Assembly: GCA_017654935.2 (NCBI GenBank)
Contig: CM065697.1
Coordinates: 46,895,763-46,959,762 of the forward strand
Length of the DNA stretch: 64,000 nt
From: Phymorhynchus buccinoides
Taxonomy: Eukaryota; Mollusca; Gastropoda; Neogastropoda; Raphitomidae
Reading direction: 5' to 3'
Both the position numbers and the translations under genes were made by a program. Shown here one piece after another: positions 1-64,000 of the stretch (position 1 is the stretch's first letter; each line of letters begins with the position of its first letter). The notes beneath the pieces are model-generated. The model did not search any database. It was given only the letters and a program-made list of their open reading frames with translations, and was not told the origin of the DNA.

Positions 1-187
1 GGGTAAAAAGCGCATGGGCGGGTAAGAAGCCCACCCCAATTATCTCATGAAATTTTCAGTCAAATTTGCCCATGAGACGAATGCTAGACATTAACGCTCG
101 TCTCATGGGCAAAATGAGACCTTCATTTCATGAGATAATTGGGGTGGGCTTCTTACCCGCCCATGCGCTTTTTACCCCGTCTTCCCC
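1..187. repeat. Fold-back palindromic element, copy 1
   Basis: The segment is one long imperfect palindrome: the left arm begins GGGTAAAAAGCGCATGGGCG and the right arm ends with its complement followed by CCGTCTTCCCC. The arms meet around a short centre near 80-110. The left terminus is cut by the window edge. A second copy at 676-890 has its centre in opposite orientation. It has no coding capacity, and I infer a MITE-like or fold-back mobile element. Confidence 0.8.
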
Positions 188-675
188 TAGGTGACCTTCT
201 CAATGAATATGACTTGTGACAAATTGCTTAGTAGTTTGCGTCTCCATAAACTAAAACTAATCAAAAATAAATATGTAAGAGAATGGCTTTATTCTCAACG
301 GCAAAAACTCATCCGTCAGGGTGCCCCTTTAAGAAGCGTGTATAGGAACTTGTTGCAAGTGTACATTCAAGCCTAAAAGCTACACACACACACACACACA
401 CACACTCCTAACTTGATGCCAGAAACCTCGAACAAACGCCCCTACCCCAGTCTCTCCATTAGTCTTCATCCCCAATTATTTTTACCCCAGTAGTTAGGGA
501 TCTGTTTGTTCTGTCTTTGTTTGTCTTTTTGGTTGGGGCTTGGGCATTGCGGCCTTATGGAGTGTCTAGGGTCGGCTAGTTCCCAGCTTGCTGGGGGCGA
601 ACGTGAAAATTAGTAGCTGCCGGCAGCTCCCTGTAGTTTTCCCAGCCCAGAACTAGGTTTTTGTGGTGTTTAATA
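188..675. other. Non-coding segment between two fold-back copies
   Basis: There is no credible gene here; the 61-codon open frame at 191-376 has no recognisable features. Positions about 295-332 match one terminal inverted repeat of the TTAA-bounded element at 39795-40333 (CTCATCCGTCAGG, then CCTTTAA). A short AC microsatellite lies at about 383-406. The rest shows no family I recognise. Confidence 0.6.
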
Positions 676-890
676 GGGGAAGACGGGGTAAAAAAGCGCA
701 TGGGCGGGTAAGAAGCCCACCCCAATTATCTCATGAAATGAAGCAAATTTCAGTCTCAGTTTGCCCATGAGACGAGCGTTAATGTCTAGCATTCGTCTCA
801 CGGGCAAATTTGACTGAAATTTTCTTTATTTCATGAGATAATTGGGGTGGGCTTCTTACCCGCCCATGCGCTTTTTACCCCGTCTTCCCC
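676..890. repeat. Fold-back palindromic element, copy 2
   Basis: It begins GGGGAAGACGGGGTAAAA and ends with the complement CCCCGTCTTCCCC, with arms of about 90 bases that pair almost perfectly. The centre GACGAGCGTTAATGTCTAGC is the reverse complement of the centre of the copy at 1-187, so the two copies face each other across about 490 bases. Confidence 0.82.
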
Positions 891-1429
891 CTATACAAAA
901 AAATGTTCCCTTCACTTGATTTTTCCCCATTGATTCTAAGCCAATCTGATAGTTTGTATGTGTATTCACTTTCTCTTCCTCTCTCTTCTGAATCTTTTTC
1001 TATGGTCACCCCCTAAAGTGTGTACAATTACTTCTAGTTCTAGAAGTTGGTCACCACCACAGAAGAAGAGGTTAATGTGATAATACTGTGGTAGTACCAT
1101 ATAGCCGATGAGGTTTAACCGAGGCGTGGTTACCGCTACACCTATCTGTATTGTTAAAAAATCGGGACTTTACTGGAGTTGCACTGCCTCCGGGCATTGC
1201 CTCCAGTATTGTTCCCACCATCTTTGTATTTACAAATGTCCCATGATTTGTCTGTTCCAGACCGAGAGGACGTAAAGCACCATTTTCATTCATTCAAAGC
1301 AAACAAAGATCAACACAAATAAACAAACATAAAAATTAATACGATACCCTCCTGCTCTGGAGGTCCTGCTCTTCACCCCTCCTCTCCCACCCCCCCCCCC
1401 CCCCCCCCCCGACCGTCCCCTTTTCTCGG

Positions 1430-1960
1430 GAGGGAGTGGGGTGTCATCTAGTGGCGTCGTTCCCATGCTACTCATTCTGAGACCTATAACTAACAGCCAC
1501 TCTATGGAAATTGTCAGGCAGACACCACAGACAGAAACTGAAACACACACACAACACTAGTCCTTATCATGGAGCAGTCAGTGTCATCATGTCATGTAGA
1601 GGAAACCCCCAGAGGAGACACTGCGCTGCTGCTTAGTCACTTCACTGGAATTCAGTGGAGCCTGTTCTGGTGTTGTTGTTGTTGTTATACCCTGGCTAAA
1701 AGACTCCAGGGATCATCTGAACAGCCGAAGCACTTTAACACTATGGTACACATGCACCAGCTAGGGATGAGAACATTATGTGAGCGGTGACCGTTTTTGA
1801 TTACCCCGCCACGGTGTTGTGTCCTTGGGAAAGACACTTTACTCCTCTTTCCGCAGATATATTAAATTGGTCCTTAACATCAGTTGGGGAAAAAGTCCTT
1901 TGGGCGAAACTTAAAACCGAGGTGCGACGCGGTTGCACACACTTTAAAGCCCATTCCATT
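1430..1960. repeat. Dispersed repeat segments, two families
   Basis: Positions about 1440-1675 resemble 30535-30740 (shared words include GAGGAGACACTGC and GGAGCCTGTTC). Positions about 1689-1960 resemble 34577-34700 and 42392-42720 (shared ACCCTGGCTAAAAGACTCCA and GGGATGAGAACATTA). The copies are diverged and non-coding. A C homopolymer of about 20 lies near 1391-1410. The class is unknown; a SINE or LINE-tail origin is possible. Confidence 0.55.
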
Positions 1961-2039
1961 ATTCAGTAAGAGAAGGTCGGTGGGATGGATGACCTAATCA
2001 TCATAGTGTCCGTGTGTGTGTGTGTGTGTGTCTGTCTGT

Positions 2040-3020
2040 CTGAAGCACAAAACGGGCCTTATAACTCCGCCGTTTTTCGACCGAATCGCTTCAAATTTGC
2101 TGTGAGCCCTAACGGGGCGATGGCAACGGCAACCGAGGAGGCTGTGTCATTTGCGCGGTTTGGCAAATGCGCGAAACGCGTATCCACTGGCCTCTAGGAG
2201 CCCGTATCTCCAGTATTTCTCAACGGATTGCCTTCGAATTTGGAGGTAGATGACCGGGGACGGTGACTATCTGTGTGCCAAACCGGAAGTGAATCGATTA
2301 ATAAACGCGCGCGATATACGCCGCTTCACCTTTTCACAAATAACTCCGCCGTTTCTTAACCGAATCGCTTCAAATTTGCTGTCAGGCTTGCTGTGGCCGG
2401 GGAAAAGCCTGGCAGCAACATGGCAGAGAATCGGGAGAGCACGTCATCTCAGAGCAGCGCCAACGGGAAACAGGGCCTTTTAACTCTGCCGTTTCTTAAC
2501 CGAATCAGTTGCTTCAAATTTGTTGTACTCAGCGTTACCAGTACTTGGCGTTACCGTTACTAGGCGTTACCGTTACTAGGGAGAGTGCATCACTCTCAAA
2601 GCAGCGCCAACGGGAAACGGGGCCTTATAACTCCGCCTTTTCTTAACCGAATCGCTTCTTATATTAAAAGGCAAGGGGGTGTCCGTGTGTGTGTGTGTGT
2701 GTGTGTCTGTCTGAAACACAAAACGGGCCTTATAACTCCGCCGTTTTCTGACCGAATCGCTTCAAATTTGCTGTGAGCCCTAACCAAATTGCTTCAAATT
2801 TGCTGTCAGGCTTGCTGTGGCCGGGGAAACCCTGGCAGCAAATATGAAGAGAATCGGGAGAGCGCGTCACTCTCAGAGCAGCGCCAACGGGAAACGGGGC
2901 CTTATAACTCCGTTTCTTAACCGAATCACTTCAGATTTGCTGTGCTCAGCGTTACCAGTACTTGGCGTTACCGTTACTAGGTGTTACCGTTACTATAGGG
3001 AGAGCGAATCACTCTCAGAG
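2040..3020. repeat. Roughly 145-bp satellite-like array with GT leaders
   Basis: The phrases CCTTATAACTCCGCCGTTT, CGAATCGCTTCAAATTTGCTG and CAGCGTTACCAGTACTTGGC recur in the same order several times, at about 2058, 2340, 2477, 2622, 2729 and 2900. GT microsatellites (about 2015-2030, 2683-2706) precede two blocks. The array recurs at 8860-9430 with clearer 143-146 base spacing. It is non-coding; a Helitron-like or satellite origin is inference. Confidence 0.75.
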
Positions 3021-3678
<658 letters not shown>

Positions 3679-3688
3679 CCCTCCTCAT

Positions 3689-4241
3689 AAGGTCAGGTCA
3701 GGTAGTTAGGACATTAGGCCTCGCGGCCTCTTCACTGTCCTGTCATTTTTGTTTGAACTTTTGTACAGCTGAGGTTTTTATATTTTGTTTTTGGCAAATC
3801 TGCCTTTTAGTCATGCTCATATTGTAATTTTGATATGTTGGTGTATCCACCAAGGAGGTTTTTGAATTGTGCTAGATTCTGTGCTCGTTTAATATGTGCA
3901 AGAAGAGTATTCCAAAACTTTGTTACTCTGTTAGAAAAGAATTTGTTTCTAATATTAGTTCGGCTATACTGGGTTAGTATTTTTGAATCACTGTTACGGG
4001 TTCTTGAGTCAGTTGTTTGCTGGAACAAAGATTTATTAGTATTGTTATCACTGTGAACATTTTTGTATGTGTTTATCAGATCCCCACGAATTCTTCTATA
4101 TTTCAGAGATGGTAATTTCAACTTTCTTAGTCTGTGTTCGTAATCAAGGTGACTAACGCCTTTAATCAATTTTGTTGCTCGTTTTTGGACCCTTTCTAAT
4201 GCTGCTGATTGCCTTTTTAAAAACGGACTCCAGACCTGATT
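3689..4241 (-). mobile_element. 3' part of an older LINE, split by a later LINE
   Basis: The minus strand encodes the C-terminal tail of a non-LTR reverse transcriptase (at 3807-4169: HRLRKLKLPSLKYRRIRGDL, then FFSNRVTKFWNTL). It ends with a GACCT-type tail at about 3692-3703. Its 5' continuation lies at 7103-7463 on the same strand. The two parts join within the conserved LVRPHIEYGNQVW region, and the LINE at 4242-7102 sits exactly there. It is decayed and non-functional. Confidence 0.85.
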
Positions 4242-6965
4242 GCTATCACTGAGACCATTCCGAAAAATGTAAAAGAATTTGTACCATCGGAATACAGCTT
4301 AGACAATTATAACATGTTCCATAATGAAAGCCCCAGCCGTGGAGTAGCTTTGTTCTTCGACAAAACCTTACATGTACAAGAATGCACTACCCTAAACAAT
4401 AACACATTTCAAGAGGCAGTCTGGTGCCAATTCCAAGATAAAGAGAAAATTTTAGTTGGATGCATTTACAAAAGTCCCAATACCACTGAAGAAAACTTAC
4501 AAAAACTATATGAAATGTTAAGAGATGATGAAATAAAAAAATATGACAAAGTAATCATGGGTGATTTTAACTTCCCTAATATAAGATTGGATGGAAAGTG
4601 GACAAATGTAAAAGATAATGATTTTATTGAAATGTTAGGAGATGGTTTTATGTTCCAAATGGTGAACAAACCCACAAGGACAAGGGAAGGGCAAAAAGAA
4701 AATATTCTCGACTTAATCTTAGCAAATGATACTCAAATGATATCTGACATCATACATTCTAGTCCCATCGGTAAGAATGACCACCAAGTCTTAATTTTTT
4801 CCATGTACGCAAGGGTACATAATACAGAAAGATTAGAACAAACAGTAATATATAATATGAAAAAAGGAAATTTTGTACAAATGAGACAGGATTTTTTAAA
4901 TCACAGTTGGGACCACTTGTACGACATGAGTGTTGATGATTGTTGGCAGGTCATAAAAGATAAAATTCATTTCTCAATGGACAACAATATACCAAAAATA
5001 AAAGGTAATATTAAGAATAAAAAGAAAAAGTATAGACCCTATTGGATGTCACTGGGATTAAGAAAAAGTGTAAGAAAGAAGAACAGACTTTATAGAAGAT
5101 ACTTGGACAATGGTAAATCTAAAGCTAGTAAACGTTACCGAGATTACATAGAATTGAGAGATAGGAGCTCTAAGCAGATGAGGAGGGAGACAAAAGACCA
5201 TGCAAAACAAATAGCAAAAAACTGTAAGCTAAATCCCAAGCTGTTTTGGAAGTACATTAATTCTAAGCTCAAGTTATGTACTGGCGTCAGTTCACTTAAA
5301 GATAAACAGGGAGACATAGTCACAGCTGACCAGGATAAAGCTAACGTTTTGAATGATTATTTTGCTAGTGTTTTCACTAAAGAAAATACAGATTCCTTGC
5401 CTCAAATTAAAGATGAATCACCAGCTAACTGTACAGACATTGTTATTACAGTAGAAGCTATAAAGAATAAACTTAAGCACTTAGATGTGAACAAAGCCCA
5501 GGGGCCAGATAAGGTCCCAGCCAGAGTACTAAAAGAATTACATACAGAACTAGCACTTCCTTTAACAATTTTGTTCAATAAAAGTTTAGAATCAGGGGAA
5601 CTCCCAGTAGATTGGAAAACGGCAGAGGTTATAGCCATTTATAAAAAAGGAACAAGAACAGATCCGAGAAATTACAGGCCTGTGAGCCTCACATGTATAA
5701 CATGTAAAATTTTAGAACAGTTTGTTCGGGACGCAATTGTTAAACACATGACTGATTTTGATCTGTATACAGACTGCCAACATGGATTCAGGGCAGGGCG
5801 TTCTTGTATGACCCAGCTATTAGATGTGATGGACGATTTTACTAAACTGTTGGAAGACAAGGAGGCTTTCGATATTGTATACTTAGATTTTAGGAAGGCC
5901 TTTGATTCTGTTCCGCACGAAAGACTTCTCCTAAAACTACAGGCATATGGCATAACTGGGAACATACTAAGGTGGGTAAGACATTTCCTAAAAGGCAGAT
6001 CACAAAAGGTGCGGGTTGGGGCAAAACTATCATCTAATATTGACGTTTTAAGTGGCATTCCCCAGGGTAGTATCCTGGGGCCAATACTTTTTACAATTTT
6101 TATCAATGATCTCCCGGAGGAAATACAAAGTGTCTGTAAGATATTCGCAGACGATACCAAACTTTACAACTGTTCTAAACATTCAGACATAATACAAAAT
6201 GACATAGATAAACTTATAGAATGGTCAGAAAAGTAAAATCTCTATTTTAATGCAGGAAAGTGCAAAGTCATGCATGTGGGCTATGACAATCAAAATGAAA
6301 CTTATGAAATTTCCCACGGTTCAGCTAAACATGTTTTGGAAACCTGTTCAGATGAAAAAGACTTAGGAGTCATATTTGATTTTAAACTCAAATTTGATAA
6401 ACACATTACAACAGCAGTAAACAAGGCCAATAGAATATTGGGTTTAATTAGAAGAAGTTTTATGGAATTAAATACAGAAGTGTTTTTGAACCTATATAAA
6501 AGTTTAGTAAGACCTCATCTTGAGTATGGAAATCTAATTTGGAACCCTTTTCTTAAAAGACAATCTACACAAATTGAAAGGGTACAAAGGCGAGCAACCA
6601 AATTAATAAAATCAATACAAAATTTGGAATACGGGGACAGACTTCATAAGTTAAGTTTACCATCCTTAAAATTTAGAAGAGTAAGGGGAGATTTGATAAC
6701 TGTATATAAAATTTTGAATAACCCTGACAAAACTAACAAGCATTTGTTTCAATTGTCTAACGATTTGAGAACCCGTAACAGTGATCTAAAAATACTAACC
6801 CAATACAGTAGAACTAATATGAGAAAAAACTTCTTTTCTAATAGAGTCACCCAGCACTGGAACAATCTCCCTGCACAAACTAAACTTGCTTCCAACATTA
6901 ACCATTTCAAAAACCTCCTAGATAGTGACCCCAAAATTAATGTTTTTAAATACAATTATGATTAG
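4242..6965 (+). pseudogene. LINE endonuclease/reverse transcriptase, one in-frame stop
   Basis: One reading frame covers the remaining apurinic-like endonuclease and the whole reverse transcriptase. From the first ATG at 4314, the endonuclease motif GDFN is at residues 83-86 and the NDHQ catalytic histidine motif near 155-158. Reverse transcriptase block A is YLDFRKAFDSVP, block B is GIPQGSILGP, and the catalytic FADD is near residue 611. A single TAA at 6234-6236 interrupts the frame, which resumes unchanged (NLYFNAGKCK) and ends at 6963-6965 after a C-terminal domain with LYKSLVRPHLEYG and FFSNRVTQHWNNLP. The N-terminal endonuclease is missing. Known family role: target-primed reverse transcription. 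The copy is young but dead. Confidence 0.9.
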
Positions 6966-7102
6966 GACGACAATGCTAGTTCAAAAAGCGCCACAGCGGT
7001 GCCAATCTGATTAATGAACAAAACCACAATAACAAACAATCAAAAGATAGGGCACATCAAGAGGCCGCGAGGCCTGGCTACCCTGAAGATCTGACCTGAC
7101 CT
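4242..7102 (+). mobile_element. 5'-truncated LINE (Jockey/CR1-like) inserted in another LINE
   Basis: The unit starts inside the endonuclease region (AITETIPKN) and runs through the reverse transcriptase to a tail of TGACC repeats (7087-7108). The 9-base word GACCTGATT occurs at 4233-4241 and 7103-7111, flanking the unit as a target-site duplication, though its overlap with the tail repeat makes the exact right border ambiguous. Related 3' tails occur at 3689 (minus) and 43975-44163 (plus). A tail of short tandem repeats rather than poly-A favours a CR1/L2-type clade; this is inference. Confidence 0.88.
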
Positions 7103-7463
7103 GACCTGATTTCCATACTCTATATGAGGTCTGACCAAACTTTTATATAATTTTAAAAATACTATATTATCTAACCCAATAAAACTCCTTCTAATTAGGC
7201 CCAGCATTTTGTTGCCTTTACCAATAGCCGTGTTAATGTGGCTATCAAATGTTAATCCAGAGTCAGAGATGACTCTAAGATCCTTTTCCTCTTTGCAAGT
7301 TTTTAGAATATGTTTGTCGGTACCATGTGAGATTGTATAATTGCAACTTGGATTATTCTTTCCTAAATGCACCACCTTACATTTACTATCATTAAAATAC
7401 AAATTCCATTTCTCTGTCCAGTTTATTAGTTTGTCAATGTCATGTTGAATTGTTTTAGAATTT
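7103..7463 (-). mobile_element. 5' part of the older split LINE
   Basis: The minus strand at about 7130-7402 reads FNDSKCKVVHLGK, EEKDLRVISDSGLTFDSHI and LGLIRRSFIGLDNIVFLKLY, matching the same region of the inserted LINE (FNAGKCKVMHVG and following). It stops at the insertion point and resumes at 4241. It is 5'-truncated near 7463, where AT-rich sequence begins. Confidence 0.82.
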
Positions 7464-7689
7464 TTATTTTTATTTTTTTATATGGAGAATATGGAGAATA
7501 TGGATATATATAAAAAACACACCAGACAGACAGAGAGAGAGGTAGAGGCAGGTAGTAGGGAGATAGGGTGGAGGGTGGGGGTGGGGTGGGGTGTGCGCGC
7601 GCGTTGGGCCAGCAGGTTAGCAGGTTAGACAATGTGAAGTTAGACCAGCGACATACATACTGGTCTACTATTGCACACTTTCAATCATG

Positions 7690-8665
<976 letters not shown>

Positions 8666-8789
8666 GGCTATGAGATGTACTGATTATGTAGGCTACATTT
8701 TCAATGCATAATGTCTTTACTTTGTTACTCGACTTTTAACAATCTGTTAGGTGTGTAACGTGGGATCTTTAGTCATATAATAAAAAGGC

Positions 8790-8800
8790 AAGTGTGTGTC

Positions 8801-8854
<54 letters not shown>

Positions 8855-9430
8855 TGAAACACAAAACGGGCCTTATAACTCCGCCGTTTTTCGACCGAAT
8901 CGCATTCAAATTTGCTGTCAGGCTTGCTGTGGTCGGGGCAAAGCCTGGCAGCAGATTTGAAGAGAATCGGGAGAGCGCGTCACTCTCAGAGAAGCACCAA
9001 CAGGCAACAGGGCCTTATAACTCTGCCGTTTCTTAACCGAATCGCTTCAAATTTGCTGTACTCAGCGTTACCAGTACTTGGCGTTACTGTTACTAGGCGT
9101 TACCATTACTAGGGAGAGCGCATCACTCTCAGAGCAGCGCCAACGGGAAACGGGGCCTTATAACTCCACCTTTTCTTAACCGAATCGCTTCAACTGAATT
9201 TGCTGTACTCAGCGTTACCAGTACTTGGTGTTACCGTTTCTAGGCGTTACCGTTACTAGGGAGAGCGCGTCACTCTCAGAGCAGCGCCAACGGGAAACGG
9301 GGCTTTATAACTCCGCCGTTTCTTAACCGAATCGCTTCAAATTTGCTATTCTCAGCGTTACCAGTACTTGGCATTACCATTACTAGGCGTTACCGTTACT
9401 AGGCGTTACCGGTACTCGGCGTTGCGCTAG
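8790..9430. repeat. Roughly 145-bp satellite-like array, second locus
   Basis: A GT microsatellite (about 8803-8853) is followed by about four tandem units with CCTTATAACTC spaced 143-146 bases (about 8870, 9013, 9157, 9303). Each unit carries CGAATCGCTTCAA, GCGTTACCAGTACTTGG and GAGAGCGCGTCACTCTCAGA. Same family as 2040-3020. Each unit also contains repeated GGCGTTACCGTTACTA words. Confidence 0.8.
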
Positions 9431-10403
9431 TAGGATTTAAACGGACAAACTACTGTCTATTAATATGAACCGTAAGGAAACACACTAATCGCAAGAAATC
9501 ACGTACCTCAGTTGCTCCAGACAGTGCATGTATAAACAGGACAGAAAACACACTCACATATTGCCAGTAGCCTAAAGTACAGAAGGAAAAGTACAAGCAT
9601 TTGTTCTTGTCTGAAACTATTTTTTTCTGTTCTGAATCGAGAGGTAGGGATTTGTCTGAAAATATTTAGGGGTGTCAGGAGACATTGCTTAATAGTAGTC
9701 TCAGTGGGGAAAGAGCCCTATGGTAACCAGGGGGCAATTTCTTTTGAGGACAAATATATAAAACTGTGAAAAACTGTGAAAAAAGCTTATCTTCAAGCTT
9801 AAATCCCCATCTGAAATTTGTTTTTTTTATTTTTCTCTGAATTCAGAAAATTCTCTGAAGATTACCATGCCTGTTAGAACGGTTCTATTGTTGTATTTTC
9901 ACTATTCAATAGCAAAATACAAACATTGATCGAAAGATATCTCAGTCTCAATCTTTAGCAGATGATTGCTTACACTATTCCAAAAGACATCAGTGCGGCG
10001 GTAAGATGGCACAGGCCTCTGATTTAGATGATTGAGTTTGGATTTTTGTACTCTAATTTTTATTCTCAACAATAGTATATATTATTAACTGGGAAGAATA
10101 CCTGTGCATCTTTCTCTCTCTCTCTCCCTCTCTCCTCCACCCCCCTCCCTCTCTCTCAAACGCTATAAATGAGATCCACAACACTTTATGTCATGTCATT
10201 TTAGGTCATAGGCTTTATTATGGGCATGATCGTCATGCCAGCTTAGTGTGTCGAAGGAGTATATGTATAGGCTATACTCGATGGAAACCGAGAGTGCACT
10301 GAGAGTTGGAACAAAACTAAAGCTTTATTCTTATTCTATTCTTTTTATGATGTATACTGTCTGGATATCACTGATAAAAACATAAAAATACCCCCAAAGA
10401 AAC

Positions 10404-10408
<5 letters not shown>
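9431..10408. other. Non-coding; dispersed repeat near 9640-9880
   Basis: Positions about 9650-9810 match 34905-35040 in inverse orientation (shared AAAAAAGCTTATCTTCAAGCTTAA and GTCTCCTGA-type words), so they are a dispersed repeat. A short CT-rich tract lies near 10115-10155. No exon was recognised. Confidence 0.5.
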
Positions 10409-10488
<80 letters not shown>

Positions 10489-10680
10489 AACAGACATTTA
10501 TTTTCATCTCTAAAATAAAATTTTAATTAACCAGGGAACATGATATAAGCAAGTTACATCATGCTTTTTTCCACCCAGTCCTGGGGGAAAAATGAAATTT
10601 TAATTAACCAGGGAACATGATATAAGCAAGATACATCATGCTTTTTTCCACCCAGTCCTGGGGAAAAACAAGGAAAATCG
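10409..10680. repeat. (AG)n array plus 77-bp tandem duplication
   Basis: An AG tract at 10409-10486 is followed by two copies, 77 bases apart, of a unit beginning TTTTAATTAACCAGGGAACA and containing CCACCCAGTCCTGGGG. A single copy follows the AG array at 11749-11845 (about 11862-11935), so the AG tract and unit form one dispersed repeat. Confidence 0.82.
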
Positions 10681-12070
<1,390 letters not shown>

Positions 12071-12181
12071 AGAAAAAAAAGTCACATCGTGCAAACATAA
12101 AAACAGCAAAGGATAACACTCCTCATCATTATCAGTAATAGTAAGATAGTAATAAACAAATCAAGTTATATCATACAAAAG

Positions 12182-12183
<2 letters not shown>

Positions 12184-12255
<72 letters not shown>
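12184..12255. repeat. (GA)n microsatellite
   Basis: Pure GA dinucleotide tract of about 72 bases. Confidence 0.95.
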
Positions 12256-12257
<2 letters not shown>

Positions 12258-12589
12258 TGAATGTTAAAAAAACAAAACAAAACAAAAACCACTAAAGAAA
12301 ACGCATTTTTCAACCGTTTCTAACAAAGATCTGTGCAGGAAACAAGATTTATATATCCGTGTTCTCTTCTCTTTGAAATAAACAGCTTTATTTCAAAGAA
12401 TCTTCTGTTTTATCATCTTTATTTCAAAGAATGCAACAAAACGCAATTTTAATGTTGAGAAACAAAATAGGCCTACATTATTTTGATTCGTTTCATCACG
12501 GTTTCACGACGATGTTTATTTGACCTTCAGTCCCATGAGCGATTGCGGCACTGTTGTGTGCTTTGTAAAGCGTGTTACACTGCAGGGTT

Positions 12590-12690
12590 GCGCCTGTTGA
12601 TTGGTCGACATAATACATTAGGCGCGTTTTCTAGCCAATCAGCAAGCACCTTATACACGCACACGCGAGATGTGCTCCCACTCCGTGTCG
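12590..12690 (+). promoter_or_regulatory. Putative CCAAT-box promoter of the BTB gene
   Basis: Two CCAAT boxes in opposite orientations lie 35 bases apart: ATTGG at 12600-12604 and CCAAT at 12635-12639, in sequence richer in CpG than its AT-rich surroundings. Such boxes are the binding site of NF-Y. They sit just upstream of a transcribed-looking segment with a perfect splice donor at 12829. There is no clear TATA box. The start site is not determined; the promoter call rests on context. Confidence 0.5.
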
Positions 12691-12829
12691 CCATTGTGTG
12701 TCGGATGTTTTGTGCACAATTTGTAACATTTTTTTATCGAGCACACCAAAACAGTTGACTTTTTTGACTTGAAATCTATGGCTGCACTTTCACGGAAACT
12801 TCTTTGGATCGATGTAGCTGACACTTAAG
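12691..12829 (+). other. Candidate non-coding exon 1 (5' UTR) with short uORF
   Basis: The segment ends TTAAG followed by GTAAGTAATG, a near-ideal splice donor. No long open frame exists. A 16-codon upstream frame (12778-12828, MAALSRKLLWIDVADT) stops one base before the exon end. The next + strand coding exon begins at 23312 with seven untranslated bases before its ATG, so this is the likely first exon, leaving an intron 1 of about 10.5 kb. The 5' end is uncertain, and an extra UTR exon may exist. Confidence 0.5.
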
Positions 12830-13680
12830 GTAAGTAATGATTGAACTGAAGCAAAAAAGCGGACCTTTGTTGCAAGCTGGAAACTCGAAGTCTCAGGAAT
12901 GAGAGAGGAATGGAGATCGAGTTATCGGCTTTCGCCGCATTGTGATTGTCTGAAGTAGAAATATGTGACCGGGTGGAATCTAATAGGTATTGCGCAGTTA
13001 GGGTAGATTATTAATATACCTTGTGTCTCTTGCTTAAATGCGGCAGTGACATGCAACTTCACTTTTAAGGTCTAAAGGTATCCACAAACTGACAAAGAAA
13101 AAAAAAAAAACCAAATTCATTATTTACTATTTAGGCCAAGGCTTCTTCCTGTCGGGTTAAAATTCCTAGCTCGTTAAAATTCCTAGCTTCGATGGGTGAC
13201 TGAAAATTTCAGTACTGCGTGGCCCTGTATTTTTACCACTTAGTCTCCCCATACCATATTATCCTTCCAATTCCATGTAACCAACTATCAAACTAAAAGT
13301 AAAAGCAAGCTCATCTATTACTATTAGTATTAGGAAGAACCAACAAAATTTTCAAAAAAATCAAAAAAAAAAATCTTAATAAAATACTTCTGTAAGGTGT
13401 TTAATTAACATTGCAATTGAAACTATTATGAAATATGAAGAAATCAATTATAAAACAAAACAATTTAAGCAACACGAAACTGACGTTTTTGGTAACATTT
13501 TTAGAAAACGCGTCACTCCGAGGGCATAAGAAAACCAAAGACAATAATGCATTTATAATTATGGAACAATGTGTACTTTAATGTCCTCTTTGCATTCAAC
13601 AACTTTCAGTTTGATCAAGCTGTCCATCCATAATTTTTTTTTAATTTTTTACTCCAATTTAATTGTTAAAATTTCTCATT
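12830..13680. other. Intron 1, no recognised element
   Basis: AT-rich sequence with poly-A tracts and no long open frame. I see no exon or repeat that I can name. Confidence 0.5.
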
Positions 13681-13766
13681 TTAACCTATAATTAAGTATA
13701 AACACTGTTTCTTTCTTGGGGGCTCCACTGGATGGTCAGCATCTGCAGTAGAGACATCAGGGGTAT
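13681..13766 (-). CDS. Candidate last exon of a small minus-strand gene
   Basis: On the minus strand a good acceptor (TTTTTAATATTTCAG, ending at 13767) precedes an open frame of 28 codons that begins with two bases of a split codon and ends in TAA at 13681-13683. The peptide TPDVSTADADHPVEPPRKKQ carries a C-terminal PPRKK basic patch like a nuclear localisation signal. The phase-1 start agrees with candidate exons at 15180-15260 and 15478-15499. The gene would be nested antisense in intron 1. Family not recognised; support is splice geometry only. Confidence 0.35.
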
Positions 13767-14329
13767 CTGAAATATTAAAAAGAACATTTATATTTCACAT
13801 ATATATATATTAAAAACAACACCACATGAAGTGGAATACTGATCTAGCCTTGATCAAGGGAGACAACTACACATAACCATCAACACAGAACTGGCACCTG
13901 TATGAAGAAAAACAAGGCATACACCAAACAATGGAATCTGTTGTATTGAATTTAACTATGACAATAATGATAAAGAAAAATACTATTGGGTTTATCTAAG
14001 GTTGTGTAAATCATTAACAAGAATAATGAAAGAAAGATTGCTTTATTCTCCAACAATAAACGTTGAGTCATCAGTTTAAAAAAAAAAATCCCACTGTCTG
14101 TAATGTAAAAGGTAACAAGAATAAGTTAAGAATTTATACATTTTCAGACCGATTGTTCCAGATCCAAAGTATGTGCTATACCTTGAAAGGCTTACGTCAT
14201 GATTATGAATAAAATTCTCCTGATTAGAGTAATTTTAAATGGGACTTTGCCACTTGTTCGACTTAGTAGCAATAGTACATTAACAATAACAAAATAAAAA
14301 ATGTAAAATACTACACGTCATGACAGACA

Positions 14330-14559
14330 CAGGGCTCCCAATCATCCCGAAAAACAAGGGGTCCCAGGGACTCCTTCACTCACAAGTTACAGTAGAGAGG
14401 GTCCAAGAGGCGGGATAGAGGGTCCCACTCCCAGTGGCGTTACAAATGCCAAAAGAATTTTTCTAGTGCATCCCTGGGACCCCCAGCACATTCTTTTGGA
14501 GGGTCCTGTAGAATTTTAGTGCTTCATAGACCCCAAAATGGGGGTCCCTGGGAGCCCTG
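14330..14559. mobile_element. CAGGGCTCCCA MITE, copy 1
   Basis: Terminal inverted repeats CAGGGCTCCCA and TGGGAGCCCTG bound a 230-base non-coding element. Five further copies lie at 17446, 31417, 40966, 48775 and 55210. Flanks AGACA and GGACA are a near-match for a 5-base target duplication. Internal marker phrases are GTCCCAGGGACTCC and CATAGACCCC. Confidence 0.85.
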
Positions 14560-15163
14560 GGACAGGAGTGCTAAAACTGAAACAAGAATGGTGTGACTGA
14601 GTCATCATATCACTGTCATCAAAACAAAGAACAAAAGCCCACGGAAAGTGCCAAGGAGAGCAGGGCCAGGGGTGGCCAATGGCAATGAAACATCTCCTTT
14701 GACTCCCGTATGTTGGGGCTACGTAACGTTTTGGGGGGGTTGTTCACACAAGGATGAATTTAGGAAACGCGTGGCGAGTTGTTGATCAATTCCACCAGCC
14801 AACCCCCCAACAAGATCAACACGCTCCCTGCATGCTGAGTCTGCTTGGCGAGGCATCATGTTACTATTGTTAGGGACCGATTAGCGGGACCTGGCTGGCT
14901 GGGCCTAACTTTCTATATTTCTTCTTTTTCCCCTATCCACTTCCTTCTTTTTGATAGTTTGTTGTCTTACGCATTCCCGTAGATCCTCCCAGTCCCAAAT
15001 AAGAGGGACAGATAGACTCGTAAAGAAATAAAGGATTAGTGCTTGTAGTCTTTTAGTTGTACTGGGTTAAGACTATTAAACCCCCCAGTTCAGCCGGAAA
15101 GGAACAGGCCCCACTTCCAGCAACAAGCAATCATAATTAATGCAGAAGAGAAGGGTAGGCTAC
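14560..15163. other. Intron 1, non-coding
   Basis: No gene recognised. Phrases near 14870-15110 (GGACCTGGCTGGCTGGGCCT and following) look like a LINE or SINE 3' region but cannot be classified. Confidence 0.4.
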
Positions 15164-15179
15164 TTGTAAAAAAAACAAC

Positions 15180-15260
15180 TCTGGAACTGCCCAGCTGCGA
15201 GTGACCTCTTCGCGACGAGAGCTCTCACTAGTCTCAGTATCTCAGACTCTGAGGCCAGAG
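15180..15260 (-). CDS. Candidate middle exon of the small minus-strand gene
   Basis: Minus-strand acceptor TTTATTGACAG precedes an open frame ASESEILRLVRALVAKRSLA, a likely amphipathic helix. It enters with two bases and leaves with one, matching phase 1 on both sides. The proposed donor (A then GTTGTT) is weak, so the 3' border is doubtful, and further exons could lie between this and 13766. Confidence 0.3.
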
Positions 15261-15477
15261 CTGTCAATAAAAGCTATTAAAAATGACTGAAATATCATCT
15301 GCTTATAATCATCTCCAGCTACAATATTACAAAGGCTAGAGTTTAAATCAAACTATATCAACAACAAACCTTGTCCATGTCCTGAATGATCGAGACAAAA
15401 ACTGCTGACTTGCTGATCGAGGCAAGGGCTCCACACCACAGGCACAAATCAGCAAAAACCGTCTTACCAAAATTCAC

Positions 15478-15499
15478 CAAAATCGTTTTTTTTAGACAT
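15478..15499 (-). CDS. Candidate first coding exon of the small minus-strand gene
   Basis: Minus-strand ATG followed by TCTAAAAAAAACGATTTTG gives MSKKNDF plus one base, then GTGAAT as donor; an alternative donor two codons later gives the wrong phase. Upstream at about 15700-15745 are ATTGG and CCAAT boxes that could serve a promoter. The exon is so short that only transcript data could confirm it. Confidence 0.28.
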
Positions 15500-15699
15500 G
15501 CCCTGCTCACATTTCTATCTTTTTTTTAAACATGATTTTCTTAAGCAATGTCTAAACTACCAGAAATATATTATCACGACTGGGTGAGTTGTGCCGTAGT
15601 AGGAAATAGCGATACAAAGACACGTATTTATCAACTTTTCAACTCCTTCCCGCGATCTCAGCAGACTCTAATGTTGATTCACCGAAGCTTTCATGTCTT

Positions 15700-15745
15700 C
15701 TCGAATTTTATTGGTTGAGTTTTCAGCTCTATGACCAATAGAAAA
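15700..15745 (-). promoter_or_regulatory. Possible CCAAT-box promoter, minus-strand gene
   Basis: Inverted CCAAT boxes (TTATTGGTTGAG near 15706-15720 and GACCAATAGA near 15731-15742) lie upstream, in minus orientation, of the candidate start at 15499. The same arrangement is seen at the BTB gene promoter at 12600-12639. No other element was recognised. Confidence 0.3.
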
Positions 15746-15923
15746 GCTGTTATCTGAGCCAGAAATGACCCATCAGAACGCGTTTTTACAAAACCGGATT
15801 TGGGGATAACTCTTGGCAAAAACACGTTCGATAACTCTTGTAGTTGGGCCTTGCTACATCTATCTGCTAAGATAACAACATGCCAGCTGAAAAGAAAGAA
15901 AAGGCAGCCTCATCAGTCACCTC

Positions 15924-15929
<6 letters not shown>

Positions 15930-15995
<66 letters not shown>
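15930..15995. repeat. (TC)n microsatellite
   Basis: About 33 TC units, followed by pyrimidine-rich text to about 16115. Confidence 0.95.
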
Positions 15996-15997
<2 letters not shown>

Positions 15998-16264
15998 CCA
16001 CAGGTCCTCTCTCTTCAAATTAGTTCAAATCATCAATTTCTGTTTCTCTTAGTTTACTTCTCTCTTTCTTTCTCACTTTCTTTTCTCTTTCTCTTCCTCT
16101 TCTTCTTCTTCTTGCATATAGCATCCTCCATCAACAATTTGATGATTATGACGCTTACAACATGGGGGGTTTCCAACTAATCAGGATCTTGTATGACTAT
16201 GAAGGACTTGCTGCCCGGATGATCAGCTCAATGCGGGATTGAATGGGAGGGGTGGTGGTGGGAG

Positions 16265-16272
16265 GGCATGAT

Positions 16273-16303
<31 letters not shown>

Positions 16304-16400
16304 AGGCCTGGACAGGGGGTATGGAGTTGACTCCGATGAGACAACAAGGGTGAGGAAGGGTGAGGACAGGGGGGGGGGGGGGGGGGGGGGGCTCAGGGGG
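16265..16400. repeat. Poly-G tracts
   Basis: G runs of about 29 bases (about 16276-16303) and about 22 bases (about 16369-16391), separated by purine-rich sequence. They can form G-quadruplexes and are error-prone in assembly. Confidence 0.85.
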
Positions 16401-16419
16401 GGGATTTTAATTCCAGCAC

Positions 16420-16930
16420 CGAGGCTTTTAATTCCTGCACCGAGGCTGATGATATTGCCTTAGGTGGAAGAGAGTTCCACTCACTCACATCCCTTGGAAA
16501 GAATGAGTACTTCCTGTAATTTGTTTTACAGACAGGAAGTAGGTAGGCCTGTGAGTGAGTCTGTCGCATCTGTCATGATGGAGGATGGGGGACTGGCTGG
16601 TGTGGGGTGTTGATGGCCACATCTCCATGGTGGAACTTGAAGAAGATGGCCAGCCTAGCGGAGCGTCGCCTGTCCTTGAGTGGAGGCCACTGCAGATGGG
16701 TCAGCATGTTGTCCACACTGGATGTTTGGCGGTGGCGATTTACGACCCATCTACATGATCTAGCTGCGCGGCGCTGGACCCTCTCAATCTTGCCGGTGGT
16801 TTTGGCTGTATGAGGGTCCCAGACTGAAGCGGTGTACTCAAGGGTGGGACGAACTAAGGCTTTGTAGGCAGTTTCCTTGACGGAGATGGAGCCGATCTTC
16901 AAATTTCGTCGGAGGAAGCCTAGAGTCTTG
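16420..16930 (-). mobile_element. LINE 3' fragment, second family
   Basis: The minus strand encodes the C-terminal end of a non-LTR reverse transcriptase: ETAYKALVRPTLEYTASVWD, then IERVQRRAARSC and DRRRSARLAIFFKFHHGDVA (16573-16902), with continuing homologous-looking text in other frames down to about 16440. It differs in sequence from the LINE at 4242. Truncated and frameshifted, it is a dead fragment in intron 1. Confidence 0.8.
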
Positions 16931-17004
16931 TTTGCCTTGTTTCCTCTCTCTTCTTTGTCTTCTCTTCCTCACTCTCCTTCCCTCCCCTGTGTCACAGTGT
17001 GTGT

Positions 17005-17100
17005 GTGTCAAGTCAAGTCAAGTCAAAATCATCTTTATTGAGGGTTAAAGAATAAGCTAACAAAGCTTTTTTTCATCCTGCCCTCACGCACATCTGTGTG
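17005..17100 (-). repeat. Short dispersed-repeat tail
   Basis: CAAGTCAAGTCAAGTCAAAA followed by TCATCTTTATTGAGG resembles the tail of a minus-oriented LINE or SINE, compare the ACTTTATTGTCTC text at 52310. No coding content. Confidence 0.4.
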
Positions 17101-17445
17101 TTCAGGGATTTTTGTTTTGTTCGGGCTAGTGAAAATGTTTGGGCGAGTAACATTTTTAAGTTACTCGCCCGGAGGGCTAGTGAAATTTTTAAAGTTTGGC
17201 CAGCCCTGCTGTGACCATTTATGCTGGGCAGATCTATGTGCTTGACAAGAAGGCCTTGACCCAGATTTAATTTCTTTTATGACTGGTTTAGCTGAAACTG
17301 AAAGCACACACACAGTTTGTGACTTACTGAACATTGTAACCCAATCCTAAAATACTTACAGGCAAAGGTGCAGTTTCGCTATCGTATCACCCACCAATTT
17401 TTCTTGAGTCTGAAAAGTGAAAGCCGTGAGAATATGAGGAGGGTA

Positions 17446-17676
17446 CAGGGCTCCCAATCGTCCAGCAAATCAAGGGGTCCCAGGGACTCCTTCACTTACA
17501 GTTACACTGTTACAGTATAGAGGGTCCTAGAGGCGGGATAGAGGGTCCCAGTGGCATTGTGAATGCTAAAAAGAATTTTTCTAGTGCATCCCTGGGCACC
17601 CTGCACATTCTTTTAGAGGGCCTTTTAGAATTTTAGTACTTCATAGACCCCCAAATGGGGGTCCCTGAGTGCCCTG
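17446..17676. mobile_element. CAGGGCTCCCA MITE, copy 2
   Basis: Begins CAGGGCTCCCAATCGTCC and ends GAGTGCCCTG; the right terminus has one substitution. GGGTA occurs immediately left and one base after the right end, a probable 5-base target duplication. Confidence 0.82.
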
Positions 17677-17679
17677 GGG

Positions 17680-19260
17680 GTAGCTAATCTGCGCCTTTGA
17701 TTATGCCATTGTTAGTATACATGTAATAACTATAATTTTTTTTTTTAAAGAAGAAAGAAAATGTGTTAGATGAGAGTCTTACTCTTAGCCTACTCAGATC
17801 ATGGCCTGAGCGCTGCAACAACCATCATTGCGGGTACTGGGTGTGACTCTGTCAGTCTGTGAGACAGTACACACAAAGTCCTGTTGCGTGCAGACAGTAG
17901 GAATATACCTCCCTCACCATCACCATGGGTGTTGGTGGACTTGCATGCGGACATGACTGGATACAGTGTTGGCCTCTGAGTCAACAAGACCGCCGGTGCC
18001 CAGTGGATGGGTGGAGTACCATCTACTGGGAGGGAATCACCCGTCTGCAGAGACTTTGACTTGACAGTATGTCTCCTGCCCGGGTGAGATAACACCAGCA
18101 CCCTGAGACTTTGACTTGACAGTATGTCTCCTGCCCGGGTGAGATAACACCAGCACCCTGGTATGGAACAGGTCGCCCGGTGGTCCTGAAGACGACCTTT
18201 GAGGGGAGGGTTGCTCACCAACACCAACGACAAGAAAGCGGATCACTGGAGACCAACAACAACCTTGAGCTGTCTCACAATGCTTCACCGTCTCCTGCCG
18301 CGACGCAGATGCTGACTCCACCTCCAGCATCATGACTCGGACTCCATCCAAATGATCCTGTAACAGATGGCAAACCCCTATGCTCAACGTTTCCGGAGTC
18401 ATCCATGATGGCTGCTACGTCTGAACTTCTGTCTCATCGGTGTCATCTTCATCTACAGGAAAACAAAGTCTTCGCGAACATTGTCCTTAAGACTAAGAGG
18501 CAACACCTAATAGGATGTGAATCTCACCATCAACCTGCAACAACGGCACAAGCATATTCACTGCTATAGAATCTGGTGTAACTCAGGTGCAAATGGTACC
18601 TTAATCAGTCTGAAAAAAGTCCTGATGAGATTTTAGGTAATACTAATAGTCATACATATGTATATTTCTTCATGTTTGCTCTTCATTGCAAAAGATGCGA
18701 AGTGTTGGGGTTTTTTTCGTAGAAGAAAGTATAGTCTGGATGCTTCCAAGTCTTCACGTCTAATGAGTGCATCACTGCATGGGAAGAAATGTGAGTGTTA
18801 CCAGATTTAACAATCAAGGTCCCATGTGCAAATGTTTGATCTTGTGTACATGTTAAAGCCAATTCCGCTATTTGATAGTGAAGGCTGTGTTGTGCCGATG
18901 GGATGGATGACATGAATTTACATAGCATGCACCAGTGTTTTCCATAACGCACATTTATGCGTCCCTGAATTTCAGCGCATGTTTTTCACAGATTAAGTTT
19001 AATATCTCACTCAGGTCTATGAGGCCGCTATCCCGAGAGGTCTCTGTATTGCCAGTAGAGCAGGCAACACTGAAACTGAAAGCAGATGATAACTAAACTA
19101 ACGAGCACGCTGTACCGACTGTGCGAAAGAACAGGCAATAATTTTAGTAGGAGGTGAGGCTGAGAGCAAAATGGTCACATAGGCGATTGTTCTTTCCATC
19201 ACTTAGTCAGGTGCAAGCGAAAATGTCTCCAAAATGGCTTACGGGAGTGAAAACAAGATC
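17680..19260. other. Intron 1, non-coding with a 55-bp duplication
   Basis: AGACTTTGACTTGACAGTAT through CACCAGCACCCTG is duplicated in tandem at about 18050-18160. Text at 18925-19020 is shared with 25395-25530 (CATTTATGCGTCCCTGAA-like, AAGTTTAATCTCTCAC-like), another dispersed repeat. The open frames here show no recognisable protein. Confidence 0.45.
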
Positions 19261-19262
19261 AT

Positions 19263-19520
19263 CAATGGTTAGGTTAGGTTAGGTTAGGTACTTTATAGTC
19301 ACAGAGGCGTCTCTGTGAAATTCAGGTTGCTCCCACCTGGAGAGAGCGTCGCGGCCAGAGGCACGCCACCCAATTTTTTAATTTTTTAATTTTTTTTAAA
19401 TTTTTGTTGGCATGCGATTTTTGTGTGACAGATGAGGAAGGAAGGGAGGGGGCTAAATTTTGACCAAATGACAACTTTTTCGTTGCCACTGGGTTTAACG
19501 TGTGCTAAGTGCATGGGCAC

Positions 19521-19556
<36 letters not shown>

Positions 19557-19560
19557 GTGT
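19263..19560 (-). mobile_element. SINE-like repeat, minus orientation
   Basis: A TTAGG-type tail (GGTTAGGTTAGGTTAGGTAC), then CACAGAGGCGTCTCTGTGAA, CTCCCACCTGGAGAG, and text ending at CCTCGGTTTATCGTCTCATC. The same text in plus orientation is at 35150-35430, with shorter versions at 48585-48712, 53745-53870 and 21990-22060. It is non-coding with a simple-repeat tail, so SINE-like; class by inference. Confidence 0.6.
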
Positions 19561-19699
19561 CCTTGATGAAAGGGCTCTCGAAGATTTCCATCAATCGAAT
19601 CCAAGCACCACTGATGATATGGGTGATTAAGGCCTACCAGAATCATCAACTGAGACAAGTGATCAAGTTGAGCCCAAACTAAGCAAACTTGTGCTTCTG

Positions 19700-19892
19700 C
19701 AGGGAACAAGAGAAAGGCAGTAAAAGGAGAAAGTGACAGTGGCGCTGAACCAAAGAAAAGGAAGCTGAATGATTGGCTGAAAGAGTTTCCATGGCGCCAG
19801 TTCAAAGGCATGAACATGTTTTGCAAAGCATGCATTAAAGCAGCAAAGACTTCGCCTGGAAAACATCATGTTGGTGCTACCAACTTACAAAA
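19700..19892 (+). pseudogene. Zinc-finger-like fragment (TTF/hAT-type)
   Basis: After an acceptor-like CTTCTGCAG, an open frame reads NKRKAVKGESDSGAEPKKRK, then LNDWLKEFPW, MFCKACIKA and ATNLQK before TGA at 19890-19892. W-L..FPW followed by C..C resembles the start of TTF-type or BED-like zinc fingers found in hAT-derived genes such as ZNF862-like proteins. The expected downstream histidines are absent, so this is an exon remnant or a truncated copy. Confidence 0.4.
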
Positions 19893-19980
19893 GTGAAGAA
19901 ACAGTCCTGTCTCCCTTCATCTTCTTTAACCTGCTACCTCGTCCCCTCCTTTCCCAAGTTGTTATCTCTGTGTTAGTGTC

Positions 19981-19984
<4 letters not shown>

Positions 19985-20064
<80 letters not shown>
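19985..20064. repeat. (GT)n microsatellite
   Basis: About 40 uninterrupted GT units; Cys-Val open frames across it are artefacts. Confidence 0.97.
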
Positions 20065-20065
<1 letters not shown>

Positions 20066-21430
20066 CTCACTGTGCATGGGAAATGGGAAGTCCGGCAGAG
20101 AGGTAGAGAGAGGGGAAGAGTATGCATGTAAGTTTATTTTGTTATATTATTCTTGCATTGTGTCACATGTGCATATTTACCTGTTTGTTTGTTAAATGTA
20201 TTTTTTGCTGACTTTACCTTGGGCAGCACATAATCAAAACTCCACTGAACACAGACTGGCAGTGGCAATGTAGCTTGTGAATGTGAGTTCAGCTTAAATC
20301 TTCCTCCATTAAAGCATGTTTTAAAAGCAGCTTTGGAACCCTTAAATATTTGAAAGGGACTCTTAAAAATTTGCACAGAGTCCCTGTGACCCTCACATTT
20401 CAGTTCACCTTTATGTGAAGCACTGATACACCCTGTGTGCCAATGAATAATGGTCTAATAAAGGCGGCTGGGCTTGGGGCGGGATAAACATCCCCATCTG
20501 GAAGAAGACCTATCTGAATGCCAATGCACTTCCTAAGTAATTTAATAGCCAACAAACAAATAGTTATAAACAAAAGTTAATCAGAAAGTGTTTCGACGGT
20601 TTTATTTTTTAAACTTTGACTTTGAGTGGAATCAAAATCAAATGGAGATCAGAAAATTAGACATTCATTGTATTAATTTGTAAAGTTGTTTTTTGTACTG
20701 TATGCGTGACTCATTTGAAATGGGTATGCGAAGAAAGATTATGGGATGTGTAGCATATGGAAAGCCTGGGTATATTAAAAAAAACACATGATAATTTGGT
20801 ATGTAAAGTTTCTGTCTGTCTTAGTACTATGTATTTGTTTAAGGCTTAACTGATAACAGCTAGCTAGCAAGCTGGTGTACACGTGCACATTGAAAAAGGT
20901 GCTTGAAGGTAGACAGATGAATAATATGTGCAGTCAGTCAGTGTCTTGCTAACATCATTTCTGTAATAAAATACAGTGTACAAACTTTTCTTCTAGTTTT
21001 GCGACTTGAGTCGACTCTTTTTTGAGAGTGTAGTTTAAAAAAAAAATTTTAAATTATTATTTGGTGTGCTATTGTAACAAAGACAACAAAACAGATGCAA
21101 TTATTAGCAAACTCAGCCGTACCAAGAAAGAAAATGCTTACTGCAGTAAGTGAGATGCATAGTGTGTACTGAAACAAGCACTCTGGGCATTTGATAATTT
21201 TGTGAGTTCCCTTTTTTGGACCAGTCCTTAGTTGAGGCTTGATATTTTCCAGTGCTTGTTTGTAAAAACGTTTTGGTCTTGAAAAGCTTCTGTATTACTT
21301 GTAAGCACCTTGTTTGGCTTTATATAAATGTTCAATCGATCAATCATTCTAACGTACAAGAAAAGTTGAAAATGAAATAGAATTGATCATTTGATGCACT
21401 TTCCACCTATGATTTTGTATAAATAAGGAA
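20065..21430. other. Intron 1, non-coding
   Basis: AT-rich with no open frame of note. Near 21295-21350 the words GTAAGCACC and TTTATATAAATG resemble a LINE 3' tail like those at 29850, 52170 and 61535. Nothing else recognised. Confidence 0.4.
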
Positions 21431-21433
21431 GGA

Positions 21434-21990
21434 AAGTGGCATAATGGTTAAGAGTACTACTAGTAATACAGAGCTTCAGAATGTTTTTAAACTTCATGGG
21501 TCATGTGATCCTTGATTACATAAAATGATGAGTCAATTTCCAAAATAATTGTCCAATATTGTGTTACTGCAGTATCAAACTGAAATTGTGTTGCAGACTT
21601 CAAGGGGCAGATGACCCCTGGCTGTACAAAATGAGGGGTCAAAATAACCATCAACATGGGTCAGTTACCCGGGCCCGCTGACAATCTGAAGCTCTGGTAA
21701 TAAGACATTCACCATTCACCTGTCAGTTTCAGTGCGTGAGTGATCTGGGTTTGAATCCCGGACTCGCACTTTCTTTCTAGTTTAACGAGATAATCGAACT
21801 GAATGTCGTTTCCTTCGGATGGAGACTTAAAGCAAGTCTGACCCGTACACTTTACGCACATAATAAAAATCCCACGGCAGTTAAAAGTCGGTAAGATATG
21901 GAGAAGTCCCGCTGCATGGTATGACCAAATTGATAGCTAGGTTTCCCAAATCCACTACCCTCCTCACCCCTCTCAACCTCACCCCAACAG
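21434..21990 (+). mobile_element. tRNA-derived SINE, split by a MITE
   Basis: A-box-like GTGGCATAATGGTTAAG at 21435-21451 and B-box-like GGGTTTGAATCCC near 21748-21760 mark an RNA polymerase III promoter of tRNA origin. The two boxes are far apart because a 228-base MITE (21469-21696) was inserted between them; without it the spacing is about 85 bases. The body continues with GGATGGAGACTTAAAGC and CAGTTAAAAGTCGG. The right end is uncertain. Confidence 0.65.
21469..21696. mobile_element. MITE with GTAATA target duplication
   Basis: Terminal inverted repeats CAGAGCTTCAGA and TCTGAAGCTCTG, flanked by the 6-base duplication GTAATA at 21463-21468 and 21697-21702. There is no open frame. Nested in a tRNA-derived SINE. 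The 6-base duplication and CAG end recall hAT-related families, by inference. Confidence 0.85.
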
Positions 21991-22129
21991 TTGGGTGGTC
22001 ACTGGTGCTGCACTTGGGGTGACACGCTCACCAGGTTGGAGCAGCGCGAATTTCACAGAGACAAGACTAGAAAATTTGTTCTGTTGATTTATCTTATCTC
22101 AGGACAATTTGTCCTATCACTTTTCGGTA

Positions 22130-22360
22130 AAGGTCAAGATGTGCCACCCACCCTACATTTCTCGGTTAATTCCATTTTTCCGTTTTTGCCTTACCAAACA
22201 TAAAGCTGTATTTTATGAACCTTTTCAGCTAATTATCTTTTTGGAATAATAACCCTAAGCCTATCCCTATCCCTAACCCTACCCCCCCTCTAAAAGACGG
22301 AAAAACGCAATGAACCACGACTGTGACAAATGTGCGGTGTACTGCAGTACATGTGGTGGT

Positions 22361-22390
<30 letters not shown>
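22130..22390. repeat. Inverted arm, telomere-like words and poly-G
   Basis: Positions 22155-22257 are the reverse complement of 22391-22500 (CCGTTTTTGCCTTACCAAAC against GTTTGGTAGGAAAGGCAAAA). Between the arms are TATCCCTATCCCTAACCCT words and a poly-G run of about 30 (about 22360-22390). Telomere-like CCCTAA/TTAGGG text abuts both arms. Confidence 0.75.
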
Positions 22391-22394
<4 letters not shown>

Positions 22395-22508
22395 GGGTTA
22401 TTATTCCAAAAAGATAATTAGCTGAAAAGGTTAATAAAATACAGCTTTATAGTTTATGTTTGGTAGGAAAGGCAAAAACGGAAAATTGGAATTAACCGAG
22501 AAATGCAG

Positions 22509-22541
<33 letters not shown>

Positions 22542-23170
22542 TCTTTACCTTTGCCCACTTTTCAATCCATGGTACATCACTGATACTATCCATAAAATTT
22601 AAAACCATCATGTTACATGTGAAACAGGAATTAATTTACTATTAATTATGGTTCTGTTGAATGAAACTGGAGTAACAAAAAAATCATGTTTACTTCAGTT
22701 ATTACATTCATAACAAAAGAAGCGATGGTTTAAACATAAATGAGCTGTTACTTCCGAAAGCCGAGAGTTTGTTTAGACATCCACAACAAGGGGTAGGGTT
22801 AGGGTTATTATTCCAAAAAGATAATTAGCTGAAAAGGTTAATAAAATACAGCTTTATGTTTGGTAGGAAAGGCAAAAACGGAAAATTGGAATTAACCGAG
22901 AAATGCAGGGGGGGTGGCACATCTTTACCTTTGCCCACTTTTCAATCCATGGTACATCACTGATACTATCCATAAAATTTAAAACCATCATGTTACATGT
23001 GAAACAGGAATTAATTTACTATTAATTATGGTTCTGTTGAATAAAACTGGAGTAACAAAAAAATCATGTTTACTTCAGTTATTACATTCATAACAAAAGA
23101 AGCGATGGTTTAAACATAAATGAGCTGTTACTTCCGAAAGCCGAGAGTTTGTTTAGACATCCACAACAAG
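22391..23170. repeat. Tandem direct duplication of about 390 bp
   Basis: The unit starting GTTAGGGTTATTATTCCAAA and ending ACATCCACAACAAG occurs at about 22391-22790 and again at 22797-23170. The copies differ mainly by the long poly-G (about 22507-22537) in the first, which is GGGGGGGTGG in the second. The near-identity implies recent duplication. It ends 140 bases upstream of coding exon 2. Confidence 0.9.
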
Positions 23171-23318
23171 TTATTTAATTATTTCATGAACTTTAAGGGA
23201 GAAGTTTATTGGAGCCTTGTCAAGGGATGCTAATTTGCTTTTTTGTAATATCACTGTGAAGTGAACACACGTTAAATAAAAGATTAATTCATTCATTCCC
23301 GTTTTATTCAGCTCCACG

Positions 23319-24171
23319 ATGACAGAGGTGAGTGAGGCCTTATCAGGGGTGCAGCCCACGTTGGGGACTGACGTCTCCGCTCCTTCCCGCTCCCTGGACC
23401 CTGCCCGACCCCTCCATCCATCCTCCACCAAAAGCTCCCCAGGTCACCACCGCCCCCCTCCTCCTTCCTCCTCCTCCTCCCTTATTTCTACCTCCTCCGC
23501 CCCTCCTGTACCCAGCAGTGAAGGCAGCGACTCCCTGATGACTCCTCAGAGCCGTGCCACTATCCTCTCCACCCCTTCCATCGCCAGCCTTCGCGCCAAC
23601 AGCGTTGCCGTGGTCTCCGCTTCTCTGGGCTCCCCCTCCCCCTCCGCTGCTGCTGTCCCCACCCCCACCCCCTCCCTCCCTGGCGCGTCTTCTTCGCTGG
23701 AAGGTGCGTACAACGCGAGCGTGATCATGTCGGCGGATTTGGCGTGTCGGAGCAGCGCGTTGTTGTTGTCGACGACAACGCAGGCGTATTCCTCCTCCTC
23801 CTCCTCCGCTGGCGCTACCCCCACCACCACCGCTGCTGACCTGGAGAAGAGTCTGGCGTCTTACGCGGCTGAGAACTCTGTGATGCTGGGCAACGGGGTG
23901 ATTTCTTCTGACGGCAGTCCGCGAACATTGACAGGAAACGGCGTGGCCGTGACGCTAGGTGGCATTGTTTCCTCTGCCGGCGGTGTTGTGTCGTCGGCGG
24001 GTGGTGTTGCCGTGACGTCTGGCGTTACGTTATCATCGTCGGGGAAGAAAAAGAAGTCCAGCGGCAAGAAGTCGGGTGGTTCGTCGTCTTTGTCGTCGTC
24101 GTTGTATGCTGCTGAAACGGCTGCTGCTGTTGCCTCCCTCTCTGCTGCTGGACTGGACTCAGATCTGACAG
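23319..24171 (+). CDS. BTB-gene exon 2, start codon and low-complexity N-terminus
   Basis: The acceptor TTTTATTCAG ends at 23311 and seven bases precede ATG at 23319, with TCCACG before it. The exon encodes 284 codons plus one base and ends CTGACAG before GTAAAG at 24172 (phase 1). The peptide begins MTEVSEALSGVQPTLGTDVS and is rich in Ser, Pro, Ala, Thr and Gly; a Lys-rich patch GKKKKSSGKKSG near residues 240-253 may be a nuclear signal. No folded domain is visible, and disorder is expected. The sequence is GC-rich and abruptly different from the intron on both sides. The open frame running on past 24171 is intronic. Confidence 0.8.
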
Positions 24172-24588
24172 GTAAAGGGGAAAGCTATGGAACCTCATGG
24201 TTTGAAATGGAATGGAAGTTTGGTTGCTTTAGACTTAGAGGTCCTCATTTTATATTTTTCATTTCAAATCTAATCTGCCATTATTTTACACTTTGGGTTC
24301 TCTTAGCATATTTTATTTTTCTTGTTGAACGGTTTAGTACTAACCAGCATGTAACATTTTGTTGTGTCAAACTCAAAGGCAATGCAGTAGCCAGTAGTCA
24401 AAGTAGTGAGAGAGAAAAGAGAGAAAATAATGTTTTACGCCCTCTTTGGCCTTTCAGCCATGTGGGGCAAAATAATCAAAGTAGTGTTTCGAAGGTGCAC
24501 AATATACTGCAAGTGCAACTTTATCAAACAACATCCCATTACTTGCAGAGGTTGTTTGTTTTTCTTGAGTGGTTTAGTTTGAAAGTTT

Positions 24589-25189
24589 CAGGGTTCGTAC
24601 AGGGTCCTTGAAACCTTGAAAAGTACTGGAAAATTGACATGGCCTTTTCCAGGGCTTGAAAAGTGCTTGAAAAACAGCAAAGGCCCTAAGACTCCTGGAA
24701 AAGTCCAGGAATTTTCAAAATCGTCTGACCACGTCCTTAATCTCAATCCATCAAAGTCAAAATCTCTCCTCCACAAAAAATAATTGAAGGTTAAAATTAA
24801 ATTCAAATAAAAAAACTAAAAAAACTTTAAAGGTCATACCGATATCGCGATCATAGCAGACAACATTTGCGCGAGTTGTCTGCCGCTGAAGTTACTTCCC
24901 TTTACCATACTTCCGTTTTCCAACAAAATGGAGACTGCATTTTCAACAATGTTTGGCTGCAAAAAAATGGAATATCGGAGCTGGTTAGCTCCGTCAACAG
25001 ATAGTTAAAAACTGAAAGCTAGCTGCACTGTGTGCAAAAAGAACATCACCAGCATGGACGAGAGTGCTGTAAAAAGCCATTGTCAAGGCCAGAAGCACAA
25101 GCAACTCAGGCGGGAACGAAACCGACATTGACCGGTATGGTCCTGGAATAGTCCTGGAATTTTTTGGACACAGATCTGTACGAACCCTG
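24589..25189. mobile_element. Non-autonomous hAT-like element, 601 bp
   Basis: Perfect 14-base terminal inverted repeats: CAGGGTTCGTACAG at 24589-24602 and CTGTACGAACCCTG at 25176-25189. The ends read GGTCCTTGAAACCTTGAAAA and its complement-like TTCCAGGACTATTCCAGG, the terminal style of widespread animal hAT elements. I could not find an 8-base target duplication. The interior holds a broken zinc-finger coding piece (24961-25131). Located in the intron between exons 2 and 3. Confidence 0.82.
24961..25131 (+). pseudogene. Broken BED/C2H2-like zinc finger within hAT element
   Basis: One frame reads YRSWLAPSTDS, a TAG stop, then KLKASCTVCKKNITSMDESA and VKSHCQGQKHKQLRRER before TGA. W...., C..C, and H....H with a following basic stretch match the zinc finger that opens many hAT transposases and their domesticated relatives. 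The in-frame stop shows decay. No transposase catalytic domain follows. Confidence 0.6.
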
Positions 25190-26296
25190 TTACAGTGTTA
25201 GTTTGTTGTTGTTGTAAATCTTAAGTAGGTTTGTCAAATGACATCCTATTTAGTATTTCATTTTCAAGATTCATGCACAGTGTCTGTCACTGTGTGTGAT
25301 TTTGCATGAATAGGGCAGGGGGAAGGTAAGAAAGAAAAGGAATCTAGATGGGTTGCAGGCTTAGTTTAAAATCTATGCTTGAAATCAACAAACCAGTGTT
25401 TCCCATAAAGCACATTTGTGCGTCCCTGAAGCACTAAAATTAGGAAGGGACTTTAATTTCAGCACTGTGCATCCCAGGGACGCACACACTTTTCATAGAC
25501 CAAGTTTAATCTCTCACTTAGTCACAACAGAAGTGTTCTATATGACAAGGTACAGTATGCATGTAGCTTGTGTGTTTTGCATATTTACCTGTAGATTTTT
25601 AAATGTTGCTTGGGGACCCGTAACAATTTTGAAAAGGACCTGTAGAAAGAAAGAATCTCACTTGTATATAGTGAGTCGTGACTGTCATTGCCATTACACT
25701 ATCTTTCTGCATGGTTGAGCTTGTAGTGAGCAGTAAGGGTACCCGTATTGCAGGCCCGAGAAATGTGCTGTTACCAAGTATTTTACAGTCAAAAACCAAG
25801 AAAAGTCCCTTTTTTATTTTGAATCCACGAAAATTTCTCATAACGGTTTGTAAAGAATTATGTACAGTCAAAACCGAGTTATGTCATCTGAACTGAAGTC
25901 GTTCAACATCGCCAAGACAAAGTATTGACTTATCTAATTTCTTGTCGGTGTAATTCTCCCTACACCAGATGGTGCAAATAATACAGCAGTGGGGGGGGGG
26001 TGGGGTGGGGTGGGGGGGGGGGGAATTAATAAGCCTAACCCTAAACTAAATAAACAAAAGCGCACCATTTGTTCCATTGCTTTGAATTTTGCGATCAATT
26101 ATACAAAAAAGAGACCACCTGGCTGGCTTTTCTTCCCTCCTTCTCTGCCCTTGCAGTCTTTGCTTAGCGACCACAGGTTTACATTTTGTAAGCATGCAGT
26201 GCATGATGTACTGCAGTAATACATGATTTTTGTGTGTGCATCAAACTAGTTGAAACCTGTATAGTGTATTGAAGTTTGAACTCTAAATTACAAGTA
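25190..26296. other. Intron 2, non-coding
   Basis: A dispersed repeat at about 25395-25530 is shared with 18925-19020. A G-rich tract lies at about 25990-26022 with CTAACCCTAAACTAAATAAA after it. No exon seen. Confidence 0.45.
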
Positions 26297-26458
26297 CAGT
26301 GGAAGCTCCCTTATAAGACCTTCAAAAATCGCCCAAACTGAGGTCTTATAAGGGAGAGGTCTTGTAACGGAGGTAATTTTAATGCTTACAAAGAAGGGCA
26401 ATGTCTCAGTGAAGTAGGTCTTATGTGGGAGGGAGTTTTATAATGGGAGGTTCCACTG
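26297..26458. mobile_element. CAGTGGAA MITE (Tc1/mariner, pogo-like), copy 1
   Basis: Ends CAGTGGAAGCTCCC and GGGAGGTTCCACTG, each next to TA (26295-26296, 26459-26460), the Tc1/mariner target. Arms contain CTTATAAGAC and GTCTTATAAGGGAG. Related to 53057-53229. Confidence 0.85.
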
Positions 26459-26559
26459 TACAAAAAATTGTTTTGTTAAAAGATGGATTGAGGAGGATTG
26501 ACTAGAATGAGGCTTGTTAATCCAGGGTTATAATTTTATGCATAAACTAGCAAGCCTAC

Positions 26560-26586
26560 CCGCTACGCTTCGCACACGCACACACA

Positions 26587-26618
<32 letters not shown>

Positions 26619-26620
26619 CT
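26560..26620. repeat. (CA)/(CG-CA) microsatellite
   Basis: Mixed ACAC and ACGC tetranucleotide tract, about 60 bases. Confidence 0.9.
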
Positions 26621-27382
26621 TTTTCATTCCACTTTTAGTTTATAGTCCAAGGGAAGTAAACCAGTCCAGCCTGTCACTCCTTAATAGAATTACTTCCCAT
26701 TTGACACACACAGGTCCTCATTACTTTTCCTCCATCAGTTCAGCCCACCCCAAAATAAGGAAAAACAGCTATTTCTTGGTGGAGGTTTGCGCTAAAGGTT
26801 CAAAATTCAGGTTCTGAATAATAGAGATCGGGAGGATCAAGATAATGTAACTTATATAGGGGTCTCTGTTCCATGGTGTTTCTGTAACCCCCGTAATTCC
26901 TTGAACAACACACAGAACCCACATGGATTTTATATATATAATGATGCGCAAATATTATTTCAAAGTACTGTACTTAATAAGTTTGCCACATTATTAGCTA
27001 ACTACAAGTTATTTATGAGCTGTGTTTACTGTGTGAAACTAAAAAGTAATTTTAAGGAAAGAGACAATTAAAACAGAATTCTTACATTTCTGTTTCAGAG
27101 GGAAACTGGGGATTTTAACCGGGGTTATTCTTGAAGAGTCTAGCTTTACTTGTAAGAATAAAACTAGAAATCGTAGAATAAAACTAGCGATAGCCGTACA
27201 TCGTGTATGGATGGGTAGCACCTTGAGTTGTTTCACGGTATAAGATACAAAGCTCATGCATAACTTTCGACCACAGAATTCTTTCATTCTGTGAGTTGTT
27301 TCCCTTGTTAATTAACTTCCATTTTCCTACTTTCTTTGTCTTCGATCGGCGATTTGACAGAAAATACAATTACAAGTAAAAA

Positions 27383-27550
27383 ATGCCAAACCACCGTGGT
27401 CTAACAAGAGAGAAGATTCTCCATCTTCTGGATCTTGAAGAGCCTGATAATAGAGATCCTCAATACACGTTTTCTGACTCAGAAAGCGACGAAAGTAGCG
27501 AGGATGAGTGCAAAGGTGAAGGTAGTGTGCTCTACAAGTCAACAGAGTGA
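27383..27550 (+). pseudogene. piggyBac-transposase-like N-terminal fragment
   Basis: A 55-codon frame begins MPNHRGLTREKILHLLDLEE and continues with FSDSESDESSEDE before TGA. A short basic start, an LT.E.IL..L helix and an acidic Ser/Asp/Glu stretch are the usual opening of piggyBac (PGBD) transposases. The DDD catalytic core does not follow within the next 400 bases, so this is a truncated or internally deleted copy. Terminal TTAA-bounded repeats could not be defined. It could instead be an unrelated acidic peptide. Confidence 0.42.
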
Positions 27551-27953
27551 GTGTGTTCGTCGCGAATAGGAACAGATAGTTTAGTAAACGAAATGCATGT
27601 AAACAATGAGTTATTTCCCCTTTTATAGACGGCATGTAAAAAACGTTAAACCTATCAACTTAAAATGTACACAGATAAACTTAGCAGCCTTCTGTTAGTA
27701 AGTTTGCCAAATTTGTTCTTGATATAACATCATTCAGCTTAGTTAGATACGTTTGTTTACAATCACCCAATTTCCATGAGCTGCTCGACGGCAGGCTCAG
27801 GCCTACACTGAGAATAGGCAGAGGCAGCGTCAGTCACAATAGTGTTCGTTTGTTTAACCCATTCTCAAGATTCTTTTTTATTGGTTGAAAAGTTCTTGTA
27901 AACGGAAACAAAATCGATCGCTGAAGAAAAAGAAGTTCTTGGAAAAGAATGAG

Positions 27954-28124
27954 CAACTTAGGACGAAGATTTGACCGCCAGGGGGCAATCAAACCAGTAG
28001 GGGCTTAGCATTTTATATTCTTAGTTGGGCGTAGTGAGAGAGAGAGGGAGGGACTAAGAATATCAGGCGCTAAGCCCATACTGGTTTGATTGCCCCCTGG
28101 CGGTCAAATCATCGTCCTAAGTTG
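27954..28124. mobile_element. Long-arm palindromic MITE
   Basis: The arm CAACTTAGGACGA, then GATTTGACCGCCAGGGGGCA pairs with its complement ending GTCCTAAGTTG at 28124. Arms are about 75 bases with a small GA-rich centre (28035-28055). No open frame. Only one copy was seen in this window. Confidence 0.85.
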
Positions 28125-28202
28125 ACCATTGTCCATCAAAATTCAGAGGGTAAAAATATAAAGCAAAATTAATTGAAAATCAAATAGTATTAAACTCTTA
28201 TA

Positions 28203-28422
28203 GGTCTTTTTTTTTCAGCCCAAAATTTACCTGGGTAGAGAACAAAATCCATATGCAGTATTTTGGGGATTGGTCTGTGACATATAAAATAAGGTCTATC
28301 CTTACTTCTCAAAACAATTCAATAGGGTCTTTGGATAATATACCCCAATTTGATGCCTTTTAGTGACATAGGTGTTAAATCACTGTGGTGCTAAAATGTG
28401 ACTTTGGTGGTGAAAGGGTTAA
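28203..28422. mobile_element. TTAA-bounded MITE, copy abutting exon 3
   Basis: The right end GGTGGTGAAAGGGTTAA (TTAA at 28419-28422) and the body (TTACCTGGGTAGAGAACAAA, GTCTTTGGATAA) match copies at 32380, 42400, 43682, 53458 and 63008. The left terminus is missing or diverged. The element ends 22 bases upstream of exon 3, so it now borders the exon's polypyrimidine tract. Confidence 0.75.
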
Positions 28423-28444
28423 CCTACTGTCTTTCTTTCTTCAG

Positions 28445-28770
28445 GAAACACGCCTCACAAAATGCTGCAGGATGTGCGCTCCAAGACCAACCTCCCCTTC
28501 CCCCTCCCCATGCCCACCTACAGCCAGGCGGTCAGCGCGGCGCGGGCCTCAGGCAACGTGGTGGCTGAGCGCGCCACCATCATCCGCGAAACGGTCAAGT
28601 TTTTCCTGGGCCTCAAGTACTGGTGGAGCACTGAGGACTACGACCGCATTGCGCAGCTGGTGGTGGAACAGTTTCCTGAGCTGAGAGATTCGGCGACCGC
28701 GGATTCTACGCCTACTACTACGTCTGCTGCCACTTCTGCTGCTGCTGCTTGGGCAGCTGCTTCTGGTTTT
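28445..28770 (+). CDS. BTB-gene exon 3: module part A1
   Basis: Acceptor CTTTCTTTCTTCAG ends at 28444; the two first bases complete the phase-1 codon. The peptide begins GNTPHKMLQDVRSKT, then part A1 from about residue 15: NLPFPLPMPTYSQAV, IIRETVKFFLGLKYWWS, DYDRIAQLVVEQFPELRDS. A Thr/Ala-rich end follows, then donor GTGAGT at 28771 (phase 0). A1 aligns without gaps to A2, A3 and A4. It probably folds as helices around IIRET..F and DY.RI..LV. No family was recognised. Its partner part B1 is in the next exon. Confidence 0.82.
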
Positions 28771-28805
28771 GTGAGTGAAACTGAAAAGGATAGAAGGGGT
28801 TTGCA

Positions 28806-28856
28806 GACCTGTTTACCCATAAGATTTCACCATATTTTGTACACATTTCAAAATTC
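28806..28856. mobile_element. Left half of a CAGACCTGTTTACCC MITE
   Basis: CAGACCTGTTTACCCATA and GATTTCACCATATTTTGTAC match the left end of the element at 54805-54970. The matching right half resumes at about 29930, after a LINE insertion. Confidence 0.7.
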
Positions 28857-29350
28857 TGGGCAGTTCAAATCAATCGTCTCCAAAGAATACAAAACAATGC
28901 AGCCAGACTCGTCCTGAGGAAATCAAAAAGAACCCATGTCACACCCCTTCTGATCAAACTACACTGGCTGCCAATTCATGCTCGCATTGAGTACAAACTA
29001 GCAATCCTCGCTTTCCGCCATTTTCAAAACACTTTGCCAACATACCTGTCCAACCATCTCATCACCTATCAACCATCCCGCACTCTCCGTTCTAGCAGCG
29101 AGAAACTCCTCAAAGTCCCCCGCATGAAACTTAAGTCCTTTGGTCACCGCTCTTTCAGCTATCAAGTACCCACCATCTGGAATTCGCTCCCCTTCTACCT
29201 CCGGTCCGCTCTGTCCCTGTCTGCATTCAAGTCTGGCCTTAAGACTCATCTGTTCAAAAAGTTCCTTTCCCCTTCATAATTTCAATTTCAATCTCACACA
29301 CAAACCCCGTGTAAAGTGTGCCTCTGTGTGTGTGCGCGTGCGTGTGCGTG

Positions 29351-29395
<45 letters not shown>

Positions 29396-29441
29396 TCTTT
29401 CTCTCTGTCTCTCCCTCTCTCTTTCTCCATCTCTTTCTTTC

Positions 29442-29472
<31 letters not shown>

Positions 29473-29929
29473 TTTCATCCCCCCCCCCTCTGTCCCCCCC
29501 CCCCCCCCCCCCCCCCCCGTCTCTCCTTCGCTCTCTCTGCCTTTCTCGTAATATTGTTTTACATTCACATATTGTTTTGGGAATTTGTGAGCTCGTATGA
29601 CACCCCCCCCCCTCCCTCCCCGAGAATTTGTGAGTGCATAAATGGCGTGCGTGTTGAAAGGGTGAGGTGTGTGGGGGTCTGTTTGTCCATGCCTTGATTT
29701 TTTTTTAATTTTTTTTTTTTTTTTTTTTTAAATCCCCTTCTTTGAATTTGTGTCAATAATGTGTATGTGAAATACTACATCCGTGGGATGAACGGCGTGA
29801 GTTGGTTGTTGTTGTTGTGGTTTTTGGTTTTTTTCTTCCCCCTCTCGTAATATTGTAAAGCGCTCTGAGGATGATTTTTTATCATCGAAGAGCGCTATAG
29901 AAGCTTTATTTATTATTATTATTATATTT
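28857..29929 (+). mobile_element. LINE 3' end (Rex1/CR1-like) inserted in a MITE
   Basis: One frame, 28875-29279, encodes the last part of a reverse transcriptase ORF: RLQRIQNNAARLVLRKSKRT, then LHWLPIHARIEYKLAILAF, SRTLRSSSEKLL, FGHRSFSYQVPTIWNSLPF and LKTHLFKKF before TAA. This is the well-known C-terminus of Rex1/CR1-type elements. The untranslated part carries GT, TA, long poly-C (about 29443-29472, 29499-29518) and poly-T tracts. It ends with CGCTCTGAGGATGATTTTTT, AGAGCGCTATAGAAGC and an ATT-repeat tail. 5'-truncated, it lies in the intron after exon 3. Confidence 0.85.
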
Positions 29930-30035
29930 GAAAAAAATATGATAAATATGGTACATGGGGGAAAATATGATGAAATGGTGAAAAAAAAAATTCTGATTAT
30001 TGCCTGATTCGGGAAACGGGTGCGCTCTGTGTTGG
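29930..30035. mobile_element. Right half of the split CAGACCTGTTTACCC MITE
   Basis: AAATATGATAAATATGGTAC and GGGGGAAAATATGATGAAAT match 54850-54905; the element is interrupted by the LINE at 28857-29929. Confidence 0.65.
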
Positions 30036-30158
30036 GGTTGGACTTGAAAAACAAAGGGCTCTAAGTCTATCAAGTTGGTCATACCAGGCTTCTGGACTCT
30101 TCTTGATATTGACTGTTCACTGCCATAAGTGTTTTTCATGTGTTAAATGCATGGGTCA

Positions 30159-30316
30159 TACTATATTTTTCGGACTGTAATGTGCGCCTCGTAAAACGCA
30201 GCCCCCAAATTTGTGCAAAAAATTCTGTTTCTGTATCTTCTTACTACATTATTAGTCAATTTATAAGGCTCAGTATGGGAAAAAAAGTATCACCTTATTG
30301 CCCGAAAAATATGGTA
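30159..30316. mobile_element. TA(C)-TATTTTTCGG MITE, copy 1
   Basis: Ends TACTATATTTTTCGGACTGT and CCCGAAAAATATGGTA, inverted, with TA at both ends. Other copies start at 54621 and 63471. The TACCATATTTTTCGGA terminus is common to animal Tc1/mariner-type MITEs. Confidence 0.8.
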
Positions 30317-30469
30317 CTTGACTTGAGTCAATAAGTCCCCATCCAAAGGACTCGATGTTCAGTTCAATTGTTGTCTTTGAAGTGGAAAAAAAAAGGGCGA
30401 GGCTGGGAATGGGATTCAAACCCCAGTCACACACGTGTTGAATTAGCAAGCAAATGCATACAGTTTAAA

Positions 30470-30955
30470 AATAATAGTTCCATGAAGTGAGACACAAAAT
30501 GACAATACTTTTTGTTGTTGTTGTTGCTGTCCCGTCTGCCGAGTCGTACAATGGTGTTGCTCCCATGCCGCTCATTCCGAATTCCAATTCGCAGCTACAC
30601 CCCTGCTTGTTCAAGTCGCAGAATCCGAGACCAGCAGTCCAAGGGGAGCGAATCTTTGTTAGGCCGTCAGGAGGCAACCAACTGAGGAGACACTGCACTG
30701 CTGTTGAGTCACGTTGGTGGAGTTCAGCGGAGCCTGTTCAGGACACCATCTACTAAGCCCCCTACTGACGACACCATTCTCTTAGTCGCGGAGCCAGCGT
30801 GAGTGAGGTCCTCCTCCGAGGGCGCCACCACGACCATCCACCGACAGCTCCCCAGAACACACTGATCCCCATGACTTTGACCCGAACGCACCTTTACAGT
30901 TTTTAAAAAATAGTTCCATGAAGTGAGACACAAAATGGCAATACTTTGTTCACGT
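30470..30955. repeat. Insertion bordered by 45-bp direct repeats
   Basis: ATAGTTCCATGAAGTGAGAC followed by ACAAAATGRCAATACTTT occurs at about 30474-30515 and 30909-30950. The 390 bases between them contain the dispersed repeat also seen at 1440-1675. The long direct repeat suggests segmental duplication rather than a normal target duplication. It ends 8 bases before the acceptor of exon 4. Confidence 0.75.
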
Positions 30956-30962
30956 GTTTCAG

Positions 30963-31340
30963 AGCAAGGTGAGGATAGACCTCTCCATGTGCGCCCGCAA
31001 CATCCGCCGCATTGCCAAGAACCAGGAAAAACGGCGGGGCAGTGGGAGTGGAAGCCCCGCCCACACCCCCACCCCCACCCCCGCCCCTTCCTCCAACCCC
31101 ACCCCTACCCCGAAAGACATCTCCTCCACCCCCAGTCTTCAGAAAGACATCCCCGCTCCCCCGGTTTCCAAGAGCGGTAAAGGGGGCGGGGGGAAGGGTA
31201 AGCGGAAGAGCAGTAACGTTCCGTCGATTAGCGTTCCCACCATGGTGAGCCTGTCATCCGCGGCTCAGATGTTGCCCCACACCGCGCACACCTCCGCTGC
31301 CCTGTTGGGAGGGGGGTCATCGGCGCAGGATTCTAAAGAG
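30963..31340 (+). CDS. BTB-gene exon 4: module part B1 and basic linker
   Basis: Acceptor GTGTTTCAG ends at 30962. The frame starts SKVRIDLSMCARNIRRIAKN, which is part B1 with the V..DL and ARN.RR signature shared by all four copies. A Pro/Thr linker (PTPTPAPSSNPTPTPKD) and a basic patch GKGGGGKGKRKSS follow, then SIPVPTMVSL-like text. Donor is AAAGAG before GTAAGG at 31341. The exon is 126 codons, phase 0 at both ends, so it is a symmetric exon that could be duplicated or skipped without frame loss. Confidence 0.82.
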
Positions 31341-31416
31341 GTAAGGCTCTGCAATTGCATGGAAGAGATCGATTGCTTTTTAAAAAAAGAAAAAAGACAT
31401 TTAATATTTATTATTT

Positions 31417-31895
31417 AGGGCTCCCAATCGTCCCGCAAAACAAGGGACTCTCACTTACGCAGGCATCAGAATTGTCAGAGGATCAGAGGATTTCAGAAGA
31501 TTAAGAATTTCTGTCATAGGATTGGCTTCTCTTGTAAGAGGTTTTGCCTTTGTATTCAGTGTTATCCTTTGTGTTAAACAGCATTTGAAAGTGATTTCTC
31601 ACTATATGAAGCCTTTTCGGCGGTGTTCAGAACTCATTTCAGTGTTGTCCCTCTTCAGTCTAGGGCCTTGATGGCCCCTTTACCGCGGTTTTCAGAGGAT
31701 TGGACTTCAGAGTATTCTGATGCCTGCTTACGGCATAGAGGGTCCTAGATGCGGGATAGAGGGTCCCAGTGGCATTGCGAATGCTAAAAAGAATTTTTCT
31801 AGTGCATTCATGGAACCCCCTGCATATTCTTTTAGCGGGTCTTTTACAATTTTAGTACTTCATAGACCCCCAAATGGGGGTTCCTGGGAGCCCTG
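31417..31895. mobile_element. CAGGGCTCCCA MITE, copy 3, interrupted
   Basis: Begins TAGGGCTCCCAATCGTCCCG (first base changed) and ends TCCTGGGAGCCCTG. Its middle is interrupted by another inverted-repeat element at 31459-31727. Flanks show ATTAT-like words consistent with a 5-base duplication but not exact. Confidence 0.8.
31459..31727. mobile_element. GCAGGCATCAGAAT MITE nested in another MITE
   Basis: Terminal inverted repeats GCAGGCATCAGAAT and ATTCTGATGCCTGC, with the 4-base word TTAC directly on both sides (31455-31458, 31728-31731) as target duplication. 269 bases, non-coding. Confidence 0.85.
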
Positions 31896-32379
31896 ATTAT
31901 TGTTGCACTGTAAAGATTGTACACTCGCTATGTTATGGAATTGTATAGACATAAAAACAAACTTTAACCCCTTGACTGCCATGTGATGTATCACGTACTG
32001 ACTTGATGACTCCACTGATGACATCATCAGATGAAGAGGAATAACTGTTCTTTGGTTTTTGCTCTTAACACGGTCAAGAGAGTTATATCCCCAGACCATT
32101 TTGCCAGATTGGCTCTATCAGTTGTCTTTTTTATGTCATGATTTGTACAATTATTTTTTTCTTTTATTTTCTCTGGCGGTCAAGGGGTTAACTGGAGCGA
32201 AATATTTTGAGGGCCCCGGCCCTCTTATATCGATCGATACATGGGCCGAAGATACTGACGTATGGAATTGGTTGCGATTTTAAGAATAATTTGTTTGGTT
32301 GTCAAGTTTTTATGGGTGTGAGTGAAAATGTTTACAAACATGATCTTCAATGACTTTATAATTCAAGTTTCAAATGATT
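31896..32379. other. Intron 4, non-coding
   Basis: AT-rich sequence with TTAACCCCTTGACTGCCATG near 31966 and GGCGGTCAAGGGGTTAA near 32174-32190. These form another probable inverted-repeat element (about 31965-32190) related in style to the TTAA MITEs. No exon. Confidence 0.5.
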
Positions 32380-32625
32380 TTAACCCTTTCACCGCCAGCC
32401 ATTTTTCAGCGAAATATTTCCATTAAATTTACCTGGGTAGAGAACAAAATCTGTCTGTAATAATGGGTATTCTTCTGTGACACATTTAAAGTAAGGCTTA
32501 TCCTTACCTCCCAAAATTAAAAGAACAGGGTCTTTGGATAACAGACCCTGGTTTATTGCCTTTTGGTGACATGGGTGTTAAATCATTGTGGTGCAAAAAT
32601 GCGACGTTGGCGGTGAAAGGGTTAA
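32380..32625. mobile_element. TTAA-bounded MITE, full copy
   Basis: Bounded by TTAACCCTTTCACCGCC and GGCGGTGAAAGGGTTAA, with TTAA at 32380-32383 and 32622-32625. The body has TTTACCTGGGTAGAGAACAA and GTCTTTGGATAACAGACC. The TTAA target suggests mobilisation by a piggyBac-type or Kolobok-type transposase (inference). Confidence 0.85.
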
Positions 32626-33068
32626 TTATATTTATAACTTTGTGGAAAAAATGTTTTGTATTTTGGAAAACAAAATTTTTGTCAGGAAAACAAAAACTTT
32701 TACTTGACGGGCTGACCACTTTGTTTTGATCTTGGTCTAGTATCACAAAGCCCTTCAGGTTTTGATACACTTGGTTTAGTATATAAATAAAAAAGGATTG
32801 TAAAAAGCATAATACAAACTATAGACATAAACATTTGTTTATTTAATGTTTGAATAAAGTGAGCTATCTGGTCACCACCATATTGAATGAAGCAAATTCG
32901 AAGATGATGAGTACTTCAATTTAATGAAGTAAAAAAACGAAAATAGGACACACTGGAGACAGTCTAAGGGAAGCAACTACAAGGGGAAGGTCTCAGCAAG
33001 GAACAGCAAGTTATTTCCCTTTTATTGGGTTACACGGCAGTCAAAACCATAAAAATATGTCAGGGAAA

Positions 33069-34489
33069 AAACCTCTGACGTGACTCCAAAAGATGGGAAC
33101 AGTGTCGGAATGATGTCTCCGACATGACTCCATTGAGTTAACCCTCTGACGTGACTCCAAAAGGTGGGAACAGTGTTGGAATGACGTCTCCAACATGACT
33201 CCATTGAGTTAACCCTCTGATGTGACTCCAAAAGGTGGGAACAGTGTCGGAATGATGTCTCCAACATGACTCCATTGAGTTAACCCTCTGACGTGGCTCC
33301 AAAAGGTGGGAACAGTGTCGGAATGACGTCTCCGACATGACTCCATTGAGTTAACCCTCTGATGTGACTCCAAAAGGTGGGAACAGTGTCGGAATGACGT
33401 CTCCAACATGACTCCATTGAGTTAACCCTCTGACGTGGCTCCAAAAGGTGGGAACAGTGTCGGAATGACGTCTCCAACATGACTCCATTGAGTTAACCCT
33501 CTGACGTGGCTCCAAAAGATGGGAACAGTGTCGGAATGATGTCTCCGACATGACTCCATTGAGTTAACCCTCTGACGTGACTCCAAAAGATGGGAACAGT
33601 GTCGGAATGATGTCTCCGACATGACTCCATTGAGTTAACCCTCTGACGTGACTCCAAAAGATGGGAACAGTGTCGGAATGACGTCTCCGACATGACTCCA
33701 TTGAGTTAACCCTCTGACGTGGCTCCAAAAGGTGGGAACAGTGTCGGAATGACGTCTCCGACATGACTCCATTGAGTTAACCCTCTGACGTGGCTCCAAA
33801 AGGTGGGAACAGTGTCGGAATGACGTCTCCGACATGACTCCATTGAGTTAACCCTCTGACGTGACTCCAAAAGGTGGGAACAGTGTCGGAATGACGTCTC
33901 CGACATGACTCCATTGAGTTAACCCTCTGACGTGGCTCCAAAAGGTGGGAACAGTGTCGGAATGACGTCTCCAACATGACTCCATTGAGTTAACCCTCTG
34001 ACGTGGCTCCAAAAGGTGGGAACAGTGTCGGAATGACGTCTCCAACATGACTCCATTGAGTTAACCCTCTGACGTGGCTCCAAAAGATGGGAACAGTGTC
34101 GGAATGACGTCTCCGACATGACTCCATTGAGTTAACCCCCTGACGTGGCTCCAAAAGATGGGAACAGTGTCGGAATGACGTCTCCGACATGACTCCACTG
34201 AGTTAACCCTCTGACGTGGCTCCAAAAGGTGGGAACAGTGTCGGAATGACGTCTCCAACATGACTCCATTGAGTTAAACCTCTGACGTGGCTCCAAAAGA
34301 TGGGAACAGTGTCGGAATGACGTCTCCGACATGACTCCATTGAGTTAACCCTCTGACGTGGCTCCAAAAGATGGGAACAGTGTCGGAATGATGTCTCCGA
34401 CATGACTCCATTGAGTTAACCCTCTGACGTGACTCCAAAAGATGGGAACAGTGTCGGAATGATGTCTCCGACATGACTCCATTGAGTTA
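33069..34489. repeat. 71-bp minisatellite, 20 units
   Basis: Twenty head-to-tail units of 71 bases with very high identity. Each unit contains TGACGTGGCTCC or TGACGTGACTCC, AGGTGGGAACAGTGTCGGAA, TGACGTCTCC or TGATGTCTCC, and ATGACTCCATTGAGTTAACC. Variation is concentrated at a few sites (ggt/gat, acg/atg, cga/caa). Because 71 is not a multiple of 3, the 66-codon minus-strand open frames that step by 71 bases are a by-product, not genes. Located in the intron between exons 4 and 5. Confidence 0.97.
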
Positions 34490-35149
34490 CTACTTAAAGC
34501 AAATGAAAAGGCCTGCCAAACTGGAAAAAGCAGGCATGGTAATCTTCAAAGAAAAATGAATGGTTGGTTGGTTGGCTTACCCTGGCTAAAAGACTCCAGG
34601 GATCATCCCAACAGCGAGAAGCACTTGAACACTAAGGCACAAATACATCAGCTAGGCCTAGGGATGAGAACATTACGTGTGTGACCGTTTTTGATTACTC
34701 CGTCTTCGGGGGATTTTAGACTGATGATGTTATGCTGGGAGCTTGTCATGGCTTAAGACAATCCCCGCTTAACCATTCAGAGCATAACAACATTCTGATG
34801 TAGCCTTGGCGTTCTAGCTTATGTTAACTGGTCTGACACAGCCTCATGCCAAGGCATATAGAGAAAAATGAATGTAGAAAAACAAATGTCAGATAGGGTT
34901 TTAAGCTTGAAGATAAGCTTTTTTCACAGTTTTATACATTTGTCCTCGAGAGAAGTTGCCTCCTGATCACCATAAAGGGCTCTGTACCCTTTGAGACCAC
35001 ATTAAATAATGTCTCCTGAAAACACAAAATATTTTCCGAGAAAAATGCTTTTCCTCCATTACCATGCCTGAAAAAGTGAACACAGTTTAAGAATAAGGAA
35101 GAAAATGTTTTTACTACTAGAAGTAATAAGGGGGTGGGTGAGTTCTTTT
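34490..35149. other. Intron 4, dispersed repeats
   Basis: 34577-34840 matches 1689-1960 and 42609-42890 (ACCCTGGCTAAAAGACTCCA; GGGATGAGAACATTACGTGT; GACACAGCCTCATGCC). 34905-35040 is the inverse of 9650-9810. No exon seen. Confidence 0.6.
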
Positions 35150-35430
35150 AAGTAAATGTAACTCGGATGAGACGATAAACCGAGGTCCCGTGTGCCCATG
35201 CACTTAGCATATGTTAAACCCAGTGGCAACGAAAAAGTTGTCATTTGGTCAAAATTTACCCCCCCCCCCCCCCCCCCCAGTGACAAAATCGCATGCCAAA
35301 AAAAAATTAAAAAAAATTGGGTGGCGCGCCTCTGGCTGCGACACGCTCTCCAGGTGGGAGCAACCCGAATTTCACAGAGACGCCTCTGTGTCTATAAAGT
35401 ACCTAATACCTAATATAATACCTATACCTA
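35150..35430 (+). mobile_element. SINE-like repeat, plus orientation
   Basis: GATAAACCGAGGTCCCGTGT, CAGTGGCAACGAAAAAGTTG, a poly-C run (about 35260-35278), GGTGGCGCGCCTCTGGCTGC, CTCTCCAGGTGGGAGCAACC and a tail of CCTAATA repeats. It is the reverse complement of 19263-19560. Confidence 0.65.
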
Positions 35431-35743
35431 ATGTGAACTTAACAGTTAGTGCGTAAAGGTTCAATAAATCTGGACATAGCTGTAGTCCAGACACCCCCCT
35501 CATGTTTACGGCCCTCAATCTTAAAGTCTGGCTCTTTCAGCTTCATGGCAATAATCCTAGGTTGGTTCTTGCCCTATCCTTCCCTGGATAGAACGGCAGA
35601 ATGTTGCTTCTCAGTGAACATTTTCAACGTGGAAATTTGAAGGGGTGGATGTCTAAACTAAGCTACAGCTGTGCCTAAATCTGATAAAACGTAATTAAAA
35701 AATGAAAGAATTGGGTAATGATTTAAGAAAATGTTTGTTTCAG

Positions 35744-36378
35744 CTGGTGTCCAGCCTGCCCTACCTGCTGACCCCCACCTCCCCCATCACCACTGCCACC
35801 ACCACCACCCCAGCTCCCCCCTCCTCCTCCACCCCCACCATCATCCCCACCCCCTCCACCGTCCTCCCCCCAGTGGCCCACTTCCTGGGGCACCACCCCT
35901 CCACCACCCACCACCACCACCACCACCACCCCACCCCCCACCCCACCGGGGGCATCGCCTTCCCTTCCCTCCTCCCAGCCACCACCGCCAACGCCATCGC
36001 CAGCACACCGCACCAACAACCCTCCCCACCCACCCCCCGCTCTCCCCCCCGCCCCCTCCCCATCTGAAGCCCAGGGTGGCTGTGGAGACGTCGGAGGGGT
36101 ACCCGGGGGTCCCGCTGTCCTTGTCGGAAGCGTGGCGGCCCGACGCTCAGCTCCCGGACCCTTTGCCGGTCCCGCCGTACTCGGAGAAGGTAATGAAGGC
36201 GAAAAAGACAGGTGTGACCAAGTTTGACCGCCCGCTCATCATCCGCGAGACCGTTCTCTTCTATCTCTCTCTCAAGTACTGGTGGAGCTCGGTCGACTAC
36301 GACCGCATTTCGGACTTCGTGGTCGACTACTTCCCGGACTTGAAAGACCCCAATCTAAGCCCTAACATGCCGCCTAAC
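35744..36378 (+). CDS. BTB-gene exon 5: Pro/His-rich linker and module part A2 (frame break)
   Basis: Acceptor ATGTTTGTTTCAG ends at 35743. Phase 0 reading gives LVSSLPYLLTPTSPITTATT, a run of seven His and PTPHPTGGIAFPSLL, then stops at TGA 36065-36067. One base later, the other frame carries VAVETSEGYPGVPL and part A2: QLPDPLPVPPYSEKV, IIRETVLFYLSLKYWWS, DYDRISDFVVDYFPDLKDP, to donor CCTAAC before GTGAGT at 36379 (phase 0). Upstream and downstream frames are reconciled by one extra base within the C runs at 36033-36050. I treat it as one exon with a probable homopolymer error; a true frameshift allele cannot be excluded. Confidence 0.72.
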
Positions 36379-37791
36379 GTGAGTCCGCGCCCCTGTCCTC
36401 CCTGTTGTTCAGGGGGGGGGCGGGGTGTTGGCTGTTTCATGTTGTGGCTGTTGAATTCTTTATCGTGTTCATTGTTTATCGAAGTGTTTCTACCGCCCGG
36501 TTCCCTTTTGTTAGTTGTCGTTATTGTCAGTTCGGTTGTTTTTTTTGCATGATCAGGCTTCTTCGCGTTTCTTTTCTCTCTCTTCTATGTTTTGTTATAC
36601 ATTAATGGCGATTGTTGTTAGTTTGGATATTTCTTTCGTTCGTTATTTCTTTTTTTTTTTTTTGACAGCAGCTTCTGCAGGAGTTTTCAGGTTTGAGCGA
36701 TTGGGTGTTGTTGCTGTTTTTGGTCATTCTGTAGTCTGTGCAAATTTGATTGCTGAAGATTCTGGATTTTCTCTCCCGTGAAGACAGTACAGTTCTGTGG
36801 ATGTGTGCTGTTTTGAATATTTATTTTCCCATTTTGAACTAAGACATTGTACCAAGAACTTTGTTCTTTCTATATCTTGCTAATTGAAAGCGTGGGTATA
36901 TCTATTCTCTGGCTTTTACTTTGTGTTAAATTAATAATAATGGGGGAAATTTATATGGCGCTCATCCTACTAAGTAGGCTACATGGCGCTTTACACATAA
37001 TATTAAAAATAAGACTAGAGGGCTTATGTTTGCCCCGGAGCAAACATGGGACGATTCCCCTCCAACCTCCTTCACCCTGCCTTCCTGTGTTGTGGTACTT
37101 ATGGATGATTCTTTAACTGATTGTATGCTTTAACAGTCTTGGGCTATAACTTTAACTTTTGAATTTTGATGTTATAGAACCTGGCTTGCAAAGTGACAGC
37201 CCTTAATATTCCAACTTCTAAAAACAAAATGAATTTTTTTAAAATTTATGTCCAGATGTTTTTTGTCTTGAAAAGTGAAAAGATTTGCTGTTTTCAGTTT
37301 CCAGGCCATTGATTGTGACTGAAAGCCACAGATGCCACAGATGCTATCATTTTTGCCAATACATTTAAAACAAAAAAATATGAAGCTGTAAGTGTAACTA
37401 AAGTAATATGCTTACCCGACTATACCAATACTTAGTTGAACAAACAACACACTAATAAAAGAAACACTGTTGCCCCAAAATAGTTTTCTTCTCCTATCCC
37501 TTGGGGAAAAAATGTTGCCAAAGTAAAGTTTTCCCCCTTATTTCGTCGTCTGCTCAACCTCCCTTTTTATATCTCTGCATGTCTATTTGTTTGTGTGTTG
37601 AATTTATTTGAGTAGATTTTATAGGAAGGATTTGAAGTACTAGTACGGGTCTCTGCTCCATCTTGGAGTTCTATCATCATCTGTGTCAAAGCAGTGTATA
37701 GTATAGATATAAATGGAGAACAGAAACATAATCAAACGCCCATTTCAAAATATATTTCTATTTTGTGCATTCATTTGGTCCGGTCTAGTAT
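36379..37791. other. Intron 5, mostly unrecognised
   Basis: T-rich sequence with no coding signature. 36940-37080 (GGGGGAAATTTATATGGCGC, ACATGGCGCTTTACACATAA) looks like a dispersed-repeat 3' end. Nothing else supported. Confidence 0.45.
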
Positions 37792-38012
37792 CAGACCTGT
37801 TTACTCTACTCTTTACGAGTAGTATTCTACTTATTTTGGACCTCTACTACTCATCAAAATTGATGGTAATGCTCTTTAATTGTTGAATGCTACTCATTTG
37901 TAATGAACAGTGTTTGATAGTTTTAATGAACAGGACTGCACATTTCACACCAAAACTACTCATTTCAGCTATCAAAACTACTCAAGACTTGTGTTGGGGG
38001 TAACCAGGTCTG
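37792..38012. mobile_element. CAGACCTGTTTAC-ended MITE
   Basis: Ends CAGACCTGTTTACTCTACTC and GGGGGTAACCAGGTCTG. The interior (GAGTAGTATTCTACTTATTT; ATGCTCTTTAATTGTTGA; AAAACTACTCATTTCAGCTA) is also found at 52980-53376 beside exon 12. Shares termini with 54805 and 58474. Confidence 0.8.
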
Positions 38013-38054
38013 TAGTATTTATAATTGATTTTGGTAATTATGGATTGTAAAACG

Positions 38055-38325
38055 TTTAGTGCAGCATAATATGTTTGTATGTGAATATTTATATTCGAAA
38101 CAGCTGTCTTTGCATAAGGCACTGTCCCTCCCCCATTGGGAGAAAAAGTAAATCAGCACAAAAATACATAAAGTTAACGTTAACTGGTTTTGTTTCTGAG
38201 GTTCACAAATACAGACATTGGACACAGAAAAGTTTTATAAACTTTTTAGCTGTACCTTTTCATCTCATGTCAGTTTTAAGCTCATTTTCCTGATGAAGAG
38301 ATAATAAAAATCTCGAAAGCTTGAA
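38055..38325 (+). mobile_element. Possible Penelope-like element remnant with hammerhead-like words
   Basis: ATATTTATATTCGAAACAGC, then TGTC, and 220 bases later CCTGATGAAGAGATAATAAA then AATCTCGAAAGC, resemble the CUGAUGA-stem II-GAAA hammerhead core words that accompany Penelope-like elements. A short open frame (LAVPFHLMSVLSSFS, alternative frame PDEEIIKISKA) precedes the second. Neither motif has a complete consensus: the first lacks CUGAUGA and the second has an extra A before stem II. Low-confidence remnant. Confidence 0.3.
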
Positions 38326-38692
38326 AGCATTGGTGTTTTGTGGCTTTTTTGAAAATATTTATATTTGACAAAGTGTTAACTAGAAGTTTGAAAAGTATAA
38401 ATGAAATTGGCAAACTGTTTCTGAATTTTAAAAAAATGTTGATGTTTGAATATCGTTTGTCTACCTTCAATGGTAAATGGTCATTCCTAGGTTGTTGTGC
38501 TGTTTGGATAATAGATGCGTGTTATGTGTTGTTCTCTCTGTTGTAGTGTATTGTGTATGACGGATAGTTTTATCATTCTGTTATATCTTTTGATGATAAT
38601 CAGGTTTTGCAAAAGAGCGTAATGCACATTATGGTTCTCTCAAACAGACACACAAACACATAATATTTAAAATGCACATGCACCCTTTCATG

Positions 38693-38902
38693 CTTGTGAA
38701 CTCATTTGTACTCATATGCACACGCACACGCACTTACACACACACACACACACCACACAACCACATACCCCTTACCCATTCATACACATACATTTTTGGG
38801 GATTTTGTTTTTGATCTAAGATCACTGTAAGGTGGATTAGACGTTAAATTAAAGAACCAACGAACACCACACACAACACACGCACACGCACACACACACA
38901 CA

Positions 38903-38991
<89 letters not shown>

Positions 38992-38995
38992 CTGC
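38693..38995. repeat. (CA)n microsatellite region
   Basis: AC tracts at about 38732-38751 and 38878-38988 (about 110 bases), with a unique spacer. A poly-C run follows at 39114-39133. Confidence 0.93.
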
Positions 38996-39479
38996 AGCAG
39001 CCCCTTGTAGGCTGTGGAGTGTTGTGTCAACACACTTTGTTGCTGTCTCCTACTTTCCTAACATTTCAAACATTGATCAGGCCTCATTTTTGACTTATGC
39101 AGGTTAACTTGTCTCCCCCCCCCCCCCCCCCCCACACACACAGCTGCAGCAGCTTCCTGTAGGCTATGTAACTGTAGTTAGGTGTGATGGTTAGATTTAG
39201 GGTTAGGCTTATTCTTTTTACCCTTAATTAAAATTTGTTTTTGCTGTGCATTTGACCAATGTAAATATGTTCTTTTTTCCTTGCATTTTTACCCTTAGTT
39301 ACTGCGTTTTGATCCTTCCATTCATTCAAGTTTGGAAGGCAGCTTTAACCTTGTAATAACTTATTTTTCACAGCAGACATACAATGGAGTCAATGAAGTA
39401 AAAAAGACTTCTCTTCATGACATTACTAACATATATTCTTGGTGTTACAATAAAGAGGAGCCAAGTTAGAGATTGATTA

Positions 39480-39690
39480 AAACAAGGACTGCCTAATTTG
39501 TTAGCTAGGCACTAATCCACAGACTGGGCTGCCTGTTTTACAAATTATAGGCTGCCTAGTCTGTAGATTAGGCACGTCTGAGAAGTTAACTTACAAGTTA
39601 GGCAGTCCTACTCCTAGTGCCTAATTCACAAACTAGGCAAAGTGGCTGCTTAATCTACATACTAGGCAATTCTGTGAGTTAGGCATGACA
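39480..39690. repeat. Cluster of short TGCCTA/TAGGCA hairpins
   Basis: At least five near-palindromes of about 22 bases occur within 210 bases, e.g. CTGCCTAATTTGTTAGCTAG then GCA, CTGCCTAGTCTGTAGATTAG then GCA, and GTGCCTAATTCACAAACTAG then GCA. They are not perfect tandem repeats, since spacing varies. Function unknown. Confidence 0.7.
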
Positions 39691-39794
39691 TATATATGTA
39701 AAATTTTTAGAAATACAGGTTCATTCAGGTAAGTTTTAAAGACCCAAAAATGGAATGGCATGAATCATTGTAATTGATCTATTCGATACACATT

Positions 39795-40333
39795 TTAAAG
39801 GGGCACCCTGATGGATGAGTTTTTGTAAGAACTTCGTCGAGATCACCAGGAAAACACCCTTTACAGAGATTGCAACACTCACTTTGCTCTGGTTTCCTAG
39901 AAACCGTCAAATCAGTGATTCCTCCTTGGCGGAGGTGTTGGAAGTCAAATTCTTTCACCCAAAGAGAAGGCGTGTGCCGTCTCTTTTGTAATGGCCACCA
40001 AATCGTTTGCATGAAATTTTCGCAATACAAGCATTTTTATTTTTATTTTTTCAAATTTTATACAGTTTAGCTAAAGGAGTTTCGCTCACAACAAAGGAAA
40101 TAGCTCCTTTTTTTAATTTACTGCACTACAAAAAAAGAAAACGTTTCAACCACAATGAGTGACCTTCACTGGCTACTCTCTCCGGCATCTCCGCCAAGGA
40201 GGAATCGCCGTTTTGACGGTTTAATTTCTAGGAAACCAGAGCAAAGTGAGTGTTCCGATCCTTGAAAAGGCTGTCTTTCTGGTGATCTCGAAGTGTTCCT
40301 TGCAAAAACTCATCCGTCAGGATCCACCTTTAA
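39795..40333. mobile_element. TTAA-bounded long inverted-repeat element
   Basis: Arms of about 140 bases: the left starts TTAAAGGGGCACCCTGATGG and the right ends CCTGACGG-complement then CCACCTTTAA. Paired words include GAGATCACCAGG, ACTCACTTTGCTCTGGTTTC and GATTCCTCCTTGGCGG. TTAA at 39795-39798 and 40330-40333. 539 bases, no coding. A lone end of the same family is at 295-332. It ends 64 bases before exon 6. Confidence 0.85.
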
Positions 40334-40396
40334 GCATAGCACGACGAGACAGTTTTCACTATTTACAATCTTGTGCCGGCTGTGTCTCCCTTCCAG

Positions 40397-40753
40397 CGAC
40401 GCGTGCGCACTGACCTCTCCCAGACGGCGCGCAACATCCGGCGTCGCGAGGTGATGCTGAAGCGGCGCGACGTCACCGACGTCGGAGGCGGGAGCTCCCC
40501 AGAAGCCCGGTTCACCGCCGTGGGCACTGTGTCCCTCCCCCCCCAGCTACCCCCCGCCGCCTCCCCCAGCGACCTCAACGATCTGCTGACGGCGGCCAGC
40601 ATCATCGAGAGCCGCACCGCCGCCTTGCACCACAGCGATTTGGCCAAAGCCTTGGAGAACCACCAGCATTCGGCTTTGTCGCAACAGCAGCAGCGGGATT
40701 CTGACGCCCTGGCTATGGCGTATGTCGGGAGAGAAACCGAAGAGAGCGATAAG
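40397..40753 (+). CDS. BTB-gene exon 6: module part B2 and linker
   Basis: Acceptor TGTCTCCCTTCCAG ends at 40396. The frame opens RRVRTDLSQTARNIRRREVM, part B2 (V..DL, ARN.RR), followed by a linker with LNDLLTAASIIESRTAALHH, QQQQRDSDALAMAYVG and an acidic end ETEESDK. Donor is GATAAG before GTGAGT at 40754. 119 codons, phase 0 to 0. The 3' end of the exon, its donor and some intron are duplicated just downstream (40815-40960). Confidence 0.82.
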
Positions 40754-40814
40754 GTGAGTGGGTGGGTGGGTGAGGATGGAAGAGGTTGGGGTATGAATGG
40801 TGAGTTATGAGTAT

Positions 40815-41215
40815 TGGAGAACCACCAGCATTCAGCTTTGTCGCAGCAGCAGCAGCTGCAGCGGGATTCTGACGCCCTGGCTATGGCCTACGTCGGGAGA
40901 GAAACCGAAGAGAGCGATAAGGTGGGTGGGTGAGGATGGAAGAGGTAGGGGCATGAATGGTGAGTCAGGGCTCCCAATCGTCCCCAAAACAAGGGGTCCC
41001 AGGGACTCCTTCACTTACAGTATAGAGGGTCCTAGAGAAGGGATAGAGGGTCCCAGTGGCATTGCGGATGCTAAATAAAATTTTTCTGGTGCATCCCTGG
41101 GACCCCCTGCACATTCTTTTACAGGGTCCATTAGAATTTTAGTACTTCATAGACCCCCAAATGGGGGTCCCTGGGAGCCCGGGAGCCCTGTGAGTTATGA
41201 ATATTGTGTGTGTGT
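40815..41215 (+). pseudogene. Tandem duplicate of exon 6 3' end and donor
   Basis: From TTGGAGAACCACCAGCATTC through GAGAGCGATAAG, then GTGGGTGG, this repeats 40660-40760 with few changes and two extra codons (a longer CAG/CTG run), followed by the same intron text (GAGGATGGAAGAGGT). Its donor GTGGGT is intact, but no acceptor precedes it, so it can be used only by reading through the intervening intron piece. A MITE (40966-41190) splits the copied intron part. Confidence 0.82.
40966..41190. mobile_element. CAGGGCTCCCA MITE, copy 4, with empty site next door
   Basis: Starts CAGGGCTCCCAATCGTCCCC and ends CGGGAGCCCTG. TGAGT lies at 40961-40965 and again at 41191-41195. The undisturbed sequence AATGGTGAGTTATGAGTATT at about 40796-40815, in the sister copy of the tandem duplication, is the empty site, which proves a 5-base target duplication. 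Confidence 0.92.
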
Positions 41216-41385
41216 GTGTGTATGCTCAATGCTGTGTGGTATTGTGTGGATGTATGTTGTCTAGTTCTTATGTTGGTTTTATTTCTTCTTGAGTTTTATG
41301 GTTTGTTTTTGTTTATGCGGTGGAAACCACTTTTCCGTGTACTTTTGTATATTATGGATTCCCCGTGGGGATACGGGGGGGGGGG

Positions 41386-41655
41386 TCTTTTTTGTAAAAA
41401 ATAGTTCTGTGCTTGTAACTTCCTCTAATCTGTCACTCTCTTTACCTTTTCCCTTTGCTTTCTATCACCTACTATCTTTCTGACTTATTGGCCCATTCTC
41501 CTGCCTTTAAAATTTTAAAAATAATTTTTCTCCTTTGAGCTCCTCCGAAATCGGAATGTGTCGGCTGTACGCAGCGGGGAGACCAGTAAAAACTTAAAGC
41601 CGGACACATTATGGCCATATGGCCTGGGAACGCAGAAGAAGAAGAAGAAGTATGA
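41386..41655. repeat. Dispersed repeat upstream of exon 7
   Basis: GTTCTGTGCTTGTAACTTCC, CCCATTCTCCTGCCTTTAAA, CTCCTCCGAAATCGGAATGT and a GAAGAAGAAG tail. It matches 3245-3400 in part and 51340-51660 in inverse orientation. Phrase ATGGCCATATGGCCTGGGAA also occurs at 52240 and near 51900. Confidence 0.7.
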
Positions 41656-41691
41656 TGGACAGTAAACAGTTCAAATGTCTTGTGTGTTAAG

Positions 41692-42347
41692 GCGGGGCTG
41701 AACAACCGAAGCAAGGAGAAGTACCAGTTCAGCATCTACGGCGGGGGGGAGGGTCTGTCGGCGAACGCGGTCAACACCCACCTGGCCGTCATCAAGCAGG
41801 AGGTGGGGGAGGGTGTGGGTGTGGGGGAGGAGTCGGGGATGGGGGTGGGTGTGAACGAGGATGGGGCGGACCAGTTCCAGCACCAGGTGGCGCTGGAGGC
41901 GGCGGCGTCCCAGCAGGCCTGGCTCCAGGCCCAGGCCCTGGCCCTCTCCTCCCTCACCGACCACCTCACCTTCACCCCCACCTCCACCTCCACTTCCCCC
42001 CCCCTCCCCTCACCACCTCCCCTCCCCCCTCCGGCCTCTCCTCCTCCACCACCCCCACCTACAGCAACACCCCCGGCGGAGACTCCGCGGACACGTCGTC
42101 GGCGGTGGACCGCATGTCGGCCATGGCTATGTGGCGCTCCACCTGCCTCCCGGACCCCCTCCCCGTGCCCCCCTACTCCCTGAACGTGGTGCGGGCCAGG
42201 GACTCGGGGAACACGGCCTCTGCGCGGCCCAGGATCATCAGGGAGACCACCCAGTACTTCCTGGCCCTCAAGATGTGGTGGACCACCCAGGACTACGAGA
42301 GGATCGCTGAGATGGTGCTCAGGGAGTTCCCACAGCTCAAAACTGTG
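41692..42347 (+). CDS. BTB-gene exon 7: linker and module part A3 (frame break)
   Basis: The acceptor is an AAG type (TGTCTTGTGTGTTAAG, ending 41691), weaker than the others. The frame gives AGLNNRSKEKYQFSIYGGG, an IKQE SUMO-type motif within HLAVIKQEVGEG, and QVALEAAASQQAWLQAQALA. Just after SLTDHLTFTPTSTSTS a C9 run at 41996-42004 shifts the frame by one base. The other frame then reads LTTSPPPSGLSSS and part A3: CLPDPLPVPPYSLNV, IIRETTQYFLALKMWWT, DYERIAEMVLREFPQLKTV. Donor GTCAGT at 42348 (phase 0). One more C restores continuity; probably a homopolymer undercall. Confidence 0.72.
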
Positions 42348-42399
42348 GTCAGTATGCATGGGTGTTTTTTTCGCTTTGTTGTTGTTGTCTTACCCTGGC

Positions 42400-42608
42400 T
42401 TAACCCTTTCACTGCCAACATCGCATTTTTGCACCACAATGATTTTGCACCACCCATGTCATTAAAACCCTTGAAACCAGGGTCTGTTATTCAATGATAT
42501 TGTGTTCCTAAATATGGGCAGTAAGGATTGACCCTATTCTAAATGTGTCACAGAGAAATCCCACAATGAAATGTTTGGCTCAACGATGGCTGGCGGTGAA
42601 AAGGTTAA
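42400..42608. mobile_element. TTAA-bounded MITE, inserted in another repeat
   Basis: TTAACCCTTTCACTGCC to GGCGGTGAAAAGGTTAA. It splits the dispersed repeat that reads ACCCTGGCT-AAAGACTCCA at 34577 and 1689, here ACCCTGGC on the left and AGACTCCAGG on the right. Confidence 0.85.
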
Positions 42609-43017
42609 AGACTCCAGGGATCATCCCAACAGCTGAAGCACTTGAACACTATGGACTACTGGTACAAATGCAACAGCTAGGGATGAGAACATTACGTGTG
42701 TGACCGTTTTTGATTACCCAGCCACGTGGGCAGCCACACTCCGACTTTGGAGGATTTTTAGAATGATGATGTTATACTAGGAGCTTGCCATAGCTTTAGA
42801 CAATCCCCGCATAACTATGCAGAGCATAACAGCATTTTGATGTAGCCTTGGTGTTCTGGCTTATGTCAACTGGTCTGACACAGCCTCATGCCTAGGTGGA
42901 TTTTGCCTTGCATTTAGGCTTTGATGTGTGTGCAGCTCTCCCCAAAGCTAACTCAACATGGCTTATGTGATTAATTTACATGATCGTAGATTGGAATGAC
43001 TGATACTTTGGACAGTA

Positions 43018-43557
43018 CAGTGGAATCTGCTTAATCGGCCACTTTTGGGACCAGGAAAAATATGGCTGATAAAGCGAATCGGCCCATAAAACGAACATCG
43101 AGATACTGTATGACGCAATTATGCAAGTCAAAAGCAATGACGTCAAAATTAAATGTTGCAGTTCAAATTCAAATTCTTTCCCTTTTTGTGATGTGTGTGT
43201 TTATTAATCCTACAACTTGACAAAAGCACGAGTAAAAGACAATGATTTTGTTTTCTTGAGTGATTTTAACGCCATGCAGGGTCTTTCAATTGACAATGGC
43301 TCACCTTCCAACTTCACACTCAACCATGTAAGCGTCAAAAGCGTGTTGTCAGTTTGTCTGCCTCTGTTGTTCTCCCTCTCAAAAAGGGGTAAAGAGAGAA
43401 AAAGTGGCCAATAAAGCGAAATTGAAGATTTCAGCTTTGGCCGTAAAAACGAACAAAATAACACATGCTTAAGAAGAAAAAATTCCGTTCTAGAGGAAAT
43501 TGGCCGATTAAGCAGCTTTGGCCGATTATCCGATGGCCAATTAAACGGAGTCCACTG
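43018..43557. mobile_element. CAGTGGAA element (pogo/Tc1-like), 540 bp
   Basis: Ends CAGTGGAATCTGCTTAATCG and GGAGTCCACTG, both next to TA (43016-43017, 43558-43559). Internal arms repeat GGCCGAT/ATCGGCC and AAAGCGAA words. No transposase frame seen. Longer relative of 26297 and 53057. Confidence 0.78.
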
Positions 43558-43681
43558 TACTATGTTTTACACACTATAACTTTGTTAAAGGATATACTTT
43601 TTTTCAGCTGGCTGAGATCCTTGTGCCTTTAAATACGACTGATAATTTTTCAACCCCTTGATTGCCATATAGCAAGTTTCT

Positions 43682-43930
43682 TTAACCCTTTCATCGCCAC
43701 TGTCAGCCTCTTGGCACCATAATGATTTAACACCCATGTCACTGAAAGGCTTCAAATTAAGGTCTGTTACCCGATGACCTTATGTTCTTCATTTTGGGAG
43801 TAAAGGATAGGCCCTATTTGATGCATGTCACAAAGGAATCCCCAATATTGCAGACAAATTATTTTTTTTCTACCCAGGTAAGTTTGATGGAAAGTTTTGG
43901 CTGAAAAATGGCTGGCGTTGAAAGGGTTAA
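43682..43930. mobile_element. TTAA-bounded MITE, further copy
   Basis: TTAACCCTTTCATCGCC to GCGTTGAAAGGGTTAA; the interior is the reverse complement of the 32380 copy (CTACCCAGGTAAGTTTGATG; TTCAAATTAAGGTCTGTTAC). Confidence 0.83.
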
Positions 43931-43974
43931 TCAAGCGAAATACAATAACTTGTGTGTGTGGTCAAATTGGCCGC

Positions 43975-44163
43975 TAACCATAGTCAGTTAAAAAACCTCC
44001 TCGTTAAAGACCCCAAGATTCAACAATTGAAATGTGTATATGATGAACACATCTAAAAGCGTCCTAGTCATGCACATCATGAAAAAGAATACAAATAATC
44101 AGAAAGGACACATTAAGAGGCCGCAAGGCCTAGTTGTCCTCATTCTCTGACCTGACCTGACCT
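43975..44163 (+). mobile_element. LINE 3' end directly upstream of exon 8
   Basis: Text from AACCATAGTCAGTTAAAAAA to GACACATTAAGAGGCCGCAA and a CTGACCTGACCTGACCTG tail matches the last 190 bases of the LINE at 4242-7102 (AACCATTTCAAAAACCTCCT; AGGGCACATCAAGAGGCCGC; the same tail). The tail ends 9 bases before the first base of exon 8. Confidence 0.85.
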
Positions 44164-44172
44164 GTGTTTCAG

Positions 44173-45546
44173 CAAAATGTCAAGAAGGACCTGGGGACGT
44201 GTGCGCGCAACATGCGGCGGCGGCTGCCCATCAACAAGAACAAGCAGCAGTGGAGCAGCTACCAGCAGCAGTCCCCCACCTCGCAACCCACCGTCAAGGA
44301 CAGCGAAGGGCTGGGGGTGGAGGGCAGTGGGGGTGGGGTGACGCTGGGAGAGCTAGCCACTATGGCCAGTTTACGTGAAGCTCAGGACAAAGGGAGGGGG
44401 GAGGGGGTCTTGTCTGTTGCTGACGACCCCCGCCATTCTCTGCTTGCACAGTCGGTGTACGAACAAAACGCCTGGAATCTGTTCTACCAGCAGCAGTTCT
44501 CTACCCCTGACCCCGCCGCTACGACTCTGCCTTCTTCCCGCGGCGCCAAGCGAAGTTTGTCGGACGCGGCGAGCGCGAAAAGTTACGACGCGGGAGAGAA
44601 AGAGCTGCATGAGGCTTTGAAACAGGCGGTGGCTCAGTCGGTGAAACATCTAGGAGAGGCCGAGGCTGTGTCACGCAGACATACCATCGATGTGGCGAGC
44701 GCCGAAAGCGCCACGAACAAACTGCGCGAACTGAAACAAGAGCTGGCCATGTCCGGAAAGGATGCTGCGAAGTCGACGGAAGGCAGCAAGAGTGACAACT
44801 ACCCCGTGATGAAGGAGCTCATGTCTCACCCGGCTTTATCCGTCAGGGAGCCGCCACCGCCCTCGGTTCTCCGAGAACCCCCCAAGCTGCCCGCGGAACC
44901 CCCCGCTACTGCCGCCTTCCTCCCCACGTGGACAGGGATGGCTGATGGGAGCGCGGTGGTAGGAGGGGGAGCTTATCAGCACCACCTCACCCCAGCCCGC
45001 GCCCACTCCCAGCCCGCCTGCCCGCTCCGAACCGACGTGAGCCTCACCGAATCGGAAGAGGCTCCCATGAACTTGACCTACGCCCCTCCCCCTCCCACTC
45101 CCCCTCCCCCCTCAACCAGCAGCGAAGCAGGAGGAATAATAACCAAACGCGGAAAATCCCTCAAAGGCGTGAAATCGGAATCGAAAAAGAAAAGTTTGGC
45201 TGGAGGAGGAGAAGGAGGAGGGGAAGCAGGAGAGAAAGATGGGTTCAGCTCTAGGGAGCAGGTGTGGCTCCCGCACGGCTCTCCCTGGAAGAAAAGCGGG
45301 CAGACCATGTTCAAGGCTCTGCCCACCCCTCTCCCTGTGCCCAAGTACCCGCAGAAGCTGGTCAAGGCGCGGGAGGAGGGGCTGGCGTACAGACACCGGT
45401 CGGAGATCATCCGGGAGACGGCGCGCTTCTTCCTGGCCTTCAAGTACTGGTGGTCCAGCGCCGACTACAGCCGCATCTCGGAGCTGGTGGTCCTCGAGTT
45501 CCCCGATTTGAAGGACACGGTGACGCCGCCGGGACAGCCCTGCTAT
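44173..45546 (+). CDS. BTB-gene exon 8: module part B3, long linker and part A4
   Basis: Acceptor TGTGTTTCAG ends at 44172. The single open frame starts QNVKKDLGTCARNMRRRLPI, part B3. A 300-plus residue linker follows with alpha-helical text (ALKQAVAQSVKHLGEAEAVS, ATNKLRELKQELAMSGKDAA), a Pro-rich segment, VKSE (SUMO-type) and SKKKS basic patch. It ends with part A4: ALPTPLPVPKYPQKL, IIRETARFFLAFKYWWS, DYSRISELVVLEFPDLKDT, and donor TGCTAT before GTGAGT at 45547. 458 codons, phase 0 to 0. Unlike other modules, B and the next A share one exon, so an intron was lost here or gained elsewhere. Confidence 0.87.
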
Positions 45547-46635
45547 GTGAGTGTGAACACTGGTTTATGTGCATGGGTGCAACTATGTCCGTTTTACGCA
45601 GATTTCAGTTCTTTACATTTTCCCAGAAACAGGAATTCTGTTTATGAGGCTCTGCCCTTGGACCCCTGCCTTTCATTTTTTGTTTCTCCATTTTCAGAAG
45701 TTGCACCCATGTGTGTGTGTGTGTTCTGCATCACAATGTGTATCTGCATGGGTGCTACTCTTTCAGTTTTATACTGATTTCAGTATTTTTAATTTTACCA
45801 GAAACTGAACTTTTAAATTATTCATTAAAAATAAAAAATAAATAATTGACCACAAGCAATTTGGGGCGTTTTGAACTTGGTTGTTCTCTCTTGGAAGTTT
45901 ACAAAGGCAATATAATAACTTTACAAGACTTATCATCGCACTCAAACTGTCTCTATCATTTTAACTGTCTGTCTCGTCATCTCTCTCTCTAATGTTGCCC
46001 CCCCCTCCCCCCCCCGAATCGTATAACAGGGTTCTGCCCCTGTACCCTGCTGGGGACATGGGTCCCTGGATCCCTGTCTTTCATTTTTTTCATTTTGGTG
46101 AGTTGCACCCATGTATCTGTGAGTGTGAGGCCTTGTGCGCGTTAGATCCGCGATCTGCAAGTTCTGTACGGAAACCGCATACACTTGATAAATAAGTAGA
46201 TCTATGGGATTATGGATGGGTTTTCCACATGTAATGGGCACATTCTTTCATATTTCTTACTTCCAGATTAAAAAAAATGAAGTTTTTTGCGGATTCAGCA
46301 TGGGTTTCCGTGCAGAACTTGTGCATATATCTGTTCCTGTTTTTAGCTCTTGGTTTGTGAAATGGGTATTTCCGTGTGTGTGAATGTATGCAGTTGTGTG
46401 CGTGCGTGTTGTTTGATTTTGTTGTGACGACCTTTTGTGTATGTTCCTGTTTAAGACATAGTCTTCCTGTCAAGTATCAGTGTTACTTTGTGCATGTCAC
46501 AGGAATGATGGCGTGCATATTGTGCGCAAATGTATGTCTGCGCGTGCATGCTCGCATGCTGTGTGTGCATGTCTTTATTACTGTATATATGTTTGTTTTA
46601 ATCAACTCCTCAAAACAATCAATACTGTTACACAG
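45547..46635. other. Intron 8, non-coding
   Basis: Text shared between 45560-45800 and 46030-46130 (ATGGGTGCAACT, GGACCCCTGCCTTTCATTTT against TGGATCCCTGTCTTTCATTT) shows old internal duplication. A short poly-C tract lies near 45999-46013. No exon seen. Confidence 0.5.
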
Positions 46636-47535
46636 AGACGCGTTCAGAGGGACCTGTCCATGTGCGCCAGGAACCTGCGTCGAAAGAACACGCGGCAGCA
46701 GCACGGTTCATCAGGGGACGCGTCGGACTCAACAACGGGAACGCCCGCTCCCAAGAAAGTAAAGAGCAGCAGCGGAGGAGGAGGAGGAAACAAGGAGAAG
46801 AAGAGCAAGAAAGCTGCAGCAGCCGCAGCAGCTGCAATCAAGGTTGAAGCTGCAGCCGAACACTTGTTGCAAAGTGGTGTGGATTTGGGGAGTGGGGAGG
46901 GAGGTTCGGGGATGCTGGGTACATCTTTAGCCCCCTCCTCCTCATCCAGCGCTTCTCTGGTTCAAGCTATGCTGCAGGGCTCGATGGATCAACACGTGGG
47001 TTCTATCCCCCCCATCTCTTCTCTGTCCGCTCGCTCCACCCTCCCGACACCCTCCGCCCTGCCACTGCCTTCAACCCCGCAGTGGGTCGCCCCGCCACAC
47101 AGCAGCGCCACCATCCTGTCTCACCTCGTCTCCCCGATGGCTTCGACCACCACCACCACTACCATCACTACCACGGCTACCATGACGCTGCCCCACACCA
47201 CTTACCCCGCGGCTTACAGCTCGACTACCAGCGTTAACCCCCCGCCTTACTCCGCTCACTCGGTGGCTAATTCCGTGTCGGTGGTGGTGACGGCCCCTGG
47301 CAGCAGCAACACGCTGGTCAGAGATGGCGCCGGCGGTGTGATGGACCGCTCTCTGTGGCCGTTGGTTGTTCCGGCCAACGGTCAGAGCGAAGTTCCAACG
47401 ACGACGACGATGACTACGACGGGGAAAGCTAAGAAGAAGTCGGCTGGGCCTAAGTCGGAGGCCAGGTCCGGTGGTAGCAAGTCGGGTCAAGCCGGGGTCA
47501 AGTCGACCACTAGCATCAAACCTAAAGTGAAACAG
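46636..47535 (+). CDS. BTB-gene exon 9: module part B4 and nuclear-type linker
   Basis: Acceptor ATACTGTTACACAG ends at 46635. The frame opens RRVQRDLSMCARNLRRKNTR, part B4. Then come KKVKSSSGGGGGNKEKKSKK (basic, nuclear-signal-like), eight Ala, IKVE (SUMO consensus) and AAAEHLLQSGVDLGSG. A Ser/Thr/Pro-rich stretch with TTTTTTITTTATMTL and a second basic patch GKAKKKSAGPKSEARSGGSK follow, ending KPKVKQ before GTAAGT at 47536. 300 codons, phase 0 to 0. This is the last module; no fifth part A is seen before the BTB exons. Confidence 0.85.
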
Positions 47536-47866
47536 GTAAGTGTGTGTATGGAGGGGAGGAGAGGGAGGGGAGGAGGAGAGTGTTGGTATGAGTTCATGTG
47601 TGTGGGCATGTCTTCAAGAAAGCAGACGCGCTGATATGTGTGTATAATAGTTTGTGTGTGGGGTGTTTTTTTTTGGGGGGGGGGCGTATGCAATTATGTA
47701 TGTCTGTATGCTCATGTGCTCAAGTGTGCATGTGTGTCTGTGTATGTTTATTAATAATATATTGAATGTTACTTAGTATTCATACTTCTTTTGTAAAGCA
47801 CAATGAGTATTATGTCAAAATTAAGCAGTAACACAGTTTCCTTTACGATTATTTGTCGTCAAACAG

Positions 47867-48104
47867 GCGACTCCTTCCACAACGCTCCCAACCAGCAACG
47901 AAGCTGTGATTGTACCCCAGGGAGGGGGGAAGGGGAAGGGGAAGGGGGAAGGAGGTGGAAAGAGAAGCAAGGAGGCAGCAGGACGTCAGTTGAACTCTCC
48001 GCGGGTGGGGGAGGGGCGTGGGCAGGCCGACACCACCACCACGGCCGTTGTGACGCCCACGCTGAGCGAGTCGTCGCACCACACTGCAGGGGCGCCTAAC
48101 TCAG
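47867..48104 (+). CDS. BTB-gene exon 10: Gly/Lys-rich linker
   Basis: Acceptor TTGTCGTCAAACAG ends at 47866; the frame reads ATPSTTLPTSNEAVIVPQGG, then GKGKGKGEGGGKRSKEAAGR and TTTTAVVTPTLSESSHH, ending AACTCAG before GTGAGT at 48105. 79 codons plus one base (phase 1), which fits the two-base start of the next exon. Low-complexity linker without a domain. Confidence 0.75.
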
Positions 48105-48584
48105 GTGAGTGGTCCATAGTGGTTTGTATTGGCAGGGTTGAAAATGGGCATAGCTTCAGTGGCATTTTCAATTGGGCAGGATGATTGTTGGTGTGCTACA
48201 GATTATAACCATTTCGTTTCACCCTCATATTCAATGTGTGTGTGTTTATTACTGAAAAGGAAACGTCGTGAAATATCACAAGTTTTTCAAGCAAGTACAT
48301 TCCCTTGACTGAATTTCATAAACTTCTCTGTGGTTGGCTAGTTACGTCCCATGGCATTGGGCCTTTTTCATGTGTTCGGCTACTTCCTGTCATTTCGAAG
48401 AAGTAGGCCTGATTGGATGTTTTCAAAGCTATTGAGGGAATATTTCATCTTCAACCATGAAACTTGTAAATCACACCATATGATAGATGTGAAGAAAGAG
48501 GAGACACTCGGACGATGCCGACGCACATTTCACAGGGCTCGTTGGATGAAACTGCATCGCTCATCAGTCACACAAAAATCGCAT

Positions 48585-48712
48585 GCAAAACAAAATGAAA
48601 ATGGGGTGGCGCGCCTCTGGCTGCGACGCGCTCTCCAGGTGGGAGCAACCCGAATTTCACAGAGACGCCTCTGTGACTATAAAGTGCCTAATACTTAATA
48701 CCTAATACCTGG
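48585..48712 (+). mobile_element. SINE-like repeat, 3' part
   Basis: GGTGGCGCGCCTCTGGCTGC, CTCTCCAGGTGGGAGCAACC, CACAGAGACGCCTCTGTGAC and a CCTAATA-type tail; same family as 35310-35430. Confidence 0.7.
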
Positions 48713-48774
48713 ATGAAACTGCATCGGACAGTAAGAATTGTGTAGCAGCAAACCTAAAAAAAATAATTAAATGT

Positions 48775-48992
48775 CAGGGCTCCCAATCGTCCCACAAAAC
48801 AATGGGTCCCAGGGACTCCTTCACATACAGTATAGAGGGTCCTAGAGGCGGGATAGAGGGTCCCAGTGGCATAGCAAATGCTAAAAAGATTTTTTTTAGT
48901 GCATCCCTGGGACCCCTTGCACATTCTTTTAGAGGGTCCTTTAGAATTTTAGTGCTTCATAGACCCCCAAATGGGGGTCCCTGGGAGCCCGG
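48775..48992. mobile_element. CAGGGCTCCCA MITE, copy 5
   Basis: Starts CAGGGCTCCCAATCGTCCCA and ends CTGGGAGCCCGG. An exact 5-base target duplication AATGT lies at 48770-48774 and 48993-48997. Confidence 0.9.
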
Positions 48993-48997
48993 AATGT

Positions 48998-49990
48998 GAT
49001 GTTGCAGGCAAACTTTTGTTTAACCCTCTTGTGCCTGACACTCTGTGCTCTCTATCACCTCTGAAATCCTAGCCCAAGGGACGTCACTCCGTACAAAAGG
49101 GGGGGTAGCGTCAGAAAAATAATAAAATAAAATATGCCCTAGCATATTTTTGTTTGTTTGTTTTGAATGTGTTGCCGAGATGTCTGTCTGATTTGCAAAA
49201 TGAATTTCAAGATGTTATGGGGATGCATGGCTCCACAAAACAAATCAAAATGCCAAAGTGTATTCGCAAACTGCTACTTTTGCAGACTGGTGAAGCCTAA
49301 GACGACTGAAATGGAATTGTAGATCAAAATCATTCACTTACCCTTTCACTTCACGATCTTATGATTCCTATTTTTCCCCAAAAAAGGAATTTTCATCGCT
49401 GTCATCACTCAGTGGATGCAATAACGATTCATCATCCATTATGTAAAAGTCGGGAAAATGCTGATGTCAGTAACACGACTTCAAAAATTTGCATCGATCG
49501 AACAAAAACAACCTCGCTGCCGAAATAGGTCAGAATACACTCCTTACTCATCCCATCTTTCACAAAAATACGACTATTCATCGCTTTCCTCAGTCAATGG
49601 ACGCCATAACTGTTCGTCATCCATATTGGAAAAATCGCGAAATTGCCGAAGTCGGTCACTAATTTTCAAAAATTCATATATTTCAAACCAATCGGCCTAG
49701 AAGCCATTGCAAGCAACAGGACGGAAGTGTAATCTATAGCGAAAGCGAGGCTGAAGCGCTCACGTGACTGTCATGTGATAGAAACAAAATGGAAGCGCCC
49801 AAACCGGCAACGTGGAATCCGTACGTTCCCGAAAGTTCTCAGCATTTACGATCCGATTTTTTTCTGAACGTTCCCGAACGTTCACCGCATAAGAGAGTTA
49901 AGTACTTTGACGACACCATCGGCTAGGTTTTTTTTTGTTTAGGGCCCCCTCACCTCCCTGTGCTTTATCAAAAGTGCTGTGTGTTTTCAG
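48998..49990. other. Intron 10, non-coding
   Basis: Two blocks at about 49380-49470 and 49590-49680 are similar (TCATCGCTGTCATCACTCAGTGGA-like; ATTCATCATCCAT-like), a diverged duplication. An acceptor at 49990 ends the intron. No exon seen. Confidence 0.45.
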
Positions 49991-50127
49991 AGGGTGTGGG
50001 CGGCGTGTCAGAGAATGTGTTCATCAACCCTGACCACGGCAAGGAGCTGCAGAGACAGCTCAGCCAGCTGTGGCAGGAGGGAAAGTTCTTCGATGCCTCC
50101 CTCGAGGTCGACAACTACCGCCTGCCT
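49991..50127 (+). CDS. BTB-gene exon 11: first part of BTB/POZ domain
   Basis: Acceptor GTGTGTTTTCAG ends at 49990; two bases complete the phase-1 codon. The frame reads EGVGGVSENVFINPDHGKEL, then QRQLSQLWQEGKFFDASLEV and DNYRLP. The L..L...G.F.D..L.V pattern is the standard start of a BTB domain. Donor CGCCTGCCT before GTCAGT (phase 0) joins to exon 12 to give RLPAHKLVLLAAS, the expected BTB core. Reading through the donor would give VSSVHKQLW and a stop at 50179-50181, i.e. a truncated BTB. Confidence 0.85.
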
Positions 50128-50337
50128 GTCAGTTCAGTCCACAAGCAACTGTGGAATTTTCCTTATTTAAAAAAACCCTGATTGCCTGTAATTTTTTTGG
50201 GGATGGAGATTCTCTGTGTTTGAAATCTTCTTTGTCTCTGTCTCTTTCTTCTCTCCACCCCCCTCCACCCTTTTTTTCCCTTTTCTTTTCTCTCTCTCTT
50301 CTTTCCATTTCTGTCTTTTCTTTCTCTTTCTCTCTCT

Positions 50338-50407
<70 letters not shown>

Positions 50408-50734
50408 TCTCTTCTCTCTCTCCCCCCCCCTCTCTTTCTGTTGACAATCTTTCTCTCTCTCTCTATAGTATTAGTTCTCTGTCAGAACCAAGGGGTAGGC
50501 AGCCCTTGTTGTTTCACCAAAATTCACCCTCTCCCTCTACTCTTCCTCTGATGCAACCCCTTTCCCTCCCCCCCCCCACCCCCTACCTACCCCTTTCTGT
50601 TGACAATCTTTCTGTGTCTCAATGTTCGTTTATAGTATTAGTTACATGTCTGCATGCTTAGAACCAAGGACAGAATGGAAGACTAGGCCCAGCTCTAAAT
50701 TCTTATCCTTGTAAAATAAAGTGTTTGAAGTTTG
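50128..50734. other. Intron 11, pyrimidine-rich
   Basis: CT-rich text throughout, including a pure TC array at about 50350-50402 and a duplicated phrase TTTCTGTTGACAATCTTTCT (about 50433 and 50594). No exon. Confidence 0.7.
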
Positions 50735-50870
<136 letters not shown>

Positions 50871-50994
50871 AACGTGGAGTAAAGTGACATTTAAATCAAT
50901 TAGAGGAATAATTTTTATTTTATGGGTATCTTCATTTTGGGAATATTGCTGTCAAAACAACCACCCTCCGTACATTTCACCTGGATTCATACAC

Positions 50995-51090
50995 TTTATC
51001 CTTAGGCCCTGACATAAAATAATTTCTTTATCCTTAGGCCCTGACATAAAATAATTTCTTTATCCTTAGGCCCTGACATAAAATAATTTC
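50995..51090. repeat. Three-copy 32-bp tandem repeat
   Basis: TCCTTAGGCCCTGACATAAA followed by ATAATTTCTTTA occurs three times in succession from about 50999 to 51091. Confidence 0.9.
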
Positions 51091-51339
51091 TTCTCTAATA
51101 AGTCTTTTTCTCTGAACTCGGTGGTTCCATGTTTCCATGCTCTTGAACATTTTGCATCTGTTGAACGAACGAACGAGCAACAAAATTGTATGTGCCTAGT
51201 GTAATGAGTTGACCAATGAAAGTTACAATCAGACCTGAGAAATCGCAACAAATTGGGGATCTAGGAAAGGGAGCATGGGACAGTTTCTCTGTCTTGTTGA
51301 TTGTGTTAACGATTCTATTGACTGTATTCTTCTTCTGTT

Positions 51340-51930
51340 TCTGCTTTCCCAGGCCATTATGGCCATAATGGGTAAGGTGTCCGATTTTCAGTTTTCACTG
51401 GTCTCCATGCTGCGTACAGCCGACACATTCCGATTTCGGAGGAGCTCAAAGGAGAAAAATTATTTGGAAGATCTTTTTTGAAAAAAGGCAGGAGAATGGG
51501 GCCAATAAGTCGGAAAGATAGATGATAGAAAGCAAAGGGAAAAGTCAAAGTAAGTGGCAGATAAGAGGAAGTTACAAGCTTGGAACTTCCAGAAGGTGGG
51601 GGAACTATTATTATGAAAGACCCCCGGTATCCCCATGAGGAGACTGTATTCAAACTCCACTGAAATCGTAGTGTGTTGGCTGAATGCAGTAGGGAGACCA
51701 GTGAAAACTGAAAATCCTACACATAATTTGACTAATGCTAAGATCAGCTCCCTCCGCTGTTCCAGGGTGAAGGCTTAAGGGTAGGACCAATCAGCTCCCT
51801 CCGATTTACCTTTTCCGTTAAGCTGATTGGCCAACTTCACCATGGAACAGCGGAGGGAAGCTGATCTTAACATTTGCCCATAATTTTATCCATCCCCCCA
51901 TTATGGCCATAAGGCCTGGGAACACGGAAG
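51340..51930 (-). repeat. Dispersed repeat, inverse orientation, with nested palindrome
   Basis: Two adjoining pieces of the family at 41386-41655 (GACACATTCCGATTTCGGAG; CAGTAGGGAGACCAGTGAAA; TTATGGCCATAAGGCCTGGG). Positions 51739-51869 are a separate palindromic MITE with arms TAAGATCAGCTCCCTCCGCT and AGCGGAGGG-AAGCTGATCTTA type ends, 131 bases. Confidence 0.75.
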
Positions 51931-52529
51931 TATTCAAGCTGTTGTTGTGTGTGTGTTTGTTTTATGCTGCTAGCCTTTGTGTTGTGTTTGTCCCCGGGGG
52001 GATAGTCCGATACCGGGAAGGGGAGGAAGACGGTTGAAGGGAGGTGGGTGTTAGTGTGTTGTGTTATGATTATATGCAATGCATTCTCTAATGTATTCAT
52101 TTTCATAGAGATGTATGGTGAGGATATGTGAACCAGTCTGTTAGAAATGTTTGTATGAATGGTGAGTGAAAAGCGCATTGAGTTGCTTAGCAAGATTATG
52201 CGCTATATAAGCATTTTTCATTATTATTATTATGTACTTCCCCTCATGGCCATATGGCCTGGGAACACAGAAGGAGAAAAAGAAGTTTCAACTTCAACTT
52301 CAAAGAACTTTATTGTCTCAAGACTGAGAAATTAAATTTTGGCAACGCCTGCGATTCAATCACATGAAAACACAAAATTTATGAAATCTCGAAAGCATGC
52401 AAAACAACATAAAAGAAAATATTAGTATGCAGAATAAAACACATAATAAATCGATCAAATCATTTCCAGACATGCTAAGATACAAACGCTACATAAAACA
52501 TACGCGATAAGCTGTCGTTATGTGTGGTT

Positions 52530-52832
52530 TTTCCCCCTCTATTGGTAGCGTTTGTACTGTGTTTTTCTCATCGGCATGATCCTTGTCTCCCCAGGCCCAC
52601 AAGCTGGTGGTTTTGTACTGTGTTGTTCTCATCAGTGTGATCCTTGTCCCCCCAGGCCCACAAGCTGGTGGTTTTGTACTGTGTTCTCATCGGTGTGATC
52701 CTTGTCTCCCCAGGCCCACAAGCTGGTGCTTTTGTACTGTGTTGTTCTCATCAGTGTGATCCTTGTCCCCCCAGGCCCACAAGCTGGTGCTTTTGTACTG
52801 TGTTCTCATCAGTGTGATCCTTGTCCCCCCAG
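52530..52832 (+). repeat. Tandemly repeated 3' splice site before exon 12
   Basis: Five units of alternately 61 and 58 bases each contain TGTGATCCTTGTCYCCCCAG then GCCCACAAGCTGGTG, i.e. the end of the intron plus the first 15 bases of the exon. AG dinucleotides end at 52594, 52655, 52713, 52774 and 52832. Only the last one leads directly into the full BTB exon. Using the second (52656) is in phase but meets TGA before the true exon; the others shift the frame. Confidence 0.93.
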
Positions 52833-52976
52833 GCCCACAAGCTGGTGTTGCTGGCAGCCAGCCCCTACCTGCAGAGCACGTTCCGCCAGGCCAACCCCAC
52901 ATCTCACCTGGAGGTCAACCTGCCGCGGCACACCGGGGTGGAGGCCGCCAGGCACTTCCTCAAGTACCTCTACCAG
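52833..52976 (+). CDS. BTB-gene exon 12: core of BTB/POZ domain
   Basis: Acceptor CCTTGTCCCCCCAG ends at 52832. Frame: AHKLVLLAASPYLQSTFRQA, then NPTSHLEVNLPRHTGVEAAR and HFLKYLYQ. H-K-x-V-L-x-A-x-S-x-Y and the later F-L-x-Y-L-Y are the hallmark BTB core and helix. Donor TACCAG before GTACAC at 52977, phase 0. 48 codons. A 19-base piece of this exon (52845-52863) recurs in the minisatellite at 55932-56170. Confidence 0.9.
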
Positions 52977-52979
52977 GTA

Positions 52980-53376
52980 CACACCTGTCTGCTCTGCTCT
53001 TTTCAAGTAGTATTCTACTCAATTTGGATGTCTACTACTCTTCAAAATGGAAAATACAGTGGAACCTCCATTATAAGACCTCCCATTATAAGACTCCCTC
53101 CCATATAATACCTACTTCTCTGAGACATTGCCCTTTGTAAGTATTAAAATTACCTCCCTTATAAGACCCCTCCCTTATAAGACCTTGTTTTGGGTGATTT
53201 TTCAAGGTCTTTTCAGGGAGGTTCCACTGTAATGCTCTTTAATTCTTGATTGCTACTCATTTTCAGTGAACATTGTTTGATGGTTTAATGAATAAAGCTA
53301 CACATTTTGCACCCAAGCTACTCATTTCAGCTATCCAGACTACTCGAGACTGGTGTAGGGGGTAAACAGGTCTGCA
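52980..53376. mobile_element. CAGACCTG-type MITE beside exon 12, split by another MITE
   Basis: The left part ACACCTGTCTGCTCTGCTCT begins within four bases of the exon 12 donor, and the right end is GGGGGTAAACAGGTCTG (to about 53376). The interior matches 37792-38012 (AGTAGTATTCTACTCAATTT; ATGCTCTTTAATTCTTGATT). It is interrupted by 53057-53229. Confidence 0.78.
53057..53229. mobile_element. CAGTGGAA MITE (Tc1/mariner, pogo-like), nested copy
   Basis: CAGTGGAACCTCCATTATAA to GGGAGGTTCCACTG, with TA on each side (53055-53056, 53230-53231). 173 bases, relative of 26297-26458. Confidence 0.88.
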
Positions 53377-53457
53377 GGTAATCAAACCTCCCCCTCCCAG
53401 GGTTCACAAACTGAGGTTCCATGTGTGGAATGCACGCACAAGATCTTGCACACACGT

Positions 53458-53701
53458 TTAACCCTTTCGCCGCCAGCCAATTTCAGCCAAAAATGTCCAT
53501 TAAACTTGAACTGGGAAGAGAAAACAAAAATATCTGCAATATTGGGAATTCGTCCGTGACATGCGTAACATGAGGGTCCTTACCGCTCAAAATTAAGAAA
53601 ATAGGGTCTTCAAATAACAGGCCCTGATTTGATGCCTTTTAGTGACATGGGTGGTAAACCATTGTGGCGCATAAAAGCGACATTGGCGGTGCATGGGTTA
53701 A
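53458..53701. mobile_element. TTAA-bounded MITE, further copy
   Basis: TTAACCCTTTCGCCGCC to GGCGGTGCATGGGTTAA; body with GGGTCTTCAAATAACAGGCC. Confidence 0.84.
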
Positions 53702-54062
53702 GCACATTCCACTATTTGGTAAGAGCAGGCCGTGCTGTGCCGGTGCGATGGATGACACAAACTCACATAGCATGCAAAAACGGGTGTTGCTGTGCTAAAA
53801 GCGACGTTCTCTCCTTGTGGGAGCAACCCGAAGTTCACAGAGACGAGTTTCTGTGAGTAGAAAATAATAAAACGCTTGGATGATTGAATTTTACATTGGG
53901 GTTGATGGTACGGATGTATGGCAGAATTGTCATTTCTGACTGTTCCAAATAGCTGAGGGGGCAGCTGCTATTCCGGCAGACTGGGCTTAAACTTGTCATC
54001 TAATAATGCTATAACGTTGTTTTTTTAGTTAAGTTGAACTATACTGATCTCAAAGTCTAGTA

Positions 54063-54620
54063 CAGACAAACCCCTATTTTACGACCCTCTGTTAAGCGAC
54101 CACCTCTCATTTGAGACCGGATTTGTTGGCACGGATGCATTTTACTATGTAAACGACCTCTCTTAAACGACTTCCTCTAAAACGTGACTTACGACTGCCG
54201 TTTTGTTGGTTTTTACGACCGTTGTTGTCGTCTGCATAGACTTCGAGCAAAGGGAAACAACCACGGTCAAGGGCCTGAAAGCGGAGTCGCTTCCCTAGAA
54301 AAGATGGCAGAAAGCGTAGGAAAAGCACGAAAACCACTGACTTTGAAAAAGAAAACCACTGACTTAGGACGGGAGTGGAGGTGATTAACAGAAGTCGGCG
54401 AAGTGAAACTGTAATACATCGATTGCACAATCCTACGGAGTTGGAAAGACCCAAATCCAGTTTTAATATGTCATTGTATGTGTGCATTAAGAAGAGAGTA
54501 TGAACTGTGCTGAACTTTTTCTTTCTACGGCTGCCAGTGAAAACCTCCGTCATATGACCCCTCCAATTTACGACCGATTTTTCCGGACATTTTGGAAGTC
54601 TTAAAATAGAGGTTTGTCTG
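54063..54620. mobile_element. CAGACAAACC element (Tc1/pogo-like), 558 bp
   Basis: Ends CAGACAAACCCCTATTTTAC and AAAATAGAGGTTTGTCTG, next to TA (54061-54062 and 54621-54622). The outer arms carry repeated GACCTCTCTTAAACGAC-like words. No transposase frame survives. Directly adjoins the next MITE, sharing TA. Confidence 0.8.
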
Positions 54621-54775
54621 TACCATATTTTTTTGGGACTATAAGTCCCCCCAAAACAATTTTTTTTTTACCAAACTTTCAGACTTATATTTTTCTTATT
54701 ATTTTACTAGTCATATTATAAGGCACAGGGGTCTGAGTCTGGGATAAAAGTATCGCCTTATAGTCCGAAAATATT
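54621..54775. mobile_element. TA(C)-CATATTTTT MITE, copy 2
   Basis: TACCATATTTTTTTGGGACT to CCTTATAGTCCGAAAATATT; related to 30159 and 63471. The right terminus is eroded. Confidence 0.7.
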
Positions 54776-54804
54776 CCCCCCCTTGTATTTTGTGACCCCC
54801 TTCA

Positions 54805-54970
54805 GCAGACCTGTTTACCCATATGATTTCACCATATGTTGTACACATATTTGACAAATATGATTAATATGGTACATGGGGAAAAATATGGTGAAATGGT
54901 GACAAAAAGACTATAAGTATCATTACTGTATTACTATTAATGTACATTGCCTGATTTGGGAAACGGATGC
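54805..54970. mobile_element. CAGACCTGTTTACCC MITE
   Basis: CAGACCTGTTTACCCATATG then GATTTCACCATATG and the partly inverse GGTACATGGGGAAAAATATG, GTGAAATGGTGA. Same family as the split copy at 28806/29930. Confidence 0.7.
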
Positions 54971-55209
54971 TCTGTGTGTGTGTGTGTGTTGTAAATTTAA
55001 ATGGATAATACTGTTGACACAGTATTTCTATAGTTATGCAAATGTATGCATGTTTGCGCTCTGTTTTTCAAGCTTTCCTGTTGGAGTACTCCTGTTTTGT
55101 GAAAAATACGCTTATTTTGGATTCCGAATACACAAAGCCCAATTTCAGGGTGAACAGGCCTGCTTCAGTCAATGACTTTGGCCTGTACTGAATGAAACAT
55201 TGATATTTG

Positions 55210-55426
55210 CAGGCTCCCGATCGTCCCGTAAAACAAGGGGTCCCAGGGACTCCTTCAGTTACAATATAGAGGGTCCTAGAGGCGTGATAGAGGGTCCCAG
55301 TGGCATTGCGAATGCTAAAAATAATATTTTTAGTGCATCCCTGGGACCCCCTGCACATTCTTTTAGAGGGTCCTTTAGAATTTTAGTACTTCATAGACCC
55401 CCAAATGGGGGTCCCTGGGAGCCCTG
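55210..55426. mobile_element. CAGGGCTCCCA MITE, copy 6
   Basis: CAGGCTCCCGATCGTCCCGT to CTGGGAGCCCTG. Exact 5-base target duplication ATTTG on both sides (55205-55209, 55427-55431). It ends 49 bases upstream of exon 13. Confidence 0.9.
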
Positions 55427-55475
55427 ATTTGTAGGAACGTAGCTGTATTGACGTTTGTATTGGTGCCTCTGCCAG

Positions 55476-55697
55476 GGCGTGTTACACGTGACGCCGCGCA
55501 CGGTGCCCGCGCTGCGCCGCATCGCCGCCATGCTGCAGATCCAGCAGCTGGTGACCTACTGCGACCAGTACCTCATGCAGCTGTCAGCGGCGGCAGGAGG
55601 AGGGGGAGGAGGAGGTGGTGGTGATGGGGGGGTGCAGGTAGCGGCGTCTTCATCGTCACATCACCACAGTTCGTCGGCTGCGCACGCGCCGTCCCAG
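55476..55697 (+). CDS. BTB-gene exon 13: end of BTB/POZ domain
   Basis: Acceptor GGTGCCTCTGCCAG ends at 55475. Frame: GVLHVTPRTVPALRRIAAML, QIQQLVTYCDQYLMQLSAAA, then a Gly-rich run and SSSSHHHSSSAAHAPSQ. The helix ending A.MLQI..L...C..YL is the C-terminal part of a BTB domain. Donor CCCAG before GTTCGT at 55698 (phase 0); an alternative, better donor GTGCAG before GTAGCG at 55638 would drop 20 codons and also keep phase 0. 74 codons. Confidence 0.85.
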
Positions 55698-55735
55698 GTT
55701 CGTAGATTATTTCTTCATTTTTTGTATTTGTATTT

Positions 55736-55830
55736 AACCTGTTTCGCCGCCAGCCATTTTTCGGCCAAAAATGTCCTTTAACCCTTTCGCCGCCAGCCAT
55801 TTTTCAGCAAAAAAATGTCCATTAATATAT
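55736..55830. repeat. Two truncated TTAA-MITE left ends
   Basis: CGCCGCCAGCCATTTTTCGG, then TTTAACCCTTTCGCCGCCAG and CCATTTTTCAG, a tandem pair of left ends of the family at 32380. Confidence 0.75.
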
Positions 55831-55854
55831 ATATATTTCTGATTGTTTTGTGTT

Positions 55855-55935
55855 TATTACTGTTGTGTAAAGTTAACTTTGTAAGCGCTCTGAGCTCTTT
55901 GGAGAAAGAGCTCAACAAATTATTATTATTATTAT
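55855..55935 (+). repeat. LINE-type 3' tail with ATT repeats
   Basis: GTAAGCGCTCTGAGCTCTTT, AGAGCTCAACAAATTATTATT; same tail style as 29850-29925, 52170-52230 and 61535-61590. Confidence 0.6.
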
Positions 55936-56175
55936 AAATGTGTTGCTGGCAGCCAGCCTGCAGACCTGTTTACCCCCTACACAAGAGCGCAACAAATTAT
56001 TATTATTATTATAAATGTGTTGCTGGCAGCCAGCCTGCAGACCTGTTTACCCCCTACACAAGAGCGCAACAAATTATTATTATTATTATAAATGTGTTGC
56101 TGGCAGCCAGCCTGCAGACCTGTTTACCCCCTACACAAGAGCGCAACAAATTATTATTATTATTATTATTTTCTT
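55932..56175. repeat. 77-bp minisatellite containing BTB-exon and MITE pieces
   Basis: Three units, 77 bases apart (GTGTTGCTGGCAGCCAGCC at 55940, 56017 and 56094). Each unit joins that 19-base word, identical to exon 12 positions 52845-52863, to CTGCAGACCTGTTTACCCCC, identical to the complement of 53357-53377, and an ATT-repeat tail. Confidence 0.88.
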
Positions 56176-56256
56176 CCCGAATGCCTCTCGGAAGGAGGTT
56201 TGTTGATTTGTGATAAAGTTGTGATTGGATGGATGTGTTTTCTGGTTTAGAAAAGG

Positions 56257-56261
<5 letters not shown>

Positions 56262-56320
<59 letters not shown>
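56262..56320. repeat. (GT)n microsatellite
   Basis: About 29 GT units. Confidence 0.95.
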
Positions 56321-56325
<5 letters not shown>

Positions 56326-56449
56326 TTGGTTTTAAAAAAGGTGTATGTGTCACTGTGTGTGTGTGTTGATGTTGTGTTTTAAAAGCTTAATTGTGATTTT
56401 TGATGAATCGATGAATGTAATGCGGAAATCAATGAATGTGAAAAATATA

Positions 56450-56805
56450 TGTGAATTTAAGACTTGTGTGGTGTCTGCTGTTCTATCATACATTCTACGC
56501 ATGTGATGTATTTTTAGATCTTATTAGGGATTTTTTGTGAATTTAAGACCTTTGTGTGGCGTTTGCTGTTCTATCATACATTCTACGCATGTGAATTATG
56601 TATTTTCAGATCTTTTTAGGAAATGTATGTGAATTTAAGACCTTTGTATGGCATCTGCTGTTCCATCATACATTCTACGCATGTGAATTATGTATTTTCA
56701 GATCTTATTAAGAAATTTATTAACAACTTTGTGTGGCGTCTGCTGTTCCATCATACATTCTACTCATGTGAATTATGTATTTTCAGATGTTATTAGGAAA
56801 TTGGT
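56450..56805. repeat. Four-copy tandem repeat of about 88 bp
   Basis: Units containing GTGAATTTAAGACCTTTGTG, CTGCTGTTCTATCATACATT and CTACGCATGTGAATTATGTA recur at about 56451, 56536, 56627 and 56720, each ending near TTTTCAGATCTTATTAGGAA. Non-coding, intron 13. Confidence 0.88.
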
Positions 56806-57320
56806 GAGGTTTTGTTTATGTTACCGTTGGTGGTTTGTATTTGAATTTTTTTGGATAAGCAGCAGATTTTAAAATTTTTATTGTATCACATTTATTTGTG
56901 TTTTTTTCTGTTCGTTTTTGTTGTTGTTTTTCCTCCCTTAAATCATTCTGAAGTCAGCATTGAGTTTTGGTTTGAACTTTTTTGTTCTTGTTGGTGGTTG
57001 TTTTTTGTTTGTTTTTCTGTTCTGCATGTTGCGTCCGTCTAAAACGCTTCACAATTACCTACCAAGTGTCATGCCATTTCTATGGCAGCTGGTTTGTTCT
57101 AGGGTTAGTTTAATTTGATTTTTTTTTCCAGATCATTTTGTGTTTATAATTAACCACAAAACTGAGTTGGTCCGCCATTGCTTATCAACATTATTCCTTC
57201 CCCCATCGCTCTCCCATGTCAATAATCAATTTGTAGTCACGTGTTTAAAAAAAATATATTTTAAGCAAGCTACCTTATGTGGCAAAAGAAAAAAACAACA
57301 AGCAAGCAAGCAAAACATTT
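56806..57320. other. Intron 13, non-coding
   Basis: T-rich sequence; no element or exon recognised. Confidence 0.45.
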
Positions 57321-57321
57321 C

Positions 57322-57676
57322 AAGGGCAAATGTTACATGTTTGTAGTGAAGAAAATGCGGATGTTGAATTAAAGGGGTGCATCCCAAATGTTACATGTTT
57401 GTAGTGAAGAAAATGCGGATGTTGAATTAAAGGGGTGCATCCCAAATGTTACATGTTTGTAGTGAAGAAAATGCGGATGTTGAATTAAAGGGGTGCATCC
57501 CAAATGTTACATGTTTGTAGTGAAGAAAATGCGGATGTTGAATTAAACGGGTGCATCCCAAATGTTACATGTTTGTAGTGAAGAAAATGCGGATGTTGAA
57601 TTAAAGGGGTGCATCCCAAATGTTACATGTTTGTAGTGAAGAAAATGCGGATGTTGAATTAAACGGGTGCATCCCA
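57322..57676. repeat. 58-bp minisatellite, six units
   Basis: Units of AAATGTTACATGTTTGTAGT, GAAGAAAATGCGGATGTTGA and ATTAAAGGGGTGCATCCC (58 bases), about six copies, nearly identical apart from AAAGGG/AAACGG. Intron 13. Confidence 0.95.
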
Positions 57677-58125
57677 TAAGCGCGCATTTTACCTACTCTC
57701 TAAAAGCGCGCGTCCAAAAAATGAAGCTAGAAAGAGCGCAATGTTTTGTTCAATAAGCGCGCATCTTTGGAACCTAAGAAAGATTGAGGATGTCAAACAG
57801 AGCGCTTTGTAAAACGTGATGTGAAACCCTAAGCCTATCCCTAACCCTATCCCTAACCCTATCCCTAGCGTGGTGATGTGTTGAATCGTGGACATATCGA
57901 AAGTTTCTTTCTCCAAAACAGCAAGAAGACTGAAGTTTAGCAAACAGACGAGTGCAAATGGTAAATGTCTGGTGAGAACGATTTCACCTGTGCACGCTTA
58001 TTGGCACGAAAACCACACATTCACATGCGCTCTTTTTGGCATGAACACGCGCTCTTAATAGCATGGCAAAATGTGCTCTTTTAGGCGCGCGCTTATTAGC
58101 GGTGCGCTCTTTTCAACTGCTCCGA
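57677..58125. repeat. GCGC-rich inverted repeat with telomere-like words
   Basis: The left flank ATAAGCGCGCATTTTACC and right flank GCGCGCGCTTATTAGCGGTG are partly inverse, with AAGAGCGC/GCGCTCTT words between. CCCTAACCCTATCCCTAACC text lies at about 57826-57868. Probably a decayed mobile element. Confidence 0.5.
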
Positions 58126-58473
58126 ATTAAAGAGCACCAATGATTGATTAAATAGTTCCAATTTGGAATATCATCTCTACATATACTGAAAATTAATGTA
58201 ATCTTTTAACATATGTGACGCTGCTTGGGAAAACCAGACATAAGTCGCTCAGAATGTTTTTGAGCAAAAGCGAAAAATAGTCAACAACCCCTACCAGTTC
58301 AATTTTCTCTTTAGGGCATATTTATGTCTATTTTTAATGTATTCTACCAGAATCCACAACATGAAAGACATTTTTGAATTATTTCTTTGTTTGTTTAAAA
58401 GAAAATTAAGTCTATAGAAACAAAGAGGCATAATTCTGTCTTCTATGTCCAAATTCTGCAAATGAGATATTTT

Positions 58474-58938
58474 CAGACCTGTTTTCCCTACGGATTTGTC
58501 CGTAATTATTACGTTTTGAGACCTCTGATTACGCTATTACGGTCAGCAACAAAAAAATCTGCATTTCCGGTGAACGAGTGCGAAAAACAAGAAGAAGAAG
58601 AAATCAAAAGAAGGCATGGCGTTTGAGCCGTACTCGCTACTGTGTCATCTGCTATCAAAGGTATCACTTCGAGTGAGGTCCCTTGAATTAATACTTCCGG
58701 TTTATTTCTCCATGCCGCCATTTTTCTAAACATTTGTATAGTTATGCTCAAAGTCGAAGTTGGGTTTGGATGGGAAGTTGCAGCATGCATGTACGCCCCC
58801 CCCAACAAAAGGTTTGACGGCAGCGATAAATTCTGGTGAAAGGATTTCTCGGACAGCAAAATTACGGACAGATGCCTGAAATTACTGTTTTCAGAGCTTG
58901 GGATTACTGACAGTGAAGATTTGGGGTAAACAGGTCTG
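58474..58938. mobile_element. CAGACCTGTTTTCCC element, 465 bp
   Basis: Ends CAGACCTGTTTTCCC and GGGGTAAACAGGTCTG. Inner text ACGGATTTGTCCGTAATTAT and CGGACAGCAAAATTACGGAC is also inverse. No coding. Shares termini with 37792 and 54805. Confidence 0.78.
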
Positions 58939-59192
58939 TATTTTGAATGTCAAACTTCAAATGGCTATAACATCAAAAGTAGGCATGATGACTCAAAAAT
59001 AGTTTTCTGTGTATTGACTAGGACTCCTTCCGCCATCATGTAAAAACAAAATCTCAATAAATGCCCAAAGTCCATTATGTCTGTTTTCCCCCATGCACTA
59101 TCACATATTTATCATTGGTTTTTTCAACGTTCACAACATACACCATAGTGTATCTTCTCTCTTCTTTACATTCTGTCTTTTGCTCTGTTCAG

Positions 59193-60986
59193 GGGAGGCG
59201 AGTGTCGGTGAACCTTCACGAACCTGCCCCAGCTCACCCCCTGACCTCCGCGGAGCACAACTCTGCGGCCATGACCTCTCCGACGTTGCCCGGCAACGCT
59301 CCGCACGTGCCCTCCGCGGCGGCTCACTACGGGTCGACCACGGAGCACTACGGAGCAAACCAGCCCAGCAGCTCATCGTCGCGCAAACGAAAAGCCAGCA
59401 TCCTGCCGTCCTCTCACCCGTACGTGCTGGAAAACCAAGGAGGGGGCAAAGGCGGTTTTGGCGCTCCAGTGAACAGACAGAAAGTTTACGACGATAACGC
59501 CGACAACAGACAGGTGTTGGAGGTTAGGCAGATGCAGCCCGAATCGGACCTTCCGTCGGTGAAACATTTCCGAACATCTGAGAGCGGCGTGAGTGTCGGC
59601 AGCAGTGCGGTTGACGCCGCCTCCAAGGTGTATCTGGACTCACAGGCCTACCAGGGCATGGTGACGACGTGGCATCAACCCCAGCAGGGAGAGGCACAGC
59701 CGGCGGACAATACCAGGCAACACACGGTGCTCATGTCCACCACAGAAAAGAGCCACACCCATCCCGGTAGAGCCCCCAACTCGTCGGTCATCCACCGCGG
59801 GCCCAATCTCCTGGCTTCGGCCCAGCTGTCTCAGGCCGAGCTCTCCCACCACCCCACCCCAACCCCTGCAATCGCCACGGCGACTGACGGTACCACCATG
59901 GCGTTCACGGAGGGGGAGGGGGTGGTGCATTTTCTGACAGACACTTCGGGCGTGGCGGGAGGAGAGGAGGGGGGCGTGTTAGTTCAACTGCTTCCCGAGG
60001 GCGAGGTGGAGATGATCGGCGCGGACCTGGTAGGGCCCGGCGGGGAGCAGGCTATCCAGCTTTCGGCGGACCAGTCCATTCAGCTGACGAGGGAGGACGG
60101 GACGACAATAGAGCTGACCAGGGATGAGGCCCTGCAGCTGGCGGGGCACACCGGAGCCTTCACCTTGGAGCAGTTTTCCCACCAACACCTGCAGCATCAA
60201 CAGCAGCTGTCCCAGCTGTCCGAAGAGGAAGTGGCCGTGGTGCAGCTGGCGGAACAGTCCATGTGCGACGTAGGGGTGGAAGGGCAGCAGATCGTGAGAA
60301 AAGGAGAGGAGGCGGGAGGGGAGATGTCAAACTGGGGGGAGGTGGGCGGTGAGGAGAGGGTGGAGGTGATGGTGGAGGAAAACGGTGGTGGGGAGGTGAT
60401 GATCGTTCAGTCCGGGGAGGACTTGCTTCAGGAGGTGGAGGTGGCCGCCTGCGAAACGGTGGAATGCAGCCTGCTGCCGCAGACCTACGACCCCAACACC
60501 CCGACCCCTCGCTCCGCACCCTCCTCCCCGCAAGAGGTGGTAGTGGAGGAGAGTAATGGTGGTGGAGGAGGAGGAGGGGGGGAGGTAGCCGCGACGACAA
60601 GAACGACAGAAGCTGCGCTGCAGTCGTTGGCTTCGCAGTGGGCACGCCAGCAGTACGCTCAAGCCCCGCTGGATGCCGACACGGCGCGACAGTTCGCCGC
60701 TGCCCTGCAGGAGAGAATGTACGGGCAGGCGGCCTCAGGGAGCGCGCAAACCTCAGGCACCTCGTATCAGGAGACGCTGTACCTTCAGCAGGACGGGGAA
60801 GCCGTGTACGTGAGCCAGGAGGGGCAGGAGCTGGTGGTGGAGACCACTGTAGCCGGGGTAGCCTCCCCTGCAGCGCCGCAGTCGGTGGTCGTCAACAGCA
60901 GCGAAGAGGAGGCTCATGGGAGTCTCCTGCCGCAGACCTACTGTTCCAGCCCTCGGCGTGAGCAGTCTCCCTCTGTGAACAGCTGA
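59193..60986 (+). CDS. BTB-gene last exon: acidic, Gln-rich C-terminal tail
   Basis: Acceptor TTTTGCTCTGTTCAG ends at 59192; open frame of 597 codons to TGA at 60984-60986. It opens GRRVSVNLHEPAPAHPLTSA, with a basic SSSRKRKASILPS patch, then DQSIQLTREDGTTIELTRDE, a Gln-rich QFSHQHLQHQQQLSQL, acidic Glu-rich text and two copies of the word SLLPQTY near the end. The IQL-T.EDG repeats and Gln/Glu content resemble activation or repression regions. No C2H2 finger, Kelch or other DNA-binding domain is present, so the product ends without the usual partner domain of BTB proteins. Confidence 0.86.
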   Translation, partial: GRRVSVNLHEPAPAHPLTSAEHNSAAMTSPTLPGNAPHVPSAAAHYGSTTEHYGANQPSSSSSRKRKASILPSSHPYVLENQGGGKGGFGAPVNRQKVYDDNADNRQVLEVRQMQPESDLPSVKHFRTSESGVSVGSSAVDAASKVYLDSQAYQGMVTTWHQPQQGEAQPADNTRQHTVLMSTTEKSHTHPGRAPNSSVIHRGPNLLASAQLSQAELSHHPTPTPAIATATDGTTMAFTEGEGVVHFLTDTSGVAGGEEGGVLVQLLPEGEVEMIGADLVGPGGEQAIQLSADQSIQLTREDGTTIELTRDEALQLAGHTGAFTLEQFSHQHLQHQQQLSQLSEEEVAVVQLAEQSMCDVGVEGQQIVRKGEEAGGEMSNWGEVGGEERVEVMVEENGGGEVMIVQSGEDLLQEVEVAACETVECSLLPQTYDPNTPTPRSAPSSPQEVVVEESNGGGGGGGGEVAATTRTTEAALQSLASQWARQQYAQAPLDADTARQFAAALQERMYGQAASGSAQTSGTSYQETLYLQQDGEAVYVSQEGQELVVETTVAGVASPAAPQSVVVNSSEEEAHGSLLPQTYCSSPRREQSPSVNS

Positions 60987-61155
60987 ATATTTCTCTGTTG
61001 GATGTGTGGGTCTTATGTTCTTTCCTTTTGCCCTTCACTCTATGAACAGTTGAAGAAGGTTTTTCTGTTGGATGTGTATACTTTGTTTTGTTCTTATTTT
61101 GCTCTTCGGTCTGCCTTTGTGAACAGTTGAAGATGGTTTTTCTGTTGGTGTTATT
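60970..61155 (+). repeat. Triplicated stop-codon region and proximal 3' UTR
   Basis: The last codons and first UTR bases (TGTGAACAGCTGAA, TTTCTCTGTTGGATGTG) recur at about 61042 and 61119 as TGAACAGTTGAAG..GGTTTTTCTGTTGG, spaced 67 and 77 bases. The current stop is the first; downstream copies are untranslated. Confidence 0.8.
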
Positions 61156-61534
61156 TCTTTTCTTTGCGTGTTTCAACTTTTTTTTATATAAAAAAACAAA
61201 ACGTTCAGGGAAAGGTTCGTTGCAGCATGGAGATGACACTTTTTGAGCTGGGTTATTTACAATCACATTTCAGTTTTTGGTTTGTTTTTCAGCTGCTTAT
61301 TGAGTTATTCTCTGTATTTTTTTTCTTTGATCTTTTCTTTCTTTTTGTTCTGGTTTTGATTTGATGGATTGCGGATGGAACTTTGGAATGAATGCATTTA
61401 ATACAGGCGTGCGTGTTTGTGTGTGTGTGTGTGTGTGTGTGAGGAAGTAAGAGAACGTTGCATGCAATCATGTTTATTTTACTTTCTAATGATTCATTAT
61501 TTGTTTGCCTTTAATGTTCTTGTTATCAATGTAA

Positions 61535-61600
61535 AGCTCACTGAGCTCATGTGAAAAAGAGCGCTATATAAATTCCCATTATTATTATTAATAAATTCGT
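61535..61600 (+). terminator. Possible poly(A) signal within a LINE-type tail
   Basis: AATAAA at 61590-61595 follows GTAAAGCTCACTGAGCTCAT, GCGCTATATAAATTCC and ATT repeats, the LINE-type tail seen elsewhere. If the gene's transcripts end here, the signal came from a retroelement. No other AATAAA was noticed between the stop and this point. Confidence 0.35.
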
Positions 61601-63007
61601 GTTCGGTTTTTTAATTAGAAAAAAAAAGCATGAGCAGCATTTGAAGACCAGAGAATAGAAGTTCATTTATCTCATACTCCAGATTTTTCAGATCACACCT
61701 AGTTTTCTGTCTGTCTCTTCCAATATAGCTTAAAGGATCTTCACAAGGGGTCACACTCTATTCGGATGCAAAAACGCTCTGAAAAACGCCACAGCATGGT
61801 TTTAGAATATCGATAAGCACAGACTGCAAACTCTATCCCTATGTCACATTCTTCAAAGTAAATTGAGCACTCGCACATTTATTTCCCAAAATCGCAGATC
61901 GGATCTGAAATCTACCAGCCGGAATTCTGTCTCACCCCTGACATGCCTTCGAGATCATACATCCTAGGTGTGACATCAAGCAAAGGGATCTTGAGGAATT
62001 TTTTGGATGACATCATTGCTTTATAGTTCTGGCGAACGTGATTTCACGGAGAGCAGACGACATTCTAGTAACTTCATAGTGCATTTTTGCAAATTATGAC
62101 TTTTTTTTCTCTGGTTGTCACCGGTCATGTCAAGCTTCAAATATTGACAGACTTGCCACATTCTGAGAGTAAAAAAGAGGAGCGAGAATCTAGGGGCTGG
62201 CACTGGCCCCCCAGTAAAATCCATTGCCACTTCGAAATGTGCGGCCTTCTCTTTTGTTCTTCAAACATGCAGTCGTTTTTGTTCTTCATTTTACAGTGAA
62301 AGTCGTTTTTGTCAATTTGAGATCCATTTTAGAGAAAGAAATATTGACCAATCTACAATATTTGTTGGTCATTTAGCCTGAGATAGGCCTATGCTTCGTG
62401 TAGCCCCTCACTGTCTCATGCTGACCCTTAGATGTCCATTAGCTGGTGCTTTGAATGCATGCCTTAGATGTCCATTAGCTGGTGCTTTGAATGCATGCTC
62501 TTTGTTGTGAAATTGAGTGGAAAATGTATACAAGACAGATTTTAAAATATAGGAGCTGGGGAGATTGCAAGAGGAGCTAGGAGCAATGCTCAACATATCT
62601 GAGCTGCTCCTCTGAAATCGGAGCAAGTGGCAGGTCTGTATTGAAAGTATATCATCAAGTAAAGAAGCAAAAAATTAAAACACTGCAACCAAATCTGGTT
62701 GTCATCTGTCATGACAAACGCTCAATCATTCCATCGACCCTGCCATCCCACAAATTATGACTTATCAGCTCAATTTATCATGTTGAAGAATGCGACACAA
62801 AAGGTAGGTAACAGTGATGGAGTTTGCAGTCTGATGAGCCTGTCTATGCTGTAAAACAATGCTGAGATGCTGTTCAAAGCGTCTTGGCATCTGAATTGTC
62901 TTCTAGCGCCATGTATTTTGTAGAAAATTCTTGGTTTGTTGTCCGTTGCGTCTCGATTGACAAGAGGGGATTCATTTTTTTTCTTTTTCGAGTGCACATG
63001 GATTGCT
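61601..63007. other. 3' flank, non-coding
   Basis: No gene recognised. A 39-base unit (CCTTAGATGTCCATTAGCTG, GTGCTTTGAATGCATG) is repeated twice at about 62425-62502. Confidence 0.5.
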
Positions 63008-63240
63008 TTAACCCTTTCGCTGCCAGCCATTTTTCAATGAAAAATGTCCATTAAACTCACCTGGGTAGAGATAAAAAAATCATCTGCAGTATGGGGGATT
63101 CCTCTATGAGATGTGTCCTTGCCTCCAAAAATTAAGAAAACGGGGTATTTGGATAACAGACCCTTGTTTGAGGCCTTTTTGTGACATGGGCGTTAAATGA
63201 TAGTGGTGCTAAAATGCGACATTGGCAGTGAAAGGGTTAA
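63008..63240. mobile_element. TTAA-bounded MITE, last copy
   Basis: TTAACCCTTTCGCTGCC to GGCAGTGAAAGGGTTAA; body with CACCTGGGTAGAGATAAAAA. Confidence 0.85.
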
Positions 63241-63470
63241 CAGAAAAATCCCTGACATAAGCTCTAAAAACAGAAAAATCGCATGGCAGGCAGGGTACTT
63301 GGCAGTGAATGTCTTTGCATTTGGTGGGAGTGTAGAGTGATGTACTGGGCGAGGAATGTATTCGCCCGTGGTGCTAGAAGAGTTCAAGGACAAACAGACG
63401 TAGATCATGCAAGTAGTTGTGATTGTAATCCTTTTATATATATATTAATTATTATCCAGCTGTTGTAAAG

Positions 63471-63638
63471 TACCATATTTTTCGGATTATAAGGCGATAG
63501 TTTTTTTCCAAGACTCAGACCCCTGCGCCTTATAATGTGACTGATGAAATAGTAAGAAAATATAGTAACAAAATCTGAAATTTGGGGGGGGGGGGGGGGG
63601 GGGTGCGCCTTATGCCTTATAGTCCGAAAAATACGGTA
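63471..63638. mobile_element. TA(C)-CATATTTTTCGG MITE, copy 3
   Basis: TACCATATTTTTCGGATTAT to TTATAGTCCGAAAAATACGG then TA. A poly-G run of about 20 (about 63584-63603) lies inside. Confidence 0.85.
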
Positions 63639-64000
63639 AATTGCTGACACTAGGGATTGTGGCGTCTTGTCTTTTGCATGTCGTTGTTGCTCTGGCCTAG
63701 AGCCACTGCTGAAAATTATCAACGGGTCTTTTTGTTGTTGTTTTAAAGAGAAATGTTTGTCTTCATTTCGTACCTCTCCCTGTGTGTTCATGTTTGTCTT
63801 GGAATTGTGTCAGACCTGCATGACCGTAAATAGCAATGGTAAAAGCAACAAGTGCTCTTCTTGGGAAAAAAACCACGCTCACAAAAAAAGCATGCCCTGT
63901 CACCAAAAAAAAAGAAAAAAAAAGTCTCCCATGATCACAATAAAGGTATGATTTCCGAAGGCTAGCTGGGCACCCAAGGCTGCAGTACAAAGAGAAAACT
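63639..64000. other. 3' flank, unrecognised
   Basis: No exon or repeat identified; short Lys-rich open frames here are low-complexity. Confidence 0.4.

Follow-up and report, generated by a model that had tools for sequence, protein, structure and literature searches.

What kind of protein arises when four tandem copies of an unrecognised two-part module, A-B, stand in front of a BTB domain and a finger-less tail? This question was raised by a preliminary description of a 64,000-nucleotide stretch (hereafter the window; G000:C18:46895763-46959762) in the 2.12-Gb genome of Phymorhynchus buccinoides. Our analysis inclines slightly towards a gastropod BTB transcription regulator in which the four A-B modules replace C2H2 fingers. 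The gene model comprises 13 exons on the + strand, from 23319 to 60986, with AG/GT borders and matching phases at the joins, each exon junction having been picked by the analyst:

23319-24171, + strand: likely start-codon exon, Ser/Thr/Ala-rich N-terminus, phase 1 end (GT donor after 24171, in-frame join to the A1 exon; presumed ATG)
28445-28770, + strand: A1 exon, part A at 28492-28689 (AG/GT borders, genome match)
30963-31340, + strand: B1 exon, basic B segment at 30963-31031 (motif pattern, splice borders, phase)
35744-36378, + strand: A2 exon, part A at 36151-36348 (borders, genome match; frame change upstream of part A)
40397-40753, + strand: B2 exon, B segment at 40397-40465 (motif pattern, splice borders, phase)
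41692-42347, + strand: A3 exon, part A at 42147-42344 (genome match, frame; frame change near the C9 run at 41996)
44173-45546, + strand: B3 and A4 exon, B3 at 44173-44241, part A of A4 at 45319-45516 (single 1374-nt open frame, AG/GT borders)
46636-47535, + strand: B4 exon, B segment at 46636-46704, low-complexity linker after it (motif pattern, splice borders, phase)
47867-48104, + strand: linker exon, phase 1 end (AG/GT borders, frame)
49991-50127, + strand: BTB exon 1 (borders, frame, PF00651 match)
52833-52976, + strand: BTB exon 2 (borders, frame, PF00651 match)
55476-55697, + strand: BTB exon 3, end of the BTB, then a Gly/Ser/His tail (borders, frame, PF00651 match)
59193-60986, + strand: last exon, finger-less acidic/Gln-rich tail and stop codon (borders, frame)

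The start at 28445 given by the preliminary description is the exact A1 splice acceptor, and the 3' tail of this exon is longer than its counterparts in two relatives described below, from Batillaria (P0001) and Babylonia (P0002). In the A2 and A3 exons the frame changes, by an equal size, within a C-rich stretch upstream of part A (C7 at 36044 and C9 at 41996, respectively), while part A itself is an open frame in both. Read in the other frame, the upstream half of the A2 exon matches P0001 and P0002, and the linkers corresponding to both C-rich stretches are open in these two proteins. For A2, an in-frame acceptor before 36070 would bypass the frame change; a comparable acceptor was looked for in A3 and none was found. 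These frame changes may be assembly errors, true variants or unrecognised splicing.

A 61-bp minisatellite (52543-52847) reaches into BTB exon 2, whose splice acceptor has tandem intronic copies, since the acceptor-like string CCCAGGCCCACAAGC occurs five times within 52590-52828. Through a 168-bp tandem duplication (40652-40965), the 3' end of the B2 exon is present twice, splice donor included, and the intron between B1 and A2 holds 20 copies of a 71-bp repeat (33072-34489, 97% matches), the - strand of which is open in many registers.

Motif positions and shuffle-tested alignments confirm four A and four B segments in tandem on the + strand. IIRET lies at 28579, 36238, 42234 and 45406 and ARN[ILM]RR at 30993, 40427, 44203 and 46666, and neither pattern has a match on the - strand of the window. 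The ungapped alignment claimed for part A holds over 66 residues, with 27 invariant columns and 35-39 of 66 identical residues across the six pairs (z 14.5-15.5, each pair tested with 20,000 shuffles). Part B, aligned over 23 residues, has 8 invariant columns and 9-12 identical residues (z 5.1-6.8 against shuffles), and its terminal helices carry a conserved net charge of +5 to +7. As described, each part A is paired with a part B in the next exon, with B3 and A4 located in a single exon. The four A|B introns all have phase 0 and lie two residues ahead of V..DL, so the duplication unit consists of A exon, intron and B exon. When A4 was searched against the whole genome in six frames, scoring the best candidates only, all four matches at E <= 0.001 were the window's own part A copies. 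A chance repeat was rejected by the shuffle z-scores and by relatives with the same modules; a retroelement or pseudogene was rejected as well, as frames, splice sites and orthologues hold.

Downstream of the modules, the BTB domain (PF00651) matches with 68.2 bits (cut-off 20.5; E 8.5e-19), split over three exons, and residues are present ahead of its core in the predicted protein, on the side where ZBTB factors have the N-terminal extension used in BTB homodimerisation. Judged by its nearest PDB chains (Miz-1 fusions, ZBTB9, gigaxonin and NAC1), the snail BTB groups with transcription-factor BTBs. No Pfam family matches the tail at E <= 0.01, and it is indeed finger-less, the C2H2 pattern being absent from all 16 proteins examined, the window's included. 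An alignment of nine proteins contains the short conserved segments VAHFLG, FCNELL.AASIIES, VWFPHG and APMNL, the last of which may resemble a CtBP-binding motif. Weak Pfam matches to DEC-1_N (E 0.00045, 19.8 bits, below the cut-off of 29.2; in a low-complexity stretch of the B1 exon frame), Ctr (E 0.05) and M_domain (E 2) were found in window pieces, none of them over an A-B module.

Three protein searches returned 12, 7 and 5 relatives, amounting to 15 different proteins, 12 of which have a precomputed PF00651 match. Thirteen bear species names, from 10 species: Batillaria and Babylonia among the Caenogastropoda, Bulinus, Bradybaena, Candidula and Plakobranchus among the Heterobranchia, and further Aplysia, two Elysia and Lymnaea, which are gastropods as well. 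The three models from Bulinus, and likewise the two from Elysia marginata, seem to stem from a single locus predicted more than once or in pieces. P0001 carries all four modules, so that the four-fold array before a finger-less BTB protein, proposed as a check in other molluscs, is present in Batillaria; P0002 carries modules 1, 3 and 4 along with a module 2 from which most of part A is missing. Module 1 is absent from all eight heterobranch-like models reaching upstream of module 2 (P0003-P0008, P0013, P0014). Four of the nine heterobranch-like models covering module 3 (P0006-P0009) have no A part of that module yet contain B3, a pattern resembling a skipped A3 exon. Two relatives, P0008 (2123 aa, 6939-nt contig) and P0011 (1349 aa, 4191-nt contig), can be read as transcripts because they are uninterrupted frames on short contigs. 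The same uninterrupted frame suggests that P0008, lacking the A part of module 3, represents a real isoform. An origin of the exons in separate genes is disfavoured, as the parts occur within a single protein in P0001 and others, and P0008 and P0011 run without interruption.

Among non-gastropod animals, no relative was found at the thresholds used (40, 8000 and 1211 candidates; exact shared 5-residue words, set length ranges), and viral relatives were rejected, none of 15 IMG/VR pattern matches being confirmed by tblastn. The architecture is already in databases as unnamed gastropod gene predictions. Among the matches listed, no title on BTB domain proteins in gastropods concerns this protein, and the papers listed for Aplysia or LOC101850267 do not name that locus.

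The 27 module sequences placed in a tree sort by module position, all four positions being set apart from the rest by a branch of their own (support: M4 89/95, M2 91/87, M3 100/99, M1 97/96), and these groups recur in 92 (M4), 91 (M2), 99 (M3) and 98% (M1) of 200 bootstrap trees; long branches between the groups are flagged and the tree gives no order of duplications. As modules group by position across species, modules 2-4 are older than the split of caenogastropods and heterobranchs. Module 1 was either gained in one lineage or lost in the other.

Does the module belong to a known family? The window's modules match no Pfam family at E <= 10, and of 20 relatives' modules 18 likewise match none, while the other two hit one weak family apiece (best E 0.15). 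NCBIfam gave no match at E <= 1. The best PDB match by single sequence is a methyl transferase (E 1.1), and by profile only two chains matched, both of FOXO3 (E 0.81 and 0.93). Within the reach of these searches (Pfam, NCBIfam, PDB), module family and array are unnamed, in line with the preliminary description. Of the two outcomes that it named as refuting, a strong profile match to a named domain and transcripts placing the exons in separate genes, neither came up.

Confident structure models of the modules are helical, without strands: a proline-rich strap (LP.PLP.P.Y) and a short helix precede three helices, about 95 residues in all. The modelled three-helix core weakly resembles homeodomains (weak Z), with HOT1/HMBOX1 as best single match, and helical chains that do not bind DNA are also among the structural matches. 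Helices 2 and 3 are separated by a long loop in homeodomains of the HNF1/HOT1 class, as they are in the module 4 model. According to passages of PMC5575656, homeodomain helix 3 conserves Trp48, Phe49, Asn51 and Arg53. The Asn and Arg of ARN.RR are in apparent register with 51 and 53 in all four placeable rows, assuming an ungapped last helix, but the Trp48 and Phe49 positions are substituted. Further differences are the proline-rich strap, the extra N-terminal helix and the lack of a homeodomain match (PF00046) among those listed at E <= 10 for 20 modules, a scan in which most weak matches are lost to the HMMER filters. Whether the fold as such is homeodomain-like is an even call. The module is probably a DNA-binding unit of somewhat homeodomain-like shape; with this resemblance it counts as an unnamed family and not as a structure without parallel, and the preliminary interpretation is partly supported.

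How might such a regulator work? Each A-B module would fold as one helical domain, with A giving the first two core helices and B, from the next exon, the third, basic one bearing ARN.RR. This helix would enter the DNA major groove, its invariant Asn and Arg acting like homeodomain Asn51 and Arg53; that DNA is bound through the B helix seems to us fairly likely. The BTB would dimerise the protein, pair two arrays and recruit corepressors or cofactors, and a dimer would present eight modules reading long or clustered DNA sites. Dimerisation of transcription-factor-type BTBs is described in passages of PMC11426971. A bolder version, which we put forward tentatively and consider doubtful, is a new transcription-factor family that arose within gastropods: a module derived from the homeodomain, its helix-turn-helix stretched, would have been copied as a pair of exons until four stood in a row, and joined to a BTB, with eight recognition helices per dimer reading long composite or clustered sites and possibly module-3-dropping isoforms.

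The ZBTB (BTB-C2H2) factors, e.g. Miz-1/ZBTB17, share the BTB class, but lacking C2H2 patterns the snail proteins would pass the DNA role to the A-B modules, and in them the BTB follows the array. Drosophila Pipsqueak carries four tandem Psq motifs and on the best reading is alike in joining a BTB to helix-turn-helix modules; the snail modules, however, have no Psq match (PF05225) in the Pfam scan, a relaxed FxLRWN (TTK-type) pattern is absent from 16 of 16 proteins, and the part order is reversed. BTB factors mostly use zinc fingers, and in arthropods also HTH/Psq or FLYWCH domains, as stated in parts of PMC11426971. BTBs with non-finger DNA-binding modules are hence already known as a kind (Pipsqueak, NAC1). 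The gastropod protein, in which a BTB is conserved alongside three to four copies of an unnamed helical module, would add another solution, independent of these. Proteins that are listed as uncharacterised in Aplysia and other gastropods would gain a name and a role open to testing, and the multiplication and divergence of a DNA-binding module spread over two exons could be studied in them.

Alternatively, the module could be a diverged BEN domain and the protein a gastropod counterpart of BTB-BEN (NAC1) or multi-BEN BEND3, its C-terminal helix reading DNA. Such proteins likewise combine a BTB with a non-finger helical DNA-binding domain or carry tandem domains, and the pairing of BTB and BEN is known from NAC1. 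BEN domains are all-helical and about 100 residues long, their C-terminal helix enters the major groove (passages of PMC10206803), the order of parts is that of the module, and snail BEN domains end in an LR helix comparable to that of the module. We nevertheless regard this as unlikely, as Pfam lists BEN (PF10523) for none of the 20 modules at E <= 10, although the same genome elsewhere yields four BEN matches above the Pfam cut-off; the module profile reached a probability of only 0.2% against three BEN sequences of this genome, both profiles being shallow, and no chain with the five-helix BEN fold is among the structural matches listed. It is similarly improbable that the modules are protein-binding helical domains of a BTB scaffold not touching DNA: invariant surface residues of part A (LP.PLP.P.Y, K.WW, DY.RI) without a known DNA role and the structural ties to non-DNA-binding chains would fit, but the strong positive charge conserved in all four B segments and the homeodomain-like matches speak against it. 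A distant relationship to an unnamed region in SAMD3-like animal proteins, suggested by the preliminary description for a layout in which a basic helix comes after one with Y..I..LV..FP.L, has slimmer prospects still. A relative of forkhead or another winged-helix domain is hardly credible: the FOXO3 matches cover the segment holding the forkhead recognition helix, but their E values are near 1, strandless models already weaken a winged-helix reading, and Pfam gives no forkhead match.

Upstream of the A1 exon, a short open frame at 27380-27547, without Pfam match at E <= 0.01, begins MPNHRGLTREKILHLLDLEEP, which may resemble the N-terminus of piggyBac-like transposases. A LINE-like element occupies 4221-6962, with a reverse transcriptase (E 3.3e-27) and an endonuclease domain (E 3.2e-11) within 4221-6233. 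Elsewhere in the genome, the BEN-domain genes L005 and L006 lie on different chromosome-sized contigs (G000:C2 and G000:C29) and are 99% identical over the 115 residues compared.
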